In this document: positions 1 through 64,000 of the stretch, piece by piece
Layout of the letters: each line of letters opens with the position of its first letter
Position numbering within the stretch: the first letter of the stretch is position 1
Assembly (NCBI GenBank): GCA_012103535.1
Contig: WLWQ01000001.1
Coordinates: 558,001 to 622,000 of the forward strand
DNA: 64,000 nucleotides
Reading direction: 5' to 3'
Origin: Pseudomonadales bacterium
GTDB taxonomy: Bacteria > Pseudomonadota > Gammaproteobacteria > Pseudomonadales > Pseudohongiellaceae
Program-made: the position numbers and the translations under genes
Notes under the pieces: model-generated
Database searches by the model: none
What the model was told of the DNA's origin: nothing
What the model saw: only the letters and a program-made list of their open reading frames with translations

Positions 1-351
1 CGACTTATCGAATTTTAAATTGAACCTCCCCCATTTGAGCTGGCTATCGCCAATGGCTTCATCGATTAGCACCTTGGCATTAGCCGGCAGAGTCGTATCG
101 ATGTGCAAGAACAATAAGAGCTTGCCCTGCGCCAGTTCGGCTCCAGCGTTCATTTGCAGAGCTCTTCCAGATCCGCATTTGACAAGCTTGTCCACAAGCG
201 GAGTTGCAAGGGCAACGGTAGCGTCGCTTGAGCCACCGTCTACCAGGATGATTTCACAGTTTTCGTCCCTAAGAGATTGCAGATGGGTTAGGCGATCAAC
301 TACACACTCCTGTTCATCAAGAACTGGAATAATGATGGAGAGAGTATTCAC
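1..351 (-). CDS. Arsenosugar-type family 2 glycosyltransferase (partial, 3' end outside window)
   Basis: The gene enters from the left edge on the minus strand; only its first 117 codons are visible. It starts at a GTG (351-349), with an in-frame TAA just upstream. The protein opens LSIIIPVLDEQE, followed by EIILVDGGSSDAT and LLFLHIDTTLP, the nucleotide-binding and DxD-like motifs of a GT-A fold glycosyltransferase. This pattern fits the TIGR04283 family that accompanies ArsS. The start lies 16 nt after the arsS stop, so the two are probably cotranscribed. Inferred role: attaching or handling the sugar in arsenosugar synthesis. The family assignment rests on motifs and neighbour only. Confidence 0.8.
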   Translation of the reverse strand, partial: MNTLSIIIPVLDEQECVVDRLTHLQSLRDENCEIILVDGGSSDATVALATPLVDKLVKCGSGRALQMNAGAELAQGKLLLFLHIDTTLPANAKVLIDEAIGDSQLKWGRFNLKFDKS

Positions 352-367
352 AGATTAGGAGAGAGAA

Positions 368-1330
368 TTAACTTTCGAGCGCGCCGCCGCAACTGCTTCC
401 CTGGCCTGCGGTACAACCAAAACAATGCTCACCGATAACAATGGGATTATTGGCAAGGTCTTGGTCGAGGAGATCGACCAGATGAGTTTTGGGCTTGCCC
501 TGTGCAATTAATGGCATTTTTAACATCTGATTAAAATCACAATCATAAACATAACCTTGATAATCAATGCTAAGCAAATTGCGGCACATGACGGTATCTA
601 AATTTTCTTCTCGGTAACTGTCTCGCAGTATGGTCATGTATTCCTGATACAGACCTTTTGAAAGCAGCATGCCGCCGAAGCGGCTAATGGGCATATTGGT
701 AATCGTAAACAGTTGGTTAAACACGATGCCATGTTCGGCTTTTAGTTCTCGCTGGTAGTCCTCTTCCAATCCATCCTGCGCTGGCGGCAAATTTAAACCA
801 TCCGGATTAAACACAAGATTTAACTGCTTATCATTATCAACACCGTAGCCGAGTGCGTTTAATTTTTTAAGCGCAGCAACGCTCTCCCAATAGACGTTTT
901 TACCCCGTTGTTTTTCAACATTCTGTTCCATGTAACAAGGCAGAGAAGCTGTGACAGTGACCCCCTGCTCTGCCAAAAATTCAGCCATGTCTTCAAATCC
1001 TGGCTCTTCGAGAATAGTGAGATTACAACGATCGATAACTTCGATACCCGTTTTACGGGCTTCCCGTACCAGGTATTTAAAATGCTCATTTAACTCAGGT
1101 GCACCACCAGTGAGATCCAGGATTTTGACCGGATGTTTATGAATAAAATCCAGCACCAGCTCGATGCCCTCCCGGTCCATTTGTTCGGTCCGAGTTGGAC
1201 CAGCATTTACATGACAGTGCGTGCAGCTGAGATTGCACTTATAACCGAGGTTGACCTGAAGTGTTTCCAGCACACTTCGATTAATCGCAGGAAAATCTGT
1301 TTTTAGCAGTAAGGGGCGCGTATCAAGCAT
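368..1330 (-). CDS. arsS: Arsenosugar biosynthesis radical SAM protein ArsS
   Basis: The 320-residue protein has the radical SAM cluster motif CNLSCTHCHV near residues 32-41, followed by an LTGGAPELN segment. The C-terminus is Cys-rich (CFGCTAGQGSSCGG), the auxiliary region of the ArsS family (DUF3641 type). In this family, ArsS forms the C-S-free arsenic-carbon bond to a 5'-deoxyadenosyl group on dimethylarsinous substrate, leading to arsenosugars. The partner methyltransferase ArsM is not in the window. The glycosyltransferase gene that normally accompanies it follows after 16 nt. Length matches the family. The exact chemistry is taken from family knowledge and cannot be read from this sequence. 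Confidence 0.88.
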   Translation of the reverse strand: MLDTRPLLLKTDFPAINRSVLETLQVNLGYKCNLSCTHCHVNAGPTRTEQMDREGIELVLDFIHKHPVKILDLTGGAPELNEHFKYLVREARKTGIEVIDRCNLTILEEPGFEDMAEFLAEQGVTVTASLPCYMEQNVEKQRGKNVYWESVAALKKLNALGYGVDNDKQLNLVFNPDGLNLPPAQDGLEEDYQRELKAEHGIVFNQLFTITNMPISRFGGMLLSKGLYQEYMTILRDSYREENLDTVMCRNLLSIDYQGYVYDCDFNQMLKMPLIAQGKPKTHLVDLLDQDLANNPIVIGEHCFGCTAGQGSSCGGALES

Positions 1331-1758
1331 TCGTTCTTCTTCTTTTAAATAGCTGGCCCTGAGAAGACCTGTCTGGCACCCATTTTATGACAAGGGAGTA
1401 GCCAACGCATTGCTTTCCGTAGCAGCGAATTCCAACAGCCATTATGTGGCCTACTCTTGAAAAAGAGACTGCTAGACTTAGTAAAAACCGGCAAAAATTC
1501 AGGTATCGGCCGAGAATGTGATCTGGGACGCAACTTACTGAATTCCGTGGGATTAAGCTAAGATTAAGTGTAAAGAAAGGAAAATACCGAAAGATAGATT
1601 CGGTAAGGAAAATAGTGTGTTTCCGATCTTGTATTACAGGGGCTGTTGGTTTTTAATACGCGGCCGATATTAGCCGTAAGTACGCCGACAGCGGTTTATA
1701 GCAGGGAGCTGACGGCAGGAAGTATGTAATCTGCTGGTTGGCAGGTGGTAAAGCATAA
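1331..1758. other. Intergenic region upstream of arsS and the small 1759 gene
   Basis: This 428-nt stretch separates divergent genes, so it should hold promoters for both. The only clear structure is a perfect 7-bp inverted repeat, TACCGAA (1585-1591) and TTCGGTA (1599-1605). No convincing gene was found; a 62-codon minus-strand frame at 1345-1533 has poor protein character. Confidence 0.4.
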
Positions 1759-1986
1759 GTGAATGCGAAGAATTTCTATATTGTAGCGACAGCTCCGAAC
1801 GAGCCGAGCCTTCAAGTCAAAATCTCAGGACCCTACCTGACCCAACAAGCTGCCCAAGCGGATTTAGCCGCAGCCATCGATGAAGCTGTGGATATTGATC
1901 CAAGCGCAAAAGACTACCAATACAGCATTTCTCACGTCGAAAGCCGCAAACCTGGTGTCATCCAGCACATGGCTGCGCACGCATAG
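1759..1986 (+). CDS. Small hypothetical protein (75 aa)
   Basis: This frame starts at GTG (1759) and encodes 75 residues beginning MNAKNFYIVATAPNEPSL. The composition is protein-like: a possible beta strand at the N-terminus, then an Ala/Asp-rich helix (AAQADLAAAIDEAVDIDP), then a polar end. I do not recognise a family. There is no signal peptide or membrane segment. The ribosome-binding site is weak (AGGTGG about 13 nt upstream), so the start is uncertain. It stands alone between the arsenosugar pair and the AP2-domain gene. It could be a small cytoplasmic accessory protein; no function is proposed. Confidence 0.5.
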   Translation: MNAKNFYIVATAPNEPSLQVKISGPYLTQQAAQADLAAAIDEAVDIDPSAKDYQYSISHVESRKPGVIQHMAAHA

Positions 1987-2152
1987 TCTGATCTCAATCA
2001 AACCCTAATACCCGTCATATTGGCCGACTCTCGGCTAAGCGTGTAAACTATCTAAGTTACGCACTGATTTTCCCCATAAAATTAGAGCGAGTTTTTACAC
2101 TTTTTTGCAATAAAGATCGGCTCACGGCTTTCTATAATAGTCATAACAAGAG

Positions 2153-2178
2153 AAATCAGGTCGAGCCAAACCTGACTT
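2153..2178. repeat. Inverted repeat upstream of the AP2-domain gene
   Basis: TCAGGT (2156-2161) and ACCTGA (2170-2175) are perfect inverted arms; with flanking bases 8 of 9 positions pair. The repeat ends 32 nt before the TTG start of the AP2-domain gene. It could be an operator or a leader hairpin. No T-run follows, so it is not an obvious terminator. Confidence 0.35.
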
Positions 2179-2210
2179 ATTGACCAACATAGAACGACAG
2201 AGAGGTTCTT

Positions 2211-2585
2211 TTGAAAAAGCTTAGCTCACTTCACCACATCAGCATTATTGAATCCCGCGGCACGAATTGTGCCTGGGTACGCATTAAGTATGATGGCAAA
2301 AGTTTTCAACAGTCTTTTCCCTTTAAGAAATATGGCGGAAAGAAAAAAGCGATTGACGCTGCAAAGAAAAAGCGCGATCAGGAAGGCAAGAAGATCTACG
2401 GCACCAACTGGCCTTATGCCAAATACAGTCCACGAAAGATTTCTCCATTAAACAGTTCCGGAGAAATCGGCGTTAGTTACTCAGAAAAAGATCACAGCTG
2501 GGTAGCGACTTGGCAGGAAGGCAAAGGTGTTCGCCGCAAACAGAAAAACGCTTATTTCTCTATAAATAAATACGGAGAAGCCTAA
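2211..2585 (+). CDS. AP2-domain DNA-binding-like protein, truncated by an in-frame stop
   Basis: The frame starts at TTG (2211), well supported by AGAGAGG five bases upstream, and encodes 124 residues. Two AP2-like repeats are visible: residues about 18-56 (AWVRIKYDGKSFQQSFPF, then a Lys-rich helix) and about 84-124 (IGVSYSEKDHSWVATW, then AYFSINKYGEA). Each is a three-strand sheet followed by a helix, as in AP2/ERF folds of phage and mobile-element proteins. The second repeat is cut by TAA (2583-2585) just where its helix should begin; the next 19 in-frame codons continue that helix. The gene is therefore a recent nonsense allele, a recoded gene or a sequence error. Confidence 0.6.
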   Translation: MKKLSSLHHISIIESRGTNCAWVRIKYDGKSFQQSFPFKKYGGKKKAIDAAKKKRDQEGKKIYGTNWPYAKYSPRKISPLNSSGEIGVSYSEKDHSWVATWQEGKGVRRKQKNAYFSINKYGEA

Positions 2586-2645
2586 GCGAAAAAGCTTGCC
2601 GTTAAAGCCCGAAAGGATGCAGTAAAAGCAAATCGCATTCACTAA
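2586..2645 (+). pseudogene. In-frame C-terminal tail of the AP2-domain gene after the stop codon
   Basis: Directly after TAA (2583-2585) the same frame continues for 19 codons (AKKLAVKARKDAVKANRIH) to a second TAA at 2643-2645. The residues form the Ala/Lys/Arg helix expected at the end of an AP2 domain. One base change (TAA from CAA or GAA) would rejoin it. It has no start codon or ribosome-binding site of its own. Confidence 0.55.
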
Positions 2646-2688
2646 TTCTATATATTCCTAAAAAAGAATTAGCGAAATTGGATGCACT

Positions 2689-2712
2689 CAAACTTTGATG
2701 AATCGAAGTTTG
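2689..2712. terminator. Hairpin between convergent genes
   Basis: CAAACTT (2689-2695) and AAGTTTG (2706-2712) form a perfect 7-bp stem, with GAT/ATC able to extend it inward. It lies between the convergent ends of the AP2-domain gene and the 2751 gene, where a bidirectional terminator is expected. There is no strong U-run on either strand, so efficiency is doubtful. Confidence 0.35.
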
Positions 2713-2750
2713 TTCAACTTACTTGTTGCTCTTAACTGGCTTCTCGAGAC

Positions 2751-4076
2751 TTAATTTAACTGTGGCGGTTGCGGCGCAGTCCAGATCTCATTGTTATCGA
2801 GCAGTTCGGCGTAGACTAAATTCGCATCGAAATTCAATCGATCGACGCCAAACACTTCGAATAAGGCTTCAAAGCTAGCCAACGCCTCATCGGTATCGTT
2901 ATCGATTGCTACAACCAAATCATCCAGCGCTTCTGAATTGGAGAGTGCTTGAGCAGTGTGCATAAGTCCGGCATCGCGCATACCCGATATCAAAACGACT
3001 TGCGTATCTATGCTGGCAGGAAAAGTTGAGAACATGCCGTAGTCTTTAAACGGCTCACCTTCCTCAGGTAGTCCGGCATCACTGGTGTAATACTCCTCAG
3101 TTTGCGTATTGAGCAACTCGTCAAAACTGCGTCCGATGCTCAATCCCGATGCAGCGAATGTCATGTCAGTGAGCTTTTCTAAAGCCGAGAGATAACCAAT
3201 GTAAACGATATGGTTTTCTCTGATATCGGCAGTAGTTAAATCCGACATCATGGTGATGTTAACCGTCTTACCACTCTCCTGCAGGATAGGCACGATACGC
3301 GCTAAGGCGAAGGCGCTACCTTCAGGCATGTAACTCAAATCGAGATCCAGGTAATTTTCAGCTCTTTCAAAATCGGTAAACTGGAGCTCTTCCAGATCGA
3401 TACTTGAGTTCACACTAAATTCGCGAACCATGCGGGCGATATTGCCGTTGGCATTAAGCTCACCAAAGATATAGTAATCACCCATAACAAGTAGTATGGG
3501 TTGATCATCTTGCAGCACACTATCCCAAACGGGATGCTCAGCAGCAACCTGGGTAGCTTGAATAGAACTATTTTGATTTCCGGAAAGCATGTATATCAAG
3601 TTAACAGCTAACAAGACGACTGCCGCGGCTAGCAATCCTGTATTTAAGTTAAACGAGAAATGTTGTTTGCTCGGTACAGATGCCGAAGTAACATTTGCTG
3701 ATTTTTGTTGCGCAGCAATAGTGTACTGCCCTTTCGGTATAACGATTCGATAAGCAGCGTCGTGTTCATAGCTTTCGTAATAGCTGTCTAATTTTTTCCG
3801 CAGTTGGTGGACATAAACCCGCACAGTTGAATCAGCGGATACATCAAAATCTTCTCCGCGATCCAGAACTTCCACTGCGAGCTCAATCTCTTTTGGCGAT
3901 TTCCCTGAAAGCGAACATTGGACCAAATATTCCAAAAGAGCAGAGTAGTGCTTCGAACGCCCAAGAACGCCCGAAGACACAATTCGTTCACACAGACCCA
4001 TCAGTTCTTCGTTGCTGAACGCTTCGTTTATCCCACACAGGGAAGGCTTGTTGTTGCTATTAGTTTGCATGCTCAC
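2751..4076 (-). CDS. Membrane-anchored winged-helix regulator with periplasmic domain
   Basis: The N-terminal 120 residues look like a winged-helix DNA-binding domain of the kind found on membrane-bound regulators: SALLEYLVQCSLSGKSPKEI, then STVRVYVHQLRKKLDSYY as a likely recognition helix and YRIVIPKGQYTI as the wing. One transmembrane segment follows near residues 147-166 (GLLAAAVVLLAVNLIYML). The remaining 270 residues should be periplasmic and I do not recognise them. GTG at 4076 or ATG at 4070 can start the protein. It follows the DUF2239 gene after 37 nt on the same strand. By analogy with CadC/ToxR it may couple an external signal to transcription; targets are unknown. Confidence 0.65.
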   Translation of the reverse strand: MSMQTNSNNKPSLCGINEAFSNEELMGLCERIVSSGVLGRSKHYSALLEYLVQCSLSGKSPKEIELAVEVLDRGEDFDVSADSTVRVYVHQLRKKLDSYYESYEHDAAYRIVIPKGQYTIAAQQKSANVTSASVPSKQHFSFNLNTGLLAAAVVLLAVNLIYMLSGNQNSSIQATQVAAEHPVWDSVLQDDQPILLVMGDYYIFGELNANGNIARMVREFSVNSSIDLEELQFTDFERAENYLDLDLSYMPEGSAFALARIVPILQESGKTVNITMMSDLTTADIRENHIVYIGYLSALEKLTDMTFAASGLSIGRSFDELLNTQTEEYYTSDAGLPEEGEPFKDYGMFSTFPASIDTQVVLISGMRDAGLMHTAQALSNSEALDDLVVAIDNDTDEALASFEALFEVFGVDRLNFDANLVYAELLDNNEIWTAPQPPQLN

Positions 4077-4113
4077 ATGTTACCGAATATTCAGGCGTCG
4101 AATTGTAGCAGTT

Positions 4114-4713
4114 TTAGTCAAAGGCAGGGGCAGCAAACATGCGCGCGCAATCACGAATATCAGTTGGCCAGTTGTCAGTCTCTTCACTAAATCGAGCACC
4201 ATCACCAGCATACAAGGCACGAATCGCTTCCTCGAAGCCAGACAGGTCACCACCGATGGCATACATAAAGCGATTTGCCGCGTCCTGGGCATGCTTTTTC
4301 TTGTCTATCTCAGTGCTTTCCTTGCGCTCAGCATCGATCAAGCGACGGATAGTGGCCGAGGCCCCTCCCCGCTGAGTTTCCAGCCACTGCCAGTGTCTCG
4401 GCAGCAAAGTAATCTCCCTCCCTTCCACGCCGAGCTTGGGGCGCCCTCGCCCTCTTTTCGGCGTTTCAGCGGCGTCTGCATTGGTAGTTTTTAATCCGGG
4501 TATATTTTCTACCTGGAATCTCGCAACAACCTCGGCATCGCTCCCAGTTAGATCAATATCTATTTCCTGGCCTGAAGTTCCATTGAATAGTAAGAAAGTA
4601 GCAATATCATTCTGTTTTTCATAGCCTTTTAAGCTCAAAGCTATATCCACTAGTTTCCCACTAGCGACCAGCTTTCCACTAGAAAATGCGTAGTAATCTG
4701 ATAAGTAATCCAT
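4114..4713 (-). CDS. DUF2239 family protein
   Basis: The 199-residue protein carries the DUF2239 hallmark: a short RGRPKLGVEGREITLLPRH segment at about residues 89-107, then WQWLETQRGGASATIRRLID. The N-terminal half starts MDYLSDYYAFSSGKLVASG. RGRPKL resembles an AT-hook, and the later part is ribbon-helix-helix-like, so nucleic-acid binding is possible, but the family has no established function that I know of. A perfect palindrome, TACCCGGGTA (4751-4760), lies 37 nt upstream of the start and could be an operator. The gene probably heads a short operon with the membrane-anchored regulator downstream. Confidence 0.8.
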   Translation of the reverse strand: MDYLSDYYAFSSGKLVASGKLVDIALSLKGYEKQNDIATFLLFNGTSGQEIDIDLTGSDAEVVARFQVENIPGLKTTNADAAETPKRGRGRPKLGVEGREITLLPRHWQWLETQRGGASATIRRLIDAERKESTEIDKKKHAQDAANRFMYAIGGDLSGFEEAIRALYAGDGARFSEETDNWPTDIRDCARMFAAPAFD

Positions 4714-4854
4714 GTTTATTTCCCACAGATGAATCTATTAGCAATTATTATACCCGGGTAGTATTAAAATTGAAACACGACGGATAAAGCTACCGCAATG
4801 GAAACAGTTGGATGAGAAAAAAGCGAATTAGATCTGGATTGAGGAAAATAGAAA

Positions 4855-4877
4855 GGAAAAAGCTAATGCTAGCTTTT
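4855..4877 (-). terminator. Terminator-like hairpin overlapping the malonyl-CoA decarboxylase stop
   Basis: On the minus strand AAAGCTA-GCAT-TAGCTTT forms a 7-bp stem with a 4-nt loop, followed by a short T-rich tail (TTTCC). It includes the TAG stop codon of the decarboxylase gene and would end the glycan operon there. The stem is short, so confidence is moderate. Confidence 0.45.
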
Positions 4878-6164
4878 GATAAGGAGGGATTTCAGCTTGT
4901 CGTTAAACTCAATATCACCTTCCATGGCGTAGTGCTCGTGGTTGGTTTCGATACTATTCAGATCATAGAGATAGTTCACCATGGTGCCACGGGATTGATT
5001 AAGCCCTTTTTCGCTCAGATCAGCTGAAGTGTTGAGTTGATGGACAGACGCGCCGTTACCTAGGTGGAAACGGGCCACAGGATCGGTTGGATATTTTCCT
5101 TTCTTGGCTTGCAGCAGGTAATTGAGCACCGCTTTGCGAATGTACTCCGAATGTTCTTCGATTGATTCTGCATTCTTTGGTACTTGATTAACCAATTCTT
5201 TGAGTTCAGCCAGCTCAGGCAACTCTTCCTCCGAAGCAGTATCTAGCCATCTCTGCAAACCAGGGATTGGAGATAGCGTTACGAAGGTTTTGATCGAAGG
5301 AAACTCACCTTGGAGTTCCTGTACTACTTGCTTGATTAGAAAATTCCCAAATGAAATATTCTTTAAGCCGGGTTGGCAATTACTAATACTATAAAAAGTA
5401 GCAGTGTTGTATTCAGAGGAATCGACGACACCTACGCCTTTGTCTTCCAAAATAGAATTGATAGAACTCGGTATCTCTTTAGTGAGTGCAACCTCTACGA
5501 ATATTAACGGTTCATCGATTAGAGCTGGATGAAAGAACGCAAAGCAGCGCCGGTTGGGCGGATCGATACGACTACGCAAATCATCCCAGTCTTTAATCTC
5601 ATGAACCGCCTCGTAGCGGATAATTCTTTCTAGGATTGCAGCCGATGTAGACCAGTTAACCGTTTGCAACACCAAGAATCCCCGACCAAACCAGGAAGAG
5701 AATAAGCGCACGAAGTCTTCATCGACGGCTTTTAGTTCCGGGTGCTCTCTTAGATTTTTAAGGAGATCTGTACGCATACTCACCAAATCATGAGTCGCAT
5801 CAGGCGTGGAATTGAGTCGACGCAGTAACTCATGCCGTTGAGGCTCTGCCGCTTTAGAGAGTTTGTTTAGATTTGCGCTAGAAGGATCGGAATCATAAAC
5901 ATCAAATGCCAACTTAACCATGGCTTGGTTGGCATTGAAGTTTTGTTCGAGATCCTGAAAAAATGCGAGCTTCTGTTCATCATCTAACTCAGCATAATGA
6001 TCAAGCACTTGCCGAGCAGTCACGATTCCGGAAACCTCACCTACCGTTCCCATGAGCTTTTCTACAAGCTCATCGATAGATGCTTCTTCACTACTGGTGA
6101 AGAATAGTCCACGCTGCACTTTAACCAGGCCGCTTAGGAAATCTTGGAATCTACCGAACGCCAT
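4869..6164 (-). CDS. Malonyl-CoA decarboxylase
   Basis: The 431-residue protein matches malonyl-CoA decarboxylase across its length: an all-helical N-terminal part to about residue 170, then the GNAT-like catalytic domain. The catalytic pair described for the family is visible as Ser298 in TLSPIPG and His367 in RFHLGNGA. The enzyme converts malonyl-CoA to acetyl-CoA and CO2 in the cytoplasm. The ATG (6164) lies inside the preceding sugar-transferase gene (14-nt overlap) with GGAG seven bases upstream, so translation is probably coupled. No malonate transporter or malonyl-CoA synthetase is adjacent, which is unlike classical mat operons. Confidence 0.9.
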   Translation of the reverse strand: MAFGRFQDFLSGLVKVQRGLFFTSSEEASIDELVEKLMGTVGEVSGIVTARQVLDHYAELDDEQKLAFFQDLEQNFNANQAMVKLAFDVYDSDPSSANLNKLSKAAEPQRHELLRRLNSTPDATHDLVSMRTDLLKNLREHPELKAVDEDFVRLFSSWFGRGFLVLQTVNWSTSAAILERIIRYEAVHEIKDWDDLRSRIDPPNRRCFAFFHPALIDEPLIFVEVALTKEIPSSINSILEDKGVGVVDSSEYNTATFYSISNCQPGLKNISFGNFLIKQVVQELQGEFPSIKTFVTLSPIPGLQRWLDTASEEELPELAELKELVNQVPKNAESIEEHSEYIRKAVLNYLLQAKKGKYPTDPVARFHLGNGASVHQLNTSADLSEKGLNQSRGTMVNYLYDLNSIETNHEHYAMEGDIEFNDKLKSLLIKS

Positions 6165-6873
6165 TATTCACTCCACTGAAAGATTCAAAATATAGTCTAT
6201 AAAATTCCGGGAGAGCTCTTAGCAGTTCATTTGAAGGTATAGGCAAATCTTTGAAAAAACGTAGAACATTGTAATTGCGATTTATAATAGTTGCAGCAGT
6301 CAAGTAGATAATCTTAAGATATAGCCAAGCAGACTGATTCTCGGCATACCAGCACTCTAACTCACCTTTGTATGGAGTAATAACTTCATCATGAAAATAC
6401 TCATACGAGTGGCCGGAATTCTTCATGATTATGTCTTCGTTTCTAAAAAACAAAGCTGCTACTCCTGTCACGCCTGGAAATAGTTCACTAATTGCCTTTT
6501 TGACATGGTCTTCATATAAGTCAAAGTGAACTTTTGCTTGAGGCCGTGGACCAACAAAACTCATATCGTTCTTAAGTATATTTACTAGCTGGGGTAGCTC
6601 ATTAACCTTTGTTCTTCTCAGAAAGTTGCCAAAAGGTAATATTCTTGGGTCATTATCTCGGGTTAGGTATCCTCCAGGCAAATTTGGACTGTTTTCTAAC
6701 ATAGTAGCAAATTTGTATACGTAAAATTCGCGCCCACCAATTCCAACCCTTTTCTGACGATAAAAAACTTTGTGTTCTCCAGTAAAGAGTAAACCGATAA
6801 TGGCGCATAAAAACACCCAAGACAGACAAACAAATCCCAGCAGCGCAAAAAAAATATCTAGTAATCTAATCAT
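6151..6873 (-). CDS. Initiating polyprenyl-phosphate sugar-1-phosphate transferase (PglC/WcaJ family)
   Basis: The 240-residue protein has one N-terminal hydrophobic helix (LLDIFFALLGFVCLSWVFLC) and the bacterial sugar transferase core: FYRQKRVGIGGREFYVYKF, LRRTKVNELPQLVNIL, and MSFVGPRPQ. These are the signature motifs of small monotopic phosphoglycosyl transferases. It should transfer a sugar-1-phosphate from UDP-sugar to undecaprenyl phosphate on the inner face of the cytoplasmic membrane, starting the repeat unit. The C-terminal 60 residues extend past the usual core. It is the last glycan gene of the minus-strand run and overlaps the decarboxylase gene by 14 nt. The sugar substrate cannot be read from sequence. 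Confidence 0.88.
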   Translation of the reverse strand: MIRLLDIFFALLGFVCLSWVFLCAIIGLLFTGEHKVFYRQKRVGIGGREFYVYKFATMLENSPNLPGGYLTRDNDPRILPFGNFLRRTKVNELPQLVNILKNDMSFVGPRPQAKVHFDLYEDHVKKAISELFPGVTGVAALFFRNEDIIMKNSGHSYEYFHDEVITPYKGELECWYAENQSAWLYLKIIYLTAATIINRNYNVLRFFKDLPIPSNELLRALPEFYRLYFESFSGVNNGVR

Positions 6874-6963
6874 AAACAGTCGATAAACGTACAGTTGGCA
6901 GATACCAGTTGATGGAATAGTATGATACTGAATACATTACAGCTAGCAAGATGGTGGGAACTT

Positions 6964-7968
6964 ATGAGCGAAAGCCTAGATAGAACATTAGTAGTAGGTG
7001 GTGCAGGATATGTAGGCTCTGTACTAGTTAAGCGCTTACTTCGAGAAGGGAACTGTGTAACAGTTTTAGATAACCTCTTATACAACAATGACTTGTCGCT
7101 ACATGATGTTATTGATCACCCAAAATTAACTTTCATAAACGGTGACTTAAGAAACATTGATGATTTTTCTCGATCTTTAACTGGCATTCGTAATGTAGTA
7201 TTGCTTGCCGCACTTGTAGGTGATCCGATCTCGAAAAAATACCCTGATATGGCACATAGTGTCAATGAAGAAGGCGCCATCGCCCTAATTAATAATCTAA
7301 ACGGCAAGGGCATTGACAAATTTGTATTTTTGTCAACTTGCAGCAATTATGGATTGCAAGATACCGATGAACTAACCACTGAAACAGCAGAGCTAAAGCC
7401 CCTCTCTGTCTATGCTAAAAATAAAGTCGCTGTAGAAGAATATCTTTTATCTCAAGAGCAGAACTTGGACTATTGCTTCACTATACTTAGATGTGCAACC
7501 GCATTCGGCACTTCTGGTAGAATGCGATTCGATTTAACTGTATCAGAATTTTGTCGTGAGTTTACAATAAATGGAAGTTTTCTAATCTACGACGAAGATA
7601 CTTGGCGTCCTTACTGCCATGTTGAAGATATATGTAAGGCCATAATCACGGTATTGTCAGCCAAGTCCGAATTAGTAAATTCAGAAGTTTTCAATGTTGG
7701 CAGCGATTCCGGAAATTTTACAAAAAAGATGGTTGTGGAAGAAATTCTAAAGCATTTGCCAGATGCAGTTGCTCACTATAAAGAAGATGGATTTGATCCC
7801 AGAAACTATCGAGTCTCATTCCACAAAATCCAGAATACTCTAGGATTTAGTTGTGACTATAAAGTTGAAGATGTAATTCCAAAATTAGTATTTGCTCTAA
7901 GCAATGGAATGTTTAGTGATTTTGAAGATCGCCGTAATTTCTATGGGAATTATGAAATAATTATATGA
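6964..7968 (+). CDS. NAD-dependent sugar epimerase/dehydratase (extended SDR)
   Basis: From ATG 6964 the protein (334 aa) begins MSESLDRTLVVGGAGYVGS, placing the GGAGYVGS Rossmann motif near the N-terminus as expected; the longer frame from 6922 would add 14 unusual residues. STCSNYG and YAKNKVAVEEY supply the Ser/Thr and YxxxK catalytic residues. TAFGTSGRMRFD and DTWRPYCHVEDI are typical of substrate-binding loops in nucleotide-sugar epimerases. It is the only plus-strand gene inside the polysaccharide locus and is divergent from the sugar transferase, sharing a 90-bp promoter region. Specific reaction unknown; GalE-like or 4-reductase activity are both possible. Confidence 0.85.
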   Translation: MSESLDRTLVVGGAGYVGSVLVKRLLREGNCVTVLDNLLYNNDLSLHDVIDHPKLTFINGDLRNIDDFSRSLTGIRNVVLLAALVGDPISKKYPDMAHSVNEEGAIALINNLNGKGIDKFVFLSTCSNYGLQDTDELTTETAELKPLSVYAKNKVAVEEYLLSQEQNLDYCFTILRCATAFGTSGRMRFDLTVSEFCREFTINGSFLIYDEDTWRPYCHVEDICKAIITVLSAKSELVNSEVFNVGSDSGNFTKKMVVEEILKHLPDAVAHYKEDGFDPRNYRVSFHKIQNTLGFSCDYKVEDVIPKLVFALSNGMFSDFEDRRNFYGNYEIII

Positions 7969-8052
7969 TGTACAAGATTTACCGTGGCGTTTTCATTGTA
8001 AATAGAAACAAATAGTGCTCCATTCTATTTGATAGCTGGCAACTGAACCAAA

Positions 8053-8916
8053 TCATTTAGCTTTGTTCAAAACTTTTGCAGGATTACCTGCAACAACAGC
8101 AGATGATTCGACGTCACGGGTTACCACTGCTCCTATTCCAATCAGAGCTTCTTCGCCGATAACAATTTTTTGTTTAACACTTGTGTTAGGAGCTATCCAG
8201 GCATTCTTTCCAATTTCTACACCACCACTTAATTCAGCACAGGCCGTAATCAGTGTTCCTTCTCCGACATTGCAGTTGTGCGCAATATGTACGAGATTAT
8301 CAGTTTTTACTTGCTTACCAAGAATAGTATCTCCCAACGTACCTCGTACTACACTATTCAGTGATCCGATTTCGACTTCGTCCTCGATCCTTACTCCACC
8401 CAAATGAACAAATTTTATAGGAACTTTATTGAGACCACGTTCATAACCAAAACCATCGGAACCAATAGTGGTACTAGCACCAACAAAACAGTTCATTCCG
8501 ACAATAGTACCTGCCTTAACGACTACATTGTGATCTAAATGAGTACCTGCTCCAATTCTAACACCTCTTTCTATAACTACATTTTGTCCCAATGTGACAG
8601 TCGGATGTATATCAGCATCAAAGTTATAAAGGTCAAATCCAATCTCAACAAAAATATTTCTTAGAATCCTAATAAAGTCAAATCGCGGATTCTCGCTCGC
8701 CAAAACATTCGGAAGGTTTAGATCGGTGGGCCCGATGTACATTACATTTTCGCTTACTTCCATCTTGCTCGAAGTTATGAACGACAGTGATCTATTCCCA
8801 GCTTTGTTCGCTGGAGCCACATTGTCAATTACCATATCTACTAATTTGCCGATTGGAAGATTCAGGCTATTAGCGACCCATTCTGAATTGACTTCCTTTG
8901 TTAGTTTATAACCCAT
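8053..8916 (-). CDS. LpxD-like hexapeptide-repeat N-acyltransferase
   Basis: The 287-residue protein has a degenerate N-terminal region and a left-handed beta-helix of hexapeptide repeats from about residue 103 (VTLGQNVVIERGVRIGAGTHL onward in triplets). LVHIAHNCNVGEG matches the LpxD active-site segment, so His213 is the likely catalytic base. It is shorter than E. coli LpxD (341 aa) and lacks most of the uridine-binding domain, so it is a paralogue rather than the housekeeping lipid A enzyme. Its start overlaps the end of the PIG-L deacetylase gene by 16 nt. Inferred role: N- or O-acylation of a glycan sugar, perhaps after deacetylation by the neighbour. Confidence 0.8.
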   Translation of the reverse strand: MGYKLTKEVNSEWVANSLNLPIGKLVDMVIDNVAPANKAGNRSLSFITSSKMEVSENVMYIGPTDLNLPNVLASENPRFDFIRILRNIFVEIGFDLYNFDADIHPTVTLGQNVVIERGVRIGAGTHLDHNVVVKAGTIVGMNCFVGASTTIGSDGFGYERGLNKVPIKFVHLGGVRIEDEVEIGSLNSVVRGTLGDTILGKQVKTDNLVHIAHNCNVGEGTLITACAELSGGVEIGKNAWIAPNTSVKQKIVIGEEALIGIGAVVTRDVESSAVVAGNPAKVLNKAK

Positions 8917-9539
8917 CTCAACACCTCAAAGCTTTCTGCGTAATCCGCGCCAATTTGAGTGCCTCGGGATCTGGCGAGAGAGTAGATGAATTCTTTTGAC
9001 ATGTATCCTCTATGTGCCTGCGATTCATAACACGCCAAAGCTTCAACTTTCCTCTGCACGTCGCGTTCGCGAAGCTTTATAAAGGATGTTGTGTCAAAAG
9101 AGAGATTGTTCCACATCAGTTCATAACTCAATATTGTTGTCTCCTTAAACGCTCTTAACCCTTCTTCGGCAATGGTTTTGTGATCCTGGTGAATGTCTTT
9201 TAGAGACGGCATAAGCACCAAATCAAATTGGTTAATATTTCTTAGCTCAATCAGGGACTCTAATATTTCTTGGCGATAATAGTTTAGTTTCCTCACTGGG
9301 TAGTCATACAAAATTAGGTTTTCACTATCAATTCCTAATAGTGCTGTTGCGGCTTTAACTTCGGTTTTTAGGATATCTCTTGGCAAATGATCTGGCACGG
9401 ATTCTTCAGCAGTGGAAAATGCGGCGTAAGAAACTACGGAACCCTCTTCTACTAATTTTGATATTGCGCCGCCTGCACCTAGTTCCCCATCATCAGTATG
9501 AGGAGACAAAACAAGTACATTGTTAAACAATCTGTTCAC
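8901..9539 (-). CDS. PIG-L family (LmbE-like) deacetylase
   Basis: The 212-residue protein carries the zinc motif of the PIG-L family as SPHTDDGELGAGG (His14, Asp16, Asp17), a variant of the usual AHPDDE, and the second metal motif HQDH (His117, His120). Family members remove N-acetyl groups from GlcNAc-type sugars. It overlaps the upstream glycosyltransferase gene by 17 nt and the downstream LpxD-like gene by 16 nt, pointing to one translationally coupled unit. Its substrate is probably a nucleotide sugar or lipid-linked sugar of this locus (inference). There is no signal peptide, so it acts in the cytoplasm. Confidence 0.88.
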   Translation of the reverse strand: MNRLFNNVLVLSPHTDDGELGAGGAISKLVEEGSVVSYAAFSTAEESVPDHLPRDILKTEVKAATALLGIDSENLILYDYPVRKLNYYRQEILESLIELRNINQFDLVLMPSLKDIHQDHKTIAEEGLRAFKETTILSYELMWNNLSFDTTSFIKLRERDVQRKVEALACYESQAHRGYMSKEFIYSLARSRGTQIGADYAESFEVLRWVIN

Positions 9540-10641
9540 TCAACATCCCCCTATACAAATCGTCTAGTTCACGCTCCATAATTTTCCAGTTATATTTTTG
9601 TTCAACAGCTTTCCTTCCACTAGCTCCAAGCTGAATTCTAAATTCTCTATTTCGTAGCAGTTCATTAACAACATTTGCGATGTCATGATGATTTGAAACG
9701 TCTACATTAACACCACAATTAGTCTTTCTGTTAAATTCAATCCATTCACCAAAGTCTGGCATTACAACTGCAATACTACGTTCCATATACTCAAACAACT
9801 TGATTGCAAAACTCAGATAGTACTGACCAACATTGTGATATAGTATCAATCCTAGTGATGAACGAGTATACAGCTGCAGGATTTCTTCATGAGTCAGCAA
9901 TCCTAAGTATTCAATCCTCTCCCACGCTGGGTGTGTTCGTGCTCTTTGTTCAGTTTCTTTTGAATCGAAGCCACCTGCTAGTACCAATGTTGCATCTTCA
10001 AATAGAAGAGATGCGTCTAACATACTGAAAAGGCCGCGCTCTTGAGACAACCCGCCTGCGTATACAACATTGTAAGGATGTTTTTTAGCATTCGACTCGA
10101 TAGAAGAGAATTCTCTGCAGCGAACAAAGTTTGCAATTAACCTTGTTTCTTTATTAACCGTCCGATATTTTTTCTGCATAGTAGGTTGCGGCACACACAA
10201 TGCGTCAAACATCCTGCAAGCAATACTCTCAGTGAATTCAAATGCCTTGGATATCGGAATCCTCAGAAATCTAGGTATCCAGGATTTGTGAAGAATCTGT
10301 ATAGAAAGATTCTCATGAATATCATAGACCACGTGTTTTCCGCGAATTTTTAAAAGTAGGCCGAAGAATATTAACTCAGGATCATGGAAATGATAAATAT
10401 CAGCATCTAATTGCCTGGCGCGCAGGTAGACGTTTACCGTGCTAACAAAAAACCTTGCGAAACGGCCATTTTTCTTTCCAACATCTAGGATGTTGACGCC
10501 AGATTTAGTCTCGTTACCCTTTCCATCAGCCACAATCAAAAATGTTTCATATCCACGAGTGGCCAAGCTTGATGCCTGATACTTAAATATTCTTGTATCA
10601 AAGCGCATGTGAGCAGATGTTAAATGTACAATCCTTACCAT
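9523..10641 (-). CDS. Family 4 glycosyltransferase
   Basis: The 372-residue protein has a GT-B fold. The N-terminal domain begins IVHLTSAHMRFDTRIFKYQA and contains DIYHFHDPELIFFG and VVYDIHEN. The C-terminal donor domain contains VYAGGLSQERGLF, YLGLLTHEEILQLY, and LFEYMERSIAVVMPDFGEW, a variant of the family's E-x7-E donor-binding motif. It adds one sugar to the lipid-linked repeat unit on the cytoplasmic side. The ATG overlaps the stop of a 39-codon small frame (ATGGTAA) and its own stop overlaps the PIG-L gene. Donor and linkage cannot be assigned. Confidence 0.85.
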   Translation of the reverse strand: MVRIVHLTSAHMRFDTRIFKYQASSLATRGYETFLIVADGKGNETKSGVNILDVGKKNGRFARFFVSTVNVYLRARQLDADIYHFHDPELIFFGLLLKIRGKHVVYDIHENLSIQILHKSWIPRFLRIPISKAFEFTESIACRMFDALCVPQPTMQKKYRTVNKETRLIANFVRCREFSSIESNAKKHPYNVVYAGGLSQERGLFSMLDASLLFEDATLVLAGGFDSKETEQRARTHPAWERIEYLGLLTHEEILQLYTRSSLGLILYHNVGQYYLSFAIKLFEYMERSIAVVMPDFGEWIEFNRKTNCGVNVDVSNHHDIANVVNELLRNREFRIQLGASGRKAVEQKYNWKIMERELDDLYRGMLSEQIV

Positions 10642-10754
10642 TTTAAATATTTCTTTACTATTTCTATAGCACTAACAATTTCAGACATTTTCATTTTTTG
10701 GGCTATAAATCTACACTTCGATTCAAATCTTTGTAGCCGCTCAGCAAACTTCAT
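10635..10754 (-). CDS. Possible small protein (39 aa) coupled to the glycosyltransferase
   Basis: A minus-strand frame starts at ATG (10754) and runs 39 codons, MKFAERLQRFESKC to IVKKYLKW, ending at TAA that shares bases with the ATG of the glycosyltransferase (ATGGTAA, 7-nt overlap). The overlap style matches other junctions in this operon. The peptide is basic and likely helical. No strong ribosome-binding site is present, and it may be a remnant rather than a working gene. Confidence 0.35.
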   Translation of the reverse strand: MKFAERLQRFESKCRFIAQKMKMSEIVSAIEIVKKYLKW

Positions 10755-10808
10755 TTCATTTCGCAATTAGTAAGATATTCTGCACGAAGAGATATACTGT
10801 GATCAGTA

Positions 10809-11390
10809 TTAGCCTCGATCAATCTTTTGTATGTATATCAGGGAGTGACTAGATCTATGTACGCTTATGAAATCCTCATTTGTGGCTCCCATTTTTTTGT
10901 AAAACGCATTAGCTCTATCTAATTGTTGACCAACAACTATTACAAATTCTTTAACTCTTCGCGTTTCGAATTCCCTAATTAGCTGCTTGTATAAAGAAGA
11001 AGCGACTCCAGATCCCTTAGCATTTGCTTCAACTGATATGCTCAGTAATTCCGCATCGGGTAGAGACTGTCTTCGATTACTTTTAGTGTGTCTGAATATT
11101 TCGAATATTTTAACGAGCTTCGAATAGCTAAATAGAACTGGGAATAGCGAATTCAGTAATTTCCACGGACTTCTGAATATACTCCTATAAATAGATCGCA
11201 TACTCGTCGTTCCTGAAACAAAACCGAGCAAACTTCCCTCCTCATAATGTGTGATTAAAATCCCGTGGTCTGATTCGTCAATTGATCTGTACAACAATGC
11301 TAAAAAATTCTCTCCTAGCGATGGAAGAAATCCATGTTGCATAGACCGAATGTGTAGATTGGCAACATCCCGATAACGATTTTCAATCAT
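10809..11390 (-). CDS. GNAT family N-acetyltransferase
   Basis: The 193-residue protein begins MIENRYRDVANLHIRSM and has the acetyl-CoA pyrophosphate-binding motif as EANAKGSGVASSLYKQLI, then DRANAFYKKMGA, the typical motif B end of GNAT enzymes. It sits between glycosyltransferase and aminotransferase genes, so it may acetylate the amino group made by the LegC-type aminotransferase (inference). A 62-nt gap follows the aminotransferase gene. Amino-sugar acetyltransferases such as WecD have this fold, but so do many unrelated enzymes. Confidence 0.8.
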   Translation of the reverse strand: MIENRYRDVANLHIRSMQHGFLPSLGENFLALLYRSIDESDHGILITHYEEGSLLGFVSGTTSMRSIYRSIFRSPWKLLNSLFPVLFSYSKLVKIFEIFRHTKSNRRQSLPDAELLSISVEANAKGSGVASSLYKQLIREFETRRVKEFVIVVGQQLDRANAFYKKMGATNEDFISVHRSSHSLIYIQKIDRG

Positions 11391-11452
11391 ATTGGGTTCA
11401 AATTAACAAAATGTATCCAAATTAGTTAGAAATTTACTGTATGCAGAACTAA

Positions 11453-12613
11453 CTAGGCTTTCCCCCCTAGCATGCCATCAGGTACTGAAGATGGTAAATT
11501 AGCTACGCGATCGACGAGCCATGTTGAATTTTCTAGAGAATCATGCTGGCAGGAGCTATACATGGGAAGATCTGACATTAAGCACCAAATAGGCCGTGTC
11601 ATTATGTCGTGAGAATTTGTATATTGAATAAATTCATCGCGCTGAGCCCTTGAATCCAGAATCAGACAGTTAAGCCAGTAATTACTTTTCGTACCTTCTC
11701 GCTCCACTTTGAATTCGATTCCTTGAGACTGAAAATATTCTGAGTATTCATAAGATACTTTGCGTTTGATATCGATCATTTCATGGATTAATTCCATTTG
11801 AGCGCATCCTAATGCAGCATTTAAGTTCGGCAAACGATAGTTATACCCTATTTCATCATGTATATATTCAACTGGGTGTGGGACTTTTGCTGTGGTTGTT
11901 AAGTGTTTTGCTTGCGAGGCAAGCTCCGCATTATTACTAACTAACATACCTCCACCACCTGTTGTAACGAGCTTATTGCCATTAAAACTGAAAACAGAAG
12001 CATAACCACTTCCGCCTGTATGTTTGTCACCGATATAACTACCAAGGGCTTCAGCAGCATCTTCAATTACTGGAATCGAATAATCATTGCATATAGCCAC
12101 GATCTCATCTACTCGGCAGGGATGTCCAAATGTATGCATAGGCACACAGGCGGCTATGCGTCGTCCTGAGATTTTATTTACGATGAATCCTTCTTTTTGA
12201 ACCGCGAATTCCTGTAAGAAATTTCGTAATGCAACAGGTGACATACCCATGCTGTCCTTGTCCACATCAACAAATACTGGGTTTGCACCCAAATAATTTA
12301 TAGCATTACATGTAGCCACAAATGTAAGAGCCTGCGTAATCACCTCATCATCACTTACAACTTTTACAAGTCTCAATGCTAGATGAAGTGCTGATGTTCC
12401 ATTAACTACGGCAACAGAATTCCTAATTCCTGTAAAATTACTGACTGTAGCTTCAAAATCATTAACTTTCTGTCCAGCCGTGGAAACAAAGTTTGAGTCA
12501 ATACAATCACTGAGATAGTTTTTTTCATTTCCAGCAAAGATCGGCCGATGAAGAGGAATATAACCTTCTCCATATATTTCGCGAATGAAACTTGTAATCT
12601 TTTCGTAGTTCAT
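11453..12613 (-). CDS. LegC-type nucleotide-sugar aminotransferase (DegT/DnrJ/EryC1/StrS family)
   Basis: The 386-residue PLP enzyme has IPLHRPIFAGNEKNYLSDCI near the N-terminus, DEVITQALTFVAT, and the PLP lysine in SFNGNKLVTTGGGG (Lys214). The opening and GSGYASVFSFNGNK segments are those of the LegC subfamily, which aminates C4 of UDP-4-keto-6-deoxy-GlcNAc using glutamate. The product would be a 4-amino-4,6-dideoxy sugar on the route to bacillosamine or legionaminic acid type residues. The 4,6-dehydratase that makes its substrate is not in this window. The subfamily call is from motif memory. Confidence 0.82.
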   Translation of the reverse strand: MNYEKITSFIREIYGEGYIPLHRPIFAGNEKNYLSDCIDSNFVSTAGQKVNDFEATVSNFTGIRNSVAVVNGTSALHLALRLVKVVSDDEVITQALTFVATCNAINYLGANPVFVDVDKDSMGMSPVALRNFLQEFAVQKEGFIVNKISGRRIAACVPMHTFGHPCRVDEIVAICNDYSIPVIEDAAEALGSYIGDKHTGGSGYASVFSFNGNKLVTTGGGGMLVSNNAELASQAKHLTTTAKVPHPVEYIHDEIGYNYRLPNLNAALGCAQMELIHEMIDIKRKVSYEYSEYFQSQGIEFKVEREGTKSNYWLNCLILDSRAQRDEFIQYTNSHDIMTRPIWCLMSDLPMYSSCQHDSLENSTWLVDRVANLPSSVPDGMLGGKA

Positions 12614-12837
12614 ATTTTAGGATTTTATGACGTCATTTAGTATATTCACATACCATTTTGACCCTATGAGTTGATCTGAAAATTGAGGCAGAAGAGCACA
12701 ATTAGGAAATATTTATATAGCATCTCTTTCCTTTTCTAAAACTATTTCACAACACTATATTTAGAATAATAATTACAGCAGGCTGAAAATTATTTCATTC
12801 TCAATCAGTGCATTCCTATTCCGTAAATGTATATTTC

Positions 12838-14055
12838 TCATCGACAGACAAGCCGCTCAAGCTCACGAAGATAACTTTTGGCCAATTTCGAATATGTTCT
12901 ATTCTGATTTATCCATTTTTTGCCATTTTCCCCTATCTCTAGCCGAGCATGCTGTTCCATATTGACGAAATCTTCAATTGCCTCTTTAAGTTTATTGGCA
13001 TCATTTGAGGGAACAAAAACACCCGAGTTAGCTTCATTAAGCATAGATTGATATCCTGAGTAAGAAGCTACAATTGGTTTTCCTGATCGCATATAATCAA
13101 CCAACTTATTCATAGATTGCCCATAATCCCATACTTCGGAATTATGAGTCGCGAGATAAAGAATATCGCAATGCTTTAAAAACTTAGGAATCATTTTTTC
13201 ACTGATTCTAGACATGAATGTAACGTTTGAATTTTCACTCATCCGGTTTTCGTATTCACTCTTTAGGTCACCACTTCCTACAAGAACAAAATGTATGTCC
13301 GCTCGCTCTCTTAAAAGCTCTATGCAAGACATTAAAGACTCTAAGGGATTAGAAGTACCCATACTCCCTGCGTAACCAACGATGGTTTTATCGTATGGAA
13401 AATAGTCTGCTAGATCATCGGAATTTACTTGTACACCTTTTTTGTCATTAGCATCGAATCCCAAGGGTGAACAAAAAAATGGTCGTTCGTATTTGAGTAT
13501 TTTCCTAACATGGATATCTAGTCTAGGCATTGTACCTACTATTAGATCTGATTTCTTATAACCAAATTTTTCTACGGCAGCTAAAAGAACTACCAATGGA
13601 TGAATCCTACTAAATCCACCTTCAGCCACCATAGTCAACGGCCAAATATCACGAACCTCAAACACAAGAAAAGCCTTATATTTTTTCTTTAGATAATATC
13701 CGTAAATTATTGAAAGTAGTGACAGAGAAGAAACAATCAAAACATCCGGTGCTTGTAGTTCCTTCCTATCCATTCGAAATAAACCAATCTCAAAATCGAG
13801 CCAGCTGACTACTCTAGAAACGGAGGCGCTCTTTTCATATTTTTTAGTTTTTATCCAATGAACGTCAACATCTTTAACAGTTTCGGAATTGTAGCGTTGA
13901 CTAGTTGCGGGAAACAAAGCGTTGTGGTTCGCATCTGAAGTAAAAAGTATAGTCTTGTGCCCTGCTTTCTGAAACTCTTGAGCAAGATAAAATAGTCTTG
14001 CCCCAATCCCGTACTTTGGCAAACACGCATACTTTGAAATGCACCAAATATTCAT
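12838..14055 (-). CDS. Family 4 glycosyltransferase (WbuB/WcaI-like)
   Basis: From ATG 14055 the protein starts MNIWCISKYACLPKYGIGAR, which fits the conserved family N-terminus with its open substrate loop; starting at 14076 would add seven hydrophobic residues. It contains FEVRDIWPLTMVAEGG, typical of WbuB-like enzymes that act early on lipid-linked intermediates, then IVGYAGSMGTSNPLESLM, FVLVGSGDLKSEYE and MNKLVDYMRSGKPIVAS in the donor domain. Probable GT-B enzyme acting at the inner membrane. A 224-nt spacer separates it from the LegC-type gene. The donor may be an N-acetylated deoxy sugar by analogy. Confidence 0.83.
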   Translation of the reverse strand: MNIWCISKYACLPKYGIGARLFYLAQEFQKAGHKTILFTSDANHNALFPATSQRYNSETVKDVDVHWIKTKKYEKSASVSRVVSWLDFEIGLFRMDRKELQAPDVLIVSSLSLLSIIYGYYLKKKYKAFLVFEVRDIWPLTMVAEGGFSRIHPLVVLLAAVEKFGYKKSDLIVGTMPRLDIHVRKILKYERPFFCSPLGFDANDKKGVQVNSDDLADYFPYDKTIVGYAGSMGTSNPLESLMSCIELLRERADIHFVLVGSGDLKSEYENRMSENSNVTFMSRISEKMIPKFLKHCDILYLATHNSEVWDYGQSMNKLVDYMRSGKPIVASYSGYQSMLNEANSGVFVPSNDANKLKEAIEDFVNMEQHARLEIGENGKKWINQNRTYSKLAKSYLRELERLVCR

Positions 14056-14299
14056 TATGTTAGTAATTACCAACAAATCCAGGAAACTTTAACACTTCGA
14101 ATCGAATTACAAGCTCGCGCCCCATCCAATTCATCAATATCTGACGAAGTAAAATCGGTAAGATACAATATTGAAACAACTCAACAAACTCCACTGATCA
14201 ATTGAACTAAAGCGTTCTTACAAATTGTGACAGAAACCGTTCCAGAATCTCGACTTGCTGAGGAATGACCGTCGAGATTTTTATTACAAAAAGTGCTAA

Positions 14300-15445
14300 T
14301 CATTGGGTATGGAATACATATTTTTTGTAGGCGACTAACATTCTACTTTCTTGGCTTTCCCAAGAATATTTATCGGCAATTAGATCCAAGCTATCTGCTA
14401 TCTCTAATTTGCTTTTGTTATCAAGCTTTTGCAATGCTAGTAATAGAGATTCTGGAGTAAGCTCGGGAATGACAAAACCTATTCCGGTTCCTTCGACTAT
14501 TTCTGCCATCTCTTCAGAATCATTTACGATAACCGGTAGGCGCGCCATTACATATTCAAAAAATTTATTGGGTAGACAGTAGCGATCATTTAGTGAAGGA
14601 TTATCAATATATGCTATTCCAACATCTGCTGAAGATGTATAGTCCAAAACACTTTCGGGAGGTGCCGCTTTCTGGAAGAAGATATTCTTGTTCTTTGACG
14701 CGTACTGGTTGATTAGCACATCTAGTTGACCAAAACCCATGCACACAAGCACCCAATCAGTTTCTTCAATCTGTGAGAATACTTCAAGAAGCTGCTCAAT
14801 ACCTCTACCAGCAAATAAACCGCCTTGATAAATCAGTATTCGCTGATCTCCTTTAATATGTAACTCATCTCTGAGCAAATTTGATTTTTTTGGAGCACGA
14901 CTATAGGGACAATTTAGAATTGTAACGGTATTGTCTATGCCATACTTGGCGCGATACCAATTCTCAATTTTCCAGCCCACAAGAATCACTAAGTCCGCAT
15001 GCGATACAAATACTCGTTCTACTATTTTAGATAGGATCTTTTTTAGACCTTTCCTTCCATTAGTTTCGGTTTCAAGTTCGTGAGTATCGTAAACAAGCCT
15101 TGCTTTGCACACCAACTTAATTAGAGCCGCTTGAGGAAGTAATGCCACATTATGAACGTTTACGAGACGAACATTATTCTTCCAAGCAAATATCAATATC
15201 TTTGTTGAATATTCTAAAAGCTTGAGCAATTGGAAAGGTAAGATTTTAGGTAGAGATTTTGTTACAAGAGGTACACGCCAAATTGTTCTGTTAGCATCAA
15301 TTTCTTCGCACTCAGGCTCACCGCCTTGATTTAACGCAACAACAATAATCTTTTCTATTTCCGCAAACTCTGATAGAAATCTAGTTTCTTTCAGAATTCT
15401 ACTCGGGTGGTTATAGGGACTCGCCGTAATATGTATGTTTTTCAA
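14300..15445 (-). CDS. Family 4 glycosyltransferase
   Basis: The 381-residue protein starts MKNIHITASPYNHPSRILKE and has VNVHNVALLPQAALIKL plus LVYDTHELETE in the acceptor domain. The donor domain shows LIYQGGLFAGRGIEQLL, WVLVCMGFGQLD and LPNKFFEYVMARLPVIVND, the GT4 E-x7-E region being FFEYVMARLP. It lies 11 nt after the amidotransferase gene, so the two are cotranscribed. It probably transfers a sugar to the growing repeat unit; which one is unknown. The 244 nt downstream, to the next gene, shows no recognisable coding. Confidence 0.84.
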   Translation of the reverse strand: MKNIHITASPYNHPSRILKETRFLSEFAEIEKIIVVALNQGGEPECEEIDANRTIWRVPLVTKSLPKILPFQLLKLLEYSTKILIFAWKNNVRLVNVHNVALLPQAALIKLVCKARLVYDTHELETETNGRKGLKKILSKIVERVFVSHADLVILVGWKIENWYRAKYGIDNTVTILNCPYSRAPKKSNLLRDELHIKGDQRILIYQGGLFAGRGIEQLLEVFSQIEETDWVLVCMGFGQLDVLINQYASKNKNIFFQKAAPPESVLDYTSSADVGIAYIDNPSLNDRYCLPNKFFEYVMARLPVIVNDSEEMAEIVEGTGIGFVIPELTPESLLLALQKLDNKSKLEIADSLDLIADKYSWESQESRMLVAYKKYVFHTQ

Positions 15446-15456
15446 AGTGTTAAGAA

Positions 15457-17277
15457 TTATGCGTAAAGTTTAGGAATTCGATTTATGACGTGAATTGTAT
15501 CGACGAAATCAATCTCAACGGCTTGAAGATACCACTTGATACTTTCATAACGAGGTCTATTTTCGTCATGGACTAAATCCAATGCTTTGTCTCGAGAAAT
15601 TGCTCCTTCTCTAATCTGATTGCTTCTAAAAGTATCATGCTCAGTAAAACCAGCTACTGTGAAATAAATGTAATTGTAAAATGCAGCTGTAGCGTCACCT
15701 ATTCGCCAAGTCGTCTGCGTGTCCTCCGATATCTCCCAGTTATACATTGCTAAAGTCTCATCTACTGTTGTTTCATTCCACTCCCAAAAATCGTACACAT
15801 GAAAATAGTCGGTTTTTTTATGTAAGCTTCGCCAATATTCCCCCGATAACGTGTCATAGATAGAACTATTAAAGTAACCAGGGTTACGAATCATTTGGTA
15901 GATTCTTTTAGAATGATACTTTAGTTGCGCTAATCCTCCGCTATTGTATACACGCATTTCTTCGAATGCAGGTGGAATTCCTAGAAATCCAGTTTTAAAA
16001 TGAGTAACCTCAAGTGGATTGATCCCCCACAAATTTAGGCTTATTCCTGTTTGTTTTTTAACTGTCTCAACATGTCTGAAAAAATGTTTATCCCCTGCTG
16101 TTAATAAACTGATCATGCCAAGATGTGGATTATTGAGCCAGGCAGTTAGGTTTTTCCGGATATTAGATCGCTTAAGCTCGATGTCAGCTGCGACAATTAT
16201 ATTTTCCACAGAAAGAGCAGCACACATCCTACTTATGTTTCGCCTACCCAAATCGGAGATCATTCCCCAATCATAGGTATACGCAATTGGATTCATTCCA
16301 AGCTCTTTTACAATTAAATGCAATCCATAACAACTATCCCTTCCGCCGGAAAAAGGAACAATACAATCTGCTTCGCCTTTTCTTCGATATGGTAGAACTA
16401 AGTCTTCAAGAATCTTAACGGGCTTAGGCTGATTTCTAATAGTATTGTTATGGCAATAATTACAAATCCCTTCTTGATCAAATCTAATGAATGGCATCGT
16501 TTCCGGCAGAATGCAACGAGTACATCTTAATAAGTCAGGCTTACGATATTTTAGTAAGTTTTCTTCCCCACTTATTGGTATCACCTCAGGCAGAAAATTT
16601 GGCCTACTTTTACTGTTTGCAAAATGAAGTTCAATTTCCTTTCTACTAATGGGAATAGCTATTTCTGTTGCGTGAATTACCTGTGTCACTATATCGCAGT
16701 TAATTTCATGCAGAGGAAAAGACTCGGATGAGAAAAATTTGTCATTCCCTTTAGTTCCAATGTACAAACTTCCGTTGTTAGAAAATAGCCATAGAACGCC
16801 TTCTGTTACCATAAATACAGCTGCGGAAATCACTCCTTCACAAACTGAAAATAAAGTGCTTGCAACGGAATCTAACTTAGCACCTTTTTCTTTTTCTTCT
16901 TTTACTATTACTGGAATAATTTCCGTGTCTACAGATAACTGCCGAGCTGTTTTTCGCTGTTTCCAGAGCTCGTCTGCATTACAGATAATTCCATTATGGA
17001 TTGTGACAACCTCATCTCTTACAACAGGTTGATTATCCTCAATACCATTAGTTGCCAACCGGCTATGTCCACCAACAAGCTTAGAATTTGCGATATTTGA
17101 TTTAGTTACGAGACTACTTAGGGGAGAGTCGCTCCTGAGCACTCTATAGTTTTCACCTTCAAAGAGAATAAGCCCAGATGAATCGCGGCCTCTTTGTTCC
17201 GCATAATGAGCAAGTAATTGCAATTCGGTGAATCTTTGTTCATCTCCAGACAGTATTGCACCAAAAATTCCGCACAT
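15457..17277 (-). CDS. Fused class II glutaminase and N-acetyl sugar amidotransferase (WbpG/PseA-like)
   Basis: The 606-residue protein is a fusion. Residues 1-220 form a class II glutamine amidotransferase (Ntn hydrolase) with catalytic Cys2 in MCGIFGA, and GGHSRLATNG and IHNGIICN as glutamine-site motifs. Residues 250-606 are an N-acetyl sugar amidotransferase of the WbpG/PseA type: a four-Cys zinc site (C252, C255, C272, C275) and a PP-loop ATPase motif SGGRDS (310-315). WbpG-type enzymes make a uronamide or acetamidino group, normally with a separate HisH/HisF-like glutaminase pair that is absent here. Inferred role: amidation of the uronic acid made by the WbpB/D/E enzymes. Confidence 0.85.
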   Translation of the reverse strand: MCGIFGAILSGDEQRFTELQLLAHYAEQRGRDSSGLILFEGENYRVLRSDSPLSSLVTKSNIANSKLVGGHSRLATNGIEDNQPVVRDEVVTIHNGIICNADELWKQRKTARQLSVDTEIIPVIVKEEKEKGAKLDSVASTLFSVCEGVISAAVFMVTEGVLWLFSNNGSLYIGTKGNDKFFSSESFPLHEINCDIVTQVIHATEIAIPISRKEIELHFANSKSRPNFLPEVIPISGEENLLKYRKPDLLRCTRCILPETMPFIRFDQEGICNYCHNNTIRNQPKPVKILEDLVLPYRRKGEADCIVPFSGGRDSCYGLHLIVKELGMNPIAYTYDWGMISDLGRRNISRMCAALSVENIIVAADIELKRSNIRKNLTAWLNNPHLGMISLLTAGDKHFFRHVETVKKQTGISLNLWGINPLEVTHFKTGFLGIPPAFEEMRVYNSGGLAQLKYHSKRIYQMIRNPGYFNSSIYDTLSGEYWRSLHKKTDYFHVYDFWEWNETTVDETLAMYNWEISEDTQTTWRIGDATAAFYNYIYFTVAGFTEHDTFRSNQIREGAISRDKALDLVHDENRPRYESIKWYLQAVEIDFVDTIHVINRIPKLYA

Positions 17278-17602
17278 ATCAATTCCTAACTAGATAACAA
17301 TTCAGTAAATTCACATTTTTTTCGTAAAACATCTCATTCGCACCAAAAGCATGAGCAGCGCAAATCACACAAATAGTATTTTTGTATGCTCTCTCTAATA
17401 GACAACTAATAGGTGAGACATTAGTAGACTAAATGCCACCTAAGACACACGACAGATCTAGATTCGTTACAGAGTTCCAAGGAATCTATTAGCATTAGTC
17501 CCTACAACCCAATAAATACGGAAGCGCTTCTATATCGCAAAGCACGAAATCTCTTCTGTTTTGAAATTTAAGGCGCTAATAGAGAATAAAGTATTCGCCA
17601 AA
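17278..17602. other. A+T-rich intergenic region with no recognised feature
   Basis: This 325-nt gap lies between the Wzy-like gene and the amidotransferase gene, both on the minus strand. I found no coding frame of good character, no clear hairpin plus T-run and no ops element. It may hold an internal promoter for the downstream genes. Confidence 0.3.
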
Positions 17603-18964
17603 TTAGTGTTCGCGAATTCGCTTTAAACGAACAATCCCTCGACTTGAAATGAACAGCAACGTCATCACAATAGTCAGAAGCAATAAAAGGTAGAAGTCTA
17701 TGATGAAAGTACTTAAGCCAGTTGTCGAGAGTTCTATAAAATGCAATATCACCCATACTAAAAATGCAACGAGAATAGGAGTCATTGGTAGTCGCATAAT
17801 GAAGAGATTAAACCAGTACAATAGAAATCCAACAAAAAATGGTGGGATTATTACTCCTAAAAAACCAAAGTTGGCATACATTTCACCCCAAAAAAATGTT
17901 GGCATTGAACCTACAACACCGCGCGCAGCGTCTTGAGGAGTGACAATACTCATTACCTCAACTGTCAATCGAAACGGTGTATATGGTAACAGTCCCCCAG
18001 GATTAGGAAATGTCGTGCCATAGAGAAAACTAATGCTCTCTGGAAAGATCTCCAAGTAGTGATATAGACCTTGCATCTGACCGGTAAACATTCTTGAAAA
18101 TGTTCGCTGCATTCCATCAATCACGTCTTGAGCCCCAGTGAACAACCAAAAACTGATGCCCATTACTAAGAATAGTACGGGAACTCCCATAACGACATAT
18201 TTGACACGTATGTAGCCACTCTTTCTTAGAAAGACGTAAATCAAAAATAGCCCAATTAACTGCCCCATAAATGGTCCTTTTTCAATCGCGGCTAACATCG
18301 AAAATGAAGTGACAACAAATATCATTGCAAAAAGCAACAAATTTCCGAATCTGGGCTTCAAAAGATACATCGCAAAAGATGAATAAAGCGTCACAACCAT
18401 TAAGTCTCGCATGAACAGCTTGTACCAATGATAATTTCCAGAAAATGCATTTCCCATCTCTGATCTAAGTTGTTCAGACGTGAATTCCGAATTTACAAAC
18501 TCAAGGACGGAAAGAAGGGCTATATTTCCTAAGCCTATAATTTCTACATATCTAAATAAAACTAAGGAACTAACAATAAATAGCAGAAGTACTATTAACC
18601 TTTGAAGATCAAGGAAGTTTTCTGAGGTATGACTATGCGGACTGAATTTGTGCCAATCGCAAATTGGACCAAAACATCTTTTTGCAGTGATAAATCCAAC
18701 AATTAGTAATGTAATCGTGATCGATGAATAAAAAAATACCATCCACATTACTGACTTATCTTGAACAAAAGACGCCCTATAATCATCAAGCCCAAAAAAG
18801 AGTATGGGAAATCCAATGTATTGAAACACATATATTCCTATTAATAGAAATGAAGGAATAGTTACTCTAAGAAGGCTTATATCCGCAACCCTTAGCAATA
18901 GATGCCAGAATATGGGTAATAACACCCAGATCGCTGCAAATAGCACATCTTCTATCATTATCAA
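17603..18964 (-). CDS. Wzy-like O-antigen/capsule polymerase (polytopic membrane protein)
   Basis: The 453-residue protein is strongly hydrophobic, with about ten to twelve membrane segments, for example VLFAAIWVLLPIFWHLLL at the start and FYLLLLLTIVMTLLFIS at the end. A large loop near the middle to C-terminal third includes FLYGTTFPNPGGLLPYTPFR and MPTFFWGEMYANFGFLG, which resemble the periplasmic loop of oligosaccharide-repeat polymerases. It sits with a Wzx-like flippase and a Wzz-like protein in one locus, which supports Wzy. Sequence conservation in this class is low, so the call is based on topology and context. Confidence 0.7.
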   Translation of the reverse strand: MIMIEDVLFAAIWVLLPIFWHLLLRVADISLLRVTIPSFLLIGIYVFQYIGFPILFFGLDDYRASFVQDKSVMWMVFFYSSITITLLIVGFITAKRCFGPICDWHKFSPHSHTSENFLDLQRLIVLLLFIVSSLVLFRYVEIIGLGNIALLSVLEFVNSEFTSEQLRSEMGNAFSGNYHWYKLFMRDLMVVTLYSSFAMYLLKPRFGNLLLFAMIFVVTSFSMLAAIEKGPFMGQLIGLFLIYVFLRKSGYIRVKYVVMGVPVLFLVMGISFWLFTGAQDVIDGMQRTFSRMFTGQMQGLYHYLEIFPESISFLYGTTFPNPGGLLPYTPFRLTVEVMSIVTPQDAARGVVGSMPTFFWGEMYANFGFLGVIIPPFFVGFLLYWFNLFIMRLPMTPILVAFLVWVILHFIELSTTGLSTFIIDFYLLLLLTIVMTLLFISSRGIVRLKRIREH

Positions 18965-18991
18965 AAACTATATACTCTATTAAAAATTCTG

Positions 18992-20347
18992 TCAGTTAAG
19001 CATGGCTTCAAATATATTTCGCTGAATACACGTTTCAAGAGAGGAGTTGTGCCACAGCAAAGTAAATTTTCCGCCGACCTTCCGACAATTCAATGCCAAT
19101 TGCCTGCAATACTCAACAGCCTCTTGCCCTAATTCTAAATTCATATAATTGTGATCAAATATACTACTGTCCATAACAACCAATGGTCTCTGTTTTAAGG
19201 ACATGATTTCCCCATTAACAGCGTCAAACATGGTGTATTCGTGGCAAGTTCCGCAACGAAAGCCTGCATGATCCGCATAGCCAAGAGATGCGTCGTAGTT
19301 GAGTCCTGCGTCGTTCAAAATGCACATAGTCAAAGGCTGTTTCCAGCGTAAATAGTGCATGCGCCCGCCCCACTCTTCCTGCTCTATTTCTTCTGACATG
19401 CAAATTCTCTTAAGGAGTTTAAACTCTTGGTTTACAGTATCCTGTTTTTGATAAGCATTGTAGCTCGGGTGCAATCCAATTTTGTGACCGCGGCTGTGGA
19501 TATTCTTCAACAACTTTCGAATTTCTAGATTCTCTAGATCATAGTCTGCGTCTAATACATTCTCAGTTCGACCGCAAATAAAGTTAAAAGTACTGCTAAT
19601 ACTAAATCGTTCCAATTGGTCCATAATCCAATCAAAAGTGTTAAATGGATCTAATCTCAATTCTCCTGATCGAACTGCATTCCAAGTTATATAGCGCTTG
19701 AAACCGACTGAAATATTCCTTCTTTTGACGAAATCTCCAAAAACTTGCCTAACAATGTTTGCTCGAGAAACGTACAGATAGCGAAAAGGCCTATCGACAT
19801 CATGTGAGAGCTCAATCTCAAATCGATGATTCTTTATCTTAATTTCTGGCCATTGTTGCAATATTACTTGCCTCAAAATATCTAGCCACTCATCGACAAC
19901 GGGTCGCTCTAAATAATTGTGGAGATACGCGTTTGATAAGTTTGCTGCGAATCGGCCATGTCGGTCCAAGTCTGTTCGTTCAATTTCTTCTATTCGAGCA
20001 AACATCCAATACGTCAATCCAAGAATGTCATAATGGATAACATGTTCGTTGTTACGTTTTTCAATAAGCGGGAGCTCTAAACTATTTACACCAGGCGATG
20101 GTAATGGAGACCCTAGAATCGGCACCCAACCTTCAGCTTTTGCATCCCATAGCGTGCAGGGAGAATCGGATCGATTTTCAGAGAATCCCAGTACTAAAGA
20201 ATCAAAAACTATACACCCTTTTTCTCCATCAAGACTAAGGACCATTCCTTGATCTGAGAATTCTAGATTCCACAAATTGCCAAAACGCTCAGCACAAATA
20301 AGCTCAAGCCATTTCAAAAGCTCTAAGTTTTTTCTTTCGAATTGCAC
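18992..20347 (-). CDS. Polysaccharide deacetylase family protein with an extra N-terminal domain
   Basis: The 451-residue protein starts at GTG. The C-terminal half is a NodB-like fold: ELSHDVDRPFRYLY with the metal Asp/His positions, STFNFICG, GHKIGLHPSYNAY with the second metal-site histidine, and late FTLLWHNSS. The first 150 residues are a separate domain that I do not recognise (it may be the DUF7033 type that accompanies this subfamily). No signal peptide is visible, so it probably acts on a cytoplasmic glycan precursor. It could also be a non-deacetylase hydrolase of the same fold. It lies upstream of the Wzy-like gene by 27 nt. Confidence 0.75.
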   Translation of the reverse strand: MQFERKNLELLKWLELICAERFGNLWNLEFSDQGMVLSLDGEKGCIVFDSLVLGFSENRSDSPCTLWDAKAEGWVPILGSPLPSPGVNSLELPLIEKRNNEHVIHYDILGLTYWMFARIEEIERTDLDRHGRFAANLSNAYLHNYLERPVVDEWLDILRQVILQQWPEIKIKNHRFEIELSHDVDRPFRYLYVSRANIVRQVFGDFVKRRNISVGFKRYITWNAVRSGELRLDPFNTFDWIMDQLERFSISSTFNFICGRTENVLDADYDLENLEIRKLLKNIHSRGHKIGLHPSYNAYQKQDTVNQEFKLLKRICMSEEIEQEEWGGRMHYLRWKQPLTMCILNDAGLNYDASLGYADHAGFRCGTCHEYTMFDAVNGEIMSLKQRPLVVMDSSIFDHNYMNLELGQEAVEYCRQLALNCRKVGGKFTLLWHNSSLETCIQRNIFEAMLN

Positions 20348-20586
20348 TGAAATTCCCTAACTAGTACTGGAGCGCCATTGCTAATTGTTATCTGAAGCAT
20401 GTAGACTGTAAATGAATACATTCCTGGTTATCAGATAGAAGAATTGGAATGACAATTGGTTTGGAAAATAGAGTGCATCGACTAAATCGTACAATCGTCA
20501 ATACGTTTTCCGATTTCTAGTTGCTGTTTAAATGATATTTTTAGTAGATTCTAAAAAATTGAATGAGCTTAAACTTCAAAATATTT

Positions 20587-21306
20587 CTAACATGATTCCC
20601 TGAGTCGAAATCTCACTGCAGCAATAAATAAAGCAAGGATATTACGAATCAAAATCCTAAAATTCCTAGTTTTGATAGCCTTAATAATCTGTGATTGCTG
20701 AATATTGTATTTACGAGTTTTTCGTAATCTAATATTGCTAACTTTTAATGATACTAAAGCTCTTCTTAGATCCTTTTCAGTGTTCTCACATTCCACATCT
20801 ACAATTACGTTTCCAAACTCTGACAATAAATGCGCATCGCTTCCGGAATAAGTAGTAAGTTTATATTTGTTAGCTAGCTGACTCGCTTGCTCATCATAAT
20901 AGTCTGAACAACGTTGATTATAAGTCTCAATCAAATCCATATTACCTGCTATTTCCTCAATCCTTTCAGTTCGATGCCCTTGGTAAGGATGAGGGAATAG
21001 TAGAAGTCCTTCCTGTTCATTGACGTTATTTACAAATCCGTCGAGATCTCGCTCTTCAATTTCATTTGAAATGAACGCAGCAATTACGTCACCATATTCG
21101 GTACAATATTCAGCTGCTATAGGAGCGATAAGAGGTAGTCCTAGCTCCTTGATTCGCCTGCGAAGAGCCAAGCTGCCGTCTATAGTGTCATGATCGGTTA
21201 GAATAAGAAATCCAATTTCATTCTTAAGAGCAAAACTGATTATAGAATCTATTTTCACGTTAGAATCATACGAATAACAGGAGTGGAAATGAATAATGCC
21301 TCTCAT
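20587..21306 (-). CDS. PHP-domain metal-dependent hydrolase
   Basis: The 239-residue protein shows the PHP motifs in order: HFHS (His6, His8), TDHDT (Asp38-His39-Asp40), FPHPYQGHR near residues 104-112, and SGSDAH near 178. These ligate up to three metal ions in phosphoesterases. Its ATG overlaps the TGA of the ATP-grasp gene (ATGA), so it is translated with it. A basic, hydrophobic C-terminal tail (NFRILIRNILALFIAAVRF) could attach it to the membrane. Likely a phosphatase or phosphodiesterase acting on a nucleotide sugar or sugar phosphate; the substrate is unknown. Confidence 0.82.
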   Translation of the reverse strand: MRGIIHFHSCYSYDSNVKIDSIISFALKNEIGFLILTDHDTIDGSLALRRRIKELGLPLIAPIAAEYCTEYGDVIAAFISNEIEERDLDGFVNNVNEQEGLLLFPHPYQGHRTERIEEIAGNMDLIETYNQRCSDYYDEQASQLANKYKLTTYSGSDAHLLSEFGNVIVDVECENTEKDLRRALVSLKVSNIRLRKTRKYNIQQSQIIKAIKTRNFRILIRNILALFIAAVRFRLRESC

Positions 21307-22475
21307 CGCAATGACCTAAATGCATTTCGAATAGATACCGCCAGAGTAACAATGAGTTTCATAACAGCGGGCTTTGGATCCGTGACAAGCCAAAGATTGC
21401 TCTTGACTCTAGGGTCGACTATACAGCCTAGAACATCACAAAATCTTCGAAGGCTGACTGTTGCATGCCGTAGATCTCCATCGAGTGGCCAGTAATATTT
21501 TTTCCCAATAATGTATTTGCCAGCGGGTTTGACATATTCTCCTGCACCGAGCCGAATGAGATTAGCAGGAAAGTTTAAACCAGCAGCGTGACCTAGATCA
21601 TATGATCCCCAAAACTTCGCATTAATTTCCATCAAGACTAAGTCGCCATTTGGCTTTTCTTTGAATTCCACCATAGCAACTCCGTTCCAATCGAGCCTCT
21701 TTAGAATTTTGTGAGCGAGTATTGACAAGTTCTCATTACTAATAGTAATAGCAGCAGTACTGGATCCCCCACTGGGTGGGGCTTCTCTTAACCGCTTATG
21801 CTGGTATGAAGATATTTTTTCCCCTTTGTAATAAAGAGCAAATTCACCAACGCCATCTCCTTCAATATATTCTTGGATCATTGGCAATCCTGTAGTCTCA
21901 TCATACTCATGCAATTCACATAACTTTCTGTACTTTTTAAGTAAATCTTGCTTATTAAATGCATAATCAACGATATTTGCCCCCACTTCATACAACCATT
22001 TAATAACGCACGGATACGGAATTTCCCCCGCTAAAACTTCTATTTCTTCAATATCTTGAGGGTAATAAGTTTCTGGTATTGGTATTTCACAATCTATAGC
22101 CTTGTCGTAAGTAAGCTGTTTTGAACATGCAATTTTTAACTGTTTCCTTGTTGGAATTACGAGTTCTACTTTCGAAAACGAATCTCTATGATCTGAAAAA
22201 AACTGTGTTGAAATTATTCCGACAGGGATAATACTATCTATACTGTTTTTTTGAATATATCCTAGAATACACTTAACGGATAACCGATCTAAATATAAAA
22301 AACCACTCGTGAATTTACTGAATTTACATGTATCCCATTTGCTGGAAACAACGACATGCACCTTATTGCCTTCTTGGGCCAGTGACCGAACTATGCCTAG
22401 TGTGTTCTTTTGCGCTCCCTCCGTTACGAGAACAGATTTCTTTGCAGTATTTGGAGCATCAATATTCGGGCGCAT
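21303..22475 (-). CDS. ATP-grasp family ligase
   Basis: The 390-residue protein has the ATP-grasp layout: a Rossmann-like N-terminus (KSVLVTEGAQKNTLGIVRSL), a central CVIKWLYEVGAN segment that supplies the ATP-binding Lys, MIQEYIEGDGVGEFALY, and the metal-binding end NGVAMVEFKEKPNGDLVLMEINAKFWGSYD (read in two parts: EFKEKP and MEINAKFWGS). Enzymes of this kind join a carboxylate to an amine by an acyl phosphate. It overlaps the methyltransferase gene by one base upstream and the PHP gene by four bases downstream. Inferred role: adding an amino acid or similar group to a sugar acid of this glycan. Confidence 0.82.
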   Translation of the reverse strand: MRPNIDAPNTAKKSVLVTEGAQKNTLGIVRSLAQEGNKVHVVVSSKWDTCKFSKFTSGFLYLDRLSVKCILGYIQKNSIDSIIPVGIISTQFFSDHRDSFSKVELVIPTRKQLKIACSKQLTYDKAIDCEIPIPETYYPQDIEEIEVLAGEIPYPCVIKWLYEVGANIVDYAFNKQDLLKKYRKLCELHEYDETTGLPMIQEYIEGDGVGEFALYYKGEKISSYQHKRLREAPPSGGSSTAAITISNENLSILAHKILKRLDWNGVAMVEFKEKPNGDLVLMEINAKFWGSYDLGHAAGLNFPANLIRLGAGEYVKPAGKYIIGKKYYWPLDGDLRHATVSLRRFCDVLGCIVDPRVKSNLWLVTDPKPAVMKLIVTLAVSIRNAFRSLR

Positions 22476-23302
22476 TAACTTCGTATTAATACAAGAAAAT
22501 AGATTGCGCTGATGCGCGGGAATTTTTTACCTAGCCAAGTATCTAGTCTGTCAGCAATTGGAAACAATCCAAAATTGCACAAAAATTTCTGTAATCCTTC
22601 GTTATAGATAAGAACGCCTATACCTCTTCTTTCAATTATGCTAAATCGAGCACTAGTAACAATATTCTCAATATCTGTACATGAAAATTTCCAATGCCTC
22701 GCAAGTTCCTCGAAATCGTAATTTCCTGACGCCGGGGGTTTTCCTTTCAATTTTCGTACAATTTTGACTGCATAATATATCAAGCGGGAATATTGCCAAT
22801 AAAGGCTATTTATATTCGGCATTGAGAAGATCAAGCAACCCCCACGCACACATACGCGGCTAATTTCTTGTATGGCTTTGCGGTAATCGGGAACATGCTC
22901 CAATACCTCACTACAAACTATGAACTGTACAGACTCGTTAGCCAGTGGAATCATTTGCAAATCAACTTGTTGCGCATCGACAATTTGCGATAAGTTACCT
23001 GTCTCAGCCTTGATATTTTTTTTCAAGGACGAAAGCTCATCCGCCGAATATTCAAACGAGTACACCTTTCTAAATTTTTTTGCCAATAACAAAGAATTAG
23101 GACCTTTGCCTGATCCAGCATCTAAGGCAATATTGCAACTACCATCATACTTATCTATGTTTTCACTTATATATTTTATACGAGCACGGTGTTGGTATCG
23201 CCATAAACTTTCTAATCTTCTATAGTCATGAAACCGATCCATGAATGAGTTCCCATAAACATCACCAACAGGATCATCTTGACTTACACCTTTATTTTTC
23301 AA
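22475..23302 (-). CDS. Class I SAM-dependent methyltransferase
   Basis: The 275-residue protein has the SAM-binding motif I as ALDAGSGKGPNSLLLA, an acidic motif II region (VYSFEYSADEL), and CSEVLEHVPDYRKAIQEISR with GGCLIFSMPN for motifs IV-V (methyltransferase 11 type). It begins the tightly packed block methyltransferase/ATP-grasp/PHP (one-base and four-base overlaps). It may methylate a sugar hydroxyl or a carboxyl of the glycan; small-molecule specificity cannot be inferred. The start ATG at 23302 lies 102 nt downstream of the flippase gene. Confidence 0.84.
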   Translation of the reverse strand: MKNKGVSQDDPVGDVYGNSFMDRFHDYRRLESLWRYQHRARIKYISENIDKYDGSCNIALDAGSGKGPNSLLLAKKFRKVYSFEYSADELSSLKKNIKAETGNLSQIVDAQQVDLQMIPLANESVQFIVCSEVLEHVPDYRKAIQEISRVCVRGGCLIFSMPNINSLYWQYSRLIYYAVKIVRKLKGKPPASGNYDFEELARHWKFSCTDIENIVTSARFSIIERRGIGVLIYNEGLQKFLCNFGLFPIADRLDTWLGKKFPRISAIYFLVLIRS

Positions 23303-23404
23303 ATATCTGACTCAAATAATTGCTTTTAATATTGCAACAGAAAGATAAGGAGACCGAGCAACTCAATAATGATCTACAATGTAATCCATTCCTATTTATT
23401 CAAC

Positions 23405-24682
23405 TCAGTTCGTCATGTACTTTCTATGTTTTGAAGAACGTAGTATCAAAAATAAAAATACTCCATAGAGGATTACTTCATGAATCACATATAGCATAAG
23501 AAAAAAGTTGAAATCTAAATCGTATATAAAATAGAACAAAGAAGCCAAGGATACGAAATATAGAAGTTGCCAAAATGCGCCTCTCTTAACATTGTTCTCT
23601 AGGCTAAATACGGCACTTAGTGGACTTATAGCGAAACGAACCACGGCAACTATTGAAAGTAAGCCTGCAATTTCACCAGCTTCTACCCATTCATCACCAA
23701 ATACGATTGAAAAAATCATTGGTCCCCAAAAAATCATTAAGGCAACCAAAGGGGAACCGAACAATACCAGTAATAGAAATGTATTCAGCACATATTTTTG
23801 GAGGTCTTCAGGTTTTTCAATACTAATTGTTGTGATTTTTTTAAAAAACACCTGGAAAATAGCGCTTGAAAATAATGTTAATGGAGCACTGAGAATTCGA
23901 ATCGTTAAACTATAAATTCCAGTTACTGTTACACCAAATGCACTAGTAATAACGAAAACGGGCAATTGAGTAGCAATATTATTTATTAGAGAGGCTCCGC
24001 TAGAAAAGAGTGGGAAGTCTTTATACCTTTTAGCGTTCTTTAAGATACCATGAATCGATGAATTTCGAATAGAATTCAAAAACTCTGTTCTAGACAGCAT
24101 ATAGAGTGAAAATGCGCCCACACCCTGACCAGACACACTTCCAACCACCAACCCATTTGGCTGCGACACTCCAATTCCCAGAATTATCTGCATTGTTGCC
24201 GATGAGCCACTAATTGCCACACTGCTAGAGGCAATATTCTTATAGACCTCTTTCCTAGTATTCCAATAATTTAGTGTTTGATAAAATCCTGTCAATAATA
24301 GGCTTATTGGCAGCAGGTAAAGTAATTCCTGGATCTCTGAATTCCCAAGAGCCTTTACCAAAGAATATCCAAAAGTCTGAATAAGCAAATATGAAAGAAT
24401 GCTTAATACAACTGATATTGAAAGGCATAATACTACTACATTCGCTGCATCAGTTTCTTTTTTTGGCGACACTATTGCAAGTTCGTATCGCCCAGTTGAA
24501 ATTACTGCGAGTATCGCAACAATTGCCGAGTAGGTAGCAAAGGTTCCAAAATCTTCTGGCGAATAAATTCGGGTGAGTATTGGGCTTACCGAAATCAAAA
24601 TCGCTTGAGCAATACCTGTACCAGTTAGCAGAGTAAGGACACTCAAACTAGTCTGTGTTCGACTACTTTTATCGAAATTCAT
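23405..24682 (-). CDS. Wzx-like oligosaccharide flippase
   Basis: The 425-residue protein has about twelve hydrophobic segments beginning SVLTLLTGTGIAQAILISV, then PILTRIYSPEDFGTFATYSA, which is the conserved N-terminal motif of MATE/MOP-superfamily polysaccharide transporters. LINNIATQLPVFVITSAFG is typical of the seventh segment. It should move the lipid-linked repeat unit from the inner to the outer face of the cytoplasmic membrane for polymerisation by the Wzy-like protein. It is flanked by wbpE-like and methyltransferase genes. The family is clear; the glycan it carries is not. Confidence 0.87.
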   Translation of the reverse strand: MNFDKSSRTQTSLSVLTLLTGTGIAQAILISVSPILTRIYSPEDFGTFATYSAIVAILAVISTGRYELAIVSPKKETDAANVVVLCLSISVVLSILSYLLIQTFGYSLVKALGNSEIQELLYLLPISLLLTGFYQTLNYWNTRKEVYKNIASSSVAISGSSATMQIILGIGVSQPNGLVVGSVSGQGVGAFSLYMLSRTEFLNSIRNSSIHGILKNAKRYKDFPLFSSGASLINNIATQLPVFVITSAFGVTVTGIYSLTIRILSAPLTLFSSAIFQVFFKKITTISIEKPEDLQKYVLNTFLLLVLFGSPLVALMIFWGPMIFSIVFGDEWVEAGEIAGLLSIVAVVRFAISPLSAVFSLENNVKRGAFWQLLYFVSLASLFYFIYDLDFNFFLMLYVIHEVILYGVFLFLILRSSKHRKYMTN

Positions 24683-24796
24683 TAAGAAAGAAATAGTAAT
24701 TTAGTAGAGCTATACGAACAAAACACAGCAAATAAGAAGCACTTGAATATGCAAAACACTTTGTGTAATCGTCAAAAGCGAATCAAACTTCCAGTA

Positions 24797-25918
24797 CTAG
24801 TTATATTGCGTATCATTAATGGCCTCAGCTAATGATGATGTTACATTGACTATATCTTTTTGAGACAAGAAAGCATTCATAGGCAGACTTAAAACTACTT
24901 TACTTACGGATTCCGAAACCTCAAAACTGCCTTGCCTTTCGCACACTGATTGATAGCATTCTTGTTTATGAATTGGTAACGGATAATGAACTGCTGTTGG
25001 TATACCTTTACTCAACAATCTATCTCGAACAATGTTTCGATTTTCCACTTTAATAGTATATTGCGCAAATACACTTGTTCGATCTTGCAGAATGCACGGA
25101 GGTATGTCTTGACTTATGAGTTCTGACAATAATTCGGAATAACTGTTCGCCACTGATTCTCGTAGTTCTATTTCATTCTCATAGTGAGGCAGCTTTGCAA
25201 GAAGCACAGCAGCTTGGATTGTATCTAATCTACCAGCTATTCCAGTTAACTTATGTTGATATCGTTTGCTTTGCCCATGAACACGCATCATTCTAATTCT
25301 TTCAGCATACTCGCTGTTATTAGTAAGCACTGCACCACCATCTCCATAACAACCTAATGGTTTAGACGGAAAGAAGCTTGTTGTATATACATCGCAGTAT
25401 TGCACTTCACTTTTGCCTTTGTATGTTGCGCCAAAGCTTTGAGCGCCATCAACAATTACCTTTAAATCATGGGAGACGGCTACTTTTCGGATTTCATCCA
25501 AATCCGAGGGCTGACCATACAAACTAACAGGAATAATTGCTCTAGTGTTTTCAGTAATTGCCTCTTCCACTTTGGAAGAGTCTATGTTGTATGTGACCGG
25601 ATCAATATCTACGAAGATTGGAGTGGCTTGCAATAGCGTTATAGTTTCAGCTGTCGCAATAAAACTAAAAGGAGATGTAATAACTTCATCCCCAGGTTTA
25701 ATACCAATTGCCATCAATGCAAGAGTCAGTGCGTCAGTGCCACTAGAACACGAAATTGCATGATTTGAATTAGTAAACTCTGATAGCTCAGATTCTAATT
25801 CTGAGATCTCACTACCCATGATGTAGTTCGATTTATTCAATACTTGATGAATACGTTCATCGATATCAGTTTTATAAAGCTGATATTGGTGCTGGAGGTT
25901 TGCGAAATCTACTTTCAA
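24797..25918 (-). CDS. wbpE: WbpE-like UDP-3-keto sugar aminotransferase
   Basis: The 373-residue PLP enzyme of the DegT family has [20 protein letters not shown] at the start, [35 protein letters not shown], and the PLP lysine in [15 protein letters not shown] (Lys186). The FFPSKPLG version of the lysine motif is that of WbpE/WlbC. Known reaction: amination of the 3-keto group of UDP-2-acetamido-2-deoxy-ribo-hexuluronate with glutamate. The start overlaps the wbpD-like stop by four bases (ATGA), and wbpB lies just upstream, completing three consecutive pathway steps. Confidence 0.9.
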
Positions 25919-26511
25919 GTTTTAGATTGTTGATTGTCAATCGCTGTTAAACGATTTCCATCTAACCGATATTTCTGTTGGGTATTGGGGCATATTACTT
26001 CGTGCTGCCCATTTAACGGAAGGTCTAGTTTTTCTCCAAATTCACTTATCCAGCCAATCTGTTTTGCCGGGACTCCTACAACTAATGCATATGGTTTTAC
26101 ATCTTTGTTAGCTAATGCCCCTGCCCCTACAAATGCATATTCGCCAATAGTTACTCCGCAAATAATTGTGCAATTGGCCCCAAGCGTTGCTCCACGCTTA
26201 ATCAGAGTGTTGCGATACTCATCCTTACGCTCGATCTGTGCTCGCGGGTTGTATACATTCGTGAATACCATGCTTGGTCCGCAAAATACATCCTCTTCTA
26301 GCGTAACATTGTCGTAAATCGAAACGTTATTCTGAACCTTGCAGTTATCGGCGATCTTAGCTTTGTTTCCGACGAATACGTTTTGACCAATAGTGCAATT
26401 CATTCCTATTGTTGCTCCGCCACAAACATGAGCAAAATGCCAAATGCGACTTCCTTCACCTATAATGGCATCCTCATCAATTATCGCTGTTTTGTGAACG
26501 GTGTATTTCAC
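25915..26511 (-). CDS. wbpD: WbpD-like UDP-3-amino-sugar N-acetyltransferase
   Basis: The 198-residue protein is a left-handed beta-helix acyltransferase ([21 protein letters not shown] and later triplet repeats to [11 protein letters not shown]). SRIWHFAHV and the [14 protein letters not shown] segment match WbpD/WlbB, which acetylates the 3-amino group to give UDP-GlcNAc3NAcA. It starts at GTG (26511), directly after the wbpB stop, and overlaps wbpE by four bases. Together with wbpB and wbpE it forms the core of the 2,3-diacetamido-2,3-dideoxy-uronic acid pathway. Confidence 0.9.
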
Positions 26512-28393
<1,882 letters not shown>

Positions 28394-28752
28394 TTCTGAA
28401 GCCTCTACAAAAGTTGCATACTTTCGCTGTGGGGAGATTCGTTAACAAAAATATAGGAAAATATTAATTTCATCTTCTGATTAGGTGATTTTTTACTTCT
28501 TCTCTAAAACTATTAATATGGACTTAGTCACTACTAAATTGCCCAAATTAATTCGTTGCATACTAATTTAATTACGGCATGGGAAATGTTTTTCAAGCTT
28601 TCTTGACTCTATTCATAAGTTCATCGAAAACTTTAGTAGACTGACAATTCCTACTTAATGTTTTTGTGAGGTACATGACAAGAGTTTCTCACTGCTGATT
28701 CCTAAACAAGACAAGCGTTAGTGTTTGATTCTCCAATATTGCAGAATTGCAG
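28394..28752. other. Intergenic region between the export gene and the Wzz-like gene
   Basis: This 359-nt gap lies inside the minus-strand locus. It is A+T-rich, with no coding frame of good character and no clear T-tailed hairpin. It could hold an internal promoter, for example near the TTGTCA at about 28680 on the minus strand, but I cannot support a specific one. Confidence 0.3.
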
Positions 28753-31593
28753 CTAATTTTGGACACTATTTATTGCAAGGACGCTAGTAGCCAGATTAAA
28801 TAATATCTGCGATACACTCGCCCATGTGGTGAAATAGTCTGTTGGCTCAATATCAAACGGAACAACAATAGTATCTCCAGCTTCAAGGTCAGAAGCATTG
28901 CGGTCAAAGAACCATCTGGAGTCCCCAAAAGTAACAACCTGGCCATTCGCTTTAATAATATAAGTTCGACCAGCATCAGATCGTTGAGTCAATCCTCCGC
29001 TCAAGTTAATGTATTCCTCTACTCCAAGGGCAGGATCGAAAACGTGCGATGTAGGATAATTAACTTCTCCCAATATGGTAATTTCCTGGCGCGTTCTTGG
29101 TATGAATAGTTGGTCTCCATTCCTGGCGATAACATCTAAGTTATCATTTCCTGCCATCAAACCTGGTAGATCTATTACTAATCTTCCTAATGGATCTGCT
29201 TCTTCAACTTGCTCTATGAGATCTTCTCCAATACTCAATACATCTCCCTGATCTTCGCCATCCTCTTCAAGCGCCACAGCAGCGATATCGCTCTCTAGTT
29301 CTTCTTGATACTGCGCCAATAACTCTCTTTCTCGCTCTCTCAATTCTGCTCTTAAGAGAACACTTGCGTTAGCATCTGCAAACGAAGTGAGCCCACCAGC
29401 GCGTGAGATTACAGATGAAAGGGAATCGCCTTTTGCGATCGAATAAGTTCCTGGAGACACTACCTCCCCTGCTAGTTCGATTGCTTCAGGTTCTACCCAG
29501 TTAGGAAGCTGACGCAATACCAAATTATCAAACTCGCGAAGTTCTAAGTTTCTGCCATTAACTGTTGAGCTTATGAGGTTTACATCAATATGATCTATTT
29601 GCCTCCCGGAATCACCAGATACAAAATAGCGAGTCATCTCAGCCTCGGTTGTTAACGCGCTTTCACTAAGTCCTCCCGCAGATCGAATAAGCCCTTCAAC
29701 TGTCATTCCATCGTAAAGTGGATATTCTCCTGGAAACTTTACCTGTCCTGAGGCTTGTACAATTTTGGATCGCTCAGCTGAATCTGCCTGGGATTGCAAT
29801 TGGTTTATGACATTTTGCAATAGCCCAGTGCGCGGTTCGTTTGCATCAAAAACGAGCAGGGTATCCCCTCTTTCGATAGCTATATTTGTTTCGATACTTA
29901 TTGTTCCCGTAGTAGCATCATGAACTTCGATGTTTCCTTGGTTATCTTGAATCCTTACTACTAATGCAAAATCCGAATCTGCATTTTCCAGCATTCCACC
30001 CGCAGAATTAACAATATCTCCAACAGTCATGCTTTCGGTGAACGGGTAAAGGCCGGGAAATCGTACATTGCCTTGCACTTCAATTAAAGCTGCCAGGTTA
30101 TCGAAACTGGCTTGCTCATTTAGTTCGATTATTAGGTCTTCTAGATTCTCTTCACGCGATTCAGTTGCCCCAAAAGTTATGATTCGATCGCGAGGCTCTA
30201 ACAGTAAGTCAGCATCGGAATTTGGATTAGTTAGCGCCTCTCCTAAACTCAGTTTCATGACTTGGAAAATTCTTGTGGGCTGCTGTTCGCGAACTATCAA
30301 AGCGTAATTAAGATCTGGATTCGGAAGTAACGCTGAAATAGATCCAATGACATCGGACACTCTCAAATCTTCACGCCACTGAAATCCACCAGGTCTTTGC
30401 AAGTGCCCCTCGGTAATTACGACATTTTCCAATTGATCAAGAACTGGATTAATTTGAATAAGATCACCATTGCGAACCTGTTCCGCTTGGCCTAACGGTC
30501 CTGCTAAATCCACATCCACAACTGTTCTCAATCCTTGCCCATCAATACGTTCAATTCTTGAAGCTTGAGGATAAGCTGTTGGCAACAGACCACCTGCAAG
30601 CATTAAAACTTCTAAAGTGGTTGATTCGTCTTTAATCTCATAGATCGCAGGCCGTATAACTTCCCCAGAAACTGCTACGGTTGGGCCAATTGGCGGAATA
30701 AAAAGAACATCATCTGGCAACAATCTTTGGTCGGCACTTGTATCGCCTTCCAGTAGAAGATCATATAGGTCTAACTCCGCAACAGTTTCACCTTGCCTTC
30801 TCAATTGTATGTTTCGAAGAGAGCCAACATTTGTAATTCCACCACTTACAAACAGTGCGTTAGTCATAGTAGAGAGGCCGCTGACAGTATAAGAACCAGG
30901 GCGAAAAGCCTCACCTAAAACGAAGATTCGAATGGATCGGAGGTTTCCAAGTGTAATTGCCGCTTGTTGCCCAATAAGTTGTGTACTAACTATTTCATCA
31001 ATTTGAGCTCTTAAGTCATCAAAACTTAATCCTGAGACAGCAATTGGCCCAATCTCAGGTAAGAGTAGGACTCCTTCTCTCGTGATTACCAACTCGTGAG
31101 TCACATTTTGCTGGCCATACAACTGAATGATGACATTATCACCAGGGCCCATGACGTAATTTGCAGGAACAGGAATGTCAGTAGCTGGCGCAAATGTAGT
31201 TGGAGAACCCGCAAATAAACTGTATCCAAATTGTTCAAGCTGAGAACTATTTGTAGGAGTGGTACCTTCTTCTGCTAAATCAGCATCATCAGCTTGTTGC
31301 TCAATTTGAAAGTTTCTTTCAATCGCATTTGAATTAATTGTTTGCGGCGCTCGCGCTCGCGGCTCAACGTCTAGTGGCTCTGCAATTTGCTCTTGAGTAA
31401 GCGCAGGTGAGCTCAAACTATCTAACAGCGCCTGTCTTTGTGCAGGTGTTAGAGCTTGCAGCTGCGCCATCTGTTCGGGAGTCAGATTGATGTTCTGCGC
31501 ACCAACCTGATTTACTCCTACAGCAAGCGAAAGCAAAAACAAAATTTTAGAAGCTAATGAAAGGCAGAGATTTAGATTTGGAGTTCTCTTCAT
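28753..31593 (-). CDS. Outer-membrane polysaccharide export protein with many SLBB domains (Wza superfamily)
   Basis: The 946-residue protein starts with a hydrophobic signal sequence (ILFLLSLAVGVNQVGAQ), then a helical LTPEQMAQLQALTPAQRQAL segment and a Pro/Thr-rich linker. The polysaccharide export domain begins near residue 145 (NYVMGPGDNVIIQLYGQQN). Repeated SLBB-like blocks follow, each with the pattern V.GEV..PG.Y...... TL...I..AGGL (for example AVSGEVIRPAIYEI, IQASGQVKF region and ELAGEVVSPGTYSI), about six in all. It is far longer than E. coli Wza (379 aa) and has no lipobox. It probably forms or lines the export channel. Confidence 0.87.
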   Translation of the reverse strand: MKRTPNLNLCLSLASKILFLLSLAVGVNQVGAQNINLTPEQMAQLQALTPAQRQALLDSLSSPALTQEQIAEPLDVEPRARAPQTINSNAIERNFQIEQQADDADLAEEGTTPTNSSQLEQFGYSLFAGSPTTFAPATDIPVPANYVMGPGDNVIIQLYGQQNVTHELVITREGVLLLPEIGPIAVSGLSFDDLRAQIDEIVSTQLIGQQAAITLGNLRSIRIFVLGEAFRPGSYTVSGLSTMTNALFVSGGITNVGSLRNIQLRRQGETVAELDLYDLLLEGDTSADQRLLPDDVLFIPPIGPTVAVSGEVIRPAIYEIKDESTTLEVLMLAGGLLPTAYPQASRIERIDGQGLRTVVDVDLAGPLGQAEQVRNGDLIQINPVLDQLENVVITEGHLQRPGGFQWREDLRVSDVIGSISALLPNPDLNYALIVREQQPTRIFQVMKLSLGEALTNPNSDADLLLEPRDRIITFGATESREENLEDLIIELNEQASFDNLAALIEVQGNVRFPGLYPFTESMTVGDIVNSAGGMLENADSDFALVVRIQDNQGNIEVHDATTGTISIETNIAIERGDTLLVFDANEPRTGLLQNVINQLQSQADSAERSKIVQASGQVKFPGEYPLYDGMTVEGLIRSAGGLSESALTTEAEMTRYFVSGDSGRQIDHIDVNLISSTVNGRNLELREFDNLVLRQLPNWVEPEAIELAGEVVSPGTYSIAKGDSLSSVISRAGGLTSFADANASVLLRAELRERERELLAQYQEELESDIAAVALEEDGEDQGDVLSIGEDLIEQVEEADPLGRLVIDLPGLMAGNDNLDVIARNGDQLFIPRTRQEITILGEVNYPTSHVFDPALGVEEYINLSGGLTQRSDAGRTYIIKANGQVVTFGDSRWFFDRNASDLEAGDTIVVPFDIEPTDYFTTWASVSQILFNLATSVLAINSVQN

Positions 31594-31762
31594 TGTGTTG
31601 TGTGCACTCAGGTAATTTCTTTCTTCTTTATATAGGTATTTACTAATGGGAGCCCAATTTGTTCAGGTTCTGATTGTTGATCTTAATGGTTTGCCGATAT
31701 TACCGACATTAACTGCCTAATTCTATTATCGTTTTTTAGAATTGTTGTGAATTTAAAAGCAA

Positions 31763-32077
31763 CTATTTTGCTTCGTTTTGCAGTTGCTCTATTTCAGTTT
31801 TGATTTGCTCATATTCCTGCATTTTTCGCTTTAAAAAGCGAACAGTAACTTTGGTTTTTTGCTCTACACCAGATGGAGTTAAAAGGTAGAGATAACCAGC
31901 TTTATTAGGATTTTCCTTAAAATTTCTTGCCTTCACCCATCCCTTATCAACCAATGCTCGCAGACAATAATTTAGCTTGCCCAAACTGATTCCAAGGGAT
32001 TTCGAAAGTTCACGCTGGGATTGATTTGGGTTCTCTTCTATGGATTTTAGAATTTTATAGGTTATTTCATCTTGCAT
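31763..32077 (-). CDS. MarR-type EPS-associated transcriptional regulator
   Basis: From ATG 32077 the protein has 104 residues; GGAG eight bases upstream supports this start over a GTG at 32107. It begins MQDEITYKILKSIEENPNQS and has a winged helix with RELSKSLGISLGKLNYCLRA as the helix-turn-helix, then a C-terminal coiled-coil (RFLKRKMQEYEQIKTEIEQL). This is the TIGR04176-like family found beside exopolysaccharide genes. It lies between the RfaH-like gene (111 nt upstream) and the SLBB export gene, so it probably regulates this locus. The ligand is unknown. Confidence 0.83.
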   Translation of the reverse strand: MQDEITYKILKSIEENPNQSQRELSKSLGISLGKLNYCLRALVDKGWVKARNFKENPNKAGYLYLLTPSGVEQKTKVTVRFLKRKMQEYEQIKTEIEQLQNEAK

Positions 32078-32188
32078 AGGATGATCTCCAGTTACTTCTG
32101 GATTCACTAGTTTGAAAAATTATTAAAATCAATGAGATAGGAGTGTTTTAGAATCTAAATCAGCATTCATTTATCGACTTGGGAAATA

Positions 32189-32734
32189 CTAAACGTATTG
32201 AGGGATTTCGAGATCTTCTTTATTCAGTAACGCGCGAGTTTGCTTGCCAATGATGTCTAATAGCACCGAAACCCGGTGTACACCCTTAGATTCTTGGAAT
32301 ATGCAGCGGTAACCGGAGAATGGGCCCTGTTCAATCTCCAATACATCTCCTTTGTTCCAAGATACTTCCTTAACTATTTGAAATTTATCGCTATTTTCAT
32401 TCCTTACTAGCTCCACAATTAGCGATTCCGGTATTGACTGAGGAACTCCGCCGAATCGAACGATTCCACAGACCCCTATAGTCGACCTTATAGGGCTCCA
32501 ATCATCGAATTTTTGGTCGAGCTCGATAAATAGATACCTGGGAAAGAATGGCTCTATTCGGGATCTAATATCAGAACCCTTACGAAATTGGACCTCAATC
32601 TTTGGCAGATAGGTTGTATAGCCTTGGCGTTCAAGCTGGTGCTTGGCAACGTCTTCCTGGCGTGGTTTTGAGTAAACCAAGTACCAATGCTTATCAGCGT
32701 TCGAATTGTTCGGTGCCGGATTGAATGAGTTCAT
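32189..32734 (-). CDS. RfaH-like transcription antiterminator (NusG paralogue)
   Basis: The 181-residue protein has the NusG N-terminal domain (HWYLVYSKPRQEDVAKHQLE, RIEPFFPRYLFIELD, GVCGIVRFGGVPQSIPESLI) and a C-terminal KOW domain (NKGDVLEIEQGPFSGYRCIF). EP.FPRYLF and the IVRFG..P..IP region are closer to RfaH than to NusG. RfaH-type proteins bind RNA polymerase paused at ops and let it read through long operons. A perfect 13-nt ops element lies in this gene's own leader (32802-32814). Inferred role: antitermination of the polysaccharide operon and control of its own expression. Confidence 0.88.
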   Translation of the reverse strand: MNSFNPAPNNSNADKHWYLVYSKPRQEDVAKHQLERQGYTTYLPKIEVQFRKGSDIRSRIEPFFPRYLFIELDQKFDDWSPIRSTIGVCGIVRFGGVPQSIPESLIVELVRNENSDKFQIVKEVSWNKGDVLEIEQGPFSGYRCIFQESKGVHRVSVLLDIIGKQTRALLNKEDLEIPQYV

Positions 32735-32801
32735 TTCTTTTTATTTTCAGATAGTTACGACTTTTAGTTTAAGCCCCGTCTTTCAAGCCATCGAATCTAA
32801 G

Positions 32802-32814
32802 GCACGCTACCGCC
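32802..32814 (-). promoter_or_regulatory. ops element (RfaH recruitment site) in the leader of the rfaH-like gene
   Basis: The minus strand reads GGCGGTAGCGTGC from 32814 to 32802. The first 12 bases equal the ops core of E. coli JUMPstart sequences. It lies 68 nt before the ATG of the RfaH-like gene, in the transcribed leader and in the sense direction. No upstream JUMPstart half is recognisable. I found no second copy in the other gaps of the locus by reading. Confidence 0.85.
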
Positions 32815-33024
32815 AGCAATCTCGCAATTTTGCAGAATGTGCTGTTTTTTTGTCTTTTTATGGCAACTTCAACTGAGGATTATCCTCAATCTGCAGTTGC
32901 AGTTTACGCCGTTTATTTTCGTGTTCAAGTCTTGAACGCTCTTCAATTTGAACTCTTTTGTGTCATAAATATTTCTGTTTGTATTGATAAACTCGCACTT
33001 ACAATCACTGGAAATTAATAGCAA

Positions 33025-34364
<1,340 letters not shown>

Positions 34365-34365
<1 letters not shown>

Positions 34366-34378
34366 ATTGTCGACAATT
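34365..34378. promoter_or_regulatory. GntR/FCD-type operator, copy 1
   Basis: AATTGTCGACAATT is a perfect 14-bp palindrome that begins at the last base of the ugd stop codon. TTGTNNACAA-type palindromes are common operators for FadR-subfamily regulators. It lies 70 bp before the start of such a regulator gene, so autoregulation is likely (inference). Confidence 0.55.
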
Positions 34379-34428
34379 ATATTGAATTAGCTGCAATACT
34401 TAGGCAAAATCTCTGTATTCCTTATTTT

Positions 34429-34439
34429 TTGTTGACAAT
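34429..34439. promoter_or_regulatory. GntR/FCD-type operator, copy 2
   Basis: TTGTTGACAAT repeats the core of the 34365 palindrome (TTGT.GACAA) nine bases before the ATG of the GntR-family gene. A repressor bound here would block the start region directly. No good ribosome-binding site is visible in the same place. Confidence 0.45.
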
Positions 34440-34447
34440 ACCCTTCC

Positions 34448-35131
34448 ATGGCAGCCGAAACAGCTAACGCACTGAATGCAAAGTCCTCCACTCTCGCTGA
34501 TGATGTGTTCGATCAGATTCGAACTGCCATTGTTAAAGGCGAATTAGCGCCTGGCTCGAAGATCAACGAACCCCAGCTGAGCAAGCAATACGGAATTAGC
34601 CGCGGGCCACTGCGGGAGGCTATTCGGCGCCTGGAGGGCTGTAAGCTGGTTGAGATTAAGCCTAATGTTGGGGCTAATATCGTTTCGCTGAATATCTCTC
34701 AACTTATTGAAATATATGAAATTCGAGAATCTCTAGAGGGGCTGGCTTGCCGCCTTGCTGCAACCAATGCCACTGCAGAGGATTATCTGCGGCTACGTGA
34801 GCTGCTAACGCAGCATGAGGAGCAGATTCAGTCTGAAAATGGGCTTCGGTACTACCAGCGGGAGGGAGATCTGGATTTTCATTTTCAAATCGTCCGTCTT
34901 AGTGGCAATGCGCGGCTATTCGACATTCTCTGTGGTGAGCTCTATCACTTGCTGCGTATGTATCGGGTGCAGACTGCCAATGAGCCTTCTCGCCCTATCC
35001 AGGCATTCAAAGAGCACTATCAGATTGTTGACGCTATCGAGCAGGCGGATGGGGAATTGGCTGAGTTATTGATGAATCGACATATTGCCAATGCTCGAAA
35101 AGCATTGATGAGCAGAATAGAGCAAGAATAG
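34448..35131 (+). CDS. GntR family transcriptional regulator with FCD domain
   Basis: The 227-residue protein has an N-terminal winged helix (DDVFDQIRTAIVKGELAPGS, then EPQLSKQYGISRGPLREAIRRLEG) and a C-terminal FCD ligand domain with the metal-site pattern (EIRESLEGLACRLAA, DLDFHFQIVRLSGN, FKEHYQIVDAIEQ, MNRHIANAR). It is 274 nt upstream of prpB on the same strand. In many proteobacteria a GntR/FCD protein controls the 2-methylcitrate genes, so it is the likely regulator of prpBCD here. Two TTGT..ACAA elements upstream of its start suggest that it also controls itself. Confidence 0.87.
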   Translation: MAAETANALNAKSSTLADDVFDQIRTAIVKGELAPGSKINEPQLSKQYGISRGPLREAIRRLEGCKLVEIKPNVGANIVSLNISQLIEIYEIRESLEGLACRLAATNATAEDYLRLRELLTQHEEQIQSENGLRYYQREGDLDFHFQIVRLSGNARLFDILCGELYHLLRMYRVQTANEPSRPIQAFKEHYQIVDAIEQADGELAELLMNRHIANARKALMSRIEQE

Positions 35132-35143
35132 ACGTTGGGAACT

Positions 35144-35165
35144 AAGTGTGATAGGCATCACATAT
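35144..35165. promoter_or_regulatory. CRP-like binding site upstream of prpB
   Basis: TGTGA (35147-35151) and TCACA (35158-35162) are separated by six bases, giving TGTGATAGGCATCACA, which equals the CRP/Vfr consensus half-sites. It lies just after the GntR gene and about 245 bp before the prpB start. A near-identical site occurs upstream of ibpA (39444). Confidence 0.65.
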
Positions 35166-35405
35166 TTTTTATATATTAAAAACAGTGAGTTATATACTAA
35201 ATTGAAACTAAATAGACACTAAAATAGTAGCTTATTATGGAGTTTGGAATTTGGATGATTAAATACGGTGACACAAAAAGGATTTGCCGATTTTAGGGGC
35301 TTGTAGCCCGGTTCAGTGTCGCTGCGAAATTGGAATGTGATCTAGTTCAAAGTAATTTACATATTTAAAATCAAATAGTTATAGTGCATTTTTATTGGAA
35401 TAGTT

Positions 35406-36287
35406 ATGAAAAATAAATCTCCTGGAGCGCTTTTCCGCGAAGCGCTGGAAAAACACCAGCCATTACAGATCGTGGGCACCATAAATGCCTACTGCGCTAT
35501 GTTGGCTGAGGACGCCGGGCATAAGGCGATTTACTTATCAGGTGGTGGCGTGGCGAATGCGTCTTACGGCCTACCCGACTTAGGCATTACTAGTCTTAAT
35601 GACGTTATTACTGACGTTGAGCGAATCTGTAATGCCACCGACGTGCCTCTTTTGGTGGATATCGATACCGGCTGGGGTGGCGCTTTTAATATTGCCCGCT
35701 CGATTAAAGCCATGGAAAAGGCTGGCGCTGCAGCGGTGCATATCGAGGATCAGGTATCGCAGAAGCGCTGTGGGCACCGGCCTAATAAGGCCATTGTTAG
35801 CCAGGCGGAGATGGTTGATCGGATTAAGGCTGCTTCAGATGCGAAAATTGATGATGATTTTGTCATTATGGCGCGGACCGATGCCCTGGCGGTAGAAGGC
35901 ATGGAAGCAGCCGTTGAGCGAGCTGTGGCTTGTGTGGAAGCTGGTGCAGACGCCATTTTCCCTGAAGCGATCCTTGAATTAGAGCAATATCGTCAGTTTG
36001 CGGATGCGGTTAAAGTCCCGATACTGGCGAATATCACAGAATTTGGGAATACCCCCCTATTCAACTGTACGGAACTCAATGAAGCCGGAGTGGCAATGGT
36101 GCTGTATCCATTAAGTGCATTCCGAGCTATGAGTAAGGCTGCCCTGGACGTCTATCAGACTATATCTATCAATGGGGACCAGACGGCGATTGTAGATAGA
36201 ATGCAGACCCGAACAGAGCTGTATGAGGTGTTGGGTTATCATGCCTATGAAGACAAATTAGATGCGCTTTTCGAAGGCAAATCCTAG
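35406..36287 (+). CDS. prpB: Methylisocitrate lyase PrpB
   Basis: The 293-residue protein matches the isocitrate lyase/PEP mutase family: [20 protein letters not shown], the Asp pair in [29 protein letters not shown] with the catalytic Cys in the KRCGH motif, and [11 protein letters not shown]. PrpB cleaves 2-methylisocitrate to pyruvate and succinate, the last step of propionyl-CoA disposal. Its length fits. It is followed by prpC after 125 nt and prpD after another 64 nt. A CRP-like box lies upstream. Confidence 0.95.
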
Positions 36288-36412
36288 TAATAACAAAGAG
36301 TTATTAGACTTTAATCAACTGAATACGAAGAAACTGCTGACGCTCAATTTGTTAGACTGATTTGAGTAAGATATCCGGCAGATTCAGCGCAAAAAGGACA
36401 TGGAGATAGAGA

Positions 36413-37537
36413 ATGGCAGATAAGAAGCTAGGTGGGGCTGGCCTGCGTGGACAGGTTGCAGGAGAAACCTCACTTTGTACCGTAGGCAAGACGGGCACCG
36501 GACTGACCTATAGGGGATTGGATATCTCGGTATTGGCTGAGAAGGCCAAATTCGAAGAAGTGGCCTATTTGCTACTTCGAGGGCAGCTACCGACGCAAGA
36601 TCAGTTAGATACTTATACTAATAAGATCAAATCTTTACGAGCATTACCTGAAGAACTAAAAGACGCCCTAGAAAGAATCCCTGCTTCTGCCCATCCTATG
36701 GACGTCATGCGCACTGGATGCTCGATGTTAGGAAATCTGGAGCCTGAAGGCTTGTTCGACAGACAGGATGAGGTAATTGACCGGCTCCTGGCAGCTCTAC
36801 CCTCCATAATTTGCTACTGGTATTGCTACTCCCATGAGGGCAAACGCATCGAAACTGCCCTGGATGATGACTCCATTGGCGCCCATTTCCTGCACATGCT
36901 CCTGGGAGAGTCGCCTACTGATTTATTCAGTCAGGTCATGAACGTTTCACTGATTCTTTATGCAGAGCATGAATTTAATGCTTCTACCTTTACCGCCCGG
37001 GTCTGCGCTTCCACCTTATCCGATATGCACAGCTGCGTTACTGGTGCCATTGGTACCCTGCGCGGCCCGCTCCATGGAGGGGCTAATGAAGCGGCCATGG
37101 CTATGATTGAGAACTGGCAAACACCAGATGAAGCTGAACAAGCCCTACTCGGCATGCTCGAGCGGAAAGAGACGATTATGGGTTTCGGCCATGCCATCTA
37201 CCGAGAATCTGACCCAAGGAATGTGGTTATTAAGACCTGGGCAGAAAAATTAGCCGCAGAAGCAGGAGATTCCGTGCTCTACCCGGTCTCAGTCCGCTGC
37301 GAAGAAGTGATGTGGCGGGAAAAGAAGCTCTTCTGTAATGCCGACTTCTTCCATGCGGCGGCTTATCACTTCATGGGCATACCGACCAAGCTGTTTACCC
37401 CGATCTTTGTCATGTCGCGGGTTACGGGCTGGGCTGCTCACGTGAAAGAACAGCGGGCCAATAATCGAATAATTCGCCCTAGCGCCGAATACACCGGCCC
37501 TGAAACCGCTGATTGGGTCGATATAGCTGATCGCTAG
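36413..37537 (+). CDS. prpC: 2-Methylcitrate synthase PrpC
   Basis: The 374-residue protein is a citrate synthase family member with GETSLCTVGKTGTGLTYRGL, ITTAHPMD-like ASAHPMDVMRTG, LHGGANEAAM (active-site His), GFGHAIYRESDPR (second His) and the catalytic Asp region near FCNADFFHAAAYH. These match 2-methylcitrate synthase of the prp operon. It condenses propionyl-CoA with oxaloacetate. It lies between prpB and prpD; a ribosome-binding site (GGAGATAGAGA) precedes the ATG. Confidence 0.95.
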   Translation: MADKKLGGAGLRGQVAGETSLCTVGKTGTGLTYRGLDISVLAEKAKFEEVAYLLLRGQLPTQDQLDTYTNKIKSLRALPEELKDALERIPASAHPMDVMRTGCSMLGNLEPEGLFDRQDEVIDRLLAALPSIICYWYCYSHEGKRIETALDDDSIGAHFLHMLLGESPTDLFSQVMNVSLILYAEHEFNASTFTARVCASTLSDMHSCVTGAIGTLRGPLHGGANEAAMAMIENWQTPDEAEQALLGMLERKETIMGFGHAIYRESDPRNVVIKTWAEKLAAEAGDSVLYPVSVRCEEVMWREKKLFCNADFFHAAAYHFMGIPTKLFTPIFVMSRVTGWAAHVKEQRANNRIIRPSAEYTGPETADWVDIADR

Positions 37538-37601
37538 TTCTAGTACAGTACATTACACATAACAAAATTATATTAACTCTATGAATTTAAAGGTTATTTA
37601 A

Positions 37602-39050
37602 GTGTCTCAAAATGTTGAATTAAACACCCGTCCAGAGCCAGATCAGGTGCTTGTGGACATCGCTAATTACGTCTGTGATTACGAAATAGACTCCACCGAA
37701 GCTTATGACACCGCCAGAAACTGCCTTATGGACACCCTGGGCTGTGGTTTTCTCGCGCTTCGATTCCCTGAATGCACGAAATTACTGGGACCACTGGTGG
37801 AAGGTACGGTTGTGCCAAACGGGGCGCGGGTTCCAGGGACTCAATTTCGCCTGGATCCGGTTAAAGCCGCCTGGGATATTGGCTGCGTTATTCGCTGGCT
37901 GGACTATAACGACACCTGGCTCGCCGCCGAGTGGGGCCACCCCAGCGATAACCTGGGCGCAATCCTCGCGGTCGCGGATTATCTCTCTCAAACCCGCATT
38001 AGCGAAGGTAAACCTCCTCTGCTAATGCATGACGTACTCACTGCCATGATTAAGGCCCATGAGATTCAGGGTGTATTGGCCCTGGAGAATAGCTTTAATC
38101 GAGTCGGTCTATGCCACGTTTTGCTGGTGAGGATTGCTTCTACCGCAGTTGCTACCCGTATGCTTGGGGGTACACGAGAGCAGATTATCGATGCCCTTTC
38201 CCAAGCCTGGCTGGATGGTTCAAGCTTGCGCACCTATCGGCACGCGCCTAATGCTGGCCCTCGTAAGTCCTGGGCTGCAGGAGATGCTACTTCCCGGGCT
38301 GTTCGGCTTGCAGACCTGACTTTACGGGGCGAAATTGGTTATCCCAGTGTTTTATCTGCGTCTACCTGGGGCTTTTATGATGTTTCCTTTAAGGGTAATT
38401 CTTTTTCATTTACAAGAACTTATGAAAGCTACGTCATGGAAAACATCCTATTTAAGATATCATTCCCGGCCGAATTTCACTCGCAGACTGCCGCTGAAGC
38501 TGCGGTTAGGCTCTACCTTCAAGTAAAAGACCGCCTTGGCGAGATTGAAAAGATCGTAATCCACACCCATGAGTCCGCAATCCGCATAATCTCTAAGGTT
38601 GGCCCGCTTAATAACCCAGCCGATAGAGATCATTGCTTACAGTACATGACTGCGGTACCGCTGGCTTTCGGCAACCTGGTAGCAGAGCACTATGAAGACA
38701 GCTTCCATGCGGCTCATCCGATAATCGATGAGCTCAGGGAGAAGATGGAAATCCATGAAAATCCTACTTACACCAAGGAATATCTAGAACCGGAAAAACG
38801 TAGCATTGCCAATGCCTTACAGGTGTATTTTAAAGACGGTAATTGCACTGAGAAGGTTGAAATCGACTATCCGGTAGGTCATCGCAGACGCCGCGAAGAA
38901 GGCATTCCCTTATTGGAAGCCAAATTCCAGGCAAATCTCGCTACCCGCTTTCCTGCACCCCGCTGTGAGCAGATCTATGACTTGCTTAAAGACCAGGAAA
39001 AGCTGGAGAGCACACCTGTTAACGAATTTATGGACATTCTGGCTATTTAG
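37602..39050 (+). CDS. prpD: 2-Methylcitrate dehydratase PrpD
   Basis: The 482-residue protein belongs to the MmgE/PrpD family ([74 protein letters not shown]). It starts at GTG (37602). PrpD dehydrates 2-methylcitrate to 2-methyl-cis-aconitate; hydration to methylisocitrate is then done by an aconitase. No acnD or prpF gene is present, which fits the PrpD type of pathway. It ends the prpBCD run. Confidence 0.95.
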
Positions 39051-39443
39051 TGCGTAAACCCTGTGAAACATGCGGGCTTAGGCTGTCTAAGTCCGCAATC
39101 CACCCTGGTTCAAGCCTCAATTGATCCGCACTTATCTTCTGCTACAACGTACACGAATTCTGCATTTGCGCGCTTATAGACTAAAAATAAAATGGCAATT
39201 GCCGTTATACCGTCTATAACTAAGAGAAAGCGAGACCATTGATGCTTTCAGCCCGAGAAAATCAGTAAATGTCTACACTGTACAGTTCTCGGGGCTTTCA
39301 CTGGTTTTTCCAATCGCATAAGCCCTTATAGTACTTACTAACGTTCGAGCTAGTCGCTCTTAATGTCGAAAATCACATTTACAATATAAGCCTCTAACCT
39401 ACCGTTCGTTTTCTGTAGGCTTCCTAGAATTTACATTAGGTTT
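39051..39443. other. Intergenic region after prpD with two inverted repeats
   Basis: No gene is recognised in this 393-nt stretch. A hairpin with CTTAG/CTAAG and GCGG/CCGC arms lies about 39071-39096, 21 nt after the prpD stop, without a T-run. A second repeat, AGCCCGAGAA (39250-39259) and TTCTCGGGGCT (39286-39296), is followed ten bases later by TTTTT. These may stop transcription from prpD. The region also separates prp from the ibpA regulatory sites. Confidence 0.4.
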
Positions 39444-39465
39444 AAATGTGATCGGCATCACATTT
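39444..39465. promoter_or_regulatory. CRP-like binding site upstream of ibpA
   Basis: A perfect palindrome AAATGTGAT-CGGC-ATCACATTT occupies 39444-39465. It equals the optimal CRP consensus half-sites (TGTGA-N6-TCACA). It lies 63 bp before the sigma-32 minus-35 element of ibpA. A related member of the CRP/FNR family could also use it. Confidence 0.7.
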
Positions 39466-39527
39466 GATCCCACCCTATTTTTGGTAATTCCAACAGCCCA
39501 CAATCCGCGTTTCTCAGGCATGCTGCG

Positions 39528-39556
39528 CTTGAAATTTAGCGCCCCCGCCCGCATTA
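39528..39556 (+). promoter_or_regulatory. Sigma-32 (heat-shock) promoter of ibpA
   Basis: CTTGAAA (39528-39534), a 13-bp spacer and CCCGCATTA (39548-39556) match the sigma-32 consensus CTTGAAA-N13-15-CCCCATnT with one mismatch in the CCCCAT part. Transcription would begin near 39563, giving a leader of about 110 nt that contains the RNA thermometer. Confidence 0.75.
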
Positions 39557-39626
39557 AGTAATACGTAGCCAGTGCTCATTAGAGGCCGGCTACCGCGCCT
39601 GATCTTTAGATAGGCATTTAACTTTC

Positions 39627-39670
39627 CATATTGCTTACTCGCCTGTAATTAGGGCACTTATTAGGATATG
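39627..39670 (+). promoter_or_regulatory. ROSE-type RNA thermometer in the ibpA leader
   Basis: CATATTGCT (39627-39635) pairs with AGGATATG (39663-39670) if the G at 39633 bulges out: six canonical pairs plus one G-U on one side, then C-G and U-A. This buries the ribosome-binding site AGGA (39663-39666). The U(U/C)GCU sequence with a bulged G opposite AGGA is the hallmark of the last hairpin in ROSE elements of small heat-shock genes. An inner stem GCC(U)/(A)GGGC (641-655 in the 39,000 range) stabilises it. Confidence 0.75.
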
Positions 39671-39673
39671 ACT

Positions 39674-40138
39674 ATGAGAAATTTTGACTTTTCACCCCTT
39701 TATAGATCCGCCGTTGGATTCGATCACCTTTCTTCCCTACTGGATTCAGTATCGAGAGCGGAATCTACTTCATCGAGCTACCCTCCCTACAACATCGAAT
39801 TAATCGATAAGGACCAGTACCGCATCTCTATGGCAGTTGCAGGGTTTGTAGAAGATGAACTCGATATTCAGACCGAAAAACAAACACTTACTGTAAAAGG
39901 CAAGAAATTAGATGAAGAAGCAGGCCGAAATTACCTTCATCAAGGCATTGCCGCGAGGAATTTTGAGCGCCGTTTTCAGTTAGCCGACCATGTCGAGATA
40001 ACTGCAGCGAGATTAGCGAATGGATTACTGCATATTGACCTAGTACGTGAGATGCCAGAGGCAATGAAACCGAAGTCTATTCCGATTAAAAACGGCGACA
40101 ACAAGCTGATTGACGTCAACCAACAAGACGCAGCTTAA
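39674..40138 (+). CDS. ibpA: Small heat-shock protein IbpA/Hsp20
   Basis: The 154-residue protein starts MRNFDFSPLYRSAVGFDHL, nearly the E. coli IbpA N-terminus. The alpha-crystallin domain covers about residues 35-125 (YPPYNIELIDKDQYRISMAV, AARNFERRFQLADHVEI, ANGLLHIDLVRE). I choose ATG 39674 over 39668 because AGGA (39663-39666) is seven bases from 39674 but only one from 39668, and IbpA proteins begin MRN. It holds denatured proteins for refolding by DnaK/ClpB. It is controlled by a sigma-32 promoter and a ROSE-type leader, and ends before a T-tailed hairpin. Confidence 0.95.
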   Translation: MRNFDFSPLYRSAVGFDHLSSLLDSVSRAESTSSSYPPYNIELIDKDQYRISMAVAGFVEDELDIQTEKQTLTVKGKKLDEEAGRNYLHQGIAARNFERRFQLADHVEITAARLANGLLHIDLVREMPEAMKPKSIPIKNGDNKLIDVNQQDAA

Positions 40139-40179
40139 GAATCAGCCATAGGGCTTCTGTCGGGGCCCATCGTCTAAAG

Positions 40180-40217
40180 GCCAATATCCCGTAACAATTG
40201 CGGGAATTGGCTTTTTT
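40180..40217 (+). terminator. Rho-independent terminator after ibpA
   Basis: GCCAAT (40180-40185) pairs with ATTGGC (40206-40211), and CCCG (40188-40191) with CGGG (40201-40204), followed by TTTTTT (40212-40217). It lies 42 nt after the ibpA stop. Confidence 0.85.
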
Positions 40218-40364
40218 ATACTTAGCAGCCTGTTCCGATGAGCTTGTTCCTGGTTTTTTAGAATAATCTGTAAACCTTTTTTCACTTTGCTTCGTTTAAC
40301 TAGGTAAGAGAGCGCCAAAGATGGCTAAAAGGCACTAAAACGAATCACAAAGGTTGAAACAACG

Positions 40365-40517
40365 ATGAAACTGTTAACTGGAACTCCACAAAGCTTCACC
40401 GAAGCATTCAAACACTATATGTGCATACGCATGCAATTTAGGAGCACTGTGCTAAATGACGCTTTCGGAGTAGACAACAAACCAAATCAAGTAAATATTT
40501 GCAGCGCCAAGCACTAA
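40365..40517 (+). CDS. Possible small protein (50 aa)
   Basis: An ATG at 40365 opens a 50-codon frame, MKLLTGTPQSFTEAFKHYMC to VNICSAKH. It stands alone between the ibpA terminator and the DUF1015 gene and is followed immediately by a 10-bp hairpin (40517-40540). A weak AGG lies 12 nt upstream. The frame has mixed, protein-like codon use but I recognise no family. It could be a small stress-related peptide or a chance frame. Confidence 0.4.
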   Translation: MKLLTGTPQSFTEAFKHYMCIRMQFRSTVLNDAFGVDNKPNQVNICSAKH

Positions 40518-40540
40518 CTCACATTATTCTTAATGTGAGT
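40517..40540. terminator. Hairpin after the 50-aa frame
   Basis: ACTCACATTA (40517-40526) and TAATGTGAGT (40531-40540) are perfect inverted arms with a 4-nt loop TTCT. A weak pyrimidine tail follows. It sits between the small plus-strand frame and the convergent DUF1015 gene, and so may end transcription from either side. Confidence 0.5.
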
Positions 40541-40600
40541 CTTGGCACTTTCACATAACCGAATTTTTGCTTTAGAAAGAACTAACGAAGAATAGAACGA

Positions 40601-41857
40601 TCAATCGAGCATATGTACAACCAAACCGCTCTTTAGTTTAGGCTCAAACCAGGTAGATTTCGGCGGCATCACTTCATTAGCATCGGCGATAGCCATTAAA
40701 CTTTCAATCGATGTTGCGTACAAAGCAATAGCAGCTTCCCACTCTCCACTATTCACACGTTTCTCTAATTCTGTAAGCCCACGTATACCACCTACGAAAT
40801 CGACACGCTTGTCGGTACGTTGATCTTTGATGTTTAACAGCGGCGTTAAAATTTGATTCTGCATAATGCTAACGTCTAAAGAGTTCACTGGATCATCTTT
40901 ATCTATTCCACTTAGCAGTTCTGCTTTCGCCGTTAACTTTATCCAATTGTTGTTAGTGTAAAGTGCGAATTCGCCAGCTTGTTTCGGTTTTGCAGCACTG
41001 TGGTCGGCTACTTTTTCTACATTAAAATCTTCAGCCAATACAGAGAGAAATTCTTCCGCACTCAAGCCGTTCAAATCCTTCAATATGCGGTTGTAATCCA
41101 GAATCTGCATTTGGTTGTGGGGAAAAAGAACCACCAGGAAATAGTTATATGACTCAGATCCGCTGTGGGACTCATTACGTTTTTGATAGAGGTGCTTCAC
41201 TCGACTCGCAGCGGCAGAACGATGATGACCATCGGCAACATACAAACAATCCACACTATCGAAGGCGGCCTCTATGGCAGCCGACACCGTTACATCTTCA
41301 ATAACCCAAAAGGTATGCTTGGTTCCATCGTCGGCGGTAAAGTCATACTCAGGAGTGGTTTCGACAATTTGTGATATCAACTCATTGACTGAATCTTCTG
41401 ATTTATAAGTCAGAAAAACCGGACCAACCTGCGCGCCTAAAGCATCCATATGATTTACGCGATCGTCTTCTTTGTCGGGTCGGGTAAATTCATGCTTTTT
41501 AATCAAGTTTTTTTCATAGGCTTCAACGGACGCTGCGGCTACCAGTCCGATTTGTGAGTGAGTTCCCATCACTTGCCTGTAGACGTAAAATTTTTCCTCG
41601 CCATCTTGTTGCAGTATTCCTTCCTCTATAAAGCGCTGCAGGTTTTCGCTGCCCTTGGCGTAAACAGATTCATCGAAGGCATGAACACTACTATCAACAT
41701 CGATTTCAGGTTTATTGATGTGCAGAAAGCTATGGGGGTTATCTTTGGCAATCTCCAGAGCCTCTTCTCTGTTAATTACATCATAAGGATGAGACGCCAC
41801 TTGTGGGGCGAGTTCGCGAGTAGGTCTAAGCCCACGAAAAGGTTTTATTAGCTTCAT
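40601..41857 (-). CDS. DUF1015 family protein
   Basis: The 418-residue protein matches DUF1015: KPFRGLRPTRELAPQVASHPYD (read as KPFRGLRP and SHPYDVI), NPHSFLHINKPEI, EFTRPDKEDDR, and YVADGHHRSAAASRV in the centre. The DGHHR motif recalls ParB/sulfiredoxin-like nucleotide-binding folds, and archaeal SerK serine kinase is a related ADP-using enzyme, so kinase or nucleotidase activity is possible. The function in bacteria is not established to my knowledge. It starts 27 nt after the cyclase gene and may be cotranscribed with it. Confidence 0.85.
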   Translation of the reverse strand: MKLIKPFRGLRPTRELAPQVASHPYDVINREEALEIAKDNPHSFLHINKPEIDVDSSVHAFDESVYAKGSENLQRFIEEGILQQDGEEKFYVYRQVMGTHSQIGLVAAASVEAYEKNLIKKHEFTRPDKEDDRVNHMDALGAQVGPVFLTYKSEDSVNELISQIVETTPEYDFTADDGTKHTFWVIEDVTVSAAIEAAFDSVDCLYVADGHHRSAAASRVKHLYQKRNESHSGSESYNYFLVVLFPHNQMQILDYNRILKDLNGLSAEEFLSVLAEDFNVEKVADHSAAKPKQAGEFALYTNNNWIKLTAKAELLSGIDKDDPVNSLDVSIMQNQILTPLLNIKDQRTDKRVDFVGGIRGLTELEKRVNSGEWEAAIALYATSIESLMAIADANEVMPPKSTWFEPKLKSGLVVHMLD

Positions 41858-41884
41858 TAATGGTTCTAACTACTAGGTTTAAGT

Positions 41885-43813
41885 TTATTTCTTTCCAAAG
41901 GTAAATATTCCGGTCCAATCTTCTGCCGGCTGATTGTTCTTAAAATAGGTTATTCGATCCAAGAATACCTGATAGAGCGTTTTGTACTCACAGGATTTGG
42001 AGAGCTCCGAAAATTTTTCTTCTGCAACCAGCCAGCTCTTATGCCGGTAACTTTGCAGTGCATCAGCATACCAGTCCAGCTCTTCCCTTTCGGCTTTGGT
42101 AATTGACTCCGGTTTAGCAATCAGTTCATAGATTCGAACTGACTCCTGCTTGCCAGCAACTCTTACTTCATCGATTTCTCGATAGTCAAATTCAGGGGCT
42201 GCGTTTTTACTCGCTTCACTAACGATATTTGTTACGCCATAGTGACGAGTGAGGCTCTCCAACCTGGCGGAAAGATTTACCGTGTCCCCTATCACGGAAT
42301 AATTCAGCCTGTTTTCAGAGCCTAGATTTCCGGCGACTACCAGGCCGGTATTCACACCAACACAGGCGCTCAACATGCCGTCCATCTTTCCTAAGGCAGC
42401 AATAATCTCTATGGCCGCATTCATGGCATTTCTGGCATCGTTTTCGCCTTTAATCGGTGCGCCGAAAAGCGCCATCACGGCATCTCCCTGGTATTTATCA
42501 ACCACACCGCTGTGAGCCTCTATGATGTCTGAAATCGTGCTCAATACTTTATTCAACTCTTCCAATACCTGACGCGGCGGCAAGCCTTCGCAAAAGCTAG
42601 TAAATCCTCTAATGTCTGAAAACACAATAGTTATGTCGCGCTCTTCCCCACCGAGTTCGATAGGATTGTTCAGTAGCTCTTCCGCTATTTCATGGGATAC
42701 TACTTTTCCCAGCAAATCTCTAACTTTTTCTTTCTCTGCTAAACCTACCGCCATAGAGTTAACGGAATCAGCCAAGGTGCCCAATTCGTCTCGGGAACGG
42801 ATATCCGCTTGCATGTCGTAATCACCTTTCTCTATGCGCTGCACAATAGTTGCCAATCGAGTCAGCGGATTAGAGATCGATCGAGCAAGAAAAATAACCG
42901 CAATTAGGCTTATGACAATGATTAGCGCATAAAACTGAATCAAGAGCTGACGAGATTGAACTACATTTTCGTTGTTCTCATCATAGGAGCGCTGAATTAC
43001 TGCGATGATCTGCACCGGATCGTTAGCACTACCGAAGAGCGGCCGTAAGAGAGTCGTAAATTCTTCTTCGATAAAATCGATGCGCTGCAACGAGTTAAAA
43101 ACTTGCGGAGAAACAATTAGTTGCTCTGCCAATAGCTCGCGTTGATCGTCCGGTAATGTGGATTCAATAACTTCAAGTGAAGAATCATTGGATAAGCGTA
43201 CGATACTTAGATCCGAAACAACGGTGTCTTTTACTTCTGTGACGAAATCACTATCGAGTGCAAAGCCTCCAATAATCCAGGCGACCTGGCGTGGCAAATA
43301 AAGAGGAAGCGCGATGACCTGATAAGGATTGTCTTCGATGGTCAATATGGCCTCGGCGATGCCATCTTCGCTTAAGTCGGCACGATCAACTAGTTCCTTC
43401 CATCCACCTTCTAATGCAACAAATCCTTGCAGCTCTGTATCGACCACAACATTAAGTTCAAGATCGACAATCATGATCATGTCGCCACTTTCCAAGGATC
43501 TGTCTAAAACGTTGAGTGCAGCATCAAACAGAGTCGCAGGATCGTTCGCTGCATAGGCTGTTCGAAAACCGAAATCCCAAGTCAAACTGTTAAAGACTGT
43601 GATAAGCGTTGCGGCTTGTTGTTCGCGTGTGTCATCGAATACAGCGGCGCCTAACTCCAGGTAAGTATTTATGGTTTCTTCTGTATATTCCTCATTATTA
43701 GAATTAACGTAATAGAAAATCCCACCCAACACAGGAATTAGCAGAGCAAGTAGGAAGCTTATTAATCGCGACCTGAAACTGGAAAAACCGATGACGGGGT
43801 TAGTAGTGGTCAC
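41885..43813 (-). CDS. Membrane adenylate cyclase with periplasmic sensor and HAMP domain
   Basis: The 642-residue protein has a first membrane helix (LISFLLALLIPVLGGIFYYV, about residues 17-36), a periplasmic region of about 250 residues, a second helix (LIIVISLIAVIFLA), a HAMP linker (NPLTRLATIVQRIEKGDYDM) and a class III cyclase domain (DITIVFSDIRGFTSFCE; VDKYQGDAVMALFG; LNYSVIGDTVNLSARLE). The metal-binding Asp residues and the Lys of VDKYQGD, which favours adenine, are present. The periplasmic part looks like a double-PAS/Cache sensor. It lies six bases after the cupredoxin-like gene, so the two probably work together. Confidence 0.87.
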   Translation of the reverse strand: MTTTNPVIGFSSFRSRLISFLLALLIPVLGGIFYYVNSNNEEYTEETINTYLELGAAVFDDTREQQAATLITVFNSLTWDFGFRTAYAANDPATLFDAALNVLDRSLESGDMIMIVDLELNVVVDTELQGFVALEGGWKELVDRADLSEDGIAEAILTIEDNPYQVIALPLYLPRQVAWIIGGFALDSDFVTEVKDTVVSDLSIVRLSNDSSLEVIESTLPDDQRELLAEQLIVSPQVFNSLQRIDFIEEEFTTLLRPLFGSANDPVQIIAVIQRSYDENNENVVQSRQLLIQFYALIIVISLIAVIFLARSISNPLTRLATIVQRIEKGDYDMQADIRSRDELGTLADSVNSMAVGLAEKEKVRDLLGKVVSHEIAEELLNNPIELGGEERDITIVFSDIRGFTSFCEGLPPRQVLEELNKVLSTISDIIEAHSGVVDKYQGDAVMALFGAPIKGENDARNAMNAAIEIIAALGKMDGMLSACVGVNTGLVVAGNLGSENRLNYSVIGDTVNLSARLESLTRHYGVTNIVSEASKNAAPEFDYREIDEVRVAGKQESVRIYELIAKPESITKAEREELDWYADALQSYRHKSWLVAEEKFSELSKSCEYKTLYQVFLDRITYFKNNQPAEDWTGIFTFGKK

Positions 43814-43819
43814 GTTTGC

Positions 43820-44473
43820 CTATCGATAGCGATTACGATTGGCAGAGGGTGCCCGACGCACTCGACGATCCCGAACAAGTTCTAATTCAATCTGTAAATC
43901 CAGAGACGCTGTTCCAGTAACAGTAATGGTTTGTGTAGAGCCGCTACTTTCTGCCAGACGAGGATGCCAGATGCTTAACTCAAACTCTCCTTCGGGAAGA
44001 GAATCAAGCTGCGCTATTCCTGAATCATCACTAATAGCGACTAATGATGTTTCCCCTATATAGATGTATGCCAACATCCAGTCGTGAATATTACATCCTA
44101 TTTCCACTACTCCAGGCGTTTCGAACGTTTCCACGAAATCGTTATTTTCACGACGACCGTAGAGCGGAATATTGAAAGTCTTCGCGGGAGAAAAGGAATA
44201 GACGTGATGCAAGATGTCATCACTGTTAGGAAATGATATTTGGCTGCCTGCTACTGCGGTGGTGATGGTTGGAACAAACTCTTTATCGATTTGATCGACC
44301 TGGTTTGAGGTAGTTTCCCCATAGGCACTTTTCAATTCATCTGGCAGGAGTATTTCAATTACCGCGCCGGGAATCGGTTCTCCCTCATTGCTTGTTACAG
44401 AAACCGTCAGGCTCTGTCCAAATACCGAAGCAGAGCAACAGAAGACTATAATTGCTGAAAATATTCGATTCAT
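43820..44473 (-). CDS. Periplasmic cupredoxin-like protein (methylamine utilisation-type)
   Basis: The 217-residue protein has a signal peptide (AIIVFCCSASVFGQ). The mature part is a beta-sandwich with possible type 1 copper ligands: His89/His90 in LHHVYSFSP, Cys127 in EIGCNIH, His130 and Met133 in HDWML. A carboxypeptidase-regulatory-like sandwich (QLDSLPEGEFELSIWHPRL) follows, then a basic Arg-rich tail. Similar proteins are annotated as methylamine utilisation proteins, but no mau genes are here. It is preceded by an outer-membrane barrel gene and followed by the cyclase gene. Confidence 0.78.
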   Translation of the reverse strand: MNRIFSAIIVFCCSASVFGQSLTVSVTSNEGEPIPGAVIEILLPDELKSAYGETTSNQVDQIDKEFVPTITTAVAGSQISFPNSDDILHHVYSFSPAKTFNIPLYGRRENNDFVETFETPGVVEIGCNIHDWMLAYIYIGETSLVAISDDSGIAQLDSLPEGEFELSIWHPRLAESSGSTQTITVTGTASLDLQIELELVRDRRVRRAPSANRNRYR

Positions 44474-44489
44474 ATTGCTAGATACTTTT

Positions 44490-45419
44490 TTAAAATCCTT
44501 GGGTAAAAGTTACCGAGACAATCGAGTTTTCGTAGTCGCGGTTGCCCGTTGCACGAATGTCATGCCAGCTGTAACCCACATCAAAAGAAGAATCTCTACC
44601 AATAGGCAAACTGACACCCAAGGACCACTCGTCAGTGTCCGCTTCCAATTGGTATCCAAACCAGGGATTGGGAAATGCCGGATCGGAATAGAAGGCATCG
44701 GAGATTTTATAAAGATCTTGTCCTGGTTGGGTGGTGCTGGCTACAGTAGCGCCATCGATGTGGCGATAGCCTCCTGAAGCTAGAATCCCATTTTCAAAAG
44801 TATATTCTAGCTCGAGAAAAACACTGGATGAATCATATTCAAATAATTCATATGGAAGTCGAGCTGTCGGATCATAACCAAAGGCTGATATTGCCGGATC
44901 GTCAGGCAAAGAATCCGCCCTGCTCTCTTGATAGTCGATGCCCCCGTAGACAAACCATGCGGGCCCTAAGCGCTTTTGATAGTTAATTTCGATTCCATAG
45001 AGGTCGTTATCCCGTGCTTCACCACGAAACTCTTCCCTGGTTGCACTCAAAATCGCTCCAAACCTCCCAGCGTAGGCACCAAAACCCAGTTTATGACTGA
45101 AATTTGCACTTATACCGAGTCCCTGACTGTCGAATCCTCCGAGATCATTAAGTCTACGGGCAAATACATTGGATGAGAGTGTTACCGTGTCATTCAATCC
45201 CAGTTGATAGAGTTTGCCCGCACTCAGGTCGAATCTTACAAAATGCGAATCCAATTCATGAATACTGTCCAGACCTCGAGGCACATTGTCTTCGTTGCCA
45301 GCAGAAACACTAAACTGATAAAAAGAATTTGCGCTGACATTATTTGAACTTAGCGCAGAAACGAAAAGTAAAATAGGAAGTCTTTTGTAAATGCCAGATT
45401 TGATTTTAATCTTGTCCAT
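44490..45419 (-). CDS. Outer-membrane beta-barrel protein, family not recognised
   Basis: The 309-residue protein has a signal peptide (LPILLFVSALSSNNVSA). The rest is rich in alternating aromatic/polar strands, for example RFDLSAGKLYQLGLNDTVTL and SFDVGYSWHDIRATGNRDYE, and ends in VSVTFTQGF with a C-terminal phenylalanine, the signal of barrel proteins folded by BamA. About twelve strands can be drawn. It heads the three-gene run with the cupredoxin-like protein and the adenylate cyclase. Substrate or role is unknown. Confidence 0.75.
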   Translation of the reverse strand: MDKIKIKSGIYKRLPILLFVSALSSNNVSANSFYQFSVSAGNEDNVPRGLDSIHELDSHFVRFDLSAGKLYQLGLNDTVTLSSNVFARRLNDLGGFDSQGLGISANFSHKLGFGAYAGRFGAILSATREEFRGEARDNDLYGIEINYQKRLGPAWFVYGGIDYQESRADSLPDDPAISAFGYDPTARLPYELFEYDSSSVFLELEYTFENGILASGGYRHIDGATVASTTQPGQDLYKISDAFYSDPAFPNPWFGYQLEADTDEWSLGVSLPIGRDSSFDVGYSWHDIRATGNRDYENSIVSVTFTQGF

Positions 45420-45507
45420 CCCGACCCAGGGGCAAAGTCAGTCCTTTCCCGAGCTGTTGCTTAGTGCGAAGTATAATGCAATTAGAGAGACAATAGATTG
45501 ACTGGAT

Positions 45508-45996
45508 TTATTTCCCTTCGATTGACAAAAATTTCACTGACTTTGCCAGGATGTGCTGGATTTCGTTTGAGGAGAATCCCCTGGACTCAAAAAAGCGCAG
45601 TAGTTTCCTGTGCTGCTTGCCACCAAATTCCAGTTGCTTGGAATCACCCAGCTTTTTGTCGATTAGACGTTGTGCAATTTCTGTCCAGTCATCGTCGTCG
45701 ATGTAGAGATGGTTGCTGATAATATCGGGATGAACTCGTCTTGATGATAAATCTGCCCTGATATGCCGATAGCCGAATCCTCTGGATTTACGATAGCGAA
45801 TAAAGGATTCCGAAAACCTTTCATCAGATTGCAGCTTTTCTTGCTGCAGCTGACTGAGCGCCTCTTCCAGATCGTTGATTACCAGTTCTGGATATTTTAT
45901 GAGCAGTTTTTGTTTGAGTTCGAAAAAAGAGTGTTCCCGGCGAGCCAAGAAATCCATGGCGGCCCGCCGGAGAACGGGGACATCAGGAGATCGCAT
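45508..45996 (-). CDS. recX: Recombination regulator RecX
   Basis: The 162-residue protein has the RecX three-helix repeats: RAAMDFLARREHSFFELKQK, the KLQSDERFSESFIRYRKSRG segment typical of the family, and KQHRKLLRFFESRGFSSNEI at the end. RecX binds RecA filaments and limits their growth. It follows recA after 252 nt on the same strand, with a large inverted repeat in between that may lower recX transcription. Confidence 0.92.
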   Translation of the reverse strand: MRSPDVPVLRRAAMDFLARREHSFFELKQKLLIKYPELVINDLEEALSQLQQEKLQSDERFSESFIRYRKSRGFGYRHIRADLSSRRVHPDIISNHLYIDDDDWTEIAQRLIDKKLGDSKQLEFGGKQHRKLLRFFESRGFSSNEIQHILAKSVKFLSIEGK

Positions 45997-46097
45997 AATG
46001 CTTAAGACTGCGATCCGAGTTTATATTCGACATTCCACTCTTTTGCATTTTGCGAATAGTAATTGAGTATTTCGCTAAACGAGCCCTCACTCGTTCT

Positions 46098-46175
46098 GAA
46101 CCGTTATGATCGTCCATGCTCCCTTTGACATAGGTTCCGCTATGTCTGCGGTCGCGAGCACGACCATAACGGTTC
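46098..46175. repeat. Large inverted repeat (cruciform) between recA and recX
   Basis: The outer arms are 46098-46113 and 46160-46175 (GAACCGTTATG start, 15 of 16 pairs). An inner hairpin GACATAG/CTATGTC (46127-46133, 46140-46146) has a 6-nt loop. The structure is 78 nt long and on the minus strand lies in the recA-recX transcript. There is no T-run after it, so it is not a standard terminator. It may be a repeat element or an mRNA stability/attenuation structure. Confidence 0.75.
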
Positions 46176-46248
46176 ATAACTTCGCGATCATCTCGCTTTC
46201 CTAAGCACCATGCGATCTTGTGTTATCAATTTTACTGCTTAAGCGTTG

Positions 46249-47343
46249 CTAGGAGGCGTTCTTCGTTTTGGCATCTGCCAATACGACAACATCATCACTT
46301 GCGGCTATGGCGTCTTCATCGCTTTGTTCATCATCTCCGCCTAATAGCTGGCTGCGAATCTGCGTTTCGATTTCGTTTGCTACTTCGGCGTTTTCTTCGA
46401 GGTACATTGCGACGTTTTTCTTACCCTGGCCGATCTTTTCACCTTGATAGGCATACCAGGCGCCAGACTTTTCGATCAGACCCTGTTTAACGCCCAGATC
46501 GATAACCTCACCCAGGTGGTGAATGCCCTTCCCATACATTATCTGGAATTCAGTTTGTCTGAACGGCGGTGCAACTTTGTTCTTAACGACTTTAACGCGT
46601 GTTTCGTTGCCGACGACTTCGTCTCCTTCTTTGATAGAGCCGATACGGCGAATATCTAGTCTTACTGATGAGTAAAACTTAAGGGCATTACCACCAGTAG
46701 TTGTTTCCGGCGATCCAAACATCACACCAATCTTCATTCGAATCTGGTTAATGAAAATCACCAGCGTATTGGAATTCTTAATATTGGCAGTCATCTTGCG
46801 TAAAGCCTGAGACATCAGTCGAGCCTGCAAACCCATGTGGGTATCGCCCATATCCCCTTCGATTTCGGCTTTTGGTGTCAAGGCTGCTACGGAGTCGATT
46901 ACCACCACATCCAGAGCACCTGAGCGCACCACCATGTCGCAGATCTCAAGAGCCTGCTCACCAGTATCTGGTTGGCTCACTAACAGGTTGTCCACATCTA
47001 CACCGAGATTCTCGGCATAAATCGGATCGAGGGCGTGCTCGGCATCGATAAAGGCACAGCTACCACCCGCTTTCTGCGCTTCCGCAATAACCTGCAAGGT
47101 TAAAGTAGTCTTACCGGATGATTCCGGGCCATAGATTTCAACGATGCGACCGCGCGGGAGACCGCCTATGCCTAGCGCAACGTCCAGGCCTAAAGAACCA
47201 GTTGAGACAGATGGAATCGCTTCGCGCTCGGTATCGCCGAGACGCATCATGGAGCCCTTGCCAAATTGTCTTTCGATTTGTGACAGCGCCGCTGCCAGTG
47301 CTTTTTCTTTGTTGCTTTCGCTTTTGCTGTTATCTTCAATCAT
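46249..47343 (-). CDS. recA: Recombinase RecA
   Basis: The 364-residue protein shows RecA throughout: [20 protein letters not shown] (Walker A), [40 protein letters not shown] (Walker B), [20 protein letters not shown] and [19 protein letters not shown] (loop L2 region). It forms filaments on single-stranded DNA for recombination and triggers LexA self-cleavage. The C-terminus is acidic, as usual. Two LexA boxes lie about 410-465 bp upstream, so the leader is unusually long and contains a 122-nt inverted repeat. Confidence 0.98.
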
Positions 47344-47536
47344 AGTTGTTTCCTTGGTATTTCCTTACAACTGATGCTGGTTCCTTGAGTAATGCAGTTG
47401 TTACTTAGCTCAAGCTTGAGCCATAAAAGTAGCCTGTCCCCAACTACTTGCTAAACTTTTTGCGAAATTATTCAGTAATTTACTGAATTGAATTCTCTCT
47501 TGACTCACTTACTCGATTTACTCGACTAATTGGTCG

Positions 47537-47658
47537 GCTAAGTTGGATATTGACCACTGCTTGCACCACCATCTTGATCAAGCGATCACCTAGCTGTTTA
47601 TTTCAACCAGGGTGCTGGCAGCGGGCTGTAAAGCACAGTGGGCAATATCCAACCTAGC
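47537..47658 (-). ncRNA. Long inverted repeat in the recA leader (candidate structured RNA)
   Basis: Arms of 23 nt, 47537-47559 and 47636-47658, pair at 21 of 23 positions (core TTGGATATTG and CAATATCCAA). Inside, GCACC/GGTGC (about 47563 and 47611) can extend the stem, and CTTGATCAAG is a further palindrome. If recA is transcribed from its LexA-flanked promoter, this 122-nt element is in the recA leader, ending 194 nt before the start codon. It may be a leader switch, a separate small RNA or a mobile repeat. I cannot match it to a known RNA family. Confidence 0.6.
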
Positions 47659-47753
47659 TACGTTCATGTTTCAGCAAGTCCTTAGCACTACTTGTTAAAT
47701 TCTTGTCTGATCTTTGGCTCTACTTGCTGACTCAGTTAGTTTCCTAACAAACA

Positions 47754-47769
47754 CTGTATATATGAACAG
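47754..47769. promoter_or_regulatory. LexA box, perfect consensus
   Basis: CTGTATATATGAACAG matches CTGT-N8-ACAG exactly. On the minus strand it lies just downstream of a possible promoter (TTGTAT, 17 bp, TTTAAT) that reads toward recA. SOS control of recA is well established in gammaproteobacteria. Confidence 0.85.
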
Positions 47770-47791
47770 TGGCGATTAAATCAAAATATTA

Positions 47792-47807
47792 CTGTATATA
47801 CAACCAG
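47792..47807. promoter_or_regulatory. LexA box, one mismatch
   Basis: CTGTATATACAACCAG matches the CTGT-N8-ACAG consensus except for one base (CCAG). It overlaps the minus-35 of the putative recA promoter (TTGTAT on the minus strand) and is centred 38 bp from the other box. Confidence 0.75.
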
Positions 47808-47844
47808 TATATTGGCAAATTTTACGATTCCTTTAGAAATTATC

Positions 47845-48351
47845 TCAGGACACTAATTTGATCACTCCCGCCAGCGCCGCCTCGACCGTGGCCAGTCTTA
47901 CCGCGCGTCGATCCCCGGTGAATTGAAAGCATCGAGCGCTGGCTTTATCCTCCCATTGCCAGGCGATCCATACCGTACCTACCGGTTTTTCCACACTGCC
48001 TCCATCTGGCCCAGCAACACCGCTCACTGCAACGGCTACATTGGCGCGACTATTCTGCAGCGCACCCTGAGTCATCGCTAAGACAGTTTCCTCGCTCACC
48101 GCACCCGGGCCATCAAGCTTAAAATACCCAGCGGGAACCTCAAGCAGGCGCTGTTTTGCCTCGTTGGAATAAGTGACAAAACCGGTATCAAACCAGGCAG
48201 AACTGCCAGCAAGATCGGTTAATGATTGAGCAATCCATCCGCCGGTACAGGATTCGGCCGTGGACATAATTAACTTCTTGGCAATAAAGACTTGTGCGAG
48301 TAGCTGCACCTGCTCGCCAATTGAAGTTTCTGCGGTAGACATACTTTCCAT
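47845..48351 (-). CDS. pncC: Nicotinamide-nucleotide amidase PncC (CinA C-terminal domain)
   Basis: From ATG 48351 the protein has 168 residues; an upstream TTG (48378) could add nine. It is a single CinA C-terminal domain: STAESCTGGWIAQSLTDLAG with the catalytic Ser, SSAWFDTGFVTYSNEAKQRL, AVAVSGVAGPDGGS, KPVGTVWIAW. It hydrolyses nicotinamide mononucleotide to nicotinate mononucleotide and ammonia in NAD recycling. There is no N-terminal CinA domain. Its place beside recA is conserved in this group. It is divergent from mutS across 143 nt. Confidence 0.9.
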   Translation of the reverse strand: MESMSTAETSIGEQVQLLAQVFIAKKLIMSTAESCTGGWIAQSLTDLAGSSAWFDTGFVTYSNEAKQRLLEVPAGYFKLDGPGAVSEETVLAMTQGALQNSRANVAVAVSGVAGPDGGSVEKPVGTVWIAWQWEDKASARCFQFTGDRRAVRLATVEAALAGVIKLVS

Positions 48352-48494
48352 GTTATCGACTACAGTGGAGGAAACCAACTTTGTGGCGATGGAAGTAAGC
48401 GCTAATGATTAGCAGCGAATAAAGTCCAAGTAGAAAGTCAAACCGTGTAGAATCGCCTGCTTGTAAACAAAAATCTTCATTTCAGTTTAAGACC

Positions 48495-51095
48495 TTGGGC
48501 GAAGCGCAAAAACACACACCGATGATGCAGCAATACCTGCGCATCAAGGCAAAAAACCAAGACAACTTATTGTTCTATCGCATGGGAGACTTTTATGAGC
48601 TCTTCTATGACGATGCCAAAGCTGCCGCCGACGTTCTCGATATCACCTTAACCGCCAGAGGCAAGTCTTCCGGCCAGCCTATTCCCATGTGTGGCATTCC
48701 CTTTCACGCCGTAGATAGATATTTAGTTAAGCTGGTGGATGCAGGAATCTCAGTCGCTATCTGCGAACAAATTGGTGATCCAGCGACTAGCAAAGGACCG
48801 GTAGAGAGAGAAGTAGTACGGATTATCACTCCCGGTACCGTAAGTGATGAAGCGCTGCTAGACGAGCGGCGGGATAATTGTCTGCTGTCGATCTGCGGCG
48901 CTGAAATTTCAAAAGGTAAAGATGCAGGGCTGCACTATGGCATTGCATACATGAATATAAGCAGTGGCCGCTTTGTCTTGAGTGAAGTCACTGGCAGTGC
49001 AGCACTCAACACGGAGATCGAAAGAATAAAACCCGCTGAAATTTTAATCAGCGATGACCTTGTGGACGCCGATGCAAAAATTAGTCATCCGGCAATACGT
49101 AAGCGCCCGGTATGGGAATTCGAACTGGATAATTCGAATCGAATTCTTTGTGAGCATTTCAACACGAAAGATCTCAGCGCTTTCGATTGCGACGACATGA
49201 GTGTTGCTGTTCAGGCCGCGGGCTGCTTAATTCAATACGCGCGAGAAACGCAAAAATCTGAATTACCCCATATCCAGGGGATACAGGTAGAACAATTATC
49301 AGACAGCGTTATTCTCGACGCGGCGAGTCGCAGAAACCTGGAAATAGATACGAATTTAGCTGGTGGCAGACAGAACACACTGCTGTCAGTTTTGGATTCA
49401 AGCTCTACTGCAATGGGCAGTCGCCTCCTTACCCGCTGGCTAAATCGACCACTACGGGATAAATCCCGATTGCAAACTAGACAGCAGGTAGTCGGTGGGC
49501 TAATCGAAGATTATCAATTCGAAGCAATTGCAGAGACCTTAAAAAGCATCGGCGATTTAGAACGAATTCTGGCCCGGCTCGGATTGCGCTCAGCACGACC
49601 GAGAGATCTTGCCAAGCTAAGAGACAGTTATGCCTTACTGCCGCAATTGCAAGATCAACTCGGCAACAATTCAGATAAATCAATAACACAACTCGCAGAA
49701 CGGATTTCCACCTTCCCCGAACAAACTGCATTACTACAACGAGCGATCGAAGAAAATCCACCGGTAGTCATTCGTGAAGGTGGCGTTATCGCAGAAGGTT
49801 ACGATGAAGAATTAGATGAACTAAGAAATCTCAGTAGCAATGCCGGACAATATTTGGTCGACCTGGAGGTGAGAGAGAAAGAACGCACCGGACTAAGCAC
49901 CTTAAAAGTCGGTTTTAATCGCGTTCACGGCTATTACATAGAAGTCAGTAAAGGGCAGGCAGAAGCAGAACTTCCTGCCGAATACATTCGTCGCCAGACT
50001 TTAAAAAATGCAGAAAGGTTTATCACTCCGGAACTTAAGGAATTCGAAGACAAAGTACTCAGCGCAAAGAGCAAAGCACTTACTCGGGAAAAAGCGCTTT
50101 ATGAAGAACTGTTAAATTTACTGGCAACAGACTTAGCCCTACTTATAAAAAGTGCTGAAGCAATTGCAGAACTCGATGTACTCAATTGCTTTGCAGATCG
50201 AGCGGTAAACTTAAATTACGTTTTACCAGAATTATCAGCAGAACCTGGAATCGTATTAGAAAATGGTCGCCATCCAGTCGTTGAAACAGTTTTAGACGAA
50301 GACTTTATTGCCAATGATCTCTGTTTGAACGATCAACAAAAAATGCTGATTATTACTGGCCCAAATATGGGTGGTAAATCTACTTATATGCGGCAAACCG
50401 CACTTATTGTGCTGCTGGCTTTGTGTGGTAGTTATGTTCCTGCGTCGGCGGCAACAATTGGCCCAATCGACAGAATTTTTACTCGAATCGGATCTTCCGA
50501 TGATCTCGCCGGGGGCCGCTCAACCTTCATGGTTGAAATGACGGAAACGGCAAACATTCTTCACAATGCGACACCGAACAGTCTGGTGTTAATGGATGAG
50601 ATTGGCAGGGGCACCAGTACCTTTGATGGCCTATCCCTCGCCTGGGCAGCAGCGGTTTATATCGCCGAACGCTTATCTGCTTATACGCTTTTTGCCACCC
50701 ACTATTTTGAACTAACCAGCCTGCCTGAGAGCTATCAAACCATCATTAATGTACATCTCGATGCTATCGAGCATGAGAATGGAATCGTCTTCTTGCACGC
50801 CGTTAAATCCGGTCCGGCGAGCCAGAGTTATGGTTTACAGGTCGCTCAATTAGCGGGAATTCCAGCTTCAGTTATCGATAAAGCTCGCGATAAATTAGGA
50901 CAGCTGGAGACGGACGCAGGAACGGCTCCTGCCGTACCAACTGAACAGGTAAAGACAAAGTCCCCCAACCAGGGAGAACTGTTCGGCGCGGCTCCACACC
51001 CGGCAGTAGAGTTTTTGGAAAAGCTTAACCCTGACGAGATTACCGCGAAGGAAGCCCTGTCCATACTCTATGAATTGAAGAATAAAACGAAATAA
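48495..51095 (+). CDS. mutS: DNA mismatch repair protein MutS
   Basis: The 866-residue protein starts at TTG (48495), eight residues before the family-conserved [13 protein letters not shown]. Domains are in order: mismatch-binding domain I with the FYE motif in RMGDFYELF, connector and lever domains, clamp, and the ATPase with Walker [20 protein letters not shown], ending near [20 protein letters not shown]. It recognises mismatches and starts repair with MutL. There is a short C-terminal tail for tetramer formation. Length is as expected (853 aa in E. coli). Confidence 0.97.
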
Positions 51096-51201
51096 GCGGC
51101 GAATTTGTGCCCTTCTAGCTTGAGAAAAGTAAGGGAAAAGCTGGTAGAATGCCTGCCGTTTCGCAGAGATCGCTTAGCGTTAAAGAACGTACGGAGAAGA
51201 A

Positions 51202-51525
51202 ATGACTTTTGTAGTTGGTGAAAATTGCATTCGTTGCAAGCATACAGACTGTGTTGAGGTTTGCCCGGTAGATTGTTTCTACGAGGGGCCTAATTTTCTC
51301 GTCATACACCCGGATGAGTGTATCGATTGCGCATTGTGTGAACCAGAATGCCCTGTAGATGCTATTTATGCAGAAGACGAATTACCGGAAGACCAGCAGA
51401 AATTCCTACCATTGAATACTGAGCTCGCGGAAAACTGGCCCAATATCACCGAGAAGAAAGATCCTCTACCCGATGCCGAAGAGTGGACGGATAAACCTGA
51501 CAAATTACAGTATCTAGAACGCTAG
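51202..51525 (+). CDS. fdxA: Seven-iron ferredoxin FdxA
   Basis: The 107-residue protein begins [20 protein letters not shown] and has the two cysteine clusters [18 protein letters not shown] and [12 protein letters not shown] that bind a [3Fe-4S] and a [4Fe-4S] cluster, as in Azotobacter ferredoxin I. It is a low-potential electron carrier. Its place between mutS and rpoS is typical of Pseudomonas-like genomes. It ends in a strong T-tailed hairpin shared with the convergent rpoS gene. Confidence 0.95.
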
Positions 51526-51540
51526 AGACAAAAATATAAA

Positions 51541-51566
51541 CCGCTGCCAATGGCAGCGGTTTTTTT
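51541..51566. terminator. Rho-independent terminator between fdxA and rpoS
   Basis: CCGCTGCC (51541-51548) and GGCAGCGG (51552-51559) form an 8-bp stem with a 3-nt loop, followed by TTTTTTT (51560-51566). On the other strand the stem is preceded by A-rich sequence, so it also can serve rpoS. Confidence 0.92.
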
Positions 51567-51582
51567 ATGCAAATAATTCGAG

Positions 51583-52581
51583 CTAACCTAGAACATTGTC
51601 CGCGGTCAGGCCCTGGTTCTCCATGATTTCTCTAAGTCGAGCCAGTCCTTCTACTTGAATTTGCCGAACTCTTTCACGGGTCAATCCAATTTCTCGACCG
51701 ACATCTTCCAGCGTACCAATTGGATGTCCGCGCAATCCAAAACGCCGCGTTAGTACTTCACGATGTTTGACCGAGAGATCATCCAACCATTGGTCCATGC
51801 TCTTCAACAAATCTGATTCCTGCAACACCGAACAGGGATCGGATTCATTATGGTCAGCAACCGTTTCGAGGATGGATCTTTCCGACTCCACACTCATGGG
51901 CGTATCCACTGAACTGATGCGCTCATTTAGCGTCATCATCTTTTTCACGTCCTCTACCGGACGATCGAGTAAGTCGGCGATTTCCTGATGAGTTGGTTCA
52001 TGGTCGAGTTTTTGTGAAAGCTCGCGCGCCGCGCGCAAGTAAACATTCAATTCTTTAACCACATGAATTGGCAGACGAATAGTTCTGGTTTGATTCATGA
52101 TGGCTCTTTCGATGTTCTGTCGAATCCACCAGGTAGCGTAAGTAGAAAATCGAAAGCCTTTTTCCGGATCGAATTTTTCTACTGCTCTTATAAGTCCGAG
52201 ATTACCTTCTTCGATAAGATCTAATAATGACAATCCACGGTTAACATAACGACGAGAAATTTTAACGACGAGTCGTAAGTTACTTTCGATCATTCGCTTA
52301 CGGCTCGCTTCATCACCTTTCAAGGCTTTGCGTGCGAAATAAACTTCTTCTTCGGCTGTTAACAGTGGCGAGTAGCCAATCTCATTGAGATACAATCTGG
52401 TTGCATCGAGATTTAAATTATTTTCAGATTCTGCGGAAGCAGCGGTGCTGTATTCGTCCCAATTTTTTGGGGAAGCAACTGGACTGCGTGCAGCTAAATC
52501 AAATGATTGCTTATTTGAACTCTTACTCGAAGCCTTCTTAGGTTTTCCGGAAAGCATAGCATCTATATCAAACGTTTCCAT
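51583..52581 (-). CDS. rpoS: RNA polymerase sigma factor RpoS
   Basis: The 332-residue protein has region 1.2 ([20 protein letters not shown]), region 2 ([20 protein letters not shown] and [20 protein letters not shown]), region 3 and region 4 with [20 protein letters not shown]. The [17 protein letters not shown] stretch is typical of RpoS. It directs stationary-phase and stress transcription. Its neighbour upstream is nlpD, inside which the main rpoS promoter lies in related bacteria; 271 nt separate the two. Confidence 0.96.
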
Positions 52582-52852
52582 GTTGTACTCTCCCTGTGGA
52601 GTTCTATCCTAACGTCCTGTTAGTTTTTCTAAATGAAAACTACTCTCATAACTCTTTGAGGTCTCAAATCGCGTCGTAATATTCCATTCACTACTATCTG
52701 TAACGACTGCTGCTAGTCGAAAATTTAAGAAGTTTTTGTTCTTAAAATTTTTTGTTTAATTAAAAGGAAAAAAGTAGGGCAAAATGTTTCTGGGCAAGAA
52801 ACTCTAACTCATTGAATATATTAAAGTTAAAGCGGAATAAAAAACGAAAGAT

Positions 52853-53785
52853 TTATCGCCTGGGAAGTAATCCGGCGGGATCAACGGACTGGCCATCGAC
52901 ACGAATTTCGAAATGGAGCATGGCTACTCCATTTGAATTTTGACCAATTTCAGCAATTTTTTCCCCCGCCGTTACCTTCGATCCCTCACCAACCAGCATT
53001 GCACTATTATGGGCATAGGCACTTAAATATTTGTCGCTGTGACGAATGATTATTAAATTTCCGCTTCCTTGTACCCCTCTTCCTGAATAAACCACGTCGC
53101 CGCCACTCGCCGCAAAAACTGGTTCACCCATTTGACCACCGATATCAATTCCCTTGCTTACGTCTGCCTGAAATCCTCTAACGATTCTGCCTTGATGTGG
53201 CCAGTGCCACTCCGGTTCTCGATTCGAACCAATCGTTTGACGAATTAATCCGCCGACATTCCCTAAGCTGCCCTGGGATCGCGCTACGGAATTATTGTTA
53301 ACCGCAGTTCCTAATTGACTGTTGCGTTCAGTTTGATTGTCCACTACCCGGCTTACATCCAGATTAATATCCTGGTCGATAAAAATAGTGTAAGGAGGAT
53401 TTAAACCATTAGCTCTTGCCAGCGCGCGAAAATCTAAATGATATTGGAAGGCGATAGACATTAAATTATCACCGGCACGGACTCGATGGGTTTGCCCTGG
53501 AGAAATATTTGAAGCCGAGGAAACTGCTGCGCTTACATTCGGTTCTGCTGTCGTAGTAGTACGCCGACGAATCGGTTGATTTAGTTCGGAATTGACAATT
53601 GTCGGCCGACTTTCCCGTACGCGATAACTGCCACTAGGCGTATCACTGCTGACGATTATCGGCGCATTGATTACCTGGCGCTCGCCCTGCTCAGATACAG
53701 GCGCCTGATAATTATTACCGCATCCCAACAAGATCATGCCGGTGCAGCAAAGTATGATCGATTTTCCCATTACTATTGGCTTCAT
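52853..53785 (-). CDS. nlpD: Peptidoglycan hydrolase activator NlpD (lipoprotein, LysM and M23 domains)
   Basis: The 310-residue protein has a lipobox in ILLGCG, so it is a lipoprotein. A LysM domain (HRVRAGDNLMSIAFQYHLDF) is followed by a linker and an M23/LytM domain (GRIVRGFQADVSKGIDIGGQ, GNLIIIRHSDKYLSAYAH, HFEIRVDGQSVDPAGLL). The first metal-site His of active M23 enzymes is replaced here (GIDIGG instead of GIDI.. with a following H), and NlpD is known as a non-catalytic activator of amidases at the division site. It lies in the usual place upstream of rpoS. Confidence 0.92.
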   Translation of the reverse strand: MKPIVMGKSIILCCTGMILLGCGNNYQAPVSEQGERQVINAPIIVSSDTPSGSYRVRESRPTIVNSELNQPIRRRTTTTAEPNVSAAVSSASNISPGQTHRVRAGDNLMSIAFQYHLDFRALARANGLNPPYTIFIDQDINLDVSRVVDNQTERNSQLGTAVNNNSVARSQGSLGNVGGLIRQTIGSNREPEWHWPHQGRIVRGFQADVSKGIDIGGQMGEPVFAASGGDVVYSGRGVQGSGNLIIIRHSDKYLSAYAHNSAMLVGEGSKVTAGEKIAEIGQNSNGVAMLHFEIRVDGQSVDPAGLLPRR

Positions 53786-53804
53786 GTTTTCATTTCTTCA
53801 TTCA

Positions 53805-54779
53805 TTAGACGCTACCAGCAGCGTTTTTGTTAAACAATGAATGCAGTAAAGTAACCGCCGCTACCCCTCCTATAAATGCAACGATGGATAGCATTAGCCA
53901 AGGGGAATTTCCGGTTATCTCTGTATAGTTTAACGGCCAGATATTCGAGCTTTGTAATGGATGTTGATCGCCGGCGCTATCTGTATAGAGGCTGACTACC
54001 TGCTTCCACGGCCACAGCACGTAAATAGAGCCCAATAGCATGCCGGTAATGGCCGCAAAACTGATCTCATGGTAATGCTTCAAGAGCCAGGCCAGTACCC
54101 GAGAAAATGCTAACAATCCAAGCAGACATCCTGCAACGAAGACGGCAATGTAGAGGAATTCGAATTCCACCAAAGCCGTAAGCATAAATTGGTAGATGCC
54201 CAGTAATAGCAAGATGAAGGCGCCGGAGAGCCCGGGCAGGATCATTGCGCATATCCCTATCGCCCCACAAATAAATATGTAGACCAAATTCACTTCGGCC
54301 ACTCGCGGTTCCAGGCCACCTATTAATACTGATAGGGCTGCGCCAATGATCAGCGCCGGCCAGATTGAGAATTTGTCTAATTTGAATTCAGACTTTAGTA
54401 TCCAGGTCGAAGCCAATACCAGACCAATGAAAAAAGCCATCAATGGCTCAGGGTAGCTATCCAATAAATAGAGAACCGTATTTGCAGAGATCAGCAATCC
54501 GGTCAATGCACCGAGTGCAACGATGAGTAAGAAATTACCGTCGACGTGTTGCCAGGATTTTGCGGGCTGATTCGAGATTAAAAGTTTCAATGCTTCGAGA
54601 TCAATCGATCGAATTGCAAAGATTAGCCGCTCATAGATATTGGTAATGACGGCAATAGTTCCACCGGAAACTCCAGGCATGGAATCTCCCAATCCCATAG
54701 CGATTCCCTTAAGGAATAAAACCAGGCCTTCCAAATTAAGAACGGATTTATTGCCTGAAGCCTGGGATTTTTCAGCCAT
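53805..54779 (-). CDS. DUF368 membrane protein (PopT-type polyprenyl-phosphate transporter)
   Basis: The 324-residue protein has eight or more membrane segments. The signature LKGIAMGLGDSMPGVSGGTI stands near the N-terminus and a related repeat, AIGICAMILPGLSGAFILLL, in the middle, as in the DUF368 family. DUF368 (PopT) proteins have been described as undecaprenyl-phosphate translocases that return the carrier lipid across the membrane. This would connect it to peptidoglycan, LPS and the polysaccharide locus. It lies between pcm and nlpD and is seven bases after pcm's neighbour on the same strand. Confidence 0.85.
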   Translation of the reverse strand: MAEKSQASGNKSVLNLEGLVLFLKGIAMGLGDSMPGVSGGTIAVITNIYERLIFAIRSIDLEALKLLISNQPAKSWQHVDGNFLLIVALGALTGLLISANTVLYLLDSYPEPLMAFFIGLVLASTWILKSEFKLDKFSIWPALIIGAALSVLIGGLEPRVAEVNLVYIFICGAIGICAMILPGLSGAFILLLLGIYQFMLTALVEFEFLYIAVFVAGCLLGLLAFSRVLAWLLKHYHEISFAAITGMLLGSIYVLWPWKQVVSLYTDSAGDQHPLQSSNIWPLNYTEITGNSPWLMLSIVAFIGGVAAVTLLHSLFNKNAAGSV

Positions 54780-54786
54780 GTCGAAT

Positions 54787-55455
54787 TTAGTGTTGTAGTT
54801 GACCCATTAACAGCGGAACAAAACGAACAGCATCTAAGAGAGTTTCAGAAAACTCATCATCGTTTCTCGTAACTAATTTGAGTTCCTGTCGATCATCACC
54901 ACCTACAGGAATAACCAAACGACCGCCCTCAGGATTTAGCTGCTGCAATAACTCGTTCGGTATTTGTTGCGGTGCAGCGGTTGTTATGATCGCATCGAAT
55001 GGTGCTTTCTGCTCCCAACCCAGACTGCCGTCGTCGTGTTTATATTCAATATTGCGTAAGCGCAAAGTCTTGAGGTTTTTCTTGGCCCTGTCTAACAAGG
55101 GCTTGATACGTTCTATGGTGTAAACTTTCTTTGCTAATTGAGCGATGATTGCCGTCTGATATCCACAGCCCGTTCCAATTTCCAAAACGGAATCCATCGG
55201 TCCTGATGTCACCATGGCTTCGGTCATGCGCGCCACTATATAAGGTTGAGAAATGGTTTGGTTGTGACCAATAGGAAGGGCTACGTCTTCATAAGCGCGA
55301 TGAGCGAGAGCCTCATCGAGAAATATATGTCTTGGCGTGGAACGAATCACGTCCAGCACTTCCATACTGCTAATACCCTGATCCATCAATCGCCCCAACA
55401 AGCGTTCTCGTGTGCGCTGGGAAGTCATGCCTATACCACTCAAATTTTGCTTCAC
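54787..55455 (-). CDS. pcm: Protein-L-isoaspartate O-methyltransferase
   Basis: The 222-residue protein contains [39 protein letters not shown] and the SAM motif [19 protein letters not shown], all family signatures. The enzyme methylates L-isoaspartyl residues in aged proteins to start repair. It usually follows surE, which overlaps or abuts it, but here truD lies 39 nt upstream and surE is absent. Confidence 0.95.
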
Positions 55456-55494
55456 TTATTCCTTCACCTTTTTTTTCCTATTCTCATTCCCATC

Positions 55495-56586
55495 TCATTC
55501 CGTAATACAGATTTCACGCAGTAGACTGGTGGCATAAGCACCACGTCGTAGTGCAAATTCTAGCTTTAGGGTTCGGTCATCGAGCCATGACCAGTCTATT
55601 TTTTCTGCCGTAAATCTTAGCGGTCGGCGCGAGGCCTTTGCTCCCAAATTGCCCAGCGACTCGATGATGACAGAGAATTCTTCAAGTACCGCATCTTCCA
55701 TATCGGCAGCTTCTGCGCTGCTTATATACCTATCTTTTGGGTCTATCGCACCGGGTAAGGGTCCGGTGATGTGAATATCAAATGTTCGCAAGCGCTCCGC
55801 CAAGGAATCCGTCCATCCTGCTTGATCAACAACAAAATTCCGATCGGTTCCATTTAGATTAAGCACATCCCCACTCAGGTATTTATTCCAGTTATTTTTA
55901 CTAATTCTTTCCGACAACAACTGATTAAATAAATAGGCACGAGCGGCTGAAATCACCATGCTGCGTTTAAATCGTTTTTTACTTTTGCTGCTATGACTGT
56001 CCGTTGCTTCCTGTATTACCTCACTGAGTTGGTGCAGATTACTAAGCTCTCTGCCAAATCTTTGTTGTCCAAAATAATTTGGAATGCCGAACTCGGTGAT
56101 TCGTGCAAGATTTGTCTCAAACTCTTCTTTATTGCCACTGCACTCTCTTAAGGTAATTTCGAAATGGTTTAGTTTATGGCTCCCAATTTTTAGTTTCCGA
56201 CTGTTGCGCTGCGTCGAGACTATCTGCAAATTATCTTTCTCAAAATTGGAAAGCAACGAAGTATTATTCGATTCCAAGGGGACGCTAAACCACTGTGTAC
56301 ATTCTCCACGCCTATCTTTCATTCCCGCATACCCAACTGCGGCAACTTTTTGTTGAGTACTGGAAGCCAATTTTTTTGCGACTTCTATCGTCGATAAATT
56401 TGTTTTTTTAACTTGCAAATACAAATGCTCGCCGCTTCCGGTAAGTTCGAATCCCAGATCCTCTGTGACCGTAAAATCGGAAAATTTCTGTTTTAGTTTG
56501 GCGCTCACCGATGGCGGCACGGTAAGGTAGGTAAGGCTCTCCAATCCTTTCCAATTCGATTCAAGCTGAACAGCCTTATTTAGCAT
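55495..56586 (-). CDS. truD: tRNA pseudouridine(13) synthase TruD
   Basis: The 363-residue protein has KFSDFTVTEDLGFELTGSGE, the catalytic Asp in VGYAGMKDRRGECTQWFSV, and NYFGQQRFG at the start of the TRUD insert domain, then KRSMVISAARAYLFNQLLSE. It modifies U13 in tRNA-Glu. The start overlaps the end of ispF by 11 nt, so the two are translated together. Normal family length. Confidence 0.95.
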   Translation of the reverse strand: MLNKAVQLESNWKGLESLTYLTVPPSVSAKLKQKFSDFTVTEDLGFELTGSGEHLYLQVKKTNLSTIEVAKKLASSTQQKVAAVGYAGMKDRRGECTQWFSVPLESNNTSLLSNFEKDNLQIVSTQRNSRKLKIGSHKLNHFEITLRECSGNKEEFETNLARITEFGIPNYFGQQRFGRELSNLHQLSEVIQEATDSHSSKSKKRFKRSMVISAARAYLFNQLLSERISKNNWNKYLSGDVLNLNGTDRNFVVDQAGWTDSLAERLRTFDIHITGPLPGAIDPKDRYISSAEAADMEDAVLEEFSVIIESLGNLGAKASRRPLRFTAEKIDWSWLDDRTLKLEFALRRGAYATSLLREICITE

Positions 56587-57079
56587 GGGCTTCCATCAGA
56601 ATGACGGCGTGACAAGCAATACCTTCTTCCCGGCCAATATAACCCAGGCGCTCGGTGGTGGTGGCTTTCAAATTTACTCGATCCGAATCCAGACTCAATA
56701 ATGCGCAGAGATTCGCAGCCATCTCCTGGCGATATTCAGCCAATCTTGGAACCTGTGCAATTACGGTTACATCGAGTGAAATGATGCGCATCTGTTTCTT
56801 ATCAGCAATTTGTAAGACTTGCTCTAAGAATTGAGAACTATCAGCATCAGCATATTCTTCGTCTGTATCAGGAAAGTGTTGACCGATATCGCCCGCTGCG
56901 CAGGCACCCAGAATCCCATCGCAAACTGCATGCAGAATCACGTCACCATCGGAATGGGCGACTAGAGAATACTCTTCAGGAAGTTGAACACCAGCAAGTT
57001 TCAGCGGCTTGTCAGCTTGATAGGACTCGGCGTATCGATGCACATCGATACCATGCCCTATTCTCAATAAATCATTCAC
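56576..57079 (-). CDS. ispF: 2-C-methyl-D-erythritol 2,4-cyclodiphosphate synthase
   Basis: The 167-residue protein begins MNDLLRIGHGIDVHRYAESY with the zinc-binding DxH (Asp12, His14), and has SLVAHSDGDVILHAVCDGIL with the third zinc ligand and KATTTERLGYIGREEGIACH. It makes the cyclodiphosphate in the MEP isoprenoid pathway. It overlaps ispD by one base and truD by 11 nt. Confidence 0.97.
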   Translation of the reverse strand: MNDLLRIGHGIDVHRYAESYQADKPLKLAGVQLPEEYSLVAHSDGDVILHAVCDGILGACAAGDIGQHFPDTDEEYADADSSQFLEQVLQIADKKQMRIISLDVTVIAQVPRLAEYRQEMAANLCALLSLDSDRVNLKATTTERLGYIGREEGIACHAVILMEAHAK

Positions 57080-57771
57080 TATTCACTGTCTCCGGCTGTT
57101 AAAAAATACTCTGCGTACTGTAAATCTGACTCATGGGTAATTTTTATGTTGGACTTGTGGCCTGGAATTACTTTCGGTTGCAAGCCTAGTGCTTCAACCG
57201 CACTTGCTTCATCAGTAACTGCTAGATTTTCTGCTATGGCGTGACAAAGGGCTTTGTGCAATAGATCAAAGCGGAACATCTGAGGGGTCAAGGCAAACCA
57301 AAGGTCGCCTCGATCCACTGTACTAAGCACAGCGCTTTCATCATTCACTCGTTTCACGGTGCTATCGATTGGTGCACCCAATAATCCACCAACATCATCG
57401 CCTTGCAGACTTTCAATCAAGCGCGCTATGTCTTCATTTTGGACGCAGGGTCTAACTGCATCATGCACCAGAATCCAATCATCCGGGCTGGCCCGATCTG
57501 CCAGGGAGTTAAGACCATTTAGTACTGAATTGAATCTTTCTTCCCCGCCTTCAACTGTTGAGACGCGCGCATTACTGTAGTCAAGATTCACCCAATACTC
57601 ATCTTGCGGATGCAGTACTACCACCAGATGTTCAATGTCCGGATTGCCTAACAATCGATTGATGGAATGCAAGAGTACAGGAGTACCACAGAGAGAATGA
57701 TACTGTTTGGGTGTACTCGATCCCATGCGGCGACCGATGCCAGCGGCTGGCAAAATAGCCCAAATTTTCAT
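57079..57771 (-). CDS. ispD: 2-C-methyl-D-erythritol 4-phosphate cytidylyltransferase
   Basis: The 230-residue protein has the nucleotide-binding loop LPAAGIGRRMGSSTPKQYHS, VLHPQDEYW, WILVHDAVRPCVQNEDIARL and a late GHKSNIKITHESDLQYAE. It transfers CMP to methylerythritol phosphate in the MEP pathway. It is one base upstream-overlapping with ispF, the next pathway neighbour, and follows ftsB after 64 nt. Confidence 0.97.
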   Translation of the reverse strand: MKIWAILPAAGIGRRMGSSTPKQYHSLCGTPVLLHSINRLLGNPDIEHLVVVLHPQDEYWVNLDYSNARVSTVEGGEERFNSVLNGLNSLADRASPDDWILVHDAVRPCVQNEDIARLIESLQGDDVGGLLGAPIDSTVKRVNDESAVLSTVDRGDLWFALTPQMFRFDLLHKALCHAIAENLAVTDEASAVEALGLQPKVIPGHKSNIKITHESDLQYAEYFLTAGDSE

Positions 57772-57835
57772 ATTGAATTCAACTCTAATCCACTTGGTGA
57801 CTGCAGATTAGTTGTTACTAGCTATAAGATTTAAT

Positions 57836-58105
57836 TTAATCGACGAGTAAATAGAAGGTTTCCCCTTCCTCAATCATGCCCAACTCAGACCTGGCTCTTT
57901 CTTCTACGGCTTCCAGCCCGGTTTTTAGATCGACCACTTCAATTTCTAACAGACGATTACGTTCTTCCAGTTCTGAATTACTCTGACGCTGTGCCTCGAG
58001 TTCCGTCTGCAACATATTTAGTGCCCGCACACTGCCGTCTCCAAGCCACAATTGAAATTGGAGAATAAGAAAAACAATGATCAAGAAACCGTATAAGATT
58101 TTCAT
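57836..58105 (-). CDS. ftsB: Cell division protein FtsB
   Basis: The 89-residue protein has a short cytoplasmic tip, one membrane helix (LYGFLIIVFLILQFQLWLG), then a periplasmic coiled-coil (LNMLQTELEAQRQSNSELEE and on) and a C-terminal ELGMIEEGETFYLLVD typical of FtsB. It forms the FtsQLB complex that activates septal peptidoglycan synthesis. It lies ten bases after eno, as in related genomes. Confidence 0.93.
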   Translation of the reverse strand: MKILYGFLIIVFLILQFQLWLGDGSVRALNMLQTELEAQRQSNSELEERNRLLEIEVVDLKTGLEAVEERARSELGMIEEGETFYLLVD

Positions 58106-58115
58106 ATCAACTGAT

Positions 58116-59423
<1,308 letters not shown>

Positions 59424-59452
59424 TTAAAGAGACAAAAATAAAATGGTGTGGA

Positions 59453-60301
<849 letters not shown>

Positions 60302-60323
60302 TCAATTTGGTTGCAGAATAGTC

Positions 60324-62033
<1,710 letters not shown>

Positions 62034-62188
62034 TTAATGCGAGTCAGCTAGGCACTAACTCTTGCAGATGGAGTTACAGCTTACCAGAAGGGGCTTTCAA
62101 CCACAATGTGAACCTCTGCCAAGCGCAATCTAATCTTCTGAATTAGAAGGAATACGTTCAGGTAACTAAAGTGAAAATCCCCAGAGAC

Positions 62189-63523
62189 CTAGGCTTCTCC
62201 CCTTTCCCAACTAAGTTCAAAACCGGGCTCACCGTCAGCCGCCGCTGCGGTCTCGGCGATGCCAATGCCAGGAATACAAATTAATTCGTTGTCCCTGTAA
62301 ATTAGCGGTATCCGATCCCGCCACCAGGGTTCGATGCTCGCTTCTTGCAACAGCTTCTTCAGACTTTTGGTAGGGCGACCCTGCAGCTGGCAAGATTCAC
62401 TGCCCTGCCTGAATCGAATGTCTAAGCAATCCAGAAGGTGCTTTGCTAATCCTCGCCCGGAAACTTCTTTTGCCTTTAGCCTGCCACTGCCCTGAATTGT
62501 GATTTCAGGGGAATCCAGAGGCAACCAGCTCAAAGACTCTGGGGAAGTGGGTTGATTCACAAGTAAATACAATTGATCTTGAAAACGTCCCACCGAATAA
62601 CCGTCAACAGCAAACACGCCTTCCGCGGATTTTTCGGAAGCTGCAAATTCATTTACCAGTTGTTGTAGTGAATTCCAGCCTAAATCCGGTAATCCAGCTC
62701 TTTCTATCCAATACCGAATGGCATTTCTTTGCCGAGCCTGGCTAAGCTGCTTTAAGCCTTCGATCGAAATTGTTTCTGAGCTAGTAGTCTGCAGTTTATC
62801 TAAATCGGAAATCGCCAAATCCGCCAACATTTCATTGGCTTCGGCAATGAGCTGCTGGGATTTATGCCAACTCAAACGGTAGTTGGGCCAACGGGTTTCT
62901 ATGGCGGGCAGGATTTCCTGCCGCAAATAGTTACGATCAAATTGAATGTCCTGGTTCGATGCATCATCTATCCATTCCAATCTTTCTGCTATTGCGTAGT
63001 CGTGCAGCTCACTTCGCTTTAGCTCGAGTAAGGGTCGAAATAATTCACCAGCTGCAAACTGCCTGCGCTGCGGAATCGCAGCAAGACCTTTTAAACTGGC
63101 TCCGCGATTCAAGCGAAACAGCAGTGTTTCCAATTGATCATCCAAATGATGTGCCAGTAATAGCACTTCATCTGCTTGCAATTGAGATTCGAATACCCGA
63201 TAGCGCGCCTCTCTTGCCCTATTTTCGATTCCTGAACTAATGTTGCTATCTGAACCAAGATCAATTTTTTCACAGTGTAATTCGATTCCGAAATTCGAGC
63301 AGGTGCTTGCGCAGAATTTCTGCCATTGATCAGCTTCTCCCTGCAAGCCATGATTAACATGCACGGCTCGAACAGTTGCCTCAGGAAAACTTGATGCACA
63401 TAGTTTTTGCATTGCGCTAAGCAATACAATCGAGTCCATCCCGCCGCTTAATCCAATCAAAAAAGATTTCTTTAGCGGGAGCGGATCTAAAGTTTGCCGC
63501 AAATACTCTAAGTCGAATTTCAT
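62189..63523 (-). CDS. tilS: tRNA(Ile)-lysidine synthase
   Basis: The 444-residue protein has the PP-loop SGGMDSIVLL near residues 25-34, VHVNHGLQGEADQWQKF, LAHHLDDQLETLLFRLNRG and GASLKGLAAIPQRRQ, all TilS signatures, and a C-terminal domain for tRNA (SCQLQGRPTKSLKKLLQEAS). It converts C34 of the CAU anticodon of tRNA-Ile to lysidine. It lies between accA (77 nt upstream) and pyrG, a common gammaproteobacterial order. Confidence 0.96.
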   Translation of the reverse strand: MKFDLEYLRQTLDPLPLKKSFLIGLSGGMDSIVLLSAMQKLCASSFPEATVRAVHVNHGLQGEADQWQKFCASTCSNFGIELHCEKIDLGSDSNISSGIENRAREARYRVFESQLQADEVLLLAHHLDDQLETLLFRLNRGASLKGLAAIPQRRQFAAGELFRPLLELKRSELHDYAIAERLEWIDDASNQDIQFDRNYLRQEILPAIETRWPNYRLSWHKSQQLIAEANEMLADLAISDLDKLQTTSSETISIEGLKQLSQARQRNAIRYWIERAGLPDLGWNSLQQLVNEFAASEKSAEGVFAVDGYSVGRFQDQLYLLVNQPTSPESLSWLPLDSPEITIQGSGRLKAKEVSGRGLAKHLLDCLDIRFRQGSESCQLQGRPTKSLKKLLQEASIEPWWRDRIPLIYRDNELICIPGIGIAETAAAADGEPGFELSWERGEA

Positions 63524-63600
63524 TCAGTAATGAGTGTTCAGGCGTAAGAGGATTGAGAGTCTAACGGAATCGAGATTTAAAAGTTAGTAACGAAGGAGGA

Positions 63601-64000
63601 CTAGGTTGCTATACCGTAGCTCATAAGTCGCTGATAGCGGCGGTCCACCAATTCATTGATATCCATCGCAACCAGGCGGTCTACCTGATCTATTAATGCC
63701 TGTTTAATGTTTTCCGAGGTAGCAGCAATGTCTCGATGGGCACCACCTAAAGGTTCGGCAATCGTTTCATCGACTATTCCTAACTCCTCCAGACGTTCAG
63801 AAGTCACGCCCATGGCATCGGCGGCAGCGGAAGCATACTCAGAAGACTTCCAAAGAATTGTGGCGCAACCTTCAGGAGTAATTACGGTATAGGTGGAGTA
63901 CTTCAACATATTCAGCTGATCGGCCACACCAATTGCGATAGCGCCGCCTGAATTCGCCTCACCAGTAACGGTAGCAATAAGCGGCGTGCGAACACGGGAC
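63601..64000 (-). CDS. accA: Acetyl-CoA carboxylase carboxyltransferase subunit alpha (partial, 5' end outside window)
   Basis: The coding frame runs to the right edge without a start; the visible part encodes the C-terminal 130 or so residues of Acc[21 protein letters not shown], then [40 protein letters not shown], and [20 protein letters not shown] at the end. The Gly-rich segment and the [12 protein letters not shown] motif are those of the carboxyltransferase. The enzyme makes malonyl-CoA for fatty acid synthesis, the substrate of the decarboxylase encoded at 4869. Confidence 0.96.

Follow-up and report, generated by a model that had tools for sequence, protein, structure and literature searches.

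An ops element in front of an operon-resident rfaH gene, and a candidate MarR_EPS operator upstream of it, at the head of a polysaccharide gene cluster

The window analysed here is a stretch of 64,000 nucleotides from the 4.53 Mb genome of a Pseudomonadales bacterium of the family Pseudohongiellaceae, and its minus strand contains a polysaccharide gene cluster. This cluster begins with a gene (32189..32734) for an RfaH-type antiterminator of 181 residues, which passes the TIGR01955 family model (150.1 bits, cut-off 144.5), misses the narrower RfaH model NF006534 (117 against 124), and has E. coli RfaH chains as its best PDB matches. The second gene (31763..32107) encodes a MarR_EPS regulator (TIGR04176, 157.3 bits against a cut-off of 88), with an internal ATG at 32077 as its likely start, as the best Shine-Dalgarno sequence is found there. 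Then follow, on the same strand, genes for an SLBB/Wza-type polysaccharide export protein of 946 residues (28753..31593) and a Wzz-type chain-length protein (27467..28393), and a further run of genes (11453..27462) including an oxidoreductase, an acetyltransferase, two DegT-type aminotransferases, a flippase, a methyltransferase and two glycosyltransferases, together with genes that have no Pfam match; the extent of the operon is putative. A first-pass annotation of this DNA had placed a MarR-type EPS regulator and then polysaccharide genes behind rfaH, and the TIGR04176 score and the downstream same-strand genes bear this out.

The leader of rfaH carries, on the minus strand, the sequence GGCGGTAGCGTG (32814-32803), a 12-nt exact match to the ops element, with the rfaH ATG (at 32734) 68 nt further on; the match can be extended to 13 bases (GGCGGTAGCGTGC, 32814..32802). 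According to the available part of PMC5995543, the 12-mer is the E. coli ops12 oligonucleotide, and the 13-mer forms part of the E. coli ops oligonucleotide NT44. Both the identity to the E. coli core and the distance to the ATG had been reported in the first-pass annotation and are confirmed by the coordinates and the 12-mer match. The genome scan for other ops copies that had been suggested there returned the full 12-mer only at the rfaH leader, so that a second copy, as a mark of further RfaH targets, was not found in the whole 4.53 Mb; the reversed control did not occur at all. The 10-base core GGCGGTAGCNT is present in nine copies, no more than the 17 copies of the pattern read backwards, and the short core alone is therefore uninformative. 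Seven of the other eight core copies were inspected, and all lie within open frames of at least 98 codons, one of them doubling as a terminator-like hairpin. Such numbers might suggest that the ops match is a GC-rich motif that arose by chance, but the full 12-mer is single in the genome, and its position and orientation are conserved among relatives.

In nine genomes of the genus, GGCGGTAGCGTG was found 13 times, and eight of these copies are ops elements before rfaH (two of them in genome G005). The remaining five comprise one copy after the divergent rfaH gene of G024 (L214) and four copies inside long open frames (L216, L221, L223 and L225). All eight genus loci that have rfaH followed by marR_EPS carry ops at the same place and on the same strand; these loci are related and do not represent independent observations, but their RfaH proteins are diverged, those of six of them being about 47–55% identical to that of the window. 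When the eight leaders are aligned on ops, the conserved columns read TTGGCGGTAGCGTG.CT.A, with conservation almost nowhere else: 19 of the 120 columns are identical in at least seven leaders, nearly all around ops, and all 12 ops bases are kept in all eight loci, with most flanking columns unconserved. On the other strand, GGCGGTAGCNT was not encountered in any of 103 loci inspected up to 2.5 kb on each side of rfaH, and the backwards pattern occurred four times, counting both strands. By these sequence comparisons the ops element is confirmed as genuine beyond chance; a chance match is rejected on conservation and strand control, and we regard it as extremely improbable. In E. coli the central bases G4, G5, A7 and G8 are described as needed for RfaH recruitment and not for pausing (PMC5995543, in the part available), and their conservation here therefore points to a reader of the RfaH type.

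The position of ops relative to rfaH varies among relatives. A family set of 28 RfaH loci, comprising 27 of the 28 matches over the cut-off plus L018, has GGCGGTAGCNT before rfaH in seven loci, after it in 18 and absent from three, with no opposite-strand copy anywhere in the flanks covered; these counts exclude three weak RfaH matches of 54–61 bits in other genera (G111:C32, G122:C25 and G123:C24). The 28th match over the cut-off (L171) again has ops before rfaH. Every ops-before-rfaH locus of the family belongs to the window's genus, and of the 19 RfaH loci of the other genera, 17 have ops after rfaH and none has it before. A contig set was made of the best 80 of at least 517 relatives minus L059, L060, L061, L122 and L137, which duplicate loci of the family set; in these 75 best-scoring loci ops lies before rfaH in three, after it in 34 and is absent within 2.5 kb in 38, where "absent" may stand for missing sequence at the several loci that reach a contig end near rfaH. 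Among the relatives of these two sets that do carry ops, it is found after rfaH in 18 of 25 (family set) and 34 of 37 (contig set). An order-wide RfaH search matched 117 of 390 genomes at 1e-30, and in the best-scoring 30 loci inspected ops was found before rfaH in none and after it in four (L156, L164, L165 and L167). The looser pattern GGCGGTAGNNT has single matches on the other strand in L046 and, 4.8 kb upstream, in L059, and another in L168 of the order-wide sample. An ops element near rfaH is thus common, but not general.

The commonest gene orders are palindrome-ops-rfaH-marR (in the window's genus), rfaH-palindrome-ops-marR and palindrome-marR-rfaH-ops, the palindrome being the element described below. 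Outside the genus, ops lies upstream of both marR and rfaH in L078 (Thiohalophilus) and L083 (Imhoffiella), and in L183 and L204 of a class-level sample, of which L183 resembles the locus type of L078; in L117 it lies 854 nt upstream, with another ORF intervening. The closed loop, with ops before rfaH, is a trait of the window's genus with a few distant parallels. Within the genus, ops precedes rfaH in all eight loci with marR_EPS behind rfaH and in none of the four RfaH-family loci without marR_EPS that were examined (L016, L017, L172 and L173, the call for L173 being based on some 560 nt of upstream contig), so that this placement of ops accompanies the polysaccharide module. One of these four, L017, retains the palindrome and the promoter-like element, lacks ops before rfaH, and has neither marR_EPS nor a same-strand polysaccharide operon within 6 kb behind rfaH, as if ops had been lost together with the operon. 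In a tree quickly built from 102 RfaH proteins (the partial gene of L069 was left out), the seven genus rows with ops before rfaH and L017 form one supported group of eight rows (SH-aLRT 98). The before or after state changes, in one direction or the other, at least four times on this tree. Locus L018 (G077) was counted as ops-before-rfaH despite an apparent frameshift near the start of its rfaH gene; its match to the family model starts no earlier than position 41 of that model, as would be seen with an assembly error or a decaying gene.

Upstream of ops lies the palindrome GTTCAAGACTTGAAC (32923..32937, minus strand), which overlaps the predicted -35 hexamer and ends 88 nt before the ATG of a divergent UDP-glucose 6-dehydrogenase gene (33025..34365, plus strand). 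A search with marR_EPS in a class-wide sample of 274 genomes gave matches at 1e-20 in 36 genomes; 30 of the 37 matches were taken, and the resulting class-level set comprises 29 loci (L179-L208 minus L187), the window's own locus being left out. Every inverted pair of 5-mers with a spacer of 0–10 was counted in up to 600 nt before marR. The pair GTTCA-N5-TGAAC ranks first of all, occurring upstream of marR_EPS in 27 of the 29 loci, and the other four inverted pairs present in at least four loci are the same pair, shifted or extended. Both exceptions (L200 and L208) carry the one-mismatch form ATTCA-N5-TGAAC. In ten of the 29 loci ops lies between palindrome and marR. Loci collected through RfaH give the same picture: 48 of 56 have the palindrome before marR, no more than 1.3 kb away (the eight others are L058, at a contig end, L081, L082, L083, L104, L111, L117 and L127), and only ten occurrences lie in the remaining 754 kb of these loci. 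It is found upstream of marR_EPS in every common gene order, and in the window genome the 15-base palindrome, with one mismatch allowed, has one other occurrence, inside an open frame (L139). Alignment of the eight genus leaders on the palindrome shows 20 of 90 columns conserved in at least seven, among them GTTCAA..CTTGAACA and, at equal spacing in seven of the eight, GTA.ACT. In genome G005, locus L171 has a second palindrome near position 6596, with TGCACT 16 nt on; this palindrome precedes the ops-rfaH unit by about 2.3 kb and lies near small ORFs resembling a toxin-antitoxin pair.

The palindrome is most simply regarded as a candidate operator of MarR_EPS, which would then probably control the transcript of the rfaH cluster. 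As it overlaps the predicted -35 hexamer in the window's genus, MarR_EPS would be expected to repress its own operon. This provides a concrete operator hypothesis for TIGR04176, for which a full-text literature search by accession found nothing and a search by product name single mentions.

The right half of the palindrome coincides with a putative -35 hexamer, TTGAAC (32923..32928, minus strand), proposed on sequence resemblance; a putative -10 hexamer, TAAACT (32901..32906), follows after 16 nt, and transcription would be expected to start near 32894. The pattern TTGAAC-N16-TAMACT recurs in seven of the eight ops-before-rfaH loci and in L017, with N18 in the eighth, so that a promoter-like element is present in all eight, ending 73–152 nt upstream of ops; ops, and rfaH beyond it, should therefore be transcribed. 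The predicted start goes against a start downstream of 32802, which the first-pass annotation had named as incompatible with its proposal that RfaH acts on its own transcript. The pattern itself is not rare (three copies in the window genome, seven for the reversed pattern), so that only its placement is telling. A sigma-70 scan of the region with a threshold of 9 did not report this promoter, the two hexamers of which match at 8 of 12 positions. A perfect inverted repeat TGAGGATAATCCTCA at 32888-32874, close to where the leader is predicted to begin, can fold into a 9-bp hairpin; it is absent among the inverted repeats of the seven genus relatives scanned.

The leader segment 32803..32844 (minus strand), comprising a CAGCACA box, a short hairpin and ops, is JUMPstart-like, as judged from its fold and from a match to RF01707 over model positions 1-38 of 38 (21 bits, E 0.7). 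Identity with a full JUMPstart RNA was rejected, since the score is below the Rfam gathering score of 35, and 20 relatives gave no JUMPstart match up to E 2. Outside the window's group the hairpin directly 5' of ops is stronger than in shuffled sequences (55 sites, mean reached by none of 100 shuffles), and within the group the mean over seven sites was reached by two of 100 shuffles. The hairpins outside the genus vary in sequence and are JUMPstart-like, e.g. TGCTGG(ATGC)CCAGTA or TGCGAAATAC(GTCG)GTATTTTGCA, and are exemplified by L041, L045, L079, L096, L099, L115, L124, L127 and L135; in the window's genus T or TT precedes ops in place of the hairpin.

Further repeats and ops-like sites were observed elsewhere. 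Six one-mismatch ops-like matches were found in the window, against about two expected by chance; one of them is TGCGGTAGCTT at 4797-4787 (minus strand), and the ORF 4114-4713 begins 74 nt further on. Loci L043 (about 1978-2053 and 964-1043) and L044 (1982-2054) have long, near-perfect inverted repeats beside marR-rfaH; their microRNA matches are below cut-offs, and the repeats resemble miniature mobile or REP-type elements.

Shine-Dalgarno pairing is absent at six of the eight rfaH starts that have ops upstream, compared with a median of -3.7 kcal/mol for 94 other rfaH genes (p 0.0075, a value that treats related loci as independent). A missing Shine-Dalgarno sequence is among the traits described for RfaH-controlled genes in the accessible part of PMC7819879. 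As proof of RfaH-dependent translation the observation is weak, because the loci are related and 17 of the 52 window ORFs, rfaH included, are equally weak at the first start codon.

According to PMC5995543, as far as available, RfaH contacts ops directly through the side chains K10, H20, R23 and R73, and the E. coli variants R73A, H20A and R16A are described in the available text of PMC2871177 as having strong ops-pausing defects. In the window protein K10 and R23 are kept, and H20, R73 and R16 are replaced by Q, I and V, respectively. R73 is kept in six of the seven proteins of the ops-rfaH group (the shifted-start L018 included), and the window protein alone departs from it; four of the seven have N at position 20, and four have V at position 16. 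Relatives in which ops follows rfaH also have N more often than any other residue at position 20 (29 of 51), so that reading of ops may tolerate N20. An AlphaFold2 model of the window RfaH (44 sequences in the alignment, mean pLDDT 84.8, pTM 0.63), made without an alpha-hairpin RfaH as control, has a beta-barrel C-terminal domain and no alpha-hairpin. The modelled fold resembles that of the monomorphic, constitutively active, operon-linked RfaH homologues of PMC13015549, which, in the portion of that preprint at hand, are described as active without ops and as missing some ops-binding residues. The genus RfaH could accordingly be constitutively active in cis without reading ops, leaving ops as a strong pause site or a relic, a reading in keeping with the beta-barrel model, with the loss of the H20, R16 and R73 equivalents in the window protein and with the ops-independent, operon-linked homologues of PMC13015549. 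We consider this unlikely, since all 12 ops bases are kept in all eight loci, including bases dispensable for pausing, R73 is kept in six of the seven group proteins, and the beta-barrel model has no positive control. The full conservation of ops, central bases included, speaks for ops still being read by RfaH.

From the anatomy, the conservation and the gene orders described above we infer a promoter, binding of MarR_EPS, loading of RfaH and the sign of both resulting loops. We propose, and think it likely, that the segment is a compact self-control module heading the polysaccharide cluster, with MarR_EPS acting at initiation and RfaH at ops. A sigma-70-type promoter (about 32928-32901) would start the transcript near 32894, and MarR_EPS, the product of the second gene, would bind the palindrome over the -35 hexamer and govern initiation, most likely as an autorepressor. 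The polymerase would pause at ops about 80 nt after the start, where RfaH, the product of the first gene, would load, travel with the polymerase and spare the long operon from termination. As ops precedes rfaH, RfaH would act on its own transcript, and since rfaH has no clear Shine-Dalgarno sequence, the effect on rfaH itself may be exerted by way of ribosome recruitment. The negative arm at initiation would thus enclose a positive arm, which would work at elongation and perhaps also at translation. The first-pass annotation had pictured a single loop in which RfaH acts on its own transcript; the genuine ops and the promoter-like element upstream of it support such action, but strong positive feedback is not supported, and the palindrome and promoter, missed there, suggest that MarR_EPS controls the same transcript.

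The size of the positive arm has to be weighed against the possibility that ops serves the distal polysaccharide genes only, the level of rfaH itself barely changing and no meaningful feedback arising. In the capsule operon of V. vulnificus, loss of rfaH lowered expression of distal and not of proximal genes (review PMC7247339, in the part available); as rfaH is the first gene here, its self-effect may likewise be small. Most of the relatives that carry ops have it downstream of rfaH, a placement in which it cannot affect that gene. The placement of ops before rfaH in all eight marR_EPS-linked loci of the genus and the absence of Shine-Dalgarno pairing at six of these eight rfaH starts nevertheless argue against an exclusively distal role, which we judge rather doubtful.

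The first-pass annotation also envisaged that positive feedback through ops could give on/off, bistable expression of the capsule, as the autogenous anatomy of the locus might suggest. RfaH acts singly on a polymerase, and we know of no cooperativity in its loading, so that simple feedback would lack the cooperativity needed for bistability. The likely MarR_EPS operator would add another, probably negative, control, and the effect on rfaH as the first gene is expected to be modest. Bistable expression is not favoured, and we hold it to be very unlikely; with a modest positive arm enclosed by a negative one, a stable response would be expected instead of a bistable switch. A more specific form of the self-control module can be put forward only tentatively: MarR_EPS would act at a family-wide operator GTTCA-N5-TGAAC, and a constitutively beta-folded RfaH would read ops in cis, the position of ops having changed in evolution so that the loop is closed in some lineages, including the window's genus, and open in their relatives.

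The ops element, RfaH and operon-resident NusG paralogues are already known; the palindrome before marR_EPS is new here. With the RfaH/ops/JUMPstart leaders of E. coli the locus shares the identical 12-nt ops before a polysaccharide cluster and an RfaH-family protein; unlike in E. coli, the cluster here opens with rfaH itself, which follows its own ops, and the 12-mer has no second copy in the genome. Two NusG paralogues, UpxY of Bacteroides and LoaP of Bacillus, likewise have their genes inside or next to the operons on which they act (PMC7593976 and PMC7819879, available parts), but the window protein is under both cut-offs (68.3 of 100 for UpxY, 38.5 of 125 for LoaP). AnfA1 of Serratia entomophila is a linked RfaH-like regulator, and the afp promoter contains an RfaH operator (PMC6748792, as far as available); the cargo of this system is different. 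On the Providencia plasmid pNR1418-2 an ops-like GGCGGTAGCGC lies before traA, with rfaH later in the same tra gene run; this site has one mismatch to the motif searched for, and on the plasmid rfaH is not first and no MarR_EPS gene is annotated. Plasmid rfaH genes were rejected as a closer precedent, as only one of the six stretches scanned (from five plasmids, among 342 plasmid records with an RfaH match) has an ops-like site, and that with the one mismatch. Among open-licence papers, none was found to report an ops element preceding rfaH, or positive feedback by RfaH.

RfaH cluster CL4 of Wang et al. 2020 (PMC7593976), with RfaH beside a helix-turn-helix protein and envelope genes, is perhaps the same group, and the recruitment modes of operon-encoded RfaH paralogues are described as unknown in the part of that paper available; here, exact ops sites were found in many operon-resident loci, before or after rfaH. 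The 2026 preprint PMC13015549, in its available portion, proposes that operon-linked, beta-folded RfaH proteins are recruited in cis without ops. The presence of exact ops elements before or after a resident rfaH gene in many Gamma- and Betaproteobacteria makes this proposal directly testable, and the two placements of ops provide a natural contrast between the closed and the open loop.
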